A DNA stretch of 64,000 bases. It comes from Polytrichum commune. Its lineage: Eukaryota > Streptophyta > Polytrichopsida > Polytrichales > Polytrichaceae. The position numbers and the translations under genes are program-made. The DNA lies in the NCBI GenBank assembly GCA_950295325.1, contig OX485807.1:45372796-45436795 (forward strand). Direction: 5' to 3'. The notes under the pieces were generated by a model that did no database searches, was not told where the DNA came from, and saw nothing but the letters and a program-made list of their open reading frames with translations. This document shows positions 1 to 64,000 of the stretch, in pieces. The number at the start of each line of letters is the position of its first letter. Positions within the stretch are counted from its first letter, which is position 1.

Positions 1-960
1 TTGGTATAATCAATGTAGTTTAAAATTAGCATAGGATGTTATGATTGTTTTGGTAGGACATTGATGTGGGTGACTAGGTTCAAACGTGACAAAGTGTACC
101 ACTAAGAATTAAATAAAAAGGAGTCCTTACATTTCATAAGGATTCATGCTTAAGGCATTAATACCAATTAAAAGTACGAACCATTATTGAAATGTGATGA
201 CAATATCTATAATTGTCCGACATCTTTACTAAAACCTAAGTAAAATTCAAATTAAAAGCATGATGACTATTCAATTGACTATGATAAAAAGGATTGTAAA
301 ATAAAAGGTGACACGTGACACAATTTTGATACACCTCATCATCATTGGACGAACTATTTAGTTTATTGTTAGTTACATTTGTCTTTGAACTAAACTCAAG
401 TTGTTGATCATAATTCATCATGAAGACTTAGAAGTAGAACTAGGGTCTTGGACCCACATTATTTTCACTCTGAGTAGACATTTAGAGCACAACCCATGTT
501 AATCATTTCCAAAGTAATATCCCACCCCCACTAATAGGTTAATTTAGTGCACTTTATGTAAGTGATCATGCTTCCTAGTCTTGAGCTCCCTTGATTTGTC
601 CCACTGAACGAACTTTGTATCAGGAAATTGAAGGTCCCAAACTTAAAGATACTTATTTATCTCCTCAACAATGATTACTTGTATTTGTGAGTTAAAAGAG
701 ATGAGAAATTCAATATAATTCAAGGAACTTTACGATTGGGCTTCCAATTCAAAACCTCGACCATCGTGGCTGTCAGGGCATGATTAGACCATAGAGGTGA
801 ACTTTGAAAATACTTGCACTGACATTTTTTTGTTGATGACGTCAAAAGAGACTCCATCCAAAGTTAACTATTAATTGAAATGTAAAAAATATGTGTTAAT
901 TTGATAGAAAAATGCTTTTGAAACACTTGGGTGATACTCACATTACACATAACTTCAAAT
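1..960. other. AT-rich intergenic DNA, no gene seen
   Basis: Short ORFs only, with no recognisable domain and no splice-flanked reading frame. I see no repeat that I can match elsewhere in the window. Similarity to the dispersed unit starts near 960. Confidence 0.5.
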
Positions 961-1120
961 TATTAAGTTTGGGTCCTAAATTGGCAAACTATATAAATTC
1001 ATTGCACGTGGGTTTTGTGATATGCTAGGATCGTGACCTATCTATTTCTTAGGCTGCTCATTTTATCTCCTTGTATAGTGTAAATTTTGATGGCCATATG
1101 GATGGCTTGACTCGTGGCAG

Positions 1121-1518
1121 GCTCACGAAGGAATGTGCCAAGGCTCAATGAAGATGTCACTCTACAAGACTCCATCAATGTTGTTGATTGTGTGGAATTT
1201 TTGATGAGATTTCTCAAGCAACATGCCCTTGAGTCCCCATGTTATAACAAAATTTGGACAAAGAAAATGCTCAAGAAGATAGCAAAGGAAATGCAGGTCC
1301 TTCCTCCTGGTAACCCTTCGCTTATCAGTAACGATGATGAGGACATCATCTCCAATTGGATGTTCTATGTGGAGGAATTAATCAAAGAGTTGAAGGTTGT
1401 GCAAAGTGGGGGTTTTCATGTTTGCAATTCAGGGGTGTATGTGCTCACAAATACACCATATGCTCTCATCTTGCAACTAGTGGCTGCGAGGGTCATTGGT
1501 GGTAGGCTAAATGGCTAA
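1121..1518 (+). CDS. conserved terminal exon of unknown gene, copy 1
   Basis: An open frame of about 130 codons begins just after a good 3' splice site (GTGGCAG) and ends at TAA. The encoded protein has conserved blocks NKIWTKKML, DEDIISNW and GVYVLTNTPYALIL. Two further copies at 33,204-33,589 (+) and 46,550-46,935 (-) keep the frame and these blocks despite many substitutions, which argues for a real coding exon rather than chance. No ATG fits the conserved start, so it is read as an internal or terminal exon; the copies at 30.6 and 48.5 kb suggest an upstream acidic exon. I do not recognise the family. Confidence 0.45.
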
Positions 1519-1845
1519 TGTTTGTAATATCCAAGACCTTTGCAAGCCCTCCATTAAGTAGTATGTAAATTGAAACCCATTTGGGTTAGGTACACAACAA
1601 AAATGTATAAAATTTACAGATGTACACATCTAGCTACAACTATAGAGATTGGATGTCGAGTTATAAATCCTACTAGAACTTTTGTTCTTTTGCCATAGGC
1701 CTTGTACATGTACTACACTAAATATTGTATACATGTAGTGTCACTTACTATTTGGAGGTAGACAATGCTATACCATTTTATTGTTAATGTAATTTTATAT
1801 AAGTAAAGATGTCTATGTTCTATAATGTACAACAAAATATGAGTG

Positions 1846-2455
1846 CATGCATGGTAAAGTGGACCATAAAAGTGCTATGTTATCTTTAAACCATAGTTTT
1901 TTTTTGTCACACATTTAAAAGTAGTAGCAAAGTGTTGTTTAATTTGAAAAAGAATTCATGGTGAACTCTCTCATTGCGTTAAGTATTCAAATGTAGAATG
2001 CCGATATGACTTTTCAAAACTTATCATTAAAAGTAATGCTCAAAAGCAAATGGCTAGATTTGGTTTTAAACGTAAATTTCATGGCCTTAACTCTTTTGTA
2101 CTTGATTATTTTTCATATACTTGAATTCGTTATACACTTGAAGACATCATCAAATATTTTTGTAGGGAATCATCCATTCAATATGATTAAATAATGTTTT
2201 AAGGAGATTTTTGACAATTACTTGCTCAATATCACCACTTGCACACCCACTTGCACCTTCTCCTAAAATAAGTAAGATGGTTTGAGATTATTCTTGTCAA
2301 CATAAATTGCTTGGCTTTGTAGATCAATATGTTTTAAAAATGTTTATGATCTTTTTTCTCACAAAATTCAAAGTTAGTATAGTGTTTTGAATCACTTTCG
2401 TTTAAACATGAGCAACGATCAAGAGTTGTCCACTTTACCGTGCTTGCACCAATAT
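1846..2455. mobile_element. possible MITE with GCATGGTAAAGTGGAC ends
   Basis: The left end reads GCATGGTAAAGTGGAC and the right end contains its near reverse complement, GTCCACTTTACCGTGC. The same terminal motif occurs at 24,985-25,005, near 37,955 and at 53,225-53,255, so it belongs to a dispersed family. I could not define a clean target duplication. The interior has no coding capacity. Confidence 0.4.
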
Positions 2456-5400
2456 ATAGTAAACAACTCTAGCATTTTGTATGTTATTTTAATTACGGAA
2501 CCTTTACTTTTGTAGATAAAATGATGAAAGTTAGTCTTTGTTTGAGCATTGTTTGTTTCCTTTATTTGTTGTTAGCAAATGGTATCAATATTAGAGTTAG
2601 AGTTAACGATAAAGTTTGAAAAAATGGAGACCTACTCATGTATTTTGAAGGAATCCGCCATATTTGCCAGTTGTAACATTTCTGTCAAGATCCAAAGAGA
2701 TAATTATAGAGGAAAATCCTTTTGCTCTATTCTAGGGCAACAAAACTTTGAAAAATAATTGAGAATTTTTTTTAACAATTTTATTTGGCGGGTAAAAAAG
2801 TGGTGAGAGGAACAAAGAAATGCATGTGCATATAGGAGACAAAGAAAACAAGAAGATTCTTAATTATGTAAGGATAGAACATGTTGGTGTTCAATTTCAA
2901 TGAAGCCTTCCAAAATTCTTCATTCATGTTGAACCAAGGGGCCATCAGGGGAATTCAACTCTAGTTCATGTTCATACTTCACGGTTGATTTTTTTGTTAT
3001 CAAGGTCAAATTGTCCAATGTTATCTTCAAGAATATATATTATTTTTCAATTTGACCATGGAACACTATGTAGTATAATCCATCCACTCATATTGGTGGT
3101 GGTATGGGATATAAAAACAAAGACTTCCATCAAACCACTCAGTGGGGACAAGTATCAATAAGTTGGCTTTGTTTATATATATAGTACCCAGGCGCCACCT
3201 TACCAATTTAGGCACTTTGCTTGCCAACATCGAACATAATTTCATGCCACATCAAATGTTTCAATGTTTCTCATTTCTCATGACATGCGACACCTTCAAT
3301 TCACATTTTTATTTTCTCCTAATTAACTCATGAAATACTACAAATTGCATTAAAGATGCATGACTCCAAATGGAAGTGGACCAATGTTTCTCTAGTTTCT
3401 TTTCATTTTAGCACTACCCCATAATTCTTTACTGTTAATTTTAACAATGCATATACTTGTTACTTAGAAACGAGTAGTTAAGTTAAAGGTTAGATAGCAA
3501 CTTAAAATCAATCCATAACATACTGGGGACCTCTCCATGCTTATCTTTGATATAAAAACAATCAAAAGATATCTCCCTCTCTCTCTCACACACACATATA
3601 TTGAAGGCACACTTGTAATAAAATTCTAATACAATAAATTAATATCATGATATCGTAATCAAGATATACATTTCATTGGATACAACCAAGTCCAACTGCA
3701 TAGCTTGTAGACACATTTGCCATTTGGTTTTATTTCGATGTTTGTTGTGACATCTTCGATCCTTTACATCTGGGTCGTTGCCTCGAGGATCGGTCTTGAA
3801 AATCTGGGCTGTCGATCGGAATCCTCTCTCCTCCGGAGGTTGCCTCCATGTTCCTGCTTGGCCATTAAGATTAGCATTGCATAAATTCCAACTCCCTCCG
3901 CCATAGCCACGCTTTTGGAGGTTCCCTCTCGCTCCATGCGTCGCCACTCCTTGGCACCCTCATTATCGAGCCCTTCCTTGGTAATGAACTTTCAAGCAGT
4001 GTCCAAGGGGAGAGAGAGATTTCAAATGTAAGGATCCTCTATTTTGATGGTTTTTGTTTTTCTAATACGATCTACTGCAAATATTTAGACGTTCACGCAA
4101 TTCCAATAAGTTTTATTTATATTATCTTCTGTAGACATCGTGAGTTCAGAAATTGCACCTCAAAGCGGCCTTTTCTTCACCATTACATACAATTCGCACA
4201 CCTTACTAGTCTACATTGGATATGAAGGGCGCACTGGAGTTTGCAGTTGGCGATGAGCATGAGATGGACTATGTTCAGGTCACCACATCGGAAGAAAGAA
4301 ATGAAGTATGCTCTTACAGAGGGAATTAATATCCTGCACATCACCTTGGCATTAAACTGATGTAATGTGCATACAACTAGTCACATGTGTTCAAGGAATC
4401 TAATCTAGTGAATTAGCGTATCCTATGACATTTTTCCTGTTCAAAGATTATGTGCACAAGCTCAGTTGGTTGAAATAAGTTGAGAGCTTGAGGTGGATTC
4501 TCATGTATATTAAATTAAATTGTGCAAACAACCAGGGGAGACCATGGTAAGTCTCACTTCGACAAGCGGGGGTTCACTCAAGGTGCCCTTTCCACCGCAA
4601 ACCGACTTCTGATTTGTGGTCTTCATGACTTGCCAAATCTATCTATCTATCCTTGCTCTTCATCCATGGAAAATTTCTCCAAGAAGGTCGTGTAGAGGTT
4701 GCATGACTGCACAGGGGAGGTCATTTGAGGTTGAAACATGCAATATTCGCATGAGACTTATAATTAAGCGAATGCGTATGTGGTTTGCATTGAATCACAC
4801 GGGTTCCATTCACGAGTATCATACGCAATTTCTGCATTTAGTCTGACCACTATCACGATCTCAGTAAGTGTTCAGAAACATATATTATTTCAATGTGAAG
4901 GGCTTCAAAATAATCACACTTCACTCAAACTCTCAAATTTTTTTGCAACACTTCACAAAAAAATACTTGATATTGGCCGTTTTGTTCGAAACATCAGATA
5001 ATTGCACCTGAACCCTCAGAAAAATAATCTCAATTCCGACCAGCCTAGGTTGTTAGAACTAGATGAAATGATTAGAATCTAAGATGACGTCACATGGGTG
5101 CTGCTAGCATTTTTATAACATTGTTCAACCTAGGGTTTTCTAAACTCCTCCTAATTTGATGTACTAGTTGGGAACCTTAACTCTAGGAAATTTATCAATT
5201 GGTGTCCACTGGATTCCCCACAATTTATGCAAATGATTACACTTCCATATCCATACTCTAATGGTAACAAATAACCGAATTTGGCAACATAACAAGAACT
5301 TAACCCCGAACAATGGTCAGTGTTCATGCTGTGGATTCATACCTTCATCCAAACCCCTTGACTCGATTTCATAAATTTTTGGGTCTTGGAGCCAGACTCT

Positions 5401-5571
5401 GTCACTCAAATCCACCATTTTGGGCTACATGGAAACATGGTCAATTCTTCTGTTGGTTCATGAGTTTTTAAAGGTTTTTAAAGAGAAGAAGTTGGCATAA
5501 CATAATTTGTTCATGTGAGCTTTAAGAATATAACGAGGGGATCCCCCAACCTAGTGCAAGGAGACTCTTAA

Positions 5572-5690
5572 TCAAGACTTAATCAAACTAGGACTTAATC
5601 GAATCAAGACTTAATCAAATTAGGACTTAATTGAATCAAGACTTAATCAAATTAATTCTTAATCATATTAAGTCAAAATTTGAGTTTCCT
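5572..5690. repeat. short tandem repeat, AATCAAGACTTAATCAAAT type
   Basis: About seven degenerate copies of an 18-20 base unit built on ACTTAATCAAATTAGG, directly left of a MITE. No gene. Confidence 0.6.
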
Positions 5691-5717
5691 TGCACTAGAT
5701 TAGGACCTCACATTAAC

Positions 5718-6049
5718 CTCGGGGGGGCAGTGTGTTAAAAAGTTAAGGATATAGGTGCAAACAACCATTATTTTATAGGGGGGTATTACTTTCAATTCTC
5801 TTCTTTTTTTCACATGCTATCATTATGTAAATTTCTACTTTGGGTTAATAGAAAAATGACTTGCATTACTTATAATTCCAAATTACTTATTATTTCATAC
5901 CCTATATACTTTAAAGATGTCCAGTGCCATTTTTGATACCCTATATTACTCTTAAGTCCAATTATAATTTTTTGCCCCCATGTTTTTAAAATACCCTATC
6001 ATTTGTTCGCACGTATATTGCTACTCCAACCAATGACTACCCCCCCGAG
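5718..6049 (+). mobile_element. CTCGGGGGG MITE, copy a
   Basis: 332-bp element with ends CTCGGGGGGG and CCCCCCCGAG, flanked by a perfect 8-bp target duplication ACATTAAC (5,710-5,717 and 6,050-6,057). The interior is non-coding and more than 90 percent alike by eye to the copies at 6,858, 16,977, 42,228 and 46,212. An 8-bp duplication fits hAT-type or other 8-bp-duplicating superfamilies; no transposase of the family is in view. Confidence 0.92.
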
Positions 6050-6857
6050 ACATTAACAATCGCACACTGCTCCATACTGTTGTGGGTGCCACACTTCAAG
6101 AAGCCTAGCAGGGCTGCAATTTTATCATGATAGTTGCTATTGCGTTTGAGAGTGAACACTAAGTGACACACTGAATTGGTTCTAAGACCTACAGCTTTAT
6201 ACATCTAGAAAATAAACAGACGAACTCAATGAAAGAGGAGAGGTCAAGATCCTAATTTCTCCAAGTCCAATGGAACACATACAATAAATTCCTTCGGATT
6301 CTTCTTATTACTTTAAAAAAAGATTCCACAAATTCCTCTAAAATGATCAGCAATTGGCCTAAAATCTTGAATTCCTCAATCCAGCTCAAATTACACTAAA
6401 TATGATATTTACTATCAATCACTTTTTGAAGTTTTACAGTGCTATAACTTTTTACTACTGATGTTATTTTGTACCAAGTTGAGTTGTTTATGTCCTATAA
6501 TGTCCAAACAATCCATTTGACATTTGTTGGAAAAATATGAGATATAGAGTAAATAAATATAGCATTGCGTAATTCCAAATAATAAGTAACACTAGATACA
6601 AGATAAACTCTACTGATTCCTCAAACTCATTTAGCCAATCTATAACTACATTTGAAGAGTGTGGGTTACCATTTGGAGTTACGTTTTTTTCCGAGAGTAT
6701 CCTCTTGCCCAAGTAATATAAGTACACTAACTATGTTATTTAGTGTCACTTACAATTCGGAGTTACACATCCCTATATCTTTGACTATTATTTTATTTTT
6801 CTACCAAGTAAAGATGTTGATGTTCTATAATGTCTAGACAACCAATTGACCCTTGTT
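6050..6857. other. AT-rich spacer, no gene
   Basis: Only short ORFs in several frames with no conserved feature; lies between two MITE copies. Confidence 0.5.
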
Positions 6858-7208
6858 CTCGGGGGGGGGGGGGGGGGGGTAGTCATTGGTTGGAGTAGCA
6901 ATATACGTGCGAACAAATGATAGGGTATTTTAAAAACATGGGGGCTAAAAATTATAAATGGACTTAAGAGTAATATAGGGTATCAAAAATGGCATTGGAC
7001 ATCTTTAAAGTACTATAGGGTATGGAATAATAGGTAATTTGGAATTATAAATAATGCAAGCCATTTTTCTATTAACCCAAAGTAGAAATTTACATAATGA
7101 TAGCATGTGGGAAAAAGAAGAGAATTGAAAGTAATACCCCCCTATAAAATAGTGGTTGTTCGCACCTATATCCTTAATTTTTTAACACACTGCCCCCCCC
7201 CCCCCGAG
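6858..7208 (-). mobile_element. CTCGGGGGG MITE, copy b
   Basis: Reverse-orientation copy of the same MITE, 351 bp, with an expanded terminal G-tract. The 8-bp target duplication CCCTTGTT is perfect (6,850-6,857 and 7,209-7,216). Its length difference from copy a is largely in the terminal homopolymers. Confidence 0.92.
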
Positions 7209-7400
7209 CCCTTGTTGGTAAAAAATGAGATGTACAGTAAACTAACTAGCATTCCTTAATTCCAAATTGTAAGTGGCTATAAATATCATATTTGGTGTAG
7301 TTAGGATGCACACTAAAGAATATGATATAACTTAATTGATCAAAACGTTAAGGATCTGTTCTTTTGCAAAATTCAAAGCTCTTACGATAGTACCTTTAAA

Positions 7401-7427
7401 CACTATATTCGTTATTTGGAGACTTTT
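7401..7427 (+). repeat. left terminal inverted repeat of the 17.3 kb element
   Basis: Starts CACTATATTCGTTA and continues TTTGGAGACTTTT. It pairs with 24,719-24,745 with two mismatches. A second, looser inverted block (TTTTGAGACTA) follows on both ends. Confidence 0.8.
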
Positions 7428-7708
7428 TGTTAATTTTGAGACTATTTAAGGACGTGGCTTTCACATTTATAGGAATGAAAACACTAAAAATATGCTATGT
7501 TCCCAATTTTGGAAACAAATAAGAGACTCAAATGCATGGAACTACACATTAACAATAAGAAAATGGGATATATGAAAACATTTGCATATGGAAAATCAAT
7601 ATCATATTTATTGAATAGGGGTTGAAGTACAAAATGCAAGTGGAATATCCAATATTAGGCGAAAGTCCTAGAAACATAATTCCACAACTACATGTATGTT
7701 AATATAGC

Positions 7709-8569
7709 CTATACGTTCGGATCATGATTACGACTCACTACTTTTGCTTTTGCAATACTATTATTAGCATTTACGGCCGTTTCACGTTCCTTTGCTTTCA
7801 TGGCCTCCATGGCTCTAAAGATCTCGGGTCCGCGGCTGTAACCTTGTTTATTTGTTGACCCCGAATATGCGCCATTTGCCCATATTTGCCGACCCCCTTC
7901 CGAATAAGTGGAATACGAATGCGTTTGGGAAACCGAACGTCTTGCACTCTTCCGTAGGGCCAAACAACGATCAGACTCGCAAGAAGCTGTCTTCAGTGTT
8001 CGCCTATCCAATGACGAAGTCGATGATGCCCGGCCCACATTCGTGTACATTGGGGTCTGAACAATGACCATAAATATATATAATGAAGTGGGTTAGTATA
8101 AGTGGTTACAAGTTACGGATGGAAGTCCGAAAAACCCAAGAAGTTGAAATGCACTAATACACGGAAATCATCAAGGAAAAACTTGAGAATGCCAATAGTT
8201 GGGCACCTTCGCCTTTGGGGCGCTGGTTAGAGCTTTTGGGACATCGACGGGTGTAGATACAAGCCCGAGAGGGACGTTCGCAAACGCCGGGACATCAATT
8301 TGGGGTTCATCCATGCAAAGGCGTCTGGTCGACCGTGGGTTACGGACGTGCTTCTCACTGCGGAGGGGAGATGGAGATGGACTTGGAGAGTAATTGAGTT
8401 TTGCAACCTTTGCAGGAGGGCTATCCACGACTCCGTCTTCAAACCCGGAGTCTTTGGAGTAATCAACAGCAGAGGCAGCATCGACGGCCGAATATTGGAA
8501 TAGTGAAGGCATTGCAACGTCGCTCATACCAAGGGAAAGGGAGCCGGTGTCTGCCTGAGATGCAGACAT
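7709..8569 (-). CDS. Ser/Pro-rich protein of unknown function (two exons)
   Basis: Predicted exons are 8,569-8,207 and 8,056-7,709, joined in phase 0, giving about 236 residues. The intron starts with a weak GTGCCC donor and ends TTGTTCAG, and it contains a degenerate copy of the element's palindrome (8,113-8,133). The product has a Pro-Ser run (SPSPSPSPLRSEK) near residue 60, basic patches in the second exon (RRTLKT, RKSARRS) and no recognised domain. It looks largely disordered and could be nuclear. The start is uncertain: the frame stays open upstream to a good acceptor (GTGTCTTAG at about 8,606), so there may be another 5' exon and it could even belong to the phosphatase transcript. Confidence 0.5.
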
Positions 8570-8697
8570 GCCATTGACGACACTTTTGGGTGCTTGGTGA
8601 GGCAACTAAGACACAAAAATACATTACAAAGATAAGGGGAGAAATGTTAGATATTTACATGGAGAGTCCAAGTACAAACCCAAAATCATCAAAGTTT

Positions 8698-9417
8698 TCA
8701 TATTAATTTATTGAGTCTAGCGTAGCCGTACAATCTCCTAAATTCCTCATCTTGTGGGCCTAGAGGCCTATTGCCAATTGGGTTGGAGAGCACAAAATCC
8801 GGGACACTTCCGGGGTGATAGGCAAGCCTCCTAATGTAGGGTCCTAGTTCACTCTCTAGAAAGTTGTCATTTCTATCGCTTTCCCAAGGATCCGGGAATA
8901 TGCAATTGCCCGGGGGATTGAGAATACTCTTTGCCGGGCTGTCGTCAATGAGGAGTGTGTTATCCGGGGTGGGCCAACAACCGTGGGGAACCCCCTCCAA
9001 CATAGGGACGCCCACCCAGAGGTTCTTCCTCAGGACCTTTAAGAATTGAGGCCCACGACCCCCTCCGACCTTGGGTACAATATTGCCACTACGGTCATAG
9101 AGGTCATCGCAGTGTTCTTGACCGAGAAGCAAGCATGGCATTGCGAGTTCTCGGAAAAGGAAACCGACAATGGCCTTCGTGTTGTCCATGAGCATAGAGC
9201 TCCAGATGATGACATGGGCGAAGCCAAGGACCTCACGAAGGAAGCTCCTCAAACCGGGGCGGGCACGTACAACCTTCTTATTTATGAGAGTATCGAAATG
9301 TCCGCCGTAATCCATGTCTTGTGGACTACGGAAGGGCCCCTTGGACGCACTATTCGAGATATGTTTGGATTGACAAAGCACCCCATTGAGGTCAAATATT
9401 ATGAACGGTTTCATCAT
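8698..9417 (-). CDS. FCP1-like HAD phosphatase
   Basis: A single exon encodes 239 residues covering a whole FCP1 homology domain. Seen in order: motif I FDLNGVL near residue 8, motif II IIWSSM near 70, a conserved Lys region RKNLW near 130, and motif IV LLIDDSPAKSILNPPGN near 155. The DDSP..LNPP block is diagnostic of FCP1-type protein phosphatases, which act on phosphoserine in proteins such as the RNA polymerase II C-terminal domain. The usual DxDGT of motif I is DLNG here: the second Asp, the general acid/base, is Asn. A DxNG form also occurs in some plant FCP1-like proteins, so activity is not excluded. It lies inside the 17.3 kb element between the Ser/Pro-rich gene and the ParB-like gene on the same strand, so it is probably captured cargo. 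Substrate unknown. Confidence 0.82.
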   Translation of the reverse strand: MMKPFIIFDLNGVLCQSKHISNSASKGPFRSPQDMDYGGHFDTLINKKVVRARPGLRSFLREVLGFAHVIIWSSMLMDNTKAIVGFLFRELAMPCLLLGQEHCDDLYDRSGNIVPKVGGGRGPQFLKVLRKNLWVGVPMLEGVPHGCWPTPDNTLLIDDSPAKSILNPPGNCIFPDPWESDRNDNFLESELGPYIRRLAYHPGSVPDFVLSNPIGNRPLGPQDEEFRRLYGYARLNKLI

Positions 9418-9754
9418 GGGCGCGCTTGGTTTTCCCGCGGGGTTGCGACATATCTCCGACGGACCCTGTGATGGAACATTCTATCTAGGTAAATGGTACT
9501 ACTCAAGAAAACCAATTGACAAGCATGGATAAACTCAACACAAATTATAAGGCCAAAAATAATCCGAACCATCCAGTTGAAAAATTGGTATTAATGTAAT
9601 TGGTGATATACATTTGGTGAATAATATACATTGTCGCAAAAAATATCTGTTGAAGTTAATGGAATCTATGCTAACAAAATTGTATCCACCCGCCGGGCGA
9701 AGTCGAGGATTGAACTCGATAATATACACACGCCACGAAGGAGGCAGACAAGGA

Positions 9755-9890
9755 AGTTTTGGACGCGCGTCCGTAACGTGGGAGGCATGCTCAAAGGTTG
9801 ATTACCTCTTCAAGGGCGAGGTCCGCGCCAGCAGTGCCTCCCTCACCTGGCCCCGTCATGGGCACAGGATCCGGACGCGCGTCCGCAAAA
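9755..9890. repeat. two palindromes at the 3' end of the ParB-like gene
   Basis: GGACGCGCGTCC cores at 9,761-9,772 (downstream of the stop codon) and 9,873-9,884. The second lies within the coding exon, where it encodes part of FADARPDP, so coding sequence tolerates the palindrome here. Confidence 0.85.
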
Positions 9891-12800
9891 TTGTCCAGAT
9901 CTTCGACCACCAACAAGGTGTCTCCAGCCGCTTGCGACCCTTGAGTATCCACGTAAGGCTGATCCTCATCTGTGGAGTCTTGGCTGCCCCGCATATGTAC
10001 ATCTTCATCGCCGATGGGGGCATTGCCTTCATTGACATCTGTCTCGGCGGCACCCGCCATGTCACGTGCCGGTATCTCCTCCACTCCTGTAGGATGAGAG
10101 GAGGGCTCCTCTGGAGTGGCGACAACAAGGGGAGAGGGCGGGACAATCAACGCGGGGGCTGGATAAGCATGCTCGGGTATATACACCGCATGGCTACTAG
10201 ACGGAGGCCGCATGAGAGTGGGGGGCATAGACATGACGGCATCGGGAGCTGTATAGACTACAGGGGGTCTTGCCTGCAAGCTCTGCATCAGGCTCATAAA
10301 TTGTTGACTTTGGGCCAAGAACTGTTGATTTTGGGCCATGAGATCGGCGTGCCTTCGAGCAGACTCCAACCTAGCTTGCTCCATCTCAGCTTGGATGGCG
10401 GCCATCTTTTTGGCGTGCTCCTCGTTAGCTTCTCGAAGCCGTTGGTCAAGCTCTTCCTTCATTCGCCTCTCCATCTTCTCGTCCAATTCGGACACTGACA
10501 TCGGCTCTTTCTTCACCTTGCCAGGTTCCGTAGGCAAGGCAGAGATGGCATTGTGAATCCTAATCTCATCCTCGTCTTCATCGGAGAGCTCCAAGACCGC
10601 GCCTTCAGGGTATTCGTTGTATGGCGTCTTGTTCCTCTTTCGTCGACTCTCACGATATAGAGAGATATCAGGCCTCAATATCAACTCCAGCACATCCCTC
10701 CCCTCCATAGGGGGTAGATCTGAATGTTGAGATCCCCCTCCAGATGAAGCGGTGCATCCGCCTTCTGCCGCAAGGTCCACATCCTTCTCGGCCATAACTC
10801 CTGGAGCACGAGATGGACCCGCAGTTGAGGGAAATCCAACTCGAGAGGTGGGAGTCCCAAAAGGTGAGAGAACAGGGGTATGAGGGACCCTTATCGGAGT
10901 GAAGTTCACGCGTGCCTCCTGCGCATCCGTGTCGTCTGTTCCCAGCAGGAAAGCACTTGGATTAATTGGGTCGCGAACAAGGCCGTGTAAAGGCTCCTGT
11001 GTGGAGGGTTGCGCTCTTGGGGAACTGGGATCTTGGTCCTCTTCAGGGTCTGTCTCCATTCCGGGCATTGCCTCTTCTCTAGAAGAAAGAGGCACAACAG
11101 GATGGGGTGTAAGGACGTCCATGATGTCCTGGATATCCATTTTGGAGGCCATTACCCTGTGAGTATGGGCGTCATCGTAGTCGGAATCCTGCACAAAAGA
11201 ATTCACCTGCAAGCCAAGCATCTGGACCATAACAAGAAAATTAGATAAGAACAATAGTGGTGATTGCATATAAATGAGGCTAGATGTCAACACGTTATAC
11301 GGACGCGCGTCCGTAAAACCACCACTCAAAAGTTGGACAATTTTACGGACGCACGGTCGTAAAATTCACATGCACCTGATACTGGGTTTTTACGGACGCG
11401 CGTCCGTAAAATAACTATGCAAAAGATAGGTGGGTTGAAAGACAAACAAATACTCACCAGTGCTGCATACATAAACTTCGTGCCTCCGAAGACGTTGTAA
11501 ACTGTCTCACTCATGACAGTTAAAGCCTTCAAGACCCCTATATAAAAGTCCATCCGGAGCTCGAACGCCGGATAGATTGCATGCATTGTCTCCTCAACAA
11601 GCTCCTTGGGATGTGGTGGCGGCAACGAATAGACTTTCCTGAACACCTCGTGTGGTTTAATGGGCAATCGCCCAGTTGGGGAAGACTTGCGTGTTAAGAA
11701 ATAAAGCTGCACAGCTCCCACTTGCTTCACCCCCCTTGCCTCTTGAATGAAAGTGATCCCTTCTGTCTTCGCTGGGATGTAGGTGCTGTGGTACATATCG
11801 TATTCGAGGTCCATCGTTGATGTGTACAGATGGACAATGGATGTGGACCTCTCTTGCTCTACAATCCATAACCACACATGAGGCTCGAAGAGGGCAGGCG
11901 AGCGATAGCTCTTGAAGGCTTTTAAGAAGGGCTCGTAGAAGGGTGCTCCCGCAACGTCTTGCTTCCATGCTCCGGGAATTGCACGAAAATCAAAAATGGC
12001 GAAAGGGCAACCCCTGGGGTCATCTCTCACAGAGGCTCTTGAAGCATAGGTGTCCCATGCGCCGAACTTCATGCCCTTTGCGACCGTGCAGAATCTTGCA
12101 AACCCTCCAAATTTCGCGTTCTTTTTCCTATCGAGAAAGTGAACATACAACCCTGCCTCCCTCTCGTCGATGGATCCCTTCTTTTCGTTCCTTCTGGATC
12201 GTTGGGCAAGGAAGGATGATGCCCCTCTTATCAAAGCTCGCATTGAGACGCCATTGATGTGGTATTCACCCTTCAGCTTCCTCCAATTCTCCCACACGAT
12301 CTCACCATCACTATTAATGAGGTTGTGGGTGGGTAGCAATTTGCTAATCTCCCTTACAGCCATGGTCTTCTTCTTTCTGTAATCGCACCATTCCTTAATG
12401 TGGTACGTGGATGGCTTCATGTGCTTCGGCCGCTTCAGAAAGATTTTGGGATAGGGCAGAGTTCTTCTAGGAGTTTCTAGAAGAATGTGTTCTGCTGCCC
12501 TGTACAGCTCCGAGTCCATCAATCCTTGGAGGGGACGAAAGAACTCTCGCAGGATTGGTGGTACCTTAACTTTTGAGTCGCTCTTGTAGGTGTTCTCCGT
12601 ATCTGGATTGACAAGGTCGCCGTTGTTGTGGGCATCGAAAAGTCGCAACCATATTGACCACGTCTCTTCTGTTGCAGTGATGAGCTTGAGTTCGCCTTTT
12701 AATTCATGCACTGTTTTCATGCCGCTTGTCTTCATGTCTATACTCAAGAACTTTGTCAATATGGCATTGCTGAATGTCTGCAAGAGGCGCGAATTGCAAG

Positions 12801-14199
12801 AACTGAGAACATTGAATTCAGTACAAATTAAATTCAAATATTTGAAGCAGTGGGAGGAGAAGGGCCACATTTACGGACGCACGTCCGTAAATCTATTTGA
12901 GTAACATACCTGCCATTTTGGGTTCTTCACGACAGCATTATCTCTTTCTTTTGGGGGACATTCGTGCTCCACCCACAAGGTCCTCCCAGCCACGATGTTG
13001 GCTGCCCATGAAGCCTCGAACTGCCTCACTTTATTCCCCTGGTTCATGAAGGCAGATATTGCTATGAGTTGGTTCGAGTCCTTGGAATGCACGACGAATG
13101 CCTTCCAATATCGGATTGTCTCCTTTAATGGGCTTTTCCACTCGTCGTCTTCAAGGAGAGCTTTTGCAGCCATTACACTATGTTGGCCGTCGACAATGTA
13201 GAACTCTCCATTCTTGAGAATCGGCCAATTTTTTTCGTTGACTTCAACGATAGGATCCTTTGGTGTCACACAAATGGTTTGCCTGTCAAACTTGGGGTTG
13301 TTCATGATGTTGTTCATTTGCCACCATACACCGCTTTCTTCTTTTGCTCTGGTATTCATACTTTCGGTGCCCTTGTGGCATTTGTAGACGTCTACTTCGA
13401 AAGTAAAATACCTGCCAAGGGGCCAGCATCCCTTCGTCTTCTCATCGAACTCTTGGAATATTTTTGTTGAGAGTTCGGCGTCAGGGCGTTGACCCTTTTT
13501 GAGGAGTGGAGCGACAGTCAGTGTAGAGCTGACATCCGGACCCTCTGTTAGTCCAGAGTCCATCTGCGAGTGAGAGCGTTTACTCGCCTGTCTGCTCCCT
13601 CTTGATGCACCACTCTGCGAGGGCCTTGAGGATTCCGGCACTGGTTTAGGCACACGCTTAGGTCGTTCAGGAACGACTTGTTTTTTCTTATCTTTCCCCT
13701 TTCTGGCCTCTAGCAAGGCTCCATTTACTCTTGTTACATTGTTCAAGAGTCGTCCAAGCCGCTTACCCGTCCAAGGTGCATTGCATGCATAGTCTTGGAA
13801 CTCCGTCTGGAGATTGAAGCAAGCCGCATCTGTACTAGCATTCTCACACTCATTTTTGTTGAAGGGGTGGTAGGATTCGTGCAAAATGAAAGTGACCCGA
13901 TCTTCTTTCTTCTCAAGGTCTATTACTACATAATCCCCTTGTGCCACTGCACACTCTACTGTCCACGATTTAAGCTTTATCCACTTCTCAGCTTCATCTA
14001 TGTCCGTCTTCATTTGATATGCAAATCTAAGCACAAATATTTCTTTCTCGTCCTTTTCTACCAATACTGTCCAATTATCCACAATTTCATCTTGTGACTT
14101 GTAATGGTCGTTGGGACTTATGTCTTTGATGGCTTCTGGTAGCGGAGGAATGAGAGCTTCTGCGAACATCTCAATTGCATGTCTCTTTTTAGATGCCAT
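9791..14199 (-). CDS. ParB/sulfiredoxin-like (DGQH motif) large protein
   Basis: Three exons join cleanly in phase 0: 14,199-12,910, 12,777-11,458 and 11,221-9,791, giving 1,346 residues. Donors are GTATGT and GTGAGT; acceptors are TCTTGCAG and GGTCCAG. The N-terminal 150 residues are unknown. A Lys/Pro/Ser-rich basic linker (about 165-225) looks like a nuclear localisation region. A ParB/Srx-like segment with FYIVDGQHSVMAAKAL falls at about 333-347, followed by helix-rich sequence to 400. The 440-residue middle exon is unknown, and the last exon has an acidic, disordered stretch, then a strong coiled coil (EEHAKKMAAIQAEMEQARLE). The DGQH signature matches the DGQHR/GERR loop of the ParB/Srx fold, a DNA-partition, nucleotide-hydrolysing or nuclease fold; I infer DNA binding. 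Both coding introns contain palindromes. Confidence 0.72.
11297..11413. repeat. three palindromes in intron 2 of the ParB-like gene
   Basis: Copies centred near 11,306, 11,353 and 11,400, all within the 11,222-11,457 intron. The middle one is imperfect (GGACGCACGGTCG); the outer two have the full GGACGCGCGTCC core, the third with extended TTTTTACGG arms. Confidence 0.9.
12869..12892. repeat. palindrome in intron 1 of the ParB-like gene
   Basis: A 24-bp palindrome with one central mismatch (TTTACGGACGCACGTCC core), close to the 5' donor of the 12,778-12,909 intron. Confidence 0.9.
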
Positions 14200-14252
14200 C
14201 TGCAAATGATAAGATAGATAAGTTAGAATTCTTGGCAAAAGATATAGATCAT

Positions 14253-14403
14253 ACTTTACGAACGCGCGTTCGTAAAGTTTTCCAAATTGTCTCAATTATA
14301 TTTTTGGATCCAAATGAAAAGATACATTTCTTCCAAATACGCATAACGCATATATTATATACTCAAATATCTCTATAAGTTACGGACGCGCGTCCGTAAA
14401 CTT
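14253..14403. repeat. two palindromes upstream of the ParB-like start codon
   Basis: Centred at 14,265 (a variant with matched changes on both arms, TTTACGAACGCGCGTTCG) and 14,390 (canonical core). Compensating changes in the first keep it perfectly palindromic. Confidence 0.9.
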
Positions 14404-14455
14404 CGCAAAGATAGTATGGTGGTAAATATCAATGTATTCAAGTTACGGTTAATAT

Positions 14456-14990
14456 TTTTTTGAGAGTCTTGTTTCACACCTACATTTTTGAGAGTCTTGT
14501 TTCTCACCTACATATATTTTTGAGAGTCTTGTTTCTCACCTACACAAAGATCCACAAAGTTTACGGACGTGCGTCCGTAAACTTTGAGTATTATAAAGGC
14601 TATTTTAATATGCCTAATATTACAATATTTGGCTTCGTTTGCGTAATATATTGTTTGAGAGGCTTGTCTCTCACCTACCCAAAGATCCACAAAGTTTACG
14701 GACGCGCGTCCGTAAACTTTGAGTATTATAAAGGTTATTTTAATATGCCTAATATTACAATATTTGGCTTCGTTTGCGTAATATGCGGTTTGAGAGTCTT
14801 GTTTCTCACCTACACAAAGATCCACAAAGTTTACGGACGCGCGTCCGTAAACTTTGAGTATTATAAAGGCTATTTTAATATGCCTAATATTACAATATTT
14901 GGCTTCGTTTGCGTAATATGTTGTTTGAGAGGCTTGTCTCTCACCTACACAAAGATCCACAAAGTTTACGGACGCGCGTCCGTAAACTTT
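14456..14990. repeat. 135-bp tandem array carrying 30-bp palindromes
   Basis: Four units at an exact 135-bp period: palindromes start at 14,556, 14,691, 14,826 and 14,961. Each is a 30-bp inverted repeat, AAAGTTTACGG on the left arm, with the ACGGACGCGCGTCCGT core (one GTGCG variant). The units end in CTCACCTACACAAAGATCCAC. A shorter 35-bp repeat (TTGAGAGTCTTGTTTCTCACC) leads in at 14,460-14,540. The array lies in the predicted 5' untranslated intron of the ParB-like gene. Because 135 is a multiple of 3 the array is open in frames on both strands, so its ORFs are not genes. Confidence 0.95.
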
Positions 14991-15350
14991 GAGGATTATA
15001 AAGGCTATTGTAATGTTTGCGTATTCCAATGTTTTCATTAATGCTCCGTGTTTTTCGGGACTTTACCTTGTCGTCCAATATGGTTTTGCCCTCCAAATAA
15101 GAATGCAATTTTACTTCACTGCAATAGCAAACACTGCACTGCAGATTGACAACATAAGGCACTTTCAGAACACTGACATGTCCATAACTAAATGATTCTT
15201 AGAATGTAGCCATAGACAAAGTACTAAACAAATTCAGAATTCCTTGAAACTGGAATCTCACATTCTGTCATGCTAACCTTAAGCCCTAAACCACAACAAC
15301 CCAAAATTGCAATCATACAAAATGCAATTGCAATGTTCTAAAAAACTTAC

Positions 15351-15409
15351 CTTTCTAGAGTGTTTGCTCCTAAACCACAACTAGCTGCTCCTGCTGCAGC
15401 TAATACCAA
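15351..15409 (-). other. predicted 5' untranslated exon of the ParB-like gene
   Basis: On the minus strand a clear acceptor (CATTTGCAG) precedes 59 bases that end at a consensus donor (AAAG then GTAAGTTTTT). The next acceptor, TCATTTGCAG, abuts the ATG at 14,199, so the intron 14,200-15,350 would contain six palindromes. Further consensus donors on the same strand near 15,742 and 15,794 suggest more untranslated exons toward 16 kb. Confidence 0.5.
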
Positions 15410-15801
15410 CTGCAAATGAACAATAAAATTGAGGTCAGAAACCTCTAGTAATTCAATGTGCACATGCATGATTCAACATTGAGAACTACTCAAAAAAGTT
15501 GCTCATAAATCAGATTCATGCAACACAAGTGAAAGGAAACTATTGATTTGTATGCAAAAAATATAATGAACTACATGGTGAAGCTACAACTGAAACCCTA
15601 ATGAGCAACATCTGAAACACTAATTACCCTTGCAACAACTGAGATCAACAACTGAAAACAACCTAATGAGCAGTAGCAAGCAACAATGAGCATCCTAATG
15701 ATCTAATGAGCAGCAAGCAAGCAAGCAGCAAGCAAAACTTACTAATGAGCTAATGAGCTAATAAGCAAATGAGCAGCAAACAAGGAGAACTTACTCTAGC
15801 T

Positions 15802-15815
15802 CTGACGCGCGTCAG
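15802..15815. repeat. short variant palindrome CTGACGCGCGTCAG
   Basis: Perfect 14-bp palindrome sharing the ACGCGCGT centre but with different arms, directly 5' of a minus-strand splice donor. Confidence 0.7.
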
Positions 15816-15839
15816 CAATTGACCAATAAGAATGAGTTT

Positions 15840-16345
15840 TGCATTGTGAGGAAAGAGAAGCAAGACCAGCAAGGGAAGCAAGAGAAGAGAGAGAAGAAAG
15901 TGAAGATAAGGGTAAGAAGCAAGAGAAACAAGAGAAGAAAGTGAAGAGAAGCAAAAGAAGCAAAAGAAGATGAGCAGATGAGCAAGAGAAGATGAGAAGT
16001 TGAGCAAGAGAAGATGAGCAAGAGAAGAAGAGTAGATGAGCAAGAGAAGATGAGCAAGAGCAGATGAGCAAGAGAAGATGAGCAAATGAGCAAGAGAAGC
16101 AAGAGCAGATGAGCAAGAGAAACAAGAGAAACAAGAGAAACAAGATAAACAAGAGTTGCAAGAGAAGGAAGCAAAAGCACGAAGAGGAGGGCAAAAGGGA
16201 GCTGGTGTACTTTGAAACCCTATAACCCTAAAGCAAGAGAAGCAAGAGCAACAGTAGAAGGAACGGAAGGAAGAGATGATAGAGAAGGAAGGAAAAGCAC
16301 GAAGAGCGAGGGCGAAAGGGTGCTGGAGTACTTGGAACCCTAAAA
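15840..16345 (-). promoter_or_regulatory. polypurine/polypyrimidine tract, possible promoter or leader
   Basis: About 450 bases are built of GAAGCAAGAG-like units on the plus strand, so CT-rich on the minus strand. Near its right edge a 65-base segment (GCACGAAGAG...CTGG.GTACTT) is repeated at about 16,170 and 16,300. CT-rich leaders are common around plant transcription starts, and it lies upstream of the predicted untranslated exons of the ParB-like gene. No TATA box is obvious. Leu/Ser-rich ORFs here are composition artefacts. Confidence 0.4.
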
Positions 16346-16792
16346 CAATGGCATGCCTCCACGTGTCCCTACCCCAAACGTCGCGCCCAATCGCCGGCCT
16401 ATACCCTTACGTGGCATCACCCTACTGGTCTATATTTGGTATTGAAATAGGGGTTTAATTTATACTTAGTTTGGTGATTTTATTATCATATTATGTCATA
16501 ATAACATCTTATGTTTATGCTAAGGCAAGTTAAAAGTCACACTAAATGTCACTCTAAATATAAAATGAGCCATCTCGTTGCCTCTTCTCTTCACTTTTGA
16601 TAATGAGTGAAATATTCATACGAGCTCTAGAAAGTATTCATTATTTTAGGAAATTATATTAGGGTGTGAGGTTGAGTAAATTATTATGTCATTGTCAACA
16701 ATTAAATGACATCAATAATAATAATAATATCATTTTGGAACTCCAAACAATGAGAGAAACTAACTACAATTTCTAGTGTGGCCTCTATGGAG

Positions 16793-17737
16793 AGTGGGGG
16801 AGCACCTTTCATTAAAACCTAGAATCACGTGCGTTCACTGCATACTCTAAAAACCCCCTAATATATACAAGTGATTTTTTGTGAAATGAAGTAATACACA
16901 TACAATTGCAACAATAAATATACAAGAAACAATATGTATACACAAAAAAACATCCATTCATATATATTAGTCATTACTCGGGGGGGCAGTGTGTTAAAAA
17001 AATAAGGATATAGGGGGGTATTACTTTCAATTCTCTTATTTTTTTTCACATGCTATCATTATATAAATTTCTACTTTGGGTTAATAGAAAAATGGCTTGC
17101 ATTACTTATAATTCCAAATTACCAATTATTCCATACCCTATACTACTTTAAAGATGTCCAGTGCCATTTTTGATACCCTATATTACTCTTAAGTCCATTT
17201 ATAATTTTTTGCCCCCATGTTTTTAAAATACCCTATCACTTGTTTGCACGTATATTGCTACTCCAACCAATGACTGCCCCCCCCCCCCCGAGAGTCATTA
17301 ACATAAGTATACAAATGCAATTATTGTCTCGAAGTCTACCATGGAATGATCAATAAGATCATATGTCCACTTGTTGTTAGCCCCTTTTGATACCAACATA
17401 AACCAATCTCCACGTTTGATGGACGGTCCATCAAGTCAAATGGATCCCTATACTCCACCCAACGATTACCAAACTTCCTCCGCATCCTATAAACTCTCCC
17501 AACAAACCAAACCTTATGAAAACTTATCCAATATGAACACTTATGATATATAGTATAGTAACAATACCATACAAGTACAATTATTCTATACTTTTTAAAG
17601 GCCTTCCATATATGTACGTAACTATAAATTATAACATGTATACCATATGTATATGCAATACGGCAAGGTCCAAATCAATACCCCTCCTGTGCACTCACGT
17701 ATAACTCGTACATGTTTAGTACAGTGCACCCCCCGAG
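16793..17737 (+). mobile_element. 8-bp-duplicating element with G-rich ends (nested host)
   Basis: Flanked by a perfect 8-bp duplication CTATGGAG (16,785-16,792 and 17,738-17,745). The right end is AGTGCACCCCCCGAG and the left end AGTGGGGGAGCAC. Without the nested MITE it is about 630 bp. Parts of it recur at 60,290-60,610 (right-end half) and 60,757-60,835 (left-end half). It is non-coding and probably related to the CTCGGGGGG MITEs by its ends and duplication length. Confidence 0.8.
16977..17292 (+). mobile_element. CTCGGGGGG MITE, copy c (nested)
   Basis: 316-bp copy with perfect 8-bp duplication AGTCATTA (16,969-16,976 and 17,293-17,300), inserted in the 16,793-17,737 element. It lacks the short GTGCGAACAACC segment seen in other copies. 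Confidence 0.92.
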
Positions 17738-17745
17738 CTATGGAG

Positions 17746-19800
17746 GGGACTCTATATTTCGAGAATAGTAATAATATTCAATAAAAGGATGTCTTGTTGA
17801 TTAACTTCAGTATAAGAATTCTTTTTCTTCTCAAAGGTGGGATTCAAATGCAATTGGGGCAATATACCAATTGGCCACAAATTCTCATGAAACTTTGCCA
17901 AGAAATACTTGTGAATCCCTCAATTATCGCAATAAGTTGTGAAACGCAATTAACAAAACCGAAACATCGAGATATGGGGAGAATTCATATGCTTGTAATA
18001 CCTTAAACAACATTACGGATTAATTCAATCCCTCCACACATAGGTCTAAGCTTGTATTAAAACAAAATGCATGGGTATGTGTTGAATGTACATCCCTCTT
18101 GTACATTAAACAACCTTTCGGATCCATCCAATCCTTCCACACATAGGCCTCAGCTTGTATTATCGCTTATAAGTAGTAGCAAACTTGTTTATATTTGGAG
18201 TTTTCTTTCGGTGGTGAGTTGTGTTTAGGACTCGATTATAGAATACCAATATACGATCTTCAAAACCTTTCATCAAAAGTATATGTTTAAAGCAAATGGT
18301 TTAAAGCCAAAGAAAGATTTAAAAAAATGAAAGGTAAGGTTACCCCTAAATTTGCTTCACATTTGAAATGTTTATGGTTTTATTTTACAAAATTTAAAGG
18401 TAGTCATATAGTTTTGAATTACTTCCACTTAAGGCTACACATGTATTGGGAGTTATTCAGTTAACCATGCGTACCGTATGTCGTTGTGTTTGTTCAGGGG
18501 TGGGCGGTTATAGGGTATAGGGTATAGGGTATAGGGTATAGTGTTTAGGGTATAGGGTATAGTGTTTAGGGTTTAGGGTTTAGGATTTAGGGTACCACGT
18601 ATGAACTAATGAGAGTATCCCCCTTCTGTCACCAACTTAAAATTGCTTGCCTTTATAATATTTGGATACCCTACCCTCCCCTTCTCTCCATTATGGTTTG
18701 TTGGGCTCATAATGTTACTTAGAACAACAACTGCTATTGTTTGAGTCAATATTGTAGATAATGTACATGGGGTACTAAAAATTGTTTTTTGTCTCACGTA
18801 TAGTACATTAAGAATGCTAGTATTATTTTTTTTGAAATAAATGTTGATGTATTGAAGGGGGCCCTAAAGTTAAGAGAGGAAATTGAGAATATTGATTTTA
18901 AAGCAACCCATAGTGCCTATGACAATAGATGTGCTATTTTCATGGCATCTAGGCGCTCAAAGTTTGTGTACGTATTAGTATAATTATGTATAGGTGTGTA
19001 AAAGTGGGTAAATTAAACGGGTTGGATGGTAGGGTGGTGGCAAATGTAATTACTAGTTTAAATGCTAGATGAGAGGAGATAACATGATATTGGAGTGAAT
19101 ATCATTACATCGTATGCAAAACAATAAAATAGATGCTAGTTTAATTTTGAATGACACGTATTTTTATACTCCATGTACTATTGTTGTTGTTGTGGTTGAT
19201 GTTTCACACGACACTATAATTTTCTGTCTCCTAGTTCTACAATGACCTCTCAATATTAGGTACTTCAATATTATAAACCACCCCTCAACAATGTTCAATG
19301 CTCATATATTATTAGCCTATTTTCTTTGTTGTCCACCATAAATACGTAGATGCCTTTTGCTTTGTCATTATGTGGACTCATCGTCTATGCATGTTGTCCA
19401 CTATGAATACACATTCCATTGTAAGGCTGGCACACGGAATGTAGTAATGTTAGGTTTTTATTTATAGGACGTAGATGGTGGCTAGTATCCTATGTTGGAA
19501 AACGGATCCAAGGGAAACGATCAGTACTTAAGGGGACACCCCTCCACCAAGGGACTCTTTTTGCATCTCAGATGTGGGTTGCGCTGCTTGGACCCTTGTA
19601 GTGTTCTGGATGTTTATTTCGTGCAGGTACAGATCCTATTGCAATGGACCTTTTATACCCTAAACACTAAATTCCAAGCCATAAACCCATTAGTGGAGCC
19701 AATTTTATGTGGATTGCACTGTCTGGATCCTTATAGTGATTGATTTTTGTTTATGGCAAGTATCGTTCCTGGTGAAATGGTCCTATTATGGCGCCGCAAA
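17746..19800. other. non-coding interior of the 17.3 kb element
   Basis: No supported gene. It holds a 55-base direct repeat (TCCACACATAGG.CT.AGCTTGTATTA, 18,008-18,062 and 18,110-18,165), a telomere-like tract, and a loose duplication around GGA.CCTTGTAGTG (19,570-19,640 and 19,715-19,775). Confidence 0.5.
18495..18596 (+). repeat. degenerate telomere-type repeat, GGGTATA and TTTAGGG
   Basis: About a dozen units that grade from GGGTATA into GTTTAGGG, the plant telomere repeat, reading 5'-3' on the plus strand. It is interstitial and short, so it is not a chromosome end. Confidence 0.85.
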
Positions 19801-19806
19801 TCACGG

Positions 19807-20214
19807 AGGTTTACGGACGTGCGTCCGTAAACCTTAAACCTCTTGCTTGGTTGGATATCTATTTCTGTGAGAATTGCACTTGAGCTATTTCATGTACATT
19901 GAGGTTTACGGACGCGCGTCCGTAAACCTTAAACCTCTTGCTTGATTGGATATGTATTTTTGTGAGAATTATACTTGAGTTATTTCATTTACATTGAGGT
20001 TTACGGACGCGCGTCCGTAAACCTTAAACCTCTTGCTTGATTGGATATCTATTGTTGTGAGAATTATACTTCAGCTATTTCATGTACATTAAGGTTTACG
20101 GACGCGCGTCCGTAAACCTTTAACCTCTTGCTTGATTGGATATCTATTGCAGTGAGAATTATACTTGACCTATTTCATCTACATTGAGGTTTACGGACGC
20201 GCGTCCGTAAACTT
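19807..20214. repeat. 95-bp tandem array carrying 28-bp palindromes
   Basis: Five units at an exact 95-bp period: palindromes start at 19,807, 19,902, 19,997, 20,092 and 20,187. Each is an inverted repeat with AGGTTTACGG arms and the GGACGCGCGTCC core (first unit GTGCG). The spacer has a conserved CCTCTTGCTTG.TTGGATAT and ACTTGAGCTATTTCATGTACATT. The array ends about 780 bp upstream of the DUF7869 start codon. Its spacer is unrelated to that of the 135-bp array, so only the palindrome is shared. Confidence 0.95.
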
Positions 20215-20369
20215 TTGCACCTTTTTGTTCCATTGTTCGGTATTGCACCTGAGCTGACATCATGACCACTTGCCATGTATAGTATACCAACGAGACTGTA
20301 TTGTCATGAAAATTTTCTGACTCACGTCCAGTAACCTAAACCTATTTGTGCTAGTAATGAGGTACAGAG

Positions 20370-20855
20370 AGGTTTACGGACGCGCATCCGTAAACCTGCA
20401 AACCTTTGGTTCCATACTTTTCACTATGTGCCATGTAGAATATTACATTGAGACTGTACGGTCAATGGAGGTATAAGATCCCTAAACCCTAAGCTTACAT
20501 CACCCTATGTGTCATAGTATAATATTTTGACATTCATAATACACAGTAGGAACCTGGCACCTGGACATCTTGGTTTCCTAAACCTCTGTGTGTCTTGCAC
20601 AACACTGACTTTTGACATTCGGATGTTTGCGGACGCACGTCCGTATACCTATGTTGTATAGTTTGCGAAAACATTTGCGCATGATATTGACCTCTTTGAC
20701 CACGAAGAGATTTACGGGTGCGCGCCCATAAAACTGTCATGTTTTTGTTGTCTGGACCTTTCCGCCGACTATGAACAAATAAAGACATATGTATGCGCGT
20801 GCTTGCACTGATAATGTTGTTACATGGAGATATACGTACGCGCGTTCGTATACCA
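20370..20855. repeat. four diverged palindromes upstream of the DUF7869 gene
   Basis: Found at 20,370-20,397, 20,624-20,649, 20,709-20,734 and 20,829-20,855. Cores are GGACGCGCATCC, GGACGCACGTCC, GGGTGCGCGCCC and GTACGCGCGTTC. Several changes are matched on the other arm, so palindromy is better kept than sequence. Confidence 0.85.
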
Positions 20856-20993
20856 ATGTGTCTTTGTTTCCAGGCCATGAAATCCACTATTGTTGACATT
20901 GTGTTTCATTGACAATAAGCGTTAGGACTATCCATGACATTTATTGAATGGGATATTTTGACATACTCTTCATGTGGGTCACTTGTAGTGGCC

Positions 20994-23900
20994 ATGGATT
21001 CCAACGTCCGAGATAGTGCATTCGAGTTCTCTTCGGAAGCGTCAAGCTATGCTAGCGAATTTGAAGGTGTTATGGAACATGAAACTACAATTGGTGTCGC
21101 CAATGCAGAGGATGATTTCATACCAACATGTGAGGGTTATTCGCGGGAACAATGGATTGATCTTGATGTTGTCATAGTCAATGGATACGGCGTCCCCGTG
21201 GCCAATGGTGTTTGTAGGAACTCAAATCCTATGGACTGTATTGATGCAAATCCCCTTGGGGAGGAAGATGTTGGGGTGTGCATTTTGAACTCCTTACATC
21301 CATTGGAAGTACCTCCTGGTTGGAGATTCTCTCTTCGTCGATGGCCGTTGCGAAGTGTTCTTCACGATGGTGTCAGCTTGTGGAATCATGCACGTCGTTT
21401 TGAGGAAATACAAAAGACTTTGTTCGCCACAATGCGTCCTAGACAAGGTCGGCGTAAATATGATTCCGTTCGCGTGCCCCGTGAACCCACGCAACGTCGT
21501 CGAGATCTAACATTGGGAGACACATCTATTAGGTCCGTAGCAACAAAGGATTGTTGTGCAAAAATGTGTTGCCAACTATTTCCCCGTGACAAAATCAAAT
21601 CTTTGAGACAAGAGATGTGGCTTGCGGACTTTCGGATGCGATCTGCAAAGAAACTTGAAGTCCATCGCAACATGCATTTTGATGCCGAAGGTCGTAAGGT
21701 TGTGACCTTGGAAAATATAGAGGTATGCTGCACGGCATGGTACATTATACATGCAGTTTCAAAGGCAGATTTTTATAGGTTCCGGAACTACTCGCTGCAA
21801 GGACGGCGTTCTCGGTTCCATGGCAACTCTGGTACAAAGAAGCCCAGGGAGGCAACACTCCAAGCAGCTGCAACACTATCAACCATCATTATGCCATTAG
21901 CAGATGCGATGCCACACAAAACACGGACTCTGCCGTCGGGGGAAAAGGTTGTCCAGATGGTTTTGCCTACAGGGACAAAATGGAAGAACATACTTATGGA
22001 TGTTAATGAGGTTGGCGAAAAGGCTGGATGTGGGCCGATTTCGTTGTCAAAATTGAGTGTGATCAAGAATCAACAATTTGCAGAGTACATTACGAAGAGG
22101 CCTGGGGATAAGTTTGCCAGGTGTTCTGCTTGTGAAAAATACAAGGGCCTTCGAGATGCACATCCCATAGGGACTGAGTCGCACAATAGACATCAACGGA
22201 AATACATTGAGCATGTCAACAACCAAGAGGCACACCGTCAAGACTACTACAAGAATCGCGCATTATCGATAATGAGGCCGAATGAGGTTTTGACAATCAT
22301 TCATGACAAAATGGACCATGCGAAGACTGCGTGCCCTTGTTATGCACGGAAAATAAAGGCTACAGATGGATATTTCAAGCTCCCAATATCTGTCACAGGT
22401 TCGTTGGTTTTCACATTTTTTTTGCGAACCCACATACTCATCGTTAAGAGTTACGGATGTACATCCGTAAGTGTTTGTTCATTTTCTTGGCCTGCTTGCG
22501 GAAAAATTGAATTTCCTTATTATAAATGATATTGGAATGTACTTCTCATTTGTATGTCTTAATTCAGGTATGATCGCACATGGCCATGTGGACGTCAAGT
22601 ATGCACATTATGGCTTGGATTTCTATCCAGGCGACGCCAATCATACCGTAGGGTCTTTTGCAAAACTTCTACGAGATCTTGAGAGTCCGCCAACATCATC
22701 CTCTCGCGCTCTTTTTGTTGGATGTGGAACAACACCGATTTATGAGGCTGTGCTAGAGGGGAAAGAAGTATGTCTATCGTCACTGCAAGAACCGCCTGAA
22801 CAAACCGTTCTTGCTAAACCTTTGCCTCCAACTCTACATGTGCAACTGGACAATTGTGCCAAAGACAACAAATGTCGATACGTGTTTTGTTTTTGGTCAT
22901 TGCTCGTAGCCAAGGGCATTTTCAAAGAAGTGTTTGTGTCTTTTTTGATGGTTGGCCACACGCATGATGACATTGACGCTTCATTTGGACGTTGGAGTAT
23001 GAAGTTGCACGAGGAGGATTTTCCGACGATTCCTCTTCTCATGAAATCATACATGGATTTGGATAATGTGCCAGTCATCCCGCATTTGATTGAAGAAGTG
23101 CCCGATTTCAAAGCGTTTATCGAACCATTCATTCTTAAGGGAGGTGACCGTTTAGTGGGCCATACCAAGGCTCAACAATTCCGATTCTATATGCGTGATG
23201 ATGGTTTGCCGGCCATGCAATTCAAAGTTTTGTGCACTTCCCCGGATTGGGGTCCAGAGGAAGGGATACTCGTATGGCGCCAAAACGAAGAAGGCAAATG
23301 TATGCTACCTGATGGGGAGCCGAAGCCTTGCAAACCCAACCCCATGAGGAATGGACCAGAAATCATCAAAGGTATATCCGGATTCATCCAATATTGGAAA
23401 GAATTGTGCGAGGAAGACATCACAAGGCGTGTTCGGGATACCCACGAACCATTGATTACGTACTGGGATCGCATTCGCTCAGCATTGCTAGCACCCGATG
23501 TCGAAACACATTCATGTTTGACACAAGGTTTTTGGCCACAAAGCCGAGTGACAATCGTGGAATCTGAGGCCATGTTCTTCGACAATGGGGACATCCGTGA
23601 AGAGTTCGCAGCGGACGACCATTATGTTGGCCCAGCTCGTAATCGTCTGGCTCCATCATTTCGTGTGGCTGTTGATTGCTACGAAGGGTATATGATCCTC
23701 GTACGTCCTGGAGATGAGGAGCACCCTAAACCGATTTGGTTGGTAAAAGCATTGTCATCACCAAATTTTGTTCCAACTAGCCCAAATTTTCATCAAATTG
23801 AGGTGGAATATTGCCGTCCCAGCACCAAAGATCAAAATGTGCTCCGCACATATTTAGAGTGGGACACCAAAAAAGGTTTCAAATGGACAATGGACTCAGC

Positions 23901-24090
23901 ATACGAACCAATATGGATAAACACAGATACCATACTTTGTGCTTGGAAACCACGCAAAGGTTCCAAATCAGAGACAATGACCATCCCCCAAAAACATATA
24001 GATTTTGCCAAAGACAACTTGGCACGTATTGCTGCTGCAGAAAACGATGTCGAGAATGGAAATGAAGCTGAAGATGAAGATGGAGAATGA
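20994..24090 (+). CDS. DUF7869-type protein, candidate transposase
   Basis: Two exons, 20,994-22,398 and 22,568-24,090, join in frame across a codon (ACAG donor, TTCAG acceptor) to give 975 residues. An in-frame ATG also lies at 20,934. Exon 1 has Cys-rich pieces that could bind zinc (CCAKMCC near 185, CSAC near 375) and DKMDHAKT near 438-445. Exon 2 has VQLDNCAKDNK near 557-567 and VGHTHDDIDASFG near 597-609, the hallmark blocks of DUF7869 proteins. The three acidic blocks are spaced like a D-D-D/E RNase H-type catalytic triad; that reading is inference. The C-terminus is acidic (GNEAEDEDGE). It is the only plausible mobility enzyme in the 17.3 kb element and is transcribed away from the palindrome array. 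The intron holds a perfect variant palindrome. Confidence 0.8.
22449..22472. repeat. variant palindrome in the DUF7869 intron
   Basis: Perfect inverted repeat AGTTACGGATGT and its complement, core GGATGTACATCC. The ends match the family; the centre is changed symmetrically. Confidence 0.88.
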
Positions 24091-24718
24091 TATTGACGTA
24101 GGGTTGGACCACAATTATTTGAAATGTGTCTTGGTTTTTCATGAAATATATGACATTGGGGTCGAATACTATATTAGACACATTTTATAGCAATTTTATA
24201 GATTACAATTATATATCATGATTGTATTGATTTACGGATGTGGAATCCAACTTCACATGCGCTATCAAATGTTTTTTATATGTTTGTGTTTACGGATGTG
24301 GAGTCCAAACTATATAATTATATTGCAGATGCTAATTTGCAATTTCTTATACACACTGTCAAATTATTTTAATATTGTTGCGTTTGGGATGTGCCGTTCA
24401 ATTCACCCACAATTGGCTAAGATGTTATGTTTGGGATACGCATCCAAGAGTCCCTAGATATAAAATCAGATGGCTATTTATAGATTCATTAATTTTGTTC
24501 AATACAAAATCAAAAATACAAAATAATTGTGAATTTGTGACATTGGAATATTGTGTTGGCGTAGTTTTGATTATCCCCCAAATAATTACTATATTTAGAA
24601 ACATATATATTCATCACATATGGATCTTTCGAACATTATGTTGCCATTGTTCCCCATGTTCCCTACGTTCACAATATTCGCATCCGAAACTACGGGTCCA
24701 ATTTATTTTGAGACTTTC
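24091..24718. other. 3' region of the element with decayed palindromes
   Basis: No gene. Half-decayed palindromes occur at 24,230-24,250 (TTTACGGATGTGGAATCC) and 24,289-24,310 (TTTACGGATGTGGAGTCC), and a GGATACGCATCC near 24,436. C-to-T type changes would explain the loss. Confidence 0.55.
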
Positions 24719-24745
24719 CAAAGTCTCCAATTAACGAATATAGTG
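24719..24745 (-). repeat. right terminal inverted repeat of the 17.3 kb element
   Basis: Reverse complement reads CACTATATTCGTTAATTGG then AGACTTTG; pairs with 7,401-7,427. A local hairpin (GAGACTTTCCAAAGTCTC) overlaps it. Confidence 0.8.
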
Positions 24746-25067
24746 TTTTTATTGCTTTGGGACTAATTCGATTGTTTCAAGAATAACCAAACATTTCGGA
24801 AATTGTATTTTTGAAATCTAAAAAAAAATTATAGAGAAAAATGAGTTTTCCTTTAAACACGGGATTGACAAATTTAAAAATACATAATACGAATTCCCCT
24901 ATAAATAGCCAAAGTGGTAAAGGTACTACAATACATTCTTAAAATCACTTTCACTGAAACATGTGCAATGATTAAGAGTTGTCCACTTTACCATGCTTGC
25001 ACCCAACACGTAACTCCAAATGACAACCCACACTAATTAGGAAAAATAGTGCGGGGGACGTTAAGTA

Positions 25068-26320
25068 CCCCCCCACGAACTAATAGGGATTCCATATTCG
25101 GGCGGGGGCAGCCCTCCCACGAAATTTCTGCCCCCGCCCGGATTTTTTCCAAACCCGCCCGAAATAGCTGCCCGCCCCGCCCGAAAACGAAAAAAACATT
25201 GCTCTTCCATTCTTGAAGGCCGCTTGACTACAAATCCCATATTGAGTGCACTTCACCTTCAAGGTTTTAAATCCAATATATAATATGTGCACTTCCACCT
25301 AGTAAATAAGGCATTAAATGGGATTTCATTCCGGAAGTGAAACCATCAACCAAGAATGTAATTAACTTGGAAGTCAAAAAATTAGAAAATCCTCATCAAC
25401 ATTGAGGTTATAATTTTTATGACTTACCATTTGAAATTGTCTTCGTCATTTTTAAATGACACTTAAATTTAGTGTGCTGATGTGGTATGTATATTTTATA
25501 ATATTTTAGATAATTCTGGCTACTTTCAAGAATATTCATACGCACTTATTCTAATTAAGTGTGATTTAATGTAATTATGTCTAATTAATCCTGATTAATC
25601 CTAATTAATCCCAAATAAATCAGAAAGTATTCTTTCCAAATTAAGTAAGACTAATTAATCCTAAAACTTAATTACTGGAATTAACTCCAATTAAGTCCAA
25701 TCAATTTCAGTAATTACAATACTCAATTTTTATATCCAGTAAGCCTAATTAACCCTAAAATTTAATTAATGGAATTATCTCCAATTAAATCCGGTAATTA
25801 AAATAATTGATTAATTAGTTCCATTAAGTATATTTTATAAATAAGTGCGTATGAATATTCTTGAAAGTAGCCAGAATTATCTAAAATATTATAAAATATA
25901 CATACCACATCAGCACACTAAATTTAAGTGTCATTTAAGAATGACGAAGACAATTTCAAATGGTAAGTCATAAAAATTATAACCTCAATGTTGATGAGGA
26001 TTTTCTAATTTTTTGACTTCCAAGTTAATTACATTCTTGGTTGATGGTTTCACTTACAGAATGAAATCCCATTTAATGCCTTATTTACTAGGTGGAAGTG
26101 CACATATATATTGGATTTGAGACCTTGAAGGTGAAGTGCACTCAATATGGGATTTGTAGTCAAGTGGCCTTCAAGAATGGAAGAGCAATGTTTTTTTCGT
26201 TTTCGGGCGGGGCGGGCAGCTATTTTCGGGCGGGTTTGGAAAAAATCCGGGCGGGGGCAGAAATTTCGTGGGAGGGCTGCCCCCGCCTGAATATGGAATC
26301 CCTATTAGTTCGTGGGGGCG
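25068..26320. mobile_element. foldback element with 480-bp inverted arms
   Basis: Arms 25,068-25,559 and 25,841-26,320 are nearly identical inverted copies around a 280-bp AT-rich loop made of CTAATTAATCC repeats. The tips are CCCCCACGAACTAATAGGG, followed by a GC-rich stretch (GGGCGGGGGCAG). It is flanked by TA on both sides. No coding capacity; ORFs in the two arms mirror each other. Confidence 0.9.
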
Positions 26321-26322
26321 TA

Positions 26323-27456
26323 CAGTCTAACCTCGTTAGTACGACACTCGTTAAGACGACACCCTCGATATTACAACACATTTTTGCGCGACCAAACTTC
26401 TTAGTTCAAAACTCCCTCTTTTAGACGACTATGACACTCGATAATACGACACTTAGAGCGTGCATTTTGTCATATTAAAGAGGGAATAAATGCTAAAATT
26501 CCTTTCATCCATGATATGTACATCTAGAATACATCCATTTTCACTTGGGAACTACTTGAGAACTTCACTTATCATTGGGAACTTAATGATAATTAGGGTT
26601 ACAAGTGTAGAATGGACTTGGTTTAGGGTTAGAGGGGCCTCCTCCCTAGTATGTTGCCTCTTGTGCACTCCCAATATCAGACAAGCTATCATGTGGAGTT
26701 ATGAAGTATGGAGTGAGTTGGATGCACAAATAGTCATGAATTGTTGGAGGATGGCGCATATATTACCTGCAACATGGAATGCCGATTTTGCCTTAGTTGA
26801 TGAAAGGGAGAAGAATAGAATGCGAGAAGAATCAGATGAACTTGGTGCTTTGATTTCAAAATTGCGATTGGGTGATGATGAGATGTCTATCGAGACTTAT
26901 ATTCAGATGGAAGGGGAAGAGATTACTGAGCTAGAATTGACAACTGATGAGTTGGTGGATGCCGCTTTGGGAGTCAATCATGCACAAGGCTTTGATCTTA
27001 ATGTTGATTTGCATTCAGTAGATGTGGATGATGTTGCTCCACCTACAGTAAAGCTTAGTGATGCTAAACATCATGCATCATTGTTGTCTAATTTCTTATT
27101 AGACAACTCTTTACATTTTGGTGTTAATGAAATTATTAGTTTTCAAAAGCTAGTAGGGAATTTAGAGAAGATGACAGTTGCTAACTTAGGTAGGCAACAC
27201 CAGAGATCTTTGAACTCTTATTTCAAGAGTTCTTGAGAATTTTTGTATTTGTTTGGAGTTATAAGTTATTATTTCATACACTTCCTAAACCCTAAACTCA
27301 ATGTATATGGTTTGAATCTCATATTTCTTATGTTTTTGTATTCCCTCGATAGTACGACAATTTTAGGCCATTAGTCATATTAACGAGAAGACGACACCTC
27401 GATAATACGACATTTTTTGCGTTTCCCAAAGGTGTCATACTAAAGAGGGAGAACAG
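26323..27456 (+). mobile_element. pogo/Tigger-type element, internally deleted
   Basis: Begins TA-CAGTCTAACCTCGTTAGTA and ends with the near complement (TTTAGTATGACACC read from the right), a typical pogo-like terminus, with TA on each side. Subterminal CTCGATA.TACGACA motifs occur at both ends. At 1,134 bp it is shorter than a full pogo element and keeps only the 3' part of a transposase frame. Confidence 0.82.
26490..27236 (+). pseudogene. C-terminal remnant of a pogo/Tigger transposase
   Basis: The 248-codon frame holds the region that follows the DDE domain in pogo/Tigger transposases: the helix IRQAIMWSYEVWSELDAQIV then NCWRMAHILP, resembling the TI.NCW.KAGI block of the family. The following 140 residues are acidic and helical. 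The N-terminal helix-turn-helix and the three catalytic acids are absent, and the first 60 residues read like intergenic DNA. It cannot encode an active enzyme. Confidence 0.7.
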
Positions 27457-27479
27457 TACTTAACGTCCCCCAAATAGTG

Positions 27480-28196
27480 TAGCAATTAGAACTCCCTATT
27501 TGTAGGATGGAATCAAAAAGATGTGAATGTTATTTATTTATTTATTTTTCCTCTAGTTTGACTCATTGGATCTCATCGATAGTTTTTGGATCAGAATAGT
27601 CATGAATAGAAACTTACCGGACATAACAGTCCTCAATGTGCACCTCACTTTTCAAGGACCCTCATATATAACACTGGAATACTCGAATAAGTTAGATGGG
27701 GAGACTCATATTTAAATTAAACTCACAACATCCCATTTGTTAGATTATGAGGGGCCACGTCATTGACTATTGTTATGGAAACTTCCAAAAGTGTGGTCGC
27801 ACATCTCAAGGAAACTTGCCCTTTGCATTCCACTTGTGTGAATATTTAGACCCTTTTCTTGTAGAACATTCATCATCTTAGATCTGTGCCGTTGAGTAGT
27901 ACACACATCTGACGGTTTTGTAACATATCATTGGAGAATCTCGTGGGAGATTCGGAGATTTCAGAGAAATCATGCAACCGAAATCTGCCGGATGCCGGGT
28001 CGGGCGTGCTCGTTACAGATCCCAACAAGCTAAACTAAACCCCTAGGCTTGCCGACACAGTCATAAATCAAGGGTTGCCGTGTATAATATGTATACCCGG
28101 GTAAACCAACACTCGGATACACGGCGACCTTACGGCTGGGGGCTATTTTGTGTAAATTCAACACAGCGTGTATATAATCCTGCGATCTCACACTTT
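27480..28196. other. non-coding part of the left arm
   Basis: No gene. 27,480-27,545 and 28,013-28,030 match the right arm; the rest is poorly matched. A GTGTATAATATGTATACCCGG block sits near 28,080. Confidence 0.45.
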
Positions 28197-28640
28197 GTGT
28201 CGATTGTAGCGACATCATGTGCGATGCATCAATAGATTGTAGTGAAGGTTGCATCCACTACTTTGCCACGCCTCATTTCGGGATACGCTGAGCAATTCGG
28301 AGGGGTGAGACACGCACACTTGAAGGAAGCACACAAAGGAGTTGAGGTCGTCGACCATCTCCAGCAGCTACCACCGAACGAGTTCGTCAGTCTTGTACGT
28401 AGCAGCATTTGCACAATACCAAATCTAAGTGCGATCCTCTTAGCCTGTCTTCATTGTTCATTTCCTTGTCTCTTCTGTTTTTGTTAGGTGTTGTCCCAGT
28501 TGCGTGTTCAAGAGTAGGTTGACGGACTAGATGAAGAATCATCAAACAAGAGAGCGAGCGGTTTCTTGCGGGGTCTGCCTTATTTTCACATATTGTACTT
28601 ATAAACAGTGTCCAAGAAGAGAGCGGGCACTCTGAAAGTC
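28197..28640 (+). repeat. direct repeat flanking the unit, left copy
   Basis: Matches 36,150-36,560 in the same orientation (GATTGTAG, GAAGGTTGCAT, CACGCCTC, GTTGAGGT..TCGACC, GTCTTGTACG) and, inverted, 51,560-51,110. The two direct copies lie about 7.95 kb apart and bracket the 28-36 kb unit. Confidence 0.55.
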
Positions 28641-28871
28641 CAGATCCCTTTTTGTTCAAGGATTAGAACAGTATTTTCTTCGATACAAACAACTAGACGA
28701 ACTACGGTATTACTAATTTTATTCCTATCATTCCCCTTCTCCTCATCATTGTATCATATTCATATTCGTTCGCATTCAACCAGTTCATGTCAATACATTT
28801 GCGTTTGTCACTCAGTTTTGATGCCCGCAATTTTTGCAAGTTCGTGATCTATAGACATGGCGAATTGAAGA

Positions 28872-29195
28872 TTGTTGTTTGGAGTCCAGAATGTGCAGTG
28901 CTGTCTCAAGAACCAAGTATTGAAATTTTTATTCTCACCCCGTTGTGACTTCTTGAGCAGTGTCTCCTCGCTTACTCATGCACCTCGAACTGAGAACCAC
29001 TCGGTTCCGGAAATGTTTAGTGACTCGAGAGATTCCAGTTGCGTCTCTGAGAGCAGCTGGAGTGGACGAGCAATCATCAACTCATGCCTTGCGAGTCTTG
29101 AAGCTAAGTTAATTGGGTGCAGCACAAACTTGTGCAAGCTTCATCTCCCTTCTCCCCCTTCTCTGATGGGTGGTGCACGTCTAGAACATCACTAG
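28872..29195 (+). other. conserved open frame, copy in left arm
   Basis: 107 codons kept open in both arms (partner 50,495-50,818). The opposite strand of the right-arm copy is also open and reads LPDTQLESLEALNISGTEW, faintly like a leucine-rich repeat, so the coding strand is unclear. I do not recognise a family. Confidence 0.3.
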
Positions 29196-29241
29196 GATGC
29201 AGGCGATCGTTTGGCGAATCTTTTGTGTGACATAAATTACC

Positions 29242-29487
29242 ATGATTCTAGGTGCACGTGTTATGCTCTCGAAGGAACTTGAAAACCGAGGTTCTTCGAC
29301 ATTTCATTTCTTCCTGACACTCTTGCTGCCTCTCCGCCATCGAGGCGGGCCCCTCGCAATAGACGCACACGATGTATCTCGGGAGCGTAGAGCCATCAGC
29401 GAGCCGCTACGGAGGTGGCTTCAGCTGACCTCCAACCGATTCCCTTCGCAGATTTCGTATCCATTTTGGTGCCTCCCGCTCTCGTGA
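29242..29487 (+). other. second conserved open frame in left arm
   Basis: About 80 codons, nearly identical to 50,493-50,203 in the right arm. High GC relative to the neighbourhood; no domain recognised. It may be a remnant of a gene body shared with the preceding frame. Confidence 0.3.
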
Positions 29488-29499
29488 AAGCACATTCGT

Positions 29500-30600
29500 A
29501 GGCCAGTTCACACTGGCTCCCAAGTCCTAAGTCCCAAGTTACTTGAGGCCAATTCGTGCAATCTCAACCGTTGAGAGCACGGAAGTTGGGACTTACCACT
29601 TCACACGGGTTCCCAAGTCCTAAGTTTCCAGTATGACATGGATGCATGCATGGCAACACTTTTTGGAGGTGAGGGCTTGGGACTTGTGTTGCGAGATGGG
29701 TAGAGCAAAAAGCTAGACCAAACTCTCAAATCAAGTCCCACAAAAAAATTCGCAGAATATAATCAAGATCTGACTTCAATGATAGTTAAACATATTATAG
29801 TGGTTACTTCAGGTTTTAACCAAAAATAAAGAACACAATCTAGGTGTAAATTTTTGATTGTCGAGTGAAATTCAAGGTTCATCTTTGGATTTTGAATTGC
29901 TCCCACCAACATGGCATTTTACATCTAGCATGGACATGACCTTGAATCTTTAATCCGCTTGACCTTTGTTTTCGTAGCTTCCTTTTGTACCTTACACTAG
30001 TAAGAGATGTGGTGAAATCTATGACAGTTGTACTTTGGACTTGACTCTCTTGTCCACTAGATTGTGCTCTAATGACCGCCCCTTCAAAATGGACGTGTGT
30101 TCAAGAACTAGCATGTTTCCTACTAGTGTGTGAGGGATGTAAAACAATTGCATGGATGTGCCAATTGACTTAGAGGCAACATCTCAAGGCTGGTAATTGG
30201 GTTGAAATTTTGTGTACTCTCAGCTCAAAATTCTAGTGTAATTGTTGTTAATGCATGAATCTTCCACTCACATATGTGCATGTTGAGTGTGTGAGTTTGT
30301 TCCGTGTTCTTCATACATTTGTGCATATGTAATCAAAGATGGTCTTAAAGGTATGTAAGGTGTCCTGATTTTGATATAAATTCCTTGACAATCGATTTCC
30401 TAACGCAGATTCCAAACCTTCTTAATTCGGTAACAAAAATGAATTTTCTTGAGTGACAAAGCTACATTTCATATATTTGTCACACACTGGTTGGTTGAAA
30501 CCATTGCTCAAGTAGATGTGGCAATTAAATAAATTCAATTTCGGCAAGCAAAGTAGTGCATGGACTGAAAGGTACTTATCTTCTATTTGTTTCAACCAAA
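29500..30600. other. non-coding part of left arm
   Basis: Aligns with 50,190-48,560 of the right arm. No supported gene. The Stowaway element found at 49,935 in the right arm is absent here. Confidence 0.5.
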
Positions 30601-30636
30601 GTTTCTCATGTCAATGATTATGTCATACTTGTTTAG

Positions 30637-30848
30637 TATATTGCTCGATCTTGACCAACCCATGGAGGACTTCTTGAGCTTCGACGAAGTCATGGGGGTC
30701 TATGCATCAAATATTGAACAAATCGAGGTGTTCCCAACAATCAACGAAGAGGAAACGGAAGTGGCTAAACAAGTAGGTGGATGCCATGAATCTACAATGA
30801 ATATTATGGTGGACGGGGGGCATCCAATATGTGCAACAAGTTCATCTT
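30637..30848 (+). CDS. acidic internal exon of unknown gene, left arm
   Basis: Bounded by an acceptor (CTTGTTTAG) and a consensus donor (GTAAGTG), both kept at the matching position in the right arm (48,520-48,310). The peptide contains LDQPMEDF.SFDEVMG.YASNIEQ and is acidic. The next exon in both arms is the conserved frame at 33,204 (left) or 46,935 (right), so the two probably belong to one gene. Function unknown. Confidence 0.45.
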
Positions 30849-31157
30849 GTAAGTGAGGCTTTCCCTATGCCATCATTTTATTTCTGTAATGCATAAGGCA
30901 AACAAGCATTAAATATATGATTACAATAAGAAAAAATAAAAATCTTGGCACACAATATATGGTTTATGGTATATGGTTTATGGTATAATTTAGTGTCAAG
31001 TACACTAATTGCAAAGGGTTGCAACTCTAGGAGCGGCACATCCACTAGTTTTTGGTGTGACACCATAATCTCCTTAATAGAATTATTTCAAGAAAAGACA
31101 TGAATCATTTATCGCTAAGAATATTACAAGATATTGTAAATTAATTTTGAGACTATA

Positions 31158-32716
31158 CATGGGCATGTTGAGATCAAAACATTGCGTAAATTCATGTGAT
31201 ATTATGCACAATCGATGAATATTTTGAAGAATGCCTACTAGTAATTCATTACTAATCATTTAATCACTATATTCGTTAATTTGGGACTTTTTTGGCATTT
31301 TGAGACAATTACAAATATAAGAATATGGATAAAATCACACAAATATTGGAGAATGTTGTAAGATGCAAATACTTTGAAGCGGGTGTTCATATCAAGAACC
31401 CAATTAAGAACTCATATCAAGATGGTTTAGGTAGGACGACCCAAACATTAGACCATGTTGTTGTGGTCCATATATTAATTTGAGACAAGAGAAAATCTCA
31501 AATTAACGAAATCTCAAAAAGAACCTACAATAGATTGTTTTGTGCAATGTGGATGTTTGGCAAAAGAACATTTTATATACGTCCATTGGGAGTCAAAATC
31601 ATTTTATCACCTCTTGGCATGTAAAAATAAGTTTGATCCCCAATAAATCAGTAAAAAATGTTATTTGTTCATATCCCCACACCAACTACAAGCATGCACC
31701 GAAAACCTAGTGAATATGAAAAGAATTATATAAAAAAAACCAACTCCTGAGTTAAACTCTGGTTGAATTAACCCCTAACTTCCCACGCCCAATTTTCCCT
31801 TAGATTTGTTTAAAAAATGAGACATCAATTTCAATGACCATAGTTGAAGATCTACTGCTTTTTTTTTGGCAAATTTAACGCATAAATGTGTGCAAGTTAG
31901 AGGTGACTATGTAGAAGCCAAAATTTTAAATGTCAAAGTTTTATTATGTAGGAGATAATACTAGGAATGCCAACAATGGTCTTGAGGGGGAACAATTTAG
32001 AAATCAAATTAAAGGATATTCTTCAAATTCAAACCTCCACTCAAATCATCTCAAATCAGCTCACAAATCTTGAAAGCATTACTTTGTGATTTTTTGGGAA
32101 GCTTTGCAATTTGAGGCAACAGTGCCATGAGTGCACTCCTTCATGGATTTACACTCACGAGCACATGTCCGACTAAAACTTCCAGTATTAGATGTATAGG
32201 CTATGTTGCGTTTAAGTGTAAAGCAAATTTTCATATCAATCAGGAATCATTTGCACATAGGGATCAACAAAAAACATGTTTGGGATATGCTATCCCTAAA
32301 CTTCAGAGGTGACAAATGTTAATTTTTTTGTCATAGATTGGTTTCATTGTAAACCAAATGAGAGCATACACTCATATTTTAGTTAATCCAAACATAGCCA
32401 ACTTTGTTGAATCAAAATTATCCAGGTGGTGGAACATAGGAGACTTGAACTTGAACAAGAGGATTAGTTAAAATAGTCAAGAAACCATCCAAACTACCCA
32501 CGACCATATTATGGTCGCATCGGACATTAGGGGTTAAGGGATGACTCGAATATCCTTAAATGTTTAAACGTAAATCATAAGTTTTACATTGAGACATTAA
32601 AATAGGGATTTTTGTGTTTTTTTATCACGCTGTGTATATTTAAGTGGATTGGCATTTTTGCTAGCCCTCACCCATTGTATGCTCACCCTCCCCCCCCCCT
32701 CCATTTGTTTTAACCC
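31158..32716. mobile_element. 1.56 kb insertion specific to the left arm
   Basis: The right arm runs continuously from sequence like GAGACTGTA to CTTTGTAATTG (near 48,020), while the left arm has about 1.56 kb between these points. I cannot define terminal repeats for the whole block. It contains the small derivative at 31,265-31,517 and a C-tract near 32,690. Confidence 0.55.
31265..31517. mobile_element. small non-autonomous relative of the 17.3 kb element
   Basis: Starts CACTATATTCGTTAATTTGG followed by GACTTTT and a TTTTGAGAC block, matching the left end of the 17.3 kb element. Its right side carries a GAGACAAGAGAAAATCTC hairpin and AATTAACGAA, matching the right end. The last seven bases are diverged. 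At about 250 bp it has no coding sequence and none of the palindromes. Confidence 0.65.
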
Positions 32717-33203
32717 CGTACTTTGTAATTGCCCATGTCTTGGATTCAAGTTAAATTTGAAAGATGTTGGAGTTATGAAGGCCTTTTATGATTGAGCAAC
32801 ATTTATAAATTCATCCAAATCTTTATATAACTTGACTCAAGTCAACATTGTGAATTTGTTTAATTAACCAGTTATGTATAACCCAAGAATTTGTTGGCAT
32901 TGTGTTTAAGGGATTGTAAAGCACTTGTGTGCAACTCACATTGCTACACATGCTTCAAAAGCAGTGGGTTGGGCATATCCACATCATGTAAAGTCTACTC
33001 AATGTGGGTTTTGCTTAGGTTGTGTAATATGCTAGGAGTGACTTTAAACTATGTGGCATTTTAGTTAGGCATCTTCATCCCACTTGAAATGTGAGCGTTG
33101 TTCACCATCTATCTTTAATTGTACAAGTTAAACTAAGTCAGAATATGTTATCCTTGTTGAATTGCAATTTTGAAGACATCGTGCATGGCTTGATTTGTGG
33201 CAG

Positions 33204-33589
33204 GTTCACAAAGGAATGTGCCAAGGCTTGACGGAGAAGATGTCACCCTCCCACCCTCCATCAATGTTGGTGATTGTGTTGAGTTTTTGACGAGTTTTCT
33301 TGAGCAACATGTATGTGAATCCCCATGTGAAAACAAAATTTGGACGAAGAAAATGTTGCATAAGATAGCAAAGGAAATACAAGTTCTTCCTCCAAGGAAC
33401 CAATCAATTATCAAGAGTGATGATGAAGACATCATATCCAATTGGAAATCCTATGTGGAGGCATTGATCGAAGAACTGAGGATCGTGCAAAGCAGAGGTT
33501 TCAATGTATGCGACTCAGGGGTGTATGTTCTCACAAATACCCCATATGCTCTTATTTTGGAGATGGTGGCGGAGATGGTGGTAGGCTAA
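33204..33589 (+). CDS. conserved terminal exon of unknown gene, copy 2
   Basis: Open frame of about 127 codons after the acceptor TTGTGGCAG, ending TAG... in the sequence GTAGGCTAA. It differs from the copy at 46,935-46,550 at about 12 of 130 residues and from the copy at 1,121 at about a third. The conserved blocks are the same in all three, and there are no frameshifts. Probably spliced to 30,637-30,848. No known domain. Confidence 0.5.
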
Positions 33590-33599
33590 ATGGATGATG

Positions 33600-34370
33600 T
33601 TCTACATGTCCAAGAATTGTGCAATCCCTAGACATTAAGTAGAATGTACTTTGTACAACATAAAATGTAGTGGATTTATAGGATGTCCAGTGACATCCAA
33701 TTTTAGGCATATAAATTGCACCTAGAATAACAAAATCTACTCCAAGTATATGTCCTCCATATATATATATACACCGAATATATATATACATAGGTAGGGT
33801 GGCTCCGAGGCTAAGCTATCTAAGGCCAGAATAGAACTCACATGGGTGACCTTTCTAGCACTTTGGTTTTGGTGCACCCTACCACCTATGATCCACCCAA
33901 TCATAGTCGGGTATTTGGGTGATTTAAATATTGGCAACCAACCATGTGGAGCCTAGGGGCTTGCCCTTGGGGCAAAGAAGTGCCAATCAGCTTGTCCGCA
34001 ACCTCAAAAAGAGGTAGTAGTTAACCGTTGTTGGGGGCCCTTTCATAATGCCCGTGTCGGGATTACATATAGACTTAGGGCCACTCTAAAATGAGGCAAC
34101 ACCATAACTCATGTTGGTGGCAACATCATAGTTGTCTTTCTTTCTTTGTACTTACTATATAGGCATACAAATTTTGTCAAGTGAGCATCATAATAGTGTT
34201 TGGGATATTTTGTGGTTTTAACTTTAATTATGTAGGCAAATGGTGCTAGTTGTAGGATACCGAGCATATGATTCTCATTACATAACCTTAATTTTGTAGA
34301 TTTAGTTGCACACATATATATATATATATATACAATTGCAAAGTTCACTATTATTACGTACAAGGTCAAA
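33600..34370. other. non-coding, with AT microsatellite
   Basis: Contains (AT)n runs at 33,762-33,790 and 34,313-34,331 and sequence matching 46,200-45,650 in the right arm. No gene. Confidence 0.5.
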
Positions 34371-34379
34371 TTGTCTCAA

Positions 34380-34605
34380 GGCAGACTCTTTGGTGCCATT
34401 CTAGAGAAGCTAAATTGACTCGGTTGATGTCGGCAAAGCCTTTGGCCACTACCTCCAAAGCATCTTCTTGGTTGAGCACTTCCATGTGGAGGAGGGGGGC
34501 CAACATATGAAGGAGTATATTAAATATATGCGTTGTTGTCAAGAATGCAAGTTGAAATGTGGGTGTCATTGCATTTATATTTTGAATGTTGCATGTCAAC
34601 TAGAT
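34380..34605 (+). pseudogene. broken copy of a Cys-rich exon
   Basis: Reads LFGAILEK, then breaks after LN, then continues in other frames with LVEHFHVEEGG and CCQECKLKCGCHC. The right-arm copy at 45,612-45,382 is intact, so this copy carries the lesion. Confidence 0.45.
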
Positions 34606-34839
34606 TGATGAAAATTTATGTCTTGAGATTTTAGAGAAATGAAAAGAAATCCACAAAATATGAATTTTTTGGACAAGGAATTGAATATAATCTAAGAATA
34701 TGCCACCATTATGAAACCAAGTAATGTTCAAACAATGATAATCTTGGGACCGCATCAATAAGTTTATGCAAAATTAATCAAACTTGTTCCGCTCCAATGG
34801 AAGCCAATTTATGGTTCTAGAAATGGTCAAGTCCCCTCC

Positions 34840-35046
34840 TCAAACTTCAATTTCATACTCCCGATGTCCTATCACATTGTGATTCATCTTCAAGGTTGTT
34901 AACATTTCTAATGTCATACCACTATAATGATCCATCAACTTATGGTGGTCGTGGGATGTCAAATGAAGATAATTTCCATCAAACCATGATGTGGCGAGAG
35001 GAGGGTCATCAAACACCAATATAGCACCCAACTTAACTCCCAATAC
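34840..35046 (-). CDS. conserved exon (LGVKLGAILVFDDPP), left arm
   Basis: About 67 codons following an acceptor ending TTAG, terminating after REYEIEV. The right-arm copy (44,948-45,154) keeps the frame with about 9 changes, and a decayed third copy lies at 3,180-3,010. It is on the opposite strand to the other conserved exons of the unit, so it marks a second gene. Family not recognised. Confidence 0.4.
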   Translation of the reverse strand, partial: VLGVKLGAILVFDDPPLATSWFDGNYLHLTSHDHHKLMDHYSGMTLEMLTTLKMNHNVIGHREYEIEV

Positions 35047-35559
35047 CTAAAACCAATTTACTGTGACCCACACTAAATACTGACAATCAAATTTTGCACT
35101 TACATAAGACAATGCCATGTAAAGTAATCGTCGTCGTTGTTGTTGCTACAAAAACCAACATTTGATTTTCTGTGTTGATTCGAATGCTTTGTTGTAAATG
35201 GCCTCAATTATTATGACTGAAATATGAAGATAGTAAGTGATTCCATATGTAGTGCAATTTTGGAATAATGTGACAATGTATCCGAACGTTCAATATTTGC
35301 AAACAGATGAACCAATACTACTAATGCACATTAGTAAATAGGCTATTGTATAGATTTAGGAAATATATCTACGTTGTTGAATTTGGTTTTGTTTTGATCT
35401 TTCTTGTGACACTAATTGAAAAAATCTTGGCAATTAGAATCTAGTGTAACCCATAGTGTAAGACATCATTATGGAGAAGTGACACTATCCGGCTGCTAAC
35501 ACTAAATACTACAAACCTAGAATATTACGAGTCCTAAAATCCACGAGATTACCTTAAAG

Positions 35560-35963
35560 GTGCACATGTCACGTAGCCGTTGGTTTGAACTTTTGCAAAA
35601 GGTGATGTGGCGAGAGCAGGTCCGACCAATCATGTGGCCTTATAAGCCCAAGTCGTCCTTCACATCTGGGTCGTTGCTGGAGGATCTGCACTCAAATCGG
35701 GGCCGTCCATCGGAATCGTCTCTCCTTCGTAGGTTTCTGCCTCTTCCTTTCCTACTCCTTTAGCACTGCGTTGCACTGGCGTCGCCCGGAACTCCGTTTC
35801 TCTCCGCCATAGCCACCTTTTTCTCGCTGTCCTCTTTGCTCCACACGTCCGCTCTCCTCCCTCGCCTCCTCACGCCGACCTCCTCCTCGCTGCCGAATTT
35901 CGAGCCCTTCCTTGGCTTCTGAGGCGACCTGTGTGTCCAGATGCTAGGATTAACAATGCTTAT
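35560..35963 (+). other. GC-richer block at the inner end of the left arm
   Basis: Pyrimidine-rich and denser in CpG than the surroundings; matches 44,370-44,036 inverted and, partly, 3,750-3,960. The inverted match stops at ATTAACAATGCTT. It could be a promoter plus first exon, but no frame is convincing. Confidence 0.4.
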
Positions 35964-36149
35964 AACCGTACAGTACAGTTCTGCTGCGTATAAGAAGGTG
36001 GTTTGGTTCTACCGGGTAAATAGAATGTTGATCATACGGGGTGTAGGGTGCGTTATTCCGCCAGGTAGTGTATTTCCGCTGGTTATAAGGAAGTCTCGGT
36101 TGTACACCGTGCATCACCTTCCCGCATGAAATGCCACTTATATCCAGAC

Positions 36150-36560
36150 ACATTCCTGCGATAAGCTCACAACTTCTCAAGATTGTAGAGGATTCATGTG
36201 CATTGCATCGCAAATTCAAGTGAAGGTTGCATTCTCTCCTTTAACACGCCTCGTTTCCTGATGTGCTGAGGAGTTTTAAGGAGTGCACATTTGAAGTAAC
36301 CAAAAATGTAGGTAGTTGAGGTGATCGACCGAAATTGACACCAACTCCAGCCACGATCGAACGAATATGTCAATCTTGTACGGTGCAGCACTAGTGTAAA
36401 TCCGAGTGTAGATCCGAGTGTAAATGTAGGTGCGATCATGTCAAAGAATCCTCATTGTTCAGTTCCATAATTATTGAGATCAAAGCAGGTCGACCATTGG
36501 TTCCTTGGCTCCGTTTTCAGTGTGTAGAGGTAATGAGCTTAGAAGCAGTTTCCAAGGAAA
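36150..36560 (+). repeat. direct repeat flanking the unit, right copy
   Basis: Same orientation as 28,197-28,640, with about 70 percent similarity by eye; ends with GTTTCCAAGG, like GTGTCCAAG in the other copies. Followed by a block (CTACTGCAAATATTTAGACGTTC) shared with 4,070-4,100. Confidence 0.5.
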
Positions 36561-36569
36561 ATGAGACAT

Positions 36570-39500
36570 TTCAAATCTGATAATACAATCTACTGCAAAT
36601 ATTTAGACGTTCCTGCGATGTTGGGAAGTTTATTCCTATAATCTCCCATACAAGTAGTGAGTTTGCACATGTCTCAAACAGGAATTCTCTCCTTGAATTT
36701 TAAAGACCGTAAATTAGTACAGTTGAGGTCAATTGAGATGAATAAGCAACAAACCTATAGGGTATCCAGTTTTTATTTTGGATGGATGAGAGGTACGCTT
36801 GTATACAATAATTCCCTCCCTCTGTTTTAGAAGTGAACTTCCGGGTCTTCACATGTCAGAGCTCACATGAAAGATAATCATCTCTTTCATCCATAATAGC
36901 AATTAATGGACCTTGAAAGTACCCATGGACCAACCAACGCCATGGGCGAGCCAATTCAAACTATGGCTACTACAAGTTATTTGATGTCACTTTCTTTGGG
37001 TAATGAGATTCACATGGATATTTACATACAACAATTATCAATAGGCAATGCGTGCATAAATTATACTTCTTAGATGCATATATAGGGCAATAGAGATCTT
37101 TTTTTTGTGATTGATTTATCCACAATTTTGTGGATTAAGTAGCTTGGAGGCAGGGGAAGGGGGGGGGGGCTTGGCAATAATAGTTGGAGGATATAATGCT
37201 CAATCATGTCATTCATGTGTTCATTTAATGATATATAGTATATGATGGTTTACATTGTTGTTTGCAAGAGGACAAAGAATCCAATATGGATGGCAATGCA
37301 AGCACTCTTATAAAGGATGTGACTACTAGGTTTGGAGCAACAAGAACATATACGATAAGCAATTTTATCATAATTGTAATCTACAATGCTTATGGAAGCA
37401 AGTATAGTAAAATGATCAACGACTTGATCTTCGCAAAGGTTTAAGTGAAAGTAATTCAAAAATATATATATTTAATTCAAATTTTGTGAAAAATATCATA
37501 AACATTTTGGAAACTTATTGATTTATAAAGCTAAGTATGTTGACAAAACCAATTTCAAAAAAGAAATTACACAAATTTTAAAATATGATGCAATTGGTAT
37601 AAAAGCAAGAGATGTTGAACAAGTGATTGTCTAAAATTTGTTTTAAATATGACAAAATAAAATAAAATTGGTTATTGTTTACAAAAATAGTTGATGATGC
37701 CTCAAGAATTTTTTTTATGAATTTAAGGATTTTGAAAAAATTCTTACTATCTGAGGTCATGAGACTTACATCCAAATTACATTTAGCCATTAAGTTTTAA
37801 TGATATAATATTTTGAAAATCTCACCTTGATATTTTGTATTTGATTACTTACCACAACGATAATTGGCACCATGAAAGAAAATCCAATTTGAAAATTATT
37901 TTGCTACTACTTTTAGGTATGTGACCAAAATAGTCATGGTTTTAATATACTAGAGCACGTTTTTAGTCCACTTTACCATGCTTATACCCTTATATACTAT
38001 GAAAATCATTAGTTTTCTAACATGATGGAACAAGCCGTGAAATTTAACACATGTCATCATCACATTCAACATGATGGAATAAGTAATTTAATGTAAAGGA
38101 CATTGATTGTACTCAAGTTTTCGTCTCCCAATTGGCAGAAATAACTTTACCTATGTTATGAATATGAGTTGGGAGAGAATCTTGAAACAATTTCCAAACT
38201 TGAAATAAATTGTGAGCTTTTTGTTAAATGCTTGGTATCAATTTCCAGACATGTGAAAAATCACTCCAATACCACCTTTGTACTACACTCATACATTTTC
38301 ATTACCCTATAAGTTTCAGTTGCAAGTGGTGAACAACTCCAATATTAATATTGGAGTAGAAAAGATTTCTTATTAGATGCTCCACCAAAAATAATGTTAC
38401 TTCAAATTCACAGCAATTCAATAGTTGTTCATTCATGAATGTTACTTGTTGATCGTTTACCTTTTGGGCATGGTAGGGGTGTACTTGTAACCTGTTAAGA
38501 ACATGATTTTTGACATCCAAAACAACAAAGAAGCATCAAGATGAAAATTTATTGTGTCATGTGTTCCTTGTGTGCACGAACATGCTCTAAACCAATTAGT
38601 GAAATTGTTATTGATTGCATCATGTATGGGACGCAGATTTTCCAATGCCAATATTACACTCAAGAGTGAAATGGACGAAGTGTATAAGCAGGTCGATCAC
38701 GCCTACCCAAACGTCCTTAGCTCATGGAACGCAAGAATTGCTTCATAGAAACCCTCCCCCTTCGCTAGCATCAAAACCTCCGGCCGCAAGTGGAAATCAT
38801 CGCTTATGTCAATTACGGTTTAACACTCAGCACATCCTTTTCTCTTTGGGTCCCATCGGTTACTAAAATCGGGAAGTCTACTTCTTATTGTGGAGATTGG
38901 CAATGAAAGGATCTTCAGTTAAGATTATTCGACATCGAATGCTGCTGCAAGTCTACACTTGAAACAATATTCCTTAAATTGTCGAGTCTTTGAGTTTTTG
39001 CTTGAGAGATAGTTTCTTAGTATGTGATGTGAAAGTCCGAGAAGATTTTACTGAGTGTCTATTCAAGTGCATCTTCAAATATGAAAATGTAGTTTTACGA
39101 CTTTGTAAGGGTTTTCATATTATGAGAAAATATTATTTAAAGTCATGCACGTCCAAAGAGTAACATGCAGTTGTGAATTGTGAATCTCAAATTGATCTGA
39201 ACTTTCTATTGAAAATTGATAAGGATCATATCACGAAAGCCGGATTCATCTTTCTTTTTAGAAGTGTGCAAATCGTTAATTGATTCCTTTAGGATAAAAA
39301 TCGTGTTATCAAAGTAACATGTATTAATGATGTTTTTGAATAGTGTGGACTTTTTGTAAGAGATTATATTAGCCTACAAAATAGCACCAAATTTGGAGAT
39401 ATTGAATCTTATGGGGGCGTAAGCATGGTCAAGTACACAACTTCATTACCACGTATAGGTTTCAGTGAAAGTGAACCAAAATTATATACTAACGTTGAAT

Positions 39501-40700
39501 TTTTTGAAGGAAAAAATCATAAACATTTTAAGAAACACATTGATCTACAAAGCCAAGCATTTAAAATAACAAAGAAAATTCAAGAAAATTCTACGTATTT
39601 CACAAAAACTTATTTTCTAAAGGGGTATTAGCTTTGGGAATTAGAATATTTGGAGTCCTTAAAGTAGAAAAAATCTACTGAGCTTAAAATTTCAATACCC
39701 TATTGGTAATTAGAAATTTGGAATGCATTCAATATGAAATACCCTATTATTCTTACAAATTTTTGATAGCCTTTAATTTTTAGCCGAGGGGGGGGGGGAT
39801 GCATTGTGAGTTGGCATTTTAACAACGAGATTGCATTGTTGTGGTATGGCAAGAAGAAAACACAATAAAATTAATTACACCAACAAGATTGTAATGGAGA
39901 ATGCAAGTAGAGTGCAACCTTAAAATTTAGTGTGTTAAGAAACACAATTGTCCAACATTTGCAGGATAGCAAGAGTTTGTACAACACTTACAAAAGAATT
40001 TCAAACATCAAATATTGTCTCAAAAATACCCCTTTGTGTCAAAGTTTGAACATTATGGAGTTCAAAGTATCCTTAATGAAGAGAAACCTCCATGGAATAA
40101 AATTGAGCCCTCCATCTTTTTTGATAAAGCAAAATGTGGTCCCTTACTTTCTACTTCAAGGTTATTTTCAATAAAAATATAATAAAATGACACATATTAT
40201 ATTGCATGGTTTATTTTCTATAAGAGGTTTCCAACATTAATTCACCCCCTATATTTTACATAGAATTCTTCAAAGTTTTACCTAAAATGAATATTAAATA
40301 CCCTATATTTTATTGCATGTTGTTTCTAATATACCGCCAGTGGACCCCCTCCCCCCCCAATGGATTATGACATTCAGCGTAGCATATTGGGATAATCGAG
40401 ATGATGGTTTTGCATTTCAAATGCAAGGGGAGGATATTATTGAGCATACTAATGACAAGTGTCATGTGTTTACATTTTAGTATGCAATCTTGAGGAGGAT
40501 ACACTTGAGTATATTGATGCCAGATGTCATTTGTGTACACTTTAGTCAACTTGTAGACCATTGTGTGATATAGGCATACACCTCATAACACACTTGAACA
40601 AACTAATGCCAAGATATTAGTAAGTGCACTAAGGATGAAGTTGTAGGATCATCAATGTAACCTAGGCTAAGGCTCAAAATAGGGTAAGTGACACTATTAC
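36570..40700. other. AT-rich spacer between the arms, no gene seen
   Basis: Only short frames. It contains G/C homopolymers at 37,156, 39,786 and 40,350 flanked by sequences like TACCCTATTA and TTTTTAGCC, which resemble decayed ends of the CTCGGGGGG MITE family, and one GTCCACTTTACCATGCTT motif near 37,965. Confidence 0.45.
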
Positions 40701-40719
40701 GCATGTGACACTAAATACC

Positions 40720-43700
40720 ATAGATGATGTAGTGGAATGTATCTTGGACATTTGCAAGAGGTTGCCATTAACTCTTGAGGTTGTGGGTCGGCACCTTAGA
40801 GAATCATGATTAGCAATCTTCAAAGAGTCTGCAAAAAAGGATGGTTTGTTTGAAGAGGTGATCAAATCACTGAAACTTTGGAAGCCCCTATCAAAGATGA
40901 TGAGCTCTTAGAGCCGTTGCCGTTTTGCTAGGAGCGACGTTCCGAGGATTTGAAGGTGAAATTCCTAGACATAGTCACATTCTTCTTGGGTTATGCATGG
41001 GAGAAGGTGAGTACTATTAATGGAGAGGATGATTTGGACACATTGCACAAGTTGGCATTTGTAAAGAGAAATCAAATCCATTCATATGATTACATCGAGG
41101 AAAGATATAAGGAGGAGATACGTGTAAATGTTCATGATTTGTTTGTTGCTTTGGGAGAGAATGTCGAGGACATAAGGGCACGAGGATTGGAAAAAAACAA
41201 AGCGACAACTTCCGCATTCTCATAAACCAAGGGACACGGGTACCAATTCTTCCTGCACTATTTGGTGTGACAATTATTTTCTCATTGTTTCGTGGTTGGA
41301 TTATGTCCATGCAAATTTTCTATATGAATAAATTTTAGATTCAAACATTTTCTATTTGTCAAAAATTGAAAACATGAATTGTGCAATCTTAGTTTCTTAA
41401 GTGTTTTAGACTTTATTTTAATTTTTGAAATTGTATGGCATGTGTACATTCCCCACTTTCATTTCTAACAAGTATTATATTCATTCAATACTTTGTCATT
41501 AGCATGGAGCTATGGGGGAACTATACATAGAACAATTTTTGCGAAAATAACTCATTTGGTTGTATGTATGATCATCGTCTTAAAAGTGTACTTTTATACG
41601 TTTCATATATCACGAGGAACTTCATGTAGCATTGTTTACCTATCTAGTTAATTTTTTATCAGTACATAAATGAATTTCTTGTAGTTGAACAAGATGCTTG
41701 GAATTGATTGAGTCATTATAATATATTAGTTGTGATAGTTGATGAATTCATTGTTTCAAGAATCAACTTAGATGAAAGGGTCCAACCATAATAAGGTGCA
41801 TCAAAATTGTTTCATGTGTACCCTTTTTCTCAGTCCTTGACAATCCTTTGGATAGTTCTCATGGTTTTATTGAGAGCTTTACTTAGATTTATAGTCAAGA
41901 CTTAACATAATCATAGATATTGTCATCACATTTCATAATGATTTGTGATTTTCATTGGTAATATTGCCTCATCTACATTTCCTTATGAAATGGAAAGACT
42001 CCTTTCTATTTAGTCCTTAGTGGTACACCTTATCATAGTTGGACCTGAAAACAAAAATGAAATTTTTATATACATAAGATGGGTTTTGTACTCAAAATCA
42101 GTTCACAAGGATAGAAATTATCATCATATCCTCATTGGAATTATTTTTATGCAAACTGTTTGTTAACAAGAGCTAGGGTTGTTGGTTCATGAGGTATTTT
42201 GAAGTTATTACGGCGGAAAGGAATGGTCTCGGGGGGGGCACTGTGTTAAAAAATTAAGGATATAGGTGCGAACAACCACTATTTTATAGGGGGGTATTAC
42301 TTTCAAGTCTTTTTTTTTTTTCACATGCTATCATTATGTAAATTTCTACTTTGGGTTAATAGAAAAATGGCTTGCATTACTTATAATTCCAAATTACCTA
42401 TTATTCCATACCCTATAGTACTTTAAAGATGTCCAGTGCCATTTTTGATACCCTATATTACTCTTAAGTCCATTTATAATTTTTAGCCCTCATGTTTTTA
42501 AAATACCCTATCATTTGTTCGCATGTATATTGCTACTCCAACCAATGACTACCCCCCCCGAGGGAATGGTATTTAATGGACAGTTTAATTCATTGTTTTC
42601 ATGGAATGTGGGGATTGGGGTAGCCCACTAGAGGCCTTTGCCTATCGAGTTCACATGATTTGAAGATGACAACGCACATCTTTGACTCGATATCCTCCGA
42701 GTTACATTTTCTAATACTTGATGAAAAAGTAAGGGATTATGCAACTGCGAAGTTCCCATTGCAGTTGCATTATCTTTCTGATGCTGGATCATTGCATTTT
42801 ACGACAAACCTTGCATTGCCTCCCTAGTTGGTTGGGCTTGTTTTCTTTGAAGTGGATATACAATATATGAAGGTACTACCAACAACCTTCTTTACAAACA
42901 GAGAGATGATATATTCATCTAAGATTATACAAACACCCTTGGGTTCAAGCTCTAGTATTATATTCTTGTAGTTGAAACTTTTAACACATTAATTGGAGCT
43001 CCAAAAGAACCTTGGTTGTGTAATTTTTCATGATGGTGAAAAGAGTACTTTTATTACAACAGAGCACATTGTTTGACATTTTTCCACATATTATGAGGCA
43101 CTTATAGCTCTTTCATTCTTTACTATAAGTCATGCTTTCCCATCTAGCCTCTTTTAATTTACAAATGTAATGTGTATTCACCTTATAAGCAATAATTATC
43201 AATGTAAAGGAGAACTTAGATAAGTGTTTGAATTGCGCGTTTGTGATGGTGGAATGTATTGAAGTTTTTGCACCAGCGTTTGAAGGTGCCACTGCTGAAA
43301 AGCTTACAGTAGAGATTTCATCACTGCGTATAATAGATGTACAAGAGTGTCACTGATTGAAAGAAATCACTCTTGGAGTCTCAAGCCAACCAAAACTCCA
43401 ACACTTCGGTATAAAGCTCTGAGAAAATTTCCAGAGAGTTTCAAGAACGTCATTTCCTTACAAAAACTTACATCGGAGGGATGTCAAGACCTTACATCAC
43501 TACCTGTCCACTTTGGCAGGCTTATCGAGCTTCAAGAGTTGAACATACGGAAGTGCCCAAAGTTGAGTAAAGTTCCAGAGAGTTTCAAGGACCTGACGTC
43601 TTTAAAAAAGTTAACACTGTGGAAATGTCAAGACATGGCATCATTGCAGGTTGGCATTGGCGGGCTTGTAGAACTCTATGAATTGCACATACAAGGTTGT

Positions 43701-44030
43701 CCAAAGTTGAGAGAAATCCCCGAGGCTGTCAAGGACCTGAAGCTTACATTGTATGATTGTGATGATCTTGCATCATTGCCAGTGGGCTAGCTTTGGCGGG
43801 GTTGTTGAGCTTCAGGAGTAAGACATACGGAGCTGCCCAAAGTTGAGAGAAAATCCCCGAGAGTTTCAAGGACCTCAAGTCTTTACGAAAGCTAAATTTT
43901 TTTGATTGTGAGGATCTTACATCATTTCCGGTAGGCTTCCGCGGGCATGTTGAGCTTCAAGGGTTGGCCATATGGCGATGCCCAAAGTTGAGAGAAATCC
44001 CCGAGAGTTCCAAGAACCTCAAATCTTAAC
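40720..44030 (+). pseudogene. NLR (NB-ARC-LRR) resistance gene remnant
   Basis: Frames at 40,730-41,225 read ICKRLPLTLEVVGRHLRE, the GLPL motif of NB-ARC, then after stops FLDIVTFFLG and VHDLFVALGENVEDI, the winged-helix part seen in TIR-type and bryophyte NLRs. The LRR region follows at 43,380-44,030 with about seven repeats of the type FKDLTSLKKLTLWKCQDMASLPVG. Stops and frame changes break both parts, the P-loop end is missing, and a MITE (42,228-42,562) lies between them. The whole lies in the spacer of the inverted duplication. Confidence 0.75.
42228..42562 (+). mobile_element. CTCGGGGGG MITE, copy d
   Basis: 335-bp copy, perfect 8-bp duplication GGAATGGT (42,220-42,227 and 42,563-42,570), inserted in the NLR remnant. 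Confidence 0.92.
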
Positions 44031-44947
44031 ACAAGCAAGCATTGTTAATGCCAGCATCTGGACACACAGGTCGCCTCAGAAGCCAAGGAAGGGCTCGAAA
44101 TTCGGCAGCGAGGAGGAGGTCAGAGTGAGCAGGCGAGGGAGTAAGGCCGACGTGTGGAGCAGAGAGGACAGCGAGAAAAATGTGGCTATGGCGGAGAGAA
44201 ACGGAGTTCCGGGCGACGCCAATGCAATGCAGTGCAAGAGCACCAGGAAACGGAGAGGCAAAAACATACGGAGAGGCGATTCCTATGGACGGTCCCGATT
44301 TGAGTGCAGATCCTCCAGCAACGACCCAGATGTGAAGGACGACTTGGGGTTATAAGGCCACGTGATTGGTCGGATGTGCTCTCGCCACATCACCTTTTGC
44401 ACTTGTCCAAACCAAACGCTACGTGACATGTGGCACCTTAAGGTAATCTCGTGGATTTTAGGACCGGTAATATTCTAGATTTGTGGTATTTAGTGTTAGC
44501 AGCCGGATAGCGTCACTTCTCCATATTGATGTCGCACACTATGGGTTACATTAGATTCTAATTGCCAAGATTTTATCAATTAGTGTCAGTGACAAGAAAG
44601 ATCAAAGCAAAACCAGATTCAACAATGTAGTTATATTTCCTAAATCTATACAATAGCCTATTTACTAATGTGCATTAGTGGTATTGGTTCATCTGTTCGC
44701 AAATATTGAATGTACGGATACATTATCACTTTACTCCAAAATTGCGCTACATATGGAATCACTCATTATCTTCATATTTCATACAGAATAATTCAGGTCA
44801 TTCACAACAAAGCATTGCACAAAGAAAATTGAATCTTGGTTTCTACAACAACAACAACAATTACGATTACTTTACATGGCATTGTCATATGTAAGTGCAA
44901 AATTTGATTGCCAGTGTTTAGTGTGGGTCACAATAAATTGGTATTAG

Positions 44948-45154
44948 GTATTGGGAGTTAAGTTGGGTGCTATATTGGTGTTTGATGACCCTCCTCTTGC
45001 CACATCATGGTTTGATGGAAATTATATTCATTTCACATCCCCCGACCACCATAAGTTGATGGGTCATTATAGTGGTGTGACACTAGGAATGTCAACAATC
45101 TTGAAGATGGATCACAATGTGATAGGACATCGGGAGTATGAAATTGAAGTTTGA
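44948..45154 (+). CDS. conserved exon (LGVKLGAILVFDDPP), right arm
   Basis: Preceded by an acceptor (GTATTAG), 68 codons, stop after REYEIEV. See the left-arm partner at 35,046-34,840. Keeping a frame in both copies suggests recent function or recent duplication. No domain recognised. Confidence 0.4.
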   Translation, partial: VLGVKLGAILVFDDPPLATSWFDGNYIHFTSPDHHKLMGHYSGVTLGMSTILKMDHNVIGHREYEIEV

Positions 45155-45381
45155 GGAGGGGGACTTGACCATTTTCTAGAACCAGAAATTGGCTTTCATT
45201 GAAGGGGAACAAGATTGATTTGCATAAACTTATCGATGTGGCCCAAAGATTATCATTGTTTAAACATTAATTGTTTTCATAATGGTGGCATATTCTTAGA
45301 TTATATTCAATCCTTGTCCAAAAATTTCATATTTTGTGAATTTTTTTTCATTTCTCTAAAATCTCAAGATACAAATTTCCA

Positions 45382-45612
45382 TCAATCTAGTTGACACGCA
45401 CCATTCAAAATGTAAATGCAATGACACCCACATTTCAACTTGCATTCTTGACAACAAGTCATATATTCAATATACTCTTTCATATGTGGGCCCCCCTCCT
45501 CCACGTAGAAGTGCTCAACCAAGAAGATGATTTGGAGGTAGTGACCAAAGGCTTTGCCGACATCGACCGAGCTATTTTGCTTCTCTAGAATGGCACCAAA
45601 AAGTGTGCCGTG
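45382..45612 (-). CDS. Cys-rich exon, right arm
   Basis: Open frame reading LFGAILEKQ, VDVGKAFGHYLQ, VEHFYVEEGG and a Cys-rich tail CCQECKLKCGCHC. The left-arm partner (34,380-34,605) is frameshifted. The tail could coordinate metal, but I do not recognise a family. On the same strand as the 46,935-46,550 exon and downstream of it, so possibly a later exon of the same gene. Confidence 0.35.
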   Translation of the reverse strand, partial: HGTLFGAILEKQNSSVDVGKAFGHYLQIIFLVEHFYVEEGGPHMKEYIEYMTCCQECKLKCGCHCIYILNGACQLD

Positions 45613-46211
45613 AGACAATTTGACCTTGTACTCAATAATGGTGAAATTTGCAGTTAAATATACTACATATGTATATAAGCAACTAAATCTACAAAATTAA
45701 GGTTATGTAATTAGAATCATATGCTCCGTATCCTATGACTAACACCATTTGCCTACATAATCAAAGTGAAAACTACAAAATATCCCAAACACTATGATGC
45801 TCACTTGACAAAATTTGTATGCCTATACAGTAAGGAAGAAGAAAGAAAGACAACTATGATGTTGCCACCAACATGAATTATGGTGTTGCCTCATTTTTTA
45901 GTTGGCCTAAGTCTATCTTGAGAGAGGTATTATGAATGGTCCCCGACAACGGTTACCTATTGCCTCTTTTTGAATGTGCGGACAAGTCGATTGGCACTTA
46001 TCTTCCCCAAGGGCAAGCCTATAGGCTTCCACATGGCTGGTTGCCAATATCCAATTCACCCAAATACCCGACTATGATTGGGTGGATCATAGATTGTAGG
46101 GTGCACCAAAAAGGAAGTCCTAGGAAGGTCACCCATGTGAGTTCTATTATGGCCTTAGGTAGCTTAGCCTTGGAGCACCTATGAGATCTAGGTTAAGGCC
46201 TTGGGTTTAAG

Positions 46212-46542
46212 GTCATTGGTTGGAGTAGCAATATACGTGCGAACAAATGATAGGGTATTTTTAAAACAGGGGGGCTAAAATTTATAAATGGACTTAAGAG
46301 TAATATAGGGTATCAAAAATGGCACTGGACATCTTTAAAGTACTATAGGGTATGGAATAATAGGTAATTTGGAATTATAAGTAATGCAAGCCATTTTTCT
46401 ATTAACCCAAAGTAGAAATTTACATAATGATAGCATGTGAAAAAAAGAATTGAATTGAAAGTAATACCCCCCTATAAAATAGTGGTTGTTCCCACCTATA
46501 TCCTTAACTTTTTAACACACTGCCCCCCCCCCCCCCCCCGAG
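46212..46542 (-). mobile_element. CTCGGGGGG MITE, copy e (truncated)
   Basis: The C-tract end at 46,542 is intact, with the longest homopolymer of the family; the other end has lost its G-tract and starts at GTCATTGG. About 190 bp present in the left arm next to it (33,600-33,790) is missing here, so one deletion probably removed both. Confidence 0.85.
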
Positions 46543-46549
46543 CATCCAT

Positions 46550-46935
46550 TTAGCCTACCACCATCTCCGCCACCATCTCCAAAATAAGAGCATATGGGGT
46601 ATTTGTGAGAACATACACCCCTGAGTTGCATACATGGAAACCTCTACTCTGCACGATGCTCAATTCTTTGATCAATGCCTCCACATAGGATTTCCAATTG
46701 GATATGATGTCTTCATCACCATTCTTCATAATTGATTGGTTCCTTGGAGGAAGAACTTGTATTTCCTTTCCTATCTTATGTAGCATTTTCTTAGTCCAAA
46801 TTTTGTTTTGACATGTGGACTCACATACATGTTGCTCAAGAAAACTCGTCAAAAACTCAACACAATCACCAACATTGATGGAGGGTGGGAGGGTAACATC
46901 TTCTCCGTCGAGCCTTGACACATTCCTTTGTGAAC
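46550..46935 (-). CDS. conserved terminal exon of unknown gene, copy 3
   Basis: Inverted partner of 33,204-33,589, intact, following the acceptor ATGGCAG. Here an ATG happens to overlap the acceptor. A MITE has inserted seven bases past the stop codon. Probably spliced from 48,520-48,310. Confidence 0.5.
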
Positions 46936-46999
46936 CTGCCATAGATCAAGCCATGCGGGAAGTCTTCAAATTGTAATTCAACAAGGATAATATATTCTC

Positions 47000-48300
47000 A
47001 CCTAGTTTAATTTGTACAATTAAAGATAGATGGTGAACAACGCTCACATTTCAAGTGGGATGAAGATGCCTAACTAAAATGCCACACTGTTTAAAGTCAC
47101 TCCTAATATGTTACACACCCTAAGCAAAACCCACATTGAGTAGACTTTACATGATGTGCCCATGCTTAATCCATTGCTTTGGAAGCATGTGTAGTGACGT
47201 GAGTTTCACACAAGTGCCTTACAATCCCTTAAACACAATGCCAACCAATCCTTGGGTTATACGTAACTGGTTAATTAAACCCATTCACAATGTTGACTTG
47301 AGTTAAGTTATATAAAGATTTGGATGAATTTATAAATGTTGCTCAATCATAAAAGGTCTTCATAACATTGCCAAGCCTCATGATCCATCACCTTGGGGCC
47401 GACACTCGCCCAAAATTTGGAAATTACATGTGGTCAAAGATAGGGTCCTTATTTTATATTGTGAATTTCATAAATTGCTTTGAGCCTAAATTATATTGAA
47501 TTATTGGCTTTTCCTTTTGAGATGGTTTTTGAAACGAGCCAAACTTTGGCCTCAGTCAGATAACCAACTAGACTTGGATGGTTGTGAAGGATAATTATAG
47601 GACATAGCACTCTTGCAACAAGCCGCTTGTTGATTTATAATAAATATATGGTACTTGAAAATGACTCACGCCAACCTTTGATACCATAAACTTTAAAGTG
47701 GCGTTCCTTTGACACATTGACTAGCAAAAGGTGATTTCCACATAGGATTCATGACCAATGTGTATATGCCACCTGTGTAAACAGTTATCTTAACGTGAAC
47801 AAGGCAGCACCCTAGAGTAATCAAATTATGTTTTGAGCCTTTAATTTTTCCTAGTATTAGCACTCTGGAACTCAAGTAAAGGAAGCGCAATTGACGTTAT
47901 TTTCATTCAAGGTCCACCTTTGAGGGTTTACAAATCTTTGTTTTACTTATGCCTCTCTATTTTGCAACATCTTCGAAATTTAACTTGAAACCAACACATG
48001 AACAATTACAAAGTACAGTCTCAAAAATAATTTACAATACCTTGAAATTTTCTAAGTGATCAGTGATTCATGTCTTTTCTTGAAATACTTCTATTGAGGA
48101 AATTGTGGTGTCTTATCAAAAACTAGTGGATGTGACGCTCCTAGAGTTGTAACCCATTGCAATTAGTGTACTTGACACTAAATTATACCATAATCCATAT
48201 ACCATGTACCAAAAAAATAAATTCTTTCTTCTAGTAATCATATCTTTAGTGCTTGTTTATTTCATGCATTTTTGAAATAAATTGATTGCATAGGGTAAGC
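47000..48300. other. intron-like part of the right arm, no further gene
   Basis: Blocks match 33,130-32,730 and 31,150-30,860 of the left arm. 47,365-47,955 has no match there and no coding signal. Confidence 0.5.
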
Positions 48301-48309
48301 CTCACTTAC

Positions 48310-48520
48310 TAGATGAACTTGCTACACATATTGGATGGCCCCCTTCACCATAATAGGGGTTGTAGCTTCATAGCCTCCACCTACTTGTTCAATCACTTCC
48401 ATTTCCGCTTCCTTGATTATTGGGAACACCTTCATTTGTTCAATATTTGATGCATAGAACCCCATGACTTCGTCAAAGCTCGAGAAGTCCTCCATGGGTT
48501 GGTCAGGATCGAGCAATATA
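48310..48520 (-). CDS. acidic internal exon of unknown gene, right arm
   Basis: Acceptor CTTGTACAG and donor GTAAGTG match the left-arm exon 30,637-30,848. The peptide LDPDQPMEDFSSFDEVMGFYASNIEQ is conserved. Both splice sites and the frame survive in both arms. Confidence 0.45.
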
Positions 48521-49527
48521 CTGTACAAGCATGACATAATCATTGACATGAGAAACTTTGGTTGAAACAAATAGAAGATAAGTACCTTTCAGTCCATGCA
48601 CTTTGCTTGCCAAAATTTAATTTATTTCCCTACCACATCTACTCGAGCAATGGTTTCAACCAACCATTGTGTAACAAGTGTATAAAATGTAGCTTTGTCA
48701 CTCAAATTTTTTTATTTTGTATCGTCTTCATAAGGTTTCAAGTTATGAAATCAATTGTGAATGAATTGATATCGAAATCAGGACACCTTACATACCTTTA
48801 TTACCATCTTTGATAACATATGCACAAAGGTATGAAGAACATGGAACAAACTCACACACTCAACATGCGCATATGTGAGTGGAAGATTCATGCACTAACA
48901 ACAGTTACACTAGAATGTTGATCTAGGAATACACAAAATTTGAACCCAATGGCCACCCTTGAGATGTCGCCTCTAAGTCAAGTGGCACATCCGTGCAATC
49001 GTTTAACATCCCTCACACACTAGTAGGAAATATGCCAATTCTTGAACACAAGATCATTTTGAAGGGGCGTTGAGTAGAGTACAATCTTGTGGACAAGAGA
49101 GTCAAATCCAACCTACAACTGCCATACATTTCACCACATTTCTTACTAGTGTAAGGTACAAAAGGAAGCTACAAAAACAAAGGTCAATGTTCAATCGGAT
49201 TATGGATTCAAGGCCTTGTCCATGCTAGAGGCAAGATGCCATGTTGATGAGAGCAATTCCAAATTCAAACATAAATCTCAAATTTTGCTCCTCATTTGTA
49301 AAATTTTACCTAGATTGTGTTCTTTATTTTCCGTACTTGCCTCAAGTAACCACTAAAATATGGTTAATTGTCATTAAAGTCGGATCTTACATATTTTGTG
49401 CAAAACTATTCGCCCAACACCATAACATTAAGTAGCAATGCTAGGGGGTAACCCTTTGAGTACCCACAAATCTACCTCAACAAGAAGGGAAAAGCTTGCA
49501 AAGCAAGGGTGAATGAGTGGATAATTA

Positions 49528-49640
49528 ATCAAATATAAAAGCTTCAAAAAGGTATCAAAGAGGTTTCCAATGTGAGTGTCAGGAGACTTTTCCAAAAAGT
49601 GCAACTACCTTTATGACCTCGCCAACTTTCATGTTGCTTT
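49528..49640 (+). repeat. dispersed repeat shared with 61,360-61,450
   Basis: Both contain AATATA.AAGCTTCAAA, AGAGGTTTCCAATG.G.GTGTC and AAAAAGTGCAACTA in the same order and orientation. No coding meaning seen. Confidence 0.65.
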
Positions 49641-49934
49641 ATATCTATTTAGATTTGTTTAAATCGTAATTTAGGCTAGATTAGAACCTTTACCACCACT
49701 TGGCATTAGTTTTGTCCTAGAAAATGACATAATTATTTCTAAACATTGAAAATAACTACCCTATTAGATTAAAAATAGCCTAAGTAAAATTCAAACATAG
49801 TGCTACCTTTGCTCTTTTCATAAGGTCAATCCGGGCTTGTTATTAATGTTATGACGGGTTGAGAGTTAGGTCTAGCTTTTTGCTTTACCCATCTTGCAAC
49901 ACAAGACCCCAACCCTCACCTCCAAAAAGTATTA

Positions 49935-50041
49935 CTCCCTCCGTCCCAAATTTATTGTCCTACTCCCCGGAGTTTAATATTCCAAAATGTTTGGGATATT
50001 AAACTCCGGGGAGTAGGACAATAATTTTGGGACGGAGGGAG
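49935..50041. mobile_element. Stowaway MITE
   Basis: 107-bp near-perfect hairpin with CTCCCTCCGTCCCAAA ends and TA on both sides. Absent from the matching place in the left arm, so it inserted after the duplication. Confidence 0.95.
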
Positions 50042-50202
50042 TACCATGTAGGCATACATATCATAGTTGGGACTTAGAACCCCATGCGAAGAGGTAAGTC
50101 CCAACTTCCATGCTCTCAACGGTTGAGATTCACGGATTGACCCGAAGTGACTTTTGACTTAGGACTTGGGAGCCAGTGTGAACTGGCCTACGAATGTGCC
50201 TT

Positions 50203-50493
50203 TCACGAGAGCGGGAGGCACCAAAATGGATACGAAATCTGCGAAGGGAATCGGTTGAAGGTCAGCTGAAGCCACCTCCGTAGCGGCTCGCTGATGGCTC
50301 TACGCTCCCGAGATACATCGTGTGCGTCTATTGCGAGGGGCCCGCCTCGATGGCGGAGAGGCAGCAAGAGTGTCAGGAAGAAATGAAATGTCGAAGAACC
50401 TCGGTTTTCAAGTTCCTTCGAGAGCATAACACCTTCACCTAGAATCATGGTAATTTGTGTCACACAAAAGATTCGCCAAACGATCGCCTGCAT
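50203..50493 (-). other. conserved open frame, right arm
   Basis: Partner of 29,242-29,487; nearly identical peptide (HFFLTLLLPLRHRGGPLAID). The frame is open about 15 codons further 5' here. No domain recognised. Confidence 0.3.
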
Positions 50494-50494
50494 C

Positions 50495-50818
50495 CTAGTG
50501 ATGTTCTAGACGTGCACCACCCGTCAGAGAAGGGGGAGAAGGGAGATGAAGCTTGCACAAGTTTGTGCTGCACCCAATTAACTTAGCTTCAAGACTCGCA
50601 AGGCATGAGTTCACGATTGCTCGTCCACTCCAGCTGCTCCCAGACACGCAGCTGGAATCTCTCGAGGCACTAAACATTTCTGGAACCGAGTGGTTCTCAG
50701 TTCGAGGTGCATTAGTAAGCGAAGAAACACCGCGCAAGAAGGCCCAACGGGGTGAGAGTAAAAATTTCAATACTTGGTGTTTGAGACAGCGCTGAACATA
50801 CTCGACTTCAAACAACAA
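50495..50818 (-). other. conserved open frame, right arm (pair of 28,872)
   Basis: 107 codons, about 88 percent like its partner. The plus strand is also open here (50,553-50,795), with a faint leucine-rich repeat look. Confidence 0.3.
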
Positions 50819-51699
50819 TCTTCAATTCGCCGTGTCGTCGGAGCACGAACTTGCAAAGATTGCGGGCATCAAAACTGAGTGACAAATGCAAATGTATTGA
50901 CATGAACTGGTTGAATGCGAATGGATATGAATACGATACAATGATGAGGAGAAGGGGAATGATCGGAATAAGATTAGTAAAAGCGTGGTTCGTCTAAATG
51001 TTTGTATCCAAGAAAACACTGTTCTAAGCCAAGAAAATAGAGGATCCTGGAATTTCAGAGTGCCCGCTCTCTTCTTGGACACTGTTTATAACTCAGTATG
51101 TGAAAGTAAGGCAGACCCCACAAGAAACCGCTCGCTCTCTTGTTTCATGATTCTTCATCCAGTCCGTCAATCTACTCTTGAACACGCAACTGGGACAACA
51201 CGTAACAAAAACAAACAAACAAAAAGAAGGAAATGAACAATGAGGACAGGCAAAGAGGATCGCACCTAGATTTGGTATTGTACAAATGCTGCTACGTACA
51301 GGACTGACGAACTCGTTCGGTGGTAGCTGCTAGAGATGGTCGACCACCTCAACTTCCTAGTGTGCTTTCTTCAAGTGTGCATGTCGGACTCCTTCGAATT
51401 GGTCACCGTATCCTGAAATGAGGTGTGGCAAAGTAGAGGGTGCGATAAGCGAAGCCCGAAAAAGCTCTCTGAAAAGAAAAAATATATTTTTTCCGCTAAA
51501 TGACCAAGCCTTCACTACAATCTAATGATGCATCACACATGAAGTCGCTACAATCGACACAAATGTGAGATCGCAGGATTATGTGTTTTATACACTTGCC
51601 CACGGTGTCACCAGGGCGCCTCATGAGTCCATGGAGACGCCCCACGGAAATCACCCATCCCGAGACCCAAGCGCAGCAGCGATCTGGGCCATGGAAGCG

Positions 51700-52075
51700 C
51701 CCCACGGAAATCGATGGTGGATGGGAAAAAAGGAAGCCCCGGGCCATGGAAATCGATGGTGGATGGGAAAAAAAGGAAGCACCGGGCCATGGAAATCGAT
51801 GGTGGATGGGAAAAAAGGAAGCCCCGGGGCACGGAAATCGATGGTGGATAGGAAAAAAGGAAACCCCGGGGCACGGAAATCGATGGTGGATGGAGAGTCG
51901 GTATGCCCCGGGCACGGAAATCGATGGTGGATGGAGAGTCGGTATGCCCCGGGCACGGAAATCGATGGTAGGTGGAGAGCTAGCAAGCCCCGGGCACGGA
52001 AATCGATGGTGGGTGGAGAGCTAGCAGCCCCGGGGCACAGAAATCGATGATGGAGGGAGAGCCGGGAAGCCCCGG
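51700..52075 (+). repeat. 41-42 bp minisatellite
   Basis: Nine units starting AAATCGATGGTGGAT at 51,708, 51,750, 51,793, 51,835, 51,877, 51,918, 51,959, 52,000 and 52,041. The first units are 42 bp and carry GGGAAAAAAGGAAGCCCCGG; the later ones are 41 bp with GGAGAGTCGGTATGCCCC. The change of subtype along the array points to stepwise slippage. It is absent from the left arm. Frames open across it are artefacts. Confidence 0.93.
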
Positions 52076-52089
52076 GGGCTCGCTGGCAG

Positions 52090-53190
52090 AGGCTGGTGGA
52101 GTGAACTGGCTCGCTGCTAAGGGGATGAGCCCAGGAATTAGAATCCCAGCAGTCAGGTCAGCCGTGTACCTGGAAACAGTGTCTGTATATCAGCTAATCA
52201 GTTGATACCTGGCATTGCGGCCAATGATAGGGGAGAACCGACCATTAGTTACAGATGAACCGGTTGAGTTTGTGAAATAACCGGTTCAAGTTCAATACTT
52301 CAGGAGAATTACCGATCACTTTCGAGGAATTTGTGAAATATGCCTCAAATTAGTATAGAAAAACCGAAGGATGTCAACATGTAACCGGTTGGACTTGGAA
52401 ACACTAGGATCTCAACCAATTATGCCCAAACAATCTCCCCGATCCCTGCTTCCGGCACACAAAGAGATTAAGCTTGTTGGGATCATCTGTACACTACTAC
52501 ACATGCCGCTTGACCCCGCTTGACGCCGCATCCGTCACTTTACGGCAGGAGCCAAGGGAATCCCTTTGATTCATTGGGATTTATGATCGAGAGTCGAGAC
52601 AACTTGTGGCGTCCTATGTCAATGACAAAACGGGTGGCGTGTGGGTTGTTGGTTTGGTTCTCTATACGTGGCGGTGTCTCGCGCATGAGGGGCCCCACCT
52701 TCTCTCTTTTGGTTTCTATGCACTTGGCGTTGGCTTTGTTGGCCTTCTATCTCAAAAAAAAAAGAAACACGGGTGGCGTCGTCTGTCAATGGCACAACGA
52801 GAAAAGGGTCTAGATATAAGGTACTTTAAATTTTGCAAGAAAAGGGTATGAGCATGCACACAAGTAGCTCAAATCGACAAGTTTGGATCCATAATTTCGG
52901 ATTGGATGAAGTTTTCATAGCATTATTTAGTGACGCAGGCCATCATAATACAACAATGGGATGTTGTGAGTTCAATATGAATATGAGTCTCTCTGCCCAA
53001 CTTTTGGACCATTCCATTGTTATATGAGGGTCCAAAGGATGTGAGTTGCAAAAAGAGTAACGTTTTGTCTAGCAAATTCCCACTATAATTGTTTCGATCC
53101 GAAAACTATATGTGAGATCCAAAGAGTCAACTTTGGGTTTATGATTCCATCCTACAAACAGGGAGATCTAACTGCTACATTATTTTGTCT
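52090..53190. other. outer part of right arm, no gene seen
   Basis: Only two short blocks match the left arm. Short frames have no recognisable domain. 52,230-52,420 has repeated AACCGGTT.GA motifs. Confidence 0.4.
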
Positions 53191-53308
53191 AATTAGTGTG
53201 GGTTAACATTTGGAGTTACGTGTTGGGAGCAAGTACGGTAAAAGTGGGCAACTCTTGATCATTGCACATGTTTAAGTGAAAGTGATTCGAACAATGTACT
53301 GTAGTACC

Positions 53309-53488
53309 TTTACCACTTTAACTATTTATAGGGAAAACCAATATTGCGTATTTTTGGATGTGGCAATCCCGGGTTTGAAGGAAAATTCATTTTTGCCATA
53401 TGAATGTATTAGATTTTAAAAATACAATTTTTGAAATGTTTGGTTATTCTTTAAATAGTTCAATTAGTGCCAAAGCGGTAAAAGTACT
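53309..53488. mobile_element. MITE with GTACTTTTACCGCTTTGGC ends (host of the big insertion)
   Basis: Inverted ends GTACCTTTACCACTTTAACTA and, from the right, GTACTTTTACCGCTTTGGC. The same MITE in the left arm (24,746-24,935) has the 17.3 kb element inserted at its tip, so this copy preserves the empty site. Confidence 0.6.
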
Positions 53489-53495
53489 ATGGTAA

Positions 53496-54110
53496 GGGCA
53501 TCTCCACCCCTTGGCACCAACGGGCACGCCAACAGGGTGGTTGCCGGTGCCAAAACGGGTTGTCGGTCGCGGGTCCCGGCAAGACCCCCACCCACTGCGC
53601 CCATTCCACGCCATTAAACCCTAAATCCGGCCAACTCCGGCCAATTGTGACCCCACCTTCGGTACTTCAACGCTGGGAGCTGCACACCTGCACTGCACTC
53701 CTATACTGGGAGTTTTTTTTTGGTTTTGGTCATGGAAGAAGGGAGGGCTAGGTTGGCGGGTGCCCAAGTAGCGTTCAGGGAAGATGAAGAAGACGATGAG
53801 TTGGAGATGCAGATGGCTCTTGATCAGCTGCAGTCCTTCATTGATTTGGAACCGGCACCGAAGAGACGGGCTGGTGGTTCGATTTCAGGGAAGTCTCCCA
53901 ACATTGAGAGGGCCAGGATAGCTATGGATAACCATATGTATCTTGATTATTTCGTTGATCCGCCTATATGGGGACCTAGTTTTTTCCGACGCCGGTATTA
54001 TATAAGGAGAAGCTTGTTTAATACAATTTTGGAGAAGGTGTGTGCCCGCGATAGTTACTTCGTACAAGGGAGGGATGCTTGTGGTTTGATAGGCTTGAGT
54101 TCCCAGTAGA
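53496..54110 (+). mobile_element. PIF/Harbinger element, left part
   Basis: Starts GGGCATCTCCACCCC directly after TAA, the usual Harbinger terminus and target. It carries the 5' end of a transposase-type gene and is cut at 54,110/54,111 by another element. Its right end is not visible in the window. Confidence 0.8.
53732..54109 (+). pseudogene. PIF/Harbinger transposase, N-terminal fragment
   Basis: The ATG at 53,732 starts 125 codons. After an acidic lead (EDEEDDELEMQMALDQL) comes the conserved N-terminal block of plant Harbinger (HARBI1-like) transposases: YLDYFVDPPIWGPSFFRRR, then YYIRRSLFNTILEKV, Y/F-rich turns and GLIGLSSQ. The family normally continues with QK and the DDE nuclease domain; here the frame ends at TAG exactly at the insertion of a CAGGGTTGTCTAT element. 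Not functional as it stands. Confidence 0.85.
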
Positions 54111-54982
54111 CAGGGTTGTCTATCGCGACGTCCTGCCACCGTCATGACGTCATGACGTGTCGTGTCGGGGCGGACCCCTCCGTCACGACATAATAGGGTC
54201 CACGTAGGGTCATACTAGGGGGAAGCTAGTAGGGTGGGTAAAATACTTACCTTCTTGCCAAGGTGGCATCCAATGTGGCAGAAAAATCTGACGTGGATGT
54301 GCATATTTCCCTTGCCAGGTAAATCATTTAGCCTTTGTGTTTATCATTCTGTTAAAATCAAAGTAGTAAAATATGACAAATGAGGGTGTGGGGGGGAGGG
54401 GAACGGAGCGGACGGGGACGGGAACGGGAACGGGGGTGGGAACGGATGCGGACGGGGGGAACGCCAGATGAAGGGCCGGATGGGGGCCGGATGGGGTACC
54501 GGATGGAGGCCGGATGGGGTACGGATGGGGGCCGGATTGGGGTTCGGATTGGGGGGGGAGGGGGTTCGGATGGGGGGGGGGGGCCGGGTTCGGATGGGGG
54601 AGAGGGGGTTCGGATTAGGGGGGGAGAGGGGGTTCGGATGGGGGGGAGGGGGTTCGGATTAGGGGGGGAGAGGGGGTTCGGATGGGGGGGGGGGGGCCGG
54701 GTTGGATAGGGGGGGAGGGGGTTCGGATGGGTGGGGGGGGGGAACGGGCGCTGGTAATTTTTTTCCCACTTTACCTCTACTTTGCTGACATGGCACCATA
54801 CGTGGACATCGTAAATCCTACGTGTCCTGATTGGGGTAATGTAATTACACAAAAAAATACGGTAAAATTCAAGTTCGTCAGGATAAAGACGGCATCTGGC
54901 ATAATGTCGTGACAGATACGTGTCGTGACGCCACGACATTATGTCGGGATTAGCCTCCGTCACGACACAATAGACAACCCTG
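54111..54982. mobile_element. CAGGGTTGTCTAT element A (non-autonomous)
   Basis: 872 bp with ends CAGGGTTGTCTAT and ATAGACAACCCTG. Subterminal DNA is full of TCGTGACGGA and its complement. The middle (54,385-54,760) is a G-rich array of GGTTCGGATGGGGGGGAG units. The first 280 bp are repeated at 54,987-55,260. No coding sequence; Pro-rich frames on the minus strand are composition artefacts. The expected target duplication is not found next to the right end, which abuts element B. Confidence 0.75.
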
Positions 54983-54986
54983 CCGG

Positions 54987-55260
54987 CAGGGTTGTCTATC
55001 GCGACGTCATGACGGTGTCGTGCCGTCATGTCAGGTCGTGTCGTGACGGACCCCTCCGTCACGACACAATAGGGTCCACGTAGGGTCAACATAGGGGGAA
55101 TGGACTAGGGTGGGTAAAATACTTACCTTCTTGCCAAGGTGGCGTCCTATGTGGCAGAAAACGCCGACGTGGATGTGCATATTTCCCTTGCCAAGTAAAC
55201 CATTTTGCCATTGTGTTTAGGGTTCTGTTAAAATCAAAGTAGAAAAATATGACTAAGGAG
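54987..55260 (+). mobile_element. CAGGGTTGTCTAT element B, left end
   Basis: Same terminal CAGGGTTGTCTATCGCGACG and about 85-90 percent like the start of element A, including GGGTGGGTAAAATACTTACC. It leads straight into the GC-rich arrays and the kinase gene, so the kinase region is probably interior to B. No matching right end lies in the window with certainty. Confidence 0.65.
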
Positions 55261-55672
55261 GGTGTGGGGCGGCCGGGGGCGGACGGTGGGGCGGACGGGA
55301 GAGGGGGGTGGTGCGGACGGCGGAGGGGGGTGGTGCGGACGGCGGAGGGGGGTGGAGCGGACGGACGGGGGGTGGTGCGGACGGGGGAGGGGGGTGGTGC
55401 GGACGGACGGGGGGTGGAGCGGACGGGGGTGGGGCAGACGGAGGGGGGTGGAGCGGACGGGGGAGGGGGGTGGGGCGGACGGGGGAGGGGGTGGAGCGGA
55501 CGGTGGAGGGGGGGTGGAGCGGACGGGGGAGGGGGTGGAGCGGACGGGGGAGGGACGGGGGTGGGGGTTGAGCGGACGGGGGTGGGGCGGAAGGGGGTTG
55601 GGAACGGGGGGGAGAACGCTGGAGCGGACGGGGGAACGCGGGGGGCGGACGGGGGGAACGCGGAGGGCTCCG
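55255..55672 (+). repeat. GC-rich tandem array, GCGGACGG orientation
   Basis: About 25 degenerate units of the type GGTGCGGACGGGGGAGGGG. It ends where the next array starts in the opposite sense, near 55,672. Confidence 0.9.
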
Positions 55673-56245
55673 TCCGCCCCAAGTTCCCTCACGTCCGCCC
55701 CACGTTCCCTCCCGTCCGCGCCCGTTCCCCCCCAGTCCGCACCCGTTCCCCCCCTACGTCCGCACCCGTTCCCCCCCAGTCCGCACCCGTTCCCCCCTAC
55801 GTCCACGCCCGTTCCCCCCCAGTCCGCACCCGTTCCCTTCCCGTCCGCACCTGTTCCCTTCCCGTCCGCCCCGCGTTCCCTTCCCGTCCGCCCACGTTCC
55901 CTCCCGTCCGCCCCACGTTCCCTCCCGTCCGCCCCATGTTCCCTCCCGTCCGCCCCACGTTCCCCTCCCGTCCGCGCTACGTTCCCCTCCCGTCCGCCCC
56001 ATGTTCCCGTACGTTCCCTCCCGTCCGCGCTCCGTTCCCTTCCGTCCGCCCCACGTTCCCCTCCCGTCCGCGCTACGTTCCCCTCCCGTCCGCCCGCGTT
56101 CCCCTCCAGTCCGCCCCACGTTCCCCTCCCGTCCGCCCCATGTTCCCGTACGTTCCCTCCCATCCGCGCTCCGTTCCCTTCCGTCCGCCCGAGTTCCCCT
56201 CCGTCCGCCCCCGCGTTCCCACGTTCCCCATACGTCCTTTTCGTG
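55673..56245 (-). repeat. GC-rich tandem array, CCGTCCGC orientation
   Basis: About 30 degenerate units of CCCGTCCGCCCCACGTTCC, head to head with the previous array, so together they form a kilobase-scale imperfect palindrome. Read on the minus strand the unit GCGGACGGGAGGGAACG matches the array at 62,630-62,975. Confidence 0.9.
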
Positions 56246-56296
56246 CCCCATGTCAAATCCGACCGGGATCCCATAATGATTGTGCTCCCCTTTGCC

Positions 56297-56304
56297 TATA
56301 TAAA
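56297..56304 (+). promoter_or_regulatory. TATA box of the kinase gene
   Basis: TATATAAA, followed by a CT-rich initiator-like stretch (TTCCCCTCACTTTCCTCTCC). It lies 213 bp upstream of the ATG and just after the GC-rich array, so the array occupies the promoter-proximal region. Confidence 0.65.
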
Positions 56305-56509
56305 GCCGTGGGGTTTTAGTTCCCCTCACTTTCCTCTCCTCCCACCACAAAGGGACCCGAGACCTTGTTGCCGTCCCAAGGACAGCGGCACCGCGCGGGT
56401 CTCAGGGGGTTTGGGAGGGCAAGGCAAATTGTGGGGGAACCCTCGCAATTTTTTTTCCAGATTCACGCACTCATTTCTACATTCACTCACTCACGCGGTT
56501 TTTTTCACG

Positions 56510-58426
56510 ATGGAGGGGGAGGACATTGCTCCTTACCAAGACGAGGATACGAGGCTGCACCGTGCTTGGCTCCAAAGCACTGCACTTGCGCATACTGGAG
56601 AGGGTACGGGAAGCGAGGCCGGAAGTGGAAGCACTGCAGCACGTCCCCCACATCCAAATCCTTTTCGGTTTGACGAAGAGTTCTTTGCAGTTGGCCATTC
56701 AGGAGGCAACCAAACACGTGGAAGCCGTGGAACACGTGGGAGTCGGGGAAACAGTGGACATAGAGGGAGAACAGGAAGGGGACCAAGCTCAGGCAGTTCC
56801 ACCGATATAAATGCAGCCACTCATGGAGAGTCCGTGCCACCACGATCTCCGACACGGCGGACATCAAGACCGGAGAGCCCTGCACGTGATGTACCTCAGG
56901 GTTCGGAGCATGGTGAAAGACGGGGACAAAAACGCCCAGCAATTTCGGAAGGGACGGAGGAGGGGTCCGGGGTTTCAGGTTCGCAATCGAGGAAAAGGAA
57001 AAATAGAGGCAAACGCGACCCGCGGATCGATGAGGCTCGAAACCATTGTAGGGTCGTGCTGTTGGAGTGGTTTAGAAATAACAGCATGGTTTATTTGGAA
57101 AAAAAATACCTCAATGATGGTACAAAGGGGTTGGATTTGGTGAGGAACGATTTGATTCTTATTCTCACGGAAGCCACGGTTGGAGCGGAGTTTGAAGATG
57201 CTAGGGGCATGAGCGATTGGGGCACCTGGATTGAACAACAAGCCGTGGAAGCAATCTACAATCCAACAATGGCATATGATGCTGTGCATCCTAGCGAGGG
57301 AAGTAGTAGTGGCAGAAAGTCCGAGCTGTACATGAAGCTAGAGAATTGGAAAAGAGGCGTAATAGCAGCAAAAGGAACATCCGCCCGCAACCTTCCCATT
57401 TTTATTGACAGGCAGATGGCAGACAACATTGCCACTCAGGGCCGGCAGGGTGTCATATGGTTGCCTAGGAATGCGGAGATCAAAGCCTTGGATAAGGAAA
57501 TCTTCCAAGGGACCTTCGGAGTGGTGCGGAAAGTCGCAATTCATGGAGCATCATTCATCCCTAGCTGGATAGAGTGGGCTGGGAAGACCATGAAGGCCAC
57601 GAATAGTTTGGAGAATCGAAAGGAACGTTCAGTTGAAGCATTGGCGTGTCCAGTAGATCATCCTGGGGTAATCAAGCTACAATACCTCAATATGAAAACA
57701 TACGAATCCTATACGATGTGGTGGAATGGAGGCTCCTTGAAAAACATGAGGATCTATGACTTCAGCGTTCCGGAAACCCACGAGCGCACAATCCTTCACA
57801 TGCATGGGCCAGACTTTGAAGCACGGAAACGGTTGGTTGTATATCGAAGGCATCGAGCTTATTTGGCATGGGCTCTAATGTGCATTGTGGATGTAGTGCA
57901 CAAGCATGACGTGTTGCACAATGACCTTAATCCCAACAATGTCATGCTGCATTTCCCACAAGACCGTGAGAACACGGTTTACATTGGTGTGTGTGATTGG
58001 GGCATGGCATCCTGGGCAGGTGAAGACGCACCCTCCAACTATGGAAAAGATTCAGTGGATGAGATGAACAAGCACAAAGCAAAATACAACTGTGCTGGTC
58101 CAGAATTATTCCATGTACGAGGGCAACGTGGAACATTCACCTCTCCGGTGAGGATGGCTCGGAAACATAGGCACACGTTTCTATCGGAGTCCTTCTCAGT
58201 GGGTGCTTTGGCAAAGAAGATTTATGCCAGGGATGCGACTTCCCCCTTGTTTCAGCTAAACAGTGATCCAAATGGCTTGAATATGCGGTTTGAGTTAGCA
58301 TTGGATTCATTGACGAAGACCAATCCAGCGGAAAGGTCAACCATCACACACGTAGTGAACATTTTGAAGTCCCCTCCATACAACATGGTTAACCCGACAA
58401 TGTGCTTCCGTGACACTGCAAAATAG
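56510..58426 (+). CDS. protein kinase-like protein
   Basis: Single exon, 638 residues. I chose the ATG at 56,510; the frame is open for 1.2 kb upstream, but only through GC-rich repeats. Residues 1-170 are disordered (Gly/Arg/Ser-rich, basic KRKNRGKR near 163). The kinase domain runs from about 330 to 625: Gly-rich loop GTFGVV (334), likely ATP Lys in WAGKTMKA (about 358), Glu in ERSVEAL, HPGVIKL, catalytic loop VLHNDLNPNNVML (Asp 472), DWG in place of DFG (496-498), GPE in place of APE, and a final NPAERST helix. All residues needed for phosphotransfer are present, so activity is plausible. It has a TATA box upstream and AATAAA downstream, in an apparent mobile element. Substrate unknown; the kinase family is not assigned. 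Confidence 0.85.
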   Translation: MEGEDIAPYQDEDTRLHRAWLQSTALAHTGEGTGSEAGSGSTAARPPHPNPFRFDEEFFAVGHSGGNQTRGSRGTRGSRGNSGHRGRTGRGPSSGSSTDINAATHGESVPPRSPTRRTSRPESPARDVPQGSEHGERRGQKRPAISEGTEEGSGVSGSQSRKRKNRGKRDPRIDEARNHCRVVLLEWFRNNSMVYLEKKYLNDGTKGLDLVRNDLILILTEATVGAEFEDARGMSDWGTWIEQQAVEAIYNPTMAYDAVHPSEGSSSGRKSELYMKLENWKRGVIAAKGTSARNLPIFIDRQMADNIATQGRQGVIWLPRNAEIKALDKEIFQGTFGVVRKVAIHGASFIPSWIEWAGKTMKATNSLENRKERSVEALACPVDHPGVIKLQYLNMKTYESYTMWWNGGSLKNMRIYDFSVPETHERTILHMHGPDFEARKRLVVYRRHRAYLAWALMCIVDVVHKHDVLHNDLNPNNVMLHFPQDRENTVYIGVCDWGMASWAGEDAPSNYGKDSVDEMNKHKAKYNCAGPELFHVRGQRGTFTSPVRMARKHRHTFLSESFSVGALAKKIYARDATSPLFQLNSDPNGLNMRFELALDSLTKTNPAERSTITHVVNILKSPPYNMVNPTMCFRDTAK

Positions 58427-58489
58427 ATTTTTTTTGTTTTTTTTGCAGCAATTTTGAATCATACCAATTTTGTAACCGTTGGAGATGTA

Positions 58490-58495
58490 AATAAA
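58490..58495 (+). terminator. poly(A) signal of the kinase gene
   Basis: AATAAA 64 bp after the stop codon, following a T-rich stretch. Confidence 0.55.
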
Positions 58496-58564
58496 GCCAT
58501 CATTTTTTCATACAAAACTTGTATATTGTATGAGGTTTATGGATCTTAGTGCAATGTTCATACT

Positions 58565-58789
58565 CACTAGAAGAAATCTTGTCCATTTCAACCGAGGCCA
58601 TCGCGATTCGTGCACCCAAAAAATGCATAAACAAATCAATTTGTTGGCACCCGGAAGGTACCCATGGTGTACCCATGGAGGGTGCCCCCCCGGTTGCCAA
58701 CCAAATTGATTTGTTTATGCATTTTTTGGGTGCGAGTTGTGATGGCCTAGTCGCAAGGCCGGTTGAAATGGACAAGATTTCTTCTAGTG
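58565..58789. mobile_element. CACTA-type MITE
   Basis: 225-bp hairpin with CACTAGAAGAAATC ends and a 3-bp duplication ACT (58,562-58,564 and 58,790-58,792), typical of the CACTA (En/Spm) superfamily. Arms of about 100 bp are nearly perfect around a GTACCCATGG centre. No coding sequence. Confidence 0.92.
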
Positions 58790-58792
58790 ACT

Positions 58793-59390
58793 CCATGAGG
58801 CCTTTGCTCCATAATCGAGAAGAAGTCTATGGGAGGCTAACCAAGGTTCTCGCCTCTCGTGAGGCCACATCCTTCTTTCACATCGTTGTTATCACATCCA
58901 TGTGCTAAGTTCAAGTTAACTATAGTTGTTTGTGATATGTCTTGAAAAAATGCAGTTACCTATATTTATTCTAATTTTGGTATGCCACAAAATGTAGTCA
59001 ACTATAGTTATATCTAGTTAACTAAAGTTGAGCACAATATTGCAATAGTTATATCGGTTGTACACGTGATCCAAAACATCTCTAAATATTATCTTTCTTC
59101 TACTCCCCACATATTGCACACTATAAATGTTAAACGTGTTAACAGTTAACAGTTAACAAAATGGTACTCCCTTCTTTGTAAATCTGACTCTATAAACTTT
59201 AACGGATGAAATACAACCATAATATGGATGATAAAAACTACACATCCAGTTACATTGATTCATATTCACTCGTGATTTGTAAACTTGATATTGAATAAAG
59301 TTTTGATTGGGTGTGCAATTTTATGAATGGTATTCTCTCACAAGGAATCTTCACAATTGCTTATATTTATATTTATATAATTCACAATCA
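58793..59390. other. AT-rich, no gene seen
   Basis: No supported frame. TATAGTTA and GTTAACTATAG motifs recur at 58,915-59,070. Confidence 0.45.
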
Positions 59391-59395
59391 CTTTT

Positions 59396-59995
59396 TTTTG
59401 GAAGTTTGGACATATTCTTGGCCGTCCAAGTTGAGAGGCCGTGCGATTGAGTGGCCCAACTTTGTTGATAGTCCAAAGAAATGAACTGAAAATAGCCAAG
59501 AAAATATAGTAAGGGTAGCCTTAGTTGGGCATAGTGTGAAGCCTCCAAAGGCCAAGCGCAAAGTCCAAACCTTTGGCCATGAACTCCCACGGCCTCTCGG
59601 CTTGGATGGCCAAAGTGTGAAGCCTCCAAAGGCCAATCCCAAAGTCCAAACTCAAAGGAGCATGCCACTTTATTCCTTGCTCAAAATAACCCCTCCAATC
59701 TAACGGCCAAGATCTTGTCAATGATTGATTATTTTAATGAAAAAAAAGTTCGGCCTCTCGACGGAAGTTTGGGTTGAGCATTTTGCTATACCCAATCTTT
59801 GCTCGAGAGGCCGAACTCTTGGCGCCATAACTTCCTAAAAGTGTTGCCACCTAGGCTCTTTTGGAGGCCACGTCCTTTGGACTTCGGCCTCTAGTGTGAA
59901 GGCCGAGAGGACGGACTTTGGGCATTTCAGCATTTTCATTGGTCCAAATGTTGAACCTCTCAAAGTTTGGCCATATTGTGAACCGGCCCTTATAT
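59396..59995. repeat. repeat with GAGGCC/GGCCTC motifs, possible MITE
   Basis: GTGTGAAGCCTCCAAAGGCCA occurs at 59,541 and 59,606 and GGCCTCTCG-type motifs recur on both strands. The right end reads GGGCCGGTTCACAATATGGCC in reverse, as in many plant MITEs, with TTCACAATCA at the left. A clean target duplication is not visible. Confidence 0.4.
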
Positions 59996-60289
59996 TTGCA
60001 ATACATGTCTTATTCTTTTTTTGGCACAAATTAAAAATTCAAATTCAAAATACAACCAACCCAGCCGAAACAGCGCAGCCTAAGTGGAAATCTAGAAATA
60101 ATGCTCATTTGAGGCCTATCCTTCCAAGTAGGGACTAAGTTGCTACGGGTCACAATAAGACCTTTGACCCCCCAAATCAAATCAAATTTGTTAAGAATGT
60201 CATGGTAGGCCACGTCCGGGGCTTTTTCCAAGTCCCTAAGCATATGTTTCCATTCAATCCTCCCATACTCTGATTTGTAATACATGTCA

Positions 60290-60835
60290 AAAAAGCTAAT
60301 GCAATTATTGTTTTGAAGTCTACCATCAAATGATATGTAAGATCGTATGTTCACTTGTGGTTGGTTCTTTTTATGTACCAGTTTAAGCCAATACTAAAAT
60401 AAAATAAACCTTATTCTATAAAATCTAGTGACACTACCATACAAGTTAGTAGAGATGTTGTATATTTTTTTAAATTATTCTATATATTTACATAACTACA
60501 ACTTATAATTTTGTAAAGAATAATACATAATACAACAAAGTTCAAATCAATACCTCTTTTGTGCACTCACATATACTCATACGGATTTAGTATAGTGCAC
60601 CCCCCCCCCAAATGATCACTAATGTGGGCCACATTAGATTTAAGCCCACACCAAATCCCTAGTTTAATATCAATGTGGACCATATTAATTTGTTTTTCTA
60701 GAATGTTCTAATTTGTGTAAGGTGTTGGTAAGATATCTTTATGAAGCCTATAGGAACTCGGGGGATGCACTCTACATTATGTTTGAGAATCACGTGCGTT
60801 CATGACCCTTTCTAAAAATCCCAATGTATACCATA
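60290..60835. mobile_element. two partial copies of the 16.8 kb-type G-end element
   Basis: 60,290-60,610 matches 17,300-17,735 and ends GTGCACCCCCCCCC. 60,757-60,835 starts CTCGGGGGATGCACTCTAC and matches the left part near 16,793-16,870 (GAATCACGTGCGTTCA). Together they look like the tail of one copy followed by the head of another. Confidence 0.6.
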
Positions 60836-61064
60836 AGTTATATGTCTAAGTAGAGATTGTGCCAACTTGAAGTAGTCCTCGTGATTTGCGAACGTTTAAC
60901 TTTCGTTGTAGGCATCGTAAAAAAAAGCGGGTGGGTTCGTTGGAAAGCTGGGAACCTAAACCCTCAAACCATGTATGGAAACACTTCTACATGACTGTGA
61001 GAACAAAACAACGGCACATATGTGGTAGCAATTTGGAATGACGTAGGGTTTAGGGTTTATGAAC

Positions 61065-61355
61065 CACAAAGGTTGAAGCACAAATATGTACTTTGTTGAA
61101 TTAATATGACATTCGAATGCGTGTGGGTTGTGAAACCATACGAACCACTAAGGTTGAAGCTCAAATATGTGAATTGTTGAATGAAGATGGCATTCGGATG
61201 CCTAATATGCATTGTGAAACCATATGGACCACAAAGGTTGAAGCACAAATATATACTTTGTTGAATTAATATGACATTTGAATGCGTGTGGGTTGTGGAA
61301 CCATACGAACCACTAAGGTTGAAGCTCAAATATGTGAATTGTTGAATGAAAGGAC
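61065..61355 (+). repeat. 81-84 bp tandem repeat with two-unit period
   Basis: Four units begin at AAGGTTGAAGC near 61,069, 61,150, 61,234 and 61,315. Units 1 and 3, and 2 and 4, are closest, giving a 165-bp higher-order unit. It is open on the minus strand, giving a repetitive peptide that I do not believe is a gene. Confidence 0.9.
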
Positions 61356-61606
61356 AACCCATCAAATATAGAAGCTTCAAAGAGGTTTCCAATGCGGGTG
61401 TCGAGGGACTTTTTCAAAAAGTGCAACTAACTTTTTGACTTCACCAACTTTCTTTTTATTCCTATTGTGTTGTCTTTATTCTACCAACGAGAATTGGATC
61501 CTCTACATCTTGGATTACATCAAATATTGTATATTTCATAAAGTCCTTTGAGCTCAATATATAAGTAGAGCATTTAGACTCATACATATAACGAAGGTAG
61601 AGTATC

Positions 61607-62167
61607 ATGGATAGGATGGGAGATAAGAGAGACATGTTTGAGGGTCTAGGATGTGATGAGGAGATAGAAAATTTAGGTGAACCCGATATTCCATTCAATC
61701 CATCACCCGAGCGTGAGAGAGATGAGAGAAGTGCTAGGGATCGATTTCGTGATGAGTATGTCATGACTCCCTTCTCACAATCTACACAAGCTTAGAGGAT
61801 GAGGGCGGAGGAGGACCAACGACGATATACGGACAACTTTGACATCGATGCGGTGGAGAATGACAACACACAATGCGTGGGTGGAGATCTAAATGATCTG
61901 ATTGATTTGTGTGCGGATATTTTGGAGAAGCCCGGGGATGTGGATGTGGAGGAGACTTCAATTGACATTGAAGTTGTCAAGGTAGTGGGAGAATCTTCAA
62001 GGACTTTGCCTTTTCGTAAGAAGAGGAGAGGATTATCGCCTCATCGGCTACCATTGAAGGAACGGATGAAAGACCGAACGATTAGCTATGTTGATTTACT
62101 TCGACCGAATCCTCTCCCAAAAATGGACCCTCGACGGAAGCCACAAGCATCTACGAGGTTGCCATGA
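61607..62167 (+). pseudogene. acidic/basic small protein with in-frame stop
   Basis: One frame of 186 codons from the ATG at 61,607, interrupted only by TAG at 61,793-61,795. Before the stop it is charged (SPERERDERSARDRFRDEY); after it comes an acidic stretch (LIDLCADILEKPGDVDVEE), then a basic tail (RKKRRGLSPHRLPLKERMK) that looks like a nuclear signal. AATAAA lies at 62,264-62,269. It may be a recently broken gene, two exons, or a downstream start at 61,799. I do not recognise the family. Confidence 0.5.
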
Positions 62168-62263
62168 CGGAAGTCAAGTTGACGGAATGAAATGGAATAT
62201 TAAATCGTGCATGGTTTGTTCATGTATGTGATTTATAAAGGGCATTTGTACCGTCGTCGCAAT

Positions 62264-62269
62264 AATAAA
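62264..62269 (+). terminator. possible poly(A) signal
   Basis: AATAAA about 100 bp after the end of the small charged ORF. Confidence 0.4.
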
Positions 62270-62629
62270 GTCATTACTTGTGCATCGTTGTCTCCATAGG
62301 GGTGATAATTTGTTGGTCATCATACTACATTGGTTACTTTGTTGTTTGAGGGATCCTTCATTAGTTTTGTGTGGATAAGTACACCGGTAATGATATTTAG
62401 TGTCACATATATTATTTGCGAAGGGCCTAAGTTAGATGGGGTGCGGATGGGGGGACGCGGGAATGTGCAGTAGAAATATTATTGCATACTCATGTACAGG
62501 ACTTCATTACCTATCCATGGATACCAAGAACTCATTTTTTGGACTTCATATGAATTTTTGAGAGCCAAAAAACCGAGACTATGTCCAAACTTCCAAAAAA
62601 AGTTAAAAAGTGCAGATTCAAAGGAACTC

Positions 62630-62975
62630 GGGAGCGGACGTATGGGAACGCTAGAGCGGACGCAGGGGAACTCTAAAGCGGACGTAGGGGAATATGGGGC
62701 GGACTTATAGGAACGAGAGGGCGGACGTAGGGAACGAGAGGGCGGACGTTTGGGAACGGGTGCGGACTGGGGGGAACGGGTGCGGACTGGGGGGAACGGG
62801 TGCGGACTGGTAGGGAACGGGCGCGAACTGGTAGGGAACGGGTGCGGACTGGTAGGGAACGCGGGGGGCGGACGTAGGGGAACGGGGGCGGGAACGGGTG
62901 CGGATTGGGAGGGGAACGGGCGCGGACGGGAGGGAACGGGTGCGAACAGGGTGGGAACGGGGAGCGGATGGAGGG
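62630..62975 (+). repeat. GC-rich tandem array, GCGGACG orientation
   Basis: About 20 degenerate units of GAACGGGTGCGGACTGGGG and GCGGACGTAGGGGAACG. It is inverted relative to 55,673-56,245 and shares the GCGGACG..GGGAACG unit. It precedes the gene at 63,436 as the other array precedes the kinase gene. Confidence 0.9.
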
Positions 62976-63435
62976 GACTACTTACATACCCCAGTCCACT
63001 CCTTGTGGGCGCTCGGACGACCCTCCTCTACTACAGAGTGCGGGGTTTAGCGGGGTGCTCGGAGGAGTTAAGGATCCCTTTTTTGGAATCTTTTTATACT
63101 TTTTTTACTGACCTGTTTGTGGGTGTGATCCACGTGGACCCGTTCCCTTGTGACGTGGCATATTGCCTTTTTGGCATATTCCTTGTGACGCGCCCAGTCA
63201 ACTGGCCTCTGCGTGAGCGCTGGTAGCGGGGTGCTCGAAGGGTGTGCTGAATTTTTGTACTTTAATTTTTAACGACATTTTTGAACTAATTCCACAGCAA
63301 CACTATTTTGAAGTGTATGCTTGGATGTTTTGTAGCACTATTATGAAGTGCAATTAGTAATTTAAAAATTAGAGTTCTAGATTAGAATTAGAAACTACAA
63401 TTTGGGTGGATCCGGCAAGTGAAGGATTTCCAGAC
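62976..63435. other. spacer with repeated TAGCGGGGTGCTCG
   Basis: TAGCGGGGTGCTCG occurs at about 63,049 and 63,225. No gene supported. A possible acceptor (ATTCCACAG) lies near 63,296. Confidence 0.45.
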
Positions 63436-64000
63436 ATGGCAAGTGGAGGATCTGGAGACATGGCAAGTGCAAGTGGAGGATCTGGAGACATGGCAAGTGC
63501 AAGTGGAGGATCTGGAGACATGGCAAGTGGGGGATCAAGTTGTCACAGATCACATGTACGCAAGGCCGCTGGGTTGGAGTGGGATGTTTATGATGACAAC
63601 ACCCAAAAAGCCAGGGCAGGTTGGGAGAATGTACCACAACTGTGGTCAGTGAAGACTGCAATGCAGTACGTGGGCTTCCCTCACTTTGATCGGTTGTGGC
63701 CAAGACCTTGTCACGAGCGACATTGCAAGGCCATCAGTGCGAGTTATATGCAGCTTGATGACGTGGAGGCAAAATGGAGATTCCTAACGATACTTAGAAG
63801 TATCTCCAATTTGGATAGATGGCCCAAGAGTGCAATTCCAAAGTCGGTGGCGTGTATGATGTATGCGGAGCACGTGTTGCGAGTTAGGGTGGATTGGTCA
63901 AGTTTGGCTACCCTGCATGGTCAAAAATTTGGGGGTATTGGAATTGCATTCACTAAATGCACAGTTCCAGATATTCCATACACTCCCGTTCCAGAGTGGT
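63436..64000 (+). CDS. unknown protein with Gly/Ser-Met repeats, 3' end outside
   Basis: From the ATG at 63,436 the frame stays open for 188 codons to the window edge. It begins with a repeat MASGGSGDMASASGGSGD (DNA units of 24-30 bp), then a compositionally normal, Trp-rich globular region: GLEWDVYDDNTQKARAGW, FPHFDRLWPRPCHERHC, LDDVEAKWRFL, VDWSSLATLHGQKFGG. The normal composition after 63,560 and absence of stops make this a convincing gene or exon. The frame is open 20 codons upstream of the ATG, so a spliced start is possible. Family not recognised. Confidence 0.6.
   Translation, partial: MASGGSGDMASASGGSGDMASASGGSGDMASGGSSCHRSHVRKAAGLEWDVYDDNTQKARAGWENVPQLWSVKTAMQYVGFPHFDRLWPRPCHERHCKAISASYMQLDDVEAKWRFLTILRSISNLDRWPKSAIPKSVACMMYAEHVLRVRVDWSSLATLHGQKFGGIGIAFTKCTVPDIPYTPVPEW

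Follow-up and report, generated by a model that had tools for sequence, protein, structure and literature searches.

Why does a large DNA transposon carry more than twenty copies of one palindrome, and which of its proteins reads them? The question arises from a window of 64,000 nucleotides (the whole stretch of DNA that was analysed; coordinates are positions within it), in which a first-pass annotation had described about 26 copies of a CpG-rich palindrome beside a gene for a ParB-like protein. A parS-like or operator-like set of sites, read by this protein or by a DUF7869 protein, had been proposed. Our analysis supports this proposal, the reader being the part that we infer. The palindromes lie in a DNA transposon of 17,349 bp (7399-24747), whose type is referred to as family A and whose features are collected in Table 1.

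Table 1. Features of the family-A element and its target site duplications, in window coordinates
Feature	Position	Strand	Basis or remark
Target site duplication TTTA, left copy	7395..7398	.	4-bp duplications across family-A copies
Left terminal inverted repeat, starts AACACTATATTCGTTA	7399..7426	+	
Degenerate site left of NIF gene	8112..8133	.	6 mismatches, 6/11 pairs symmetric
NIF/FCP1-type phosphatase gene, single open frame	8698..9417	-	Pfam PF03031 E 3.2e-13
Two palindromes at the ParB-like 3' end: 9756 past the stop, 9868 within coding sequence	9756..9889	.	
ParB-like exon 3, last exon, without Pfam match	9791..11188	-	splice model
Three palindromes, ParB-like intron 2	11296..11410	.	
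ParB-like exon 2, helical part and methyltransferase-like domain	11458..12777	-	splice model
Palindrome, ParB-like intron 1	12870..12891	.	
ParB-like exon 1, N-terminal part and ParB-like domain with DGQH motif	12910..14199	-	splice model; ParB/Noc fold match on relative P0006
Two single palindromes (14255, 14379) just upstream of the ParB-like start	14255..14400	.	
Array of 135-bp tandem units ahead of the ParB-like gene, each unit with one palindrome	14512..15014	-	
Array of 95-bp tandem units ahead of the DUF7869 gene, each unit with one palindrome	19806..20212	+	
Four single palindromes (20373, 20626, 20711, 20831) between array and DUF7869 gene	20373..20852	.	
DUF7869 (putative transposase) gene, exon 1	20994..22398	+	splice model
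Diverged palindrome, DUF7869 intron	22450..22471	.	6 mismatches, 10/11 pairs symmetric
DUF7869 gene, exon 2, most of the DUF7869 domain	22568..24090	+	PF25273 E 3.8e-42
Right terminal inverted repeat	24720..24747	-	
Target site duplication TTTA, right copy	24748..24751	.	

All five family-A copies in which both ends were seen are flanked by a perfect 4-bp target duplication, and the duplicated words are all different (TTTA, CACT, TAAA, ATGG, TAAG); three further copies yielded one end each. CACTA (En/Spm) elements have ends starting with CACTA, a 3-bp target duplication and subterminal repeats bound by TnpA, and a CACTA element of 20.5 kb has reportedly been described in soybean. The family-A element resembles them in ends that contain CACTA, in its many repeated motifs and in its large size, but it differs in a terminal inverted repeat that starts AACACTA, in the internal position of its motifs and in its DUF7869 protein. 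Membership in CACTA was ruled out because of the length of the duplication, 4 bp in 5/5 copies as against the 3 bp of CACTA elements.

The element encodes a ParB-like protein, as first annotated, although its predicted length from three exons is 1,335 residues and not 1,346, owing to a different splice choice. The DUF7869 protein (975 residues) matches PF25273 at 144.5 bits against a cut-off of 26 and is probably the transposase of the element; its structure model is of low confidence (pLDDT 54) and gave no Foldseek match at E 0.001, to the RNase H-like fold of DDE transposases or to any other. In a Pfam scan of the five modelled gene pieces, solely DUF7869 and NIF rose above the cut-off; no Mutator-type transposase was found among these pieces and no ParA among the scanned family-A gene products, and a YEATS domain match at ParB-like residues 76-119 (E 0.018) stayed below the cut-off. 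Similar short open frames, noticed by eye in the window and in a second family (B, below), suggest a further small gene left of NIF. ParB-like exon 2 has at least 84 scored copies genome-wide (of 1,204 first-look candidates), ranging from 99% down to 72% identity. Shared-word searches of a large protein database returned at least one and at least nine proteins for ParB-like queries, with P0006 in both, and at least six for a family-C DUF7869 query. A search of the open-access literature found no paper for DUF7869 and, among the papers listed, none on ParB in eukaryotic transposons.

The assignment of the protein to the ParB/Srx type, made originally from the DGQH motif, is backed by structure comparison. 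Foldseek with the predicted model of the relative P0006 gave ParB/Noc structures in its first 14 rows, and KorB was also among the matches. Several alignments extend past the ParB domain to about residue 553, where a helix-turn-helix DNA-binding part would be expected, with an rmsd of 6 to 13 and moderate confidence. Mean pLDDT of this model is low (52), the ParB part reaching 57-87 by blocks of ten. By this comparison the protein is predicted to have the ParB N-terminal fold; less surely, a DNA methyltransferase-like fold is matched as well. The arginine-rich CTP motif of ParB reads GQHS here. A PDB sequence search with ParB-like exon 1 gave no match, and one with the A1 profile gave two rows that look like chance. 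Phage and plasmid proteins that fuse ParB to a methyltransferase exist (cf. polyvalent proteins) and share with ours a ParB-like part followed by what in ours is a putative DNA methyltransferase-like fold; ours differs in sitting in a eukaryotic transposon with introns and in the apparent loss of the catalytic motif. In beta-class DNA N6/N4 methyltransferases this motif is of the DPPY type; at its expected position, judged by eye, families A, B and C have DFR..PG or DTR..PG.

The family-A palindrome is a dyad of the form TTTACGGACG-NN-CGTCCGTAAA, present in 23 copies in the element. Its 16-base core ACGGACGCGCGTCCGT (up to 3 mismatches) has 20 matches in the window, all at 9759-20849, where 0.02 are expected from 100 shuffles; the confinement of the palindromes to the element thus holds. 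The 22-base form (up to 7 mismatches) matches 25 times in the window. Two matches (7885, 20313) were dropped as doubtful, with 5/11 pairs symmetric each, and 8 of the 23 retained are perfect. The original count was slightly too high, its outermost sites (8113; 24230 and 24290, by eye) being half-sites or degenerate. The reversed 22-base pattern has no match in the window, and 200 palindromes with shuffled half-sites gave a mean of 0.85 and a maximum of 6. A motif-free scan for perfect 10-N2-10 dyads detected 12 in the element against 0.05 under a Markov null, and each of the 12 has arms TTTACGGACG or TTTACGAACG; the 46.7 kb of the window outside the element hold two more, both unrelated. As an observation apart, the same kind of scan in copy E7 also found at least two unrelated arms.

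These sites lie mostly outside coding sequence. Modelled coding exons account for 44% of the element, and 22 of the 23 sites fall outside them (P 2.9e-5), or 15/16 when each array is collapsed to one site (P 1.2e-3); site 8112 is possibly miscounted as non-coding, the small gene of the left end having no model. Fifteen of the 23 sites are upstream of the ParB-like and DUF7869 gene starts and five are in introns.

Across the whole genome (408 Mb, 64 contigs), the perfect 22-mer with CG spacer occurs 878 times and its reversed form not once. Among 50 sites listed of the 878, 49 form seven clusters, and a ParB-like exon 2 match accompanies every cluster. The remaining one is single, yet it lies within a stretch of family-A element whose longer pieces are about 80-90% identical to the upstream DNA of known copies and which holds 10 sites with up to 4 arm mismatches. 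All 50 are thus in element copies. Together with the shuffle and Markov nulls, this location rules out random genomic palindromes as their source.

Do relatives of this element carry the same palindrome? A genome-wide Pfam search for DUF7869 gave at least 150 scored matches (of 1,491 candidates) in open frames of several sizes, and members of other sizes were picked blind to their content, which led to families B, C and D. All three have DUF7869 and ParB-like genes, and B and C retain the NIF phosphatase as well. Family B (L020, L021) is 65-66% identical to A in DUF7869, 29-42% by part in the ParB-like protein and 41% in NIF. Its dyad, GTTTGGGTCG-NN-CGACCCAAAC, has 9,231 genome sites (reversed control 0) and occupies arrays upstream of both genes (the one before DUF7869 has 19.5 copies of a 78-bp unit), both ParB-like introns and the ParB-like 3' end; no dyad was found in the family-B DUF7869 intron. 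Family C (L019, L022, L023) is 44% identical to A in DUF7869 (33% in the last part) and 36% in NIF, and its ParB-like protein is 22% identical to that of B (E 2.5e-18). The family-C dyad, CCCACGGGTG-NN-CACCCGTGGG, has 644 genome sites (reversed control 0); copies of it precede both genes and are present within the DUF7869 intron and the two ParB-like introns, as well as at the 3' end. Family D (L024) has 27% DUF7869 identity and a ParB-like stretch with DGQH (E 6e-5); NIF was not seen in the 10 kb fetched. Its dyad, GGGTGAGGCA-NN-TGCCTCACCC, lies in two large arrays. The one upstream of DUF7869 has 11/11 sites imperfect (2-4 mismatches), and the 10 kb hold 3 perfect dyads in all. In L025, a degraded D copy whose middle appears to be deleted, ParB-like and DUF7869 pieces remain but palindromes are absent.

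Each family has its own motif. When 11 elements were searched with the four motifs (up to 3 mismatches in the 20 arm bases), the result was strictly diagonal, and the reversed motifs gave one match in total over the same table. Because seven fetched A elements in this table had been chosen by motif, and the B, C and D motifs had been derived from the elements tested, an independent test of families A to C was made with copies selected by protein. Seven A and seven B copies were spread over the ParB-like lists (84 and 94 rows) and five C copies came from the DUF7869 list, recognised by open-frame size; each copy comprised the exon or domain plus 450-700 bp. The own-family motif was present in 19/19 copies and any other motif in 0/19. 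The covariation of gene and palindrome across copies is thus strongly positive, and as for gene-bearing relatives that lack palindromes, the degraded L025 is the one case beside these 19 carriers.

Palindromes that occur without the element gave a divided answer, none among the 50 listed sites of family A and some for family C. Of 50 C sites listed among the 644, two clusters that include a DUF7869 match account for 24, and a block at 19.79-19.88 Mb that has a single such match accounts for 14; the other 12 are scattered over nine isolated places, which have no DUF7869 match among those listed. Three of these nine places were fetched and are copies of one non-coding repeat, 97-98% identical in long stretches, in which the longest open stretch is 122 residues and tblastn found no relative of the A or B element proteins.

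In all four families the dyad consists of two 10-bp arms with exactly 2 bp between them. The spacer itself, compared in sites that have no more than one arm mismatch, varies freely in B (38 sites show nine dinucleotides), is mostly CG in A (86/108), AA, TT or AT in C, and CA or TA in D. By eye, the arms of A, B and C have G in common at positions 6, 7 and 10. The CpG-rich character first described applies to family A (5 CpG per site) and not to the kind, B and C having 2 per site and D none; CpG content as the point of the motif is ruled out by D.

The first-pass annotation had also remarked that diverged copies keep their symmetry through matched changes. In 91 distinct A sites from eight elements (910 arm pairs), both positions of a pair have changed and are still complementary in 34 cases, against a permutation mean of 13.5 and maximum of 27 (0/2000 reach 34); in 16 the two changed positions do not pair, and in 145 one arm alone is altered, all these counts being inflated by kinship among A sites. 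Five A-subfamily comparisons of the ParB-like region gave identities of 0.86-0.94 for palindromes, or 0.68 with E1, as against 0.73-0.94 for coding sequence and 0.37-0.67 for other non-coding sequence; the alignments may lean on the palindromes. Array periods vary among A subfamilies and among families, the arrays expanding and contracting, and the differing units of different subfamilies all include the dyad. From the sequences, the pattern looks like that of a selected protein-dimer site in arrays that are repeatedly remade.

The sites, the slots that they occupy, their family specificity and their constraint are direct observations. As an explanation, we lean somewhat towards the view that each family's ParB-like protein binds its own dyads in and beside the genes and keeps these genes expressed, in the manner of VANC. 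The element would be a large DNA transposon of the cut-and-paste type that encodes its own sequence-specific DNA-binding protein, the ParB-like one. A dimer of this protein would bind the 22-bp dyad through two 10-bp half-sites at a fixed 2-bp spacing. Dyads would be multiplied by the element into tandem arrays upstream of its two main genes and into introns, so that many sites, occupied together, would mark its own DNA and keep its genes expressed against host silencing. Protein and dyad would diversify together, and families A, B, C and D would therefore each act on their own kind only.

We favour the ParB-like protein as the reader: bacterial proteins with its fold recognise palindromes, whereas the ends are what DUF7869 should recognise, and NIF is a phosphatase. 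Since divergence between families affects all three element proteins, covariation does not point to the ParB-like one in particular, and we infer its role. The element shares with the bacterial ParB-parS, Noc-NBS and KorB-OB systems a ParB-like domain followed by a helical part, clustered palindromes and, presumably, the dimer logic. Bacterial parS is 16 bp long; the differences here are a eukaryotic transposon, 22-bp 10-N2-10 dyads, sites in introns and arrays, the lack of a ParA among the scanned gene products, and the extra methyltransferase-like domain.

According to PMC5735166 and PMC10398659, VANC of the Arabidopsis VANDAL transposons binds motif arrays and removes silencing marks from its own family; the motif is short and family-specific (YAGTATTAY), in tandem repeats in introns and intergenic regions, the arrays vary between related copies, and a related family has a different motif. 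A transposon-encoded factor, putative in ours, and family-specific motif arrays in the non-coding parts of the element are alike in both, whereas our element has a 22-bp dyad and not the short YAGTATTAY, and its proteins are ParB-like, DUF7869 and NIF. It is this arrangement, a private motif with arrays in introns and upstream, that leads us to propose self-specific anti-silencing or activation as the most likely outcome, over repression or transposition. VANDAL elements have a Mutator-type transposase, a further difference from the family-A element by the Pfam scan of its five modelled pieces.

Some findings count against VANC-like self-expression. C-type sites occur in the gene-less repeat, which a trans-acting factor would permit; the D array sites upstream of DUF7869 are all imperfect; and in the E1 comparison the palindromes (0.68) are less well kept than coding sequence (0.73). 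We regard it as possible, and advance it tentatively, that a ParB/parS system of bacterial ancestry was adopted by eukaryotic DNA transposons and split, within this one genome, into several mutually orthogonal protein-dyad pairs, the ParB-methyltransferase-like protein of each family coating its own kind of element alone and so evading silencing. In family C this protein would also start with a copy of the histone H3 tail that would decoy the silencing machinery.

The main rival, though an unlikely one, is that the dyads are operators through which the ParB-like protein, like KorB, represses or balances its own promoter and that of DUF7869. KorB, a ParB-family repressor, is indeed among the fold matches and arrays stand upstream of both genes, but the sites in introns and at the 3' end and arrays of up to 19.5 units exceed the needs of an operator, and array growth fits selection for strong occupancy. 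It is improbable, too, that the dyads are transposase sites at which the DUF7869 protein gathers element parts for excision, as with the TnpA motifs of En/Spm. This would suit the presence of DUF7869, probably the transposase, in all four families and a motif that changes along with it (identity 65% A-B, 44% A-C). Against it stand the positions of the sites, which disfavour a subterminal role: no site with up to 4 mismatches comes within 2.3 kb of either element end, and most, placed in introns and upstream arrays, keep about 4-8 kb from the nearer one; the nearest site of all (0.7 kb) is degenerate. Moreover, the 16-base end is unchanged in E7, a family-A copy with a ParB-like protein that is 73% identical.

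The remaining explanations can be treated briefly. That the dyads are substrates of the methyltransferase-like domain, by which the protein would put adenine or cytosine modification on its own element, seems quite improbable to us. We give very little credence to neutral spread by slippage, with the palindromes as passengers; the arrays clearly expand and contract, but the dyad is present in different units of different subfamilies, and the palindromes are far better kept than other non-coding DNA and show paired changes. Hairpins in RNA or single strands, acting in splicing or decay of transcripts, are the least credible, since for all the perfect dyad symmetry and the 5/23 intronic sites, 15/23 sites lie upstream of the two gene starts, and the constant spacer of 2 nt would make too small a loop.

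Four natural families with four 22-bp dyads coexist in one genome, as if each family had its own lock and key. More than 10,000 perfect-arm sites and at least 178 scored ParB-like copies (families A and B) are enough to seek a recognition code by sequence. Should the ParB-like protein be the reader, the ParB fold would be serving in a eukaryote on clustered palindromes, and the families would supply orthogonal DNA-binding pairs. The elements would also be a further example, involving proteins that seem unrelated, of private motif arrays through which transposons act on their own kind, and VANC-type sequence-specific anti-silencing would thereby become testable as a general strategy.

Near its 3' end the ParB-like gene of the transposons carries a dyad. 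It lies within the coding sequence in family A, and the open frames suggest the same position in families B and C. The local sequence of the ParB-like protein therefore follows the palindrome of its own family.

At the other end of the gene, the apparent first exon in family C encodes MARTKQTARK followed by a splice donor (L027:298-327, a copy on contig C5 of genome G000). This exon is present in three of the five family C copies examined (L027, L047 and L048), one of them with a silent change; a search of its presumed location in the other two did not reveal it. MARTKQTARK is the same as the start of histone H3, and the intron is followed by GG at an H3-like distance from it. The N-terminus of the family C ParB-like protein is a possible histone tail mimic.

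Three loci (L052, L053 and L054) represent a non-coding, internally repetitive repeat which bears family C palindromes without the element genes. Each contains 2-3 sites with at most 4 arm mismatches, two of which are spaced by about 394 bp. This repeat may make use of the protein encoded by family C. In the degraded family D copy L025 (G000:C2:52986001-52994000), pieces of the DUF7869 and ParB-like genes adjoin each other and palindromes are absent; its middle, with the arrays, has apparently been lost.

Several further features were recorded in the window.

Coordinates of features in the window and in related copies
Feature	Position	Remarks
NIF/FCP1-type phosphatase gene	8698-9417	carried by the transposon; retained in families A, B and C
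Dyad near 3' end of ParB-like gene	9868-9889 (A); L021, family B copy, about 3166-3260; L023, family C copy, about 2238	
Inverted repeat pair, about 300 bp	6867-7199 and 16980-17289	96-97% complementary
Foldback element	25065-26323	long inverted arms of 100, 152 and 268 nt; 90-99% complementary
Lone match to the element's end sequence	31263-31278	one mismatch
G+C-rich stretch	54000-58500	53-63% G+C

One copy of the inverted repeat lies just outside the left end of the family-A element and the other, in opposite orientation, inside it; the pair may stem from two insertions of a separate small transposon. The foldback element lies just to the right of the family-A element, and the lone end sequence is perhaps a relic. 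The G+C-rich stretch contains long, overlapping open frames of up to 1,054 aa; the other 2-kb steps of the window have 32-52% G+C.

Inspected by eye, the predicted C-terminal tails of three public database proteins (P0007, P0013 and P0014) seemingly run into intron 1 and resemble translated palindromes, whose type is B in P0007 and a variant resembling A in the other two. Since these tails read in this way, the pairing of gene and palindrome may exist in other datasets too. The tail of RNA polymerase II is a substrate of NIF/FCP1-type phosphatases, and a role of the transposon enzyme in expression is therefore possible.
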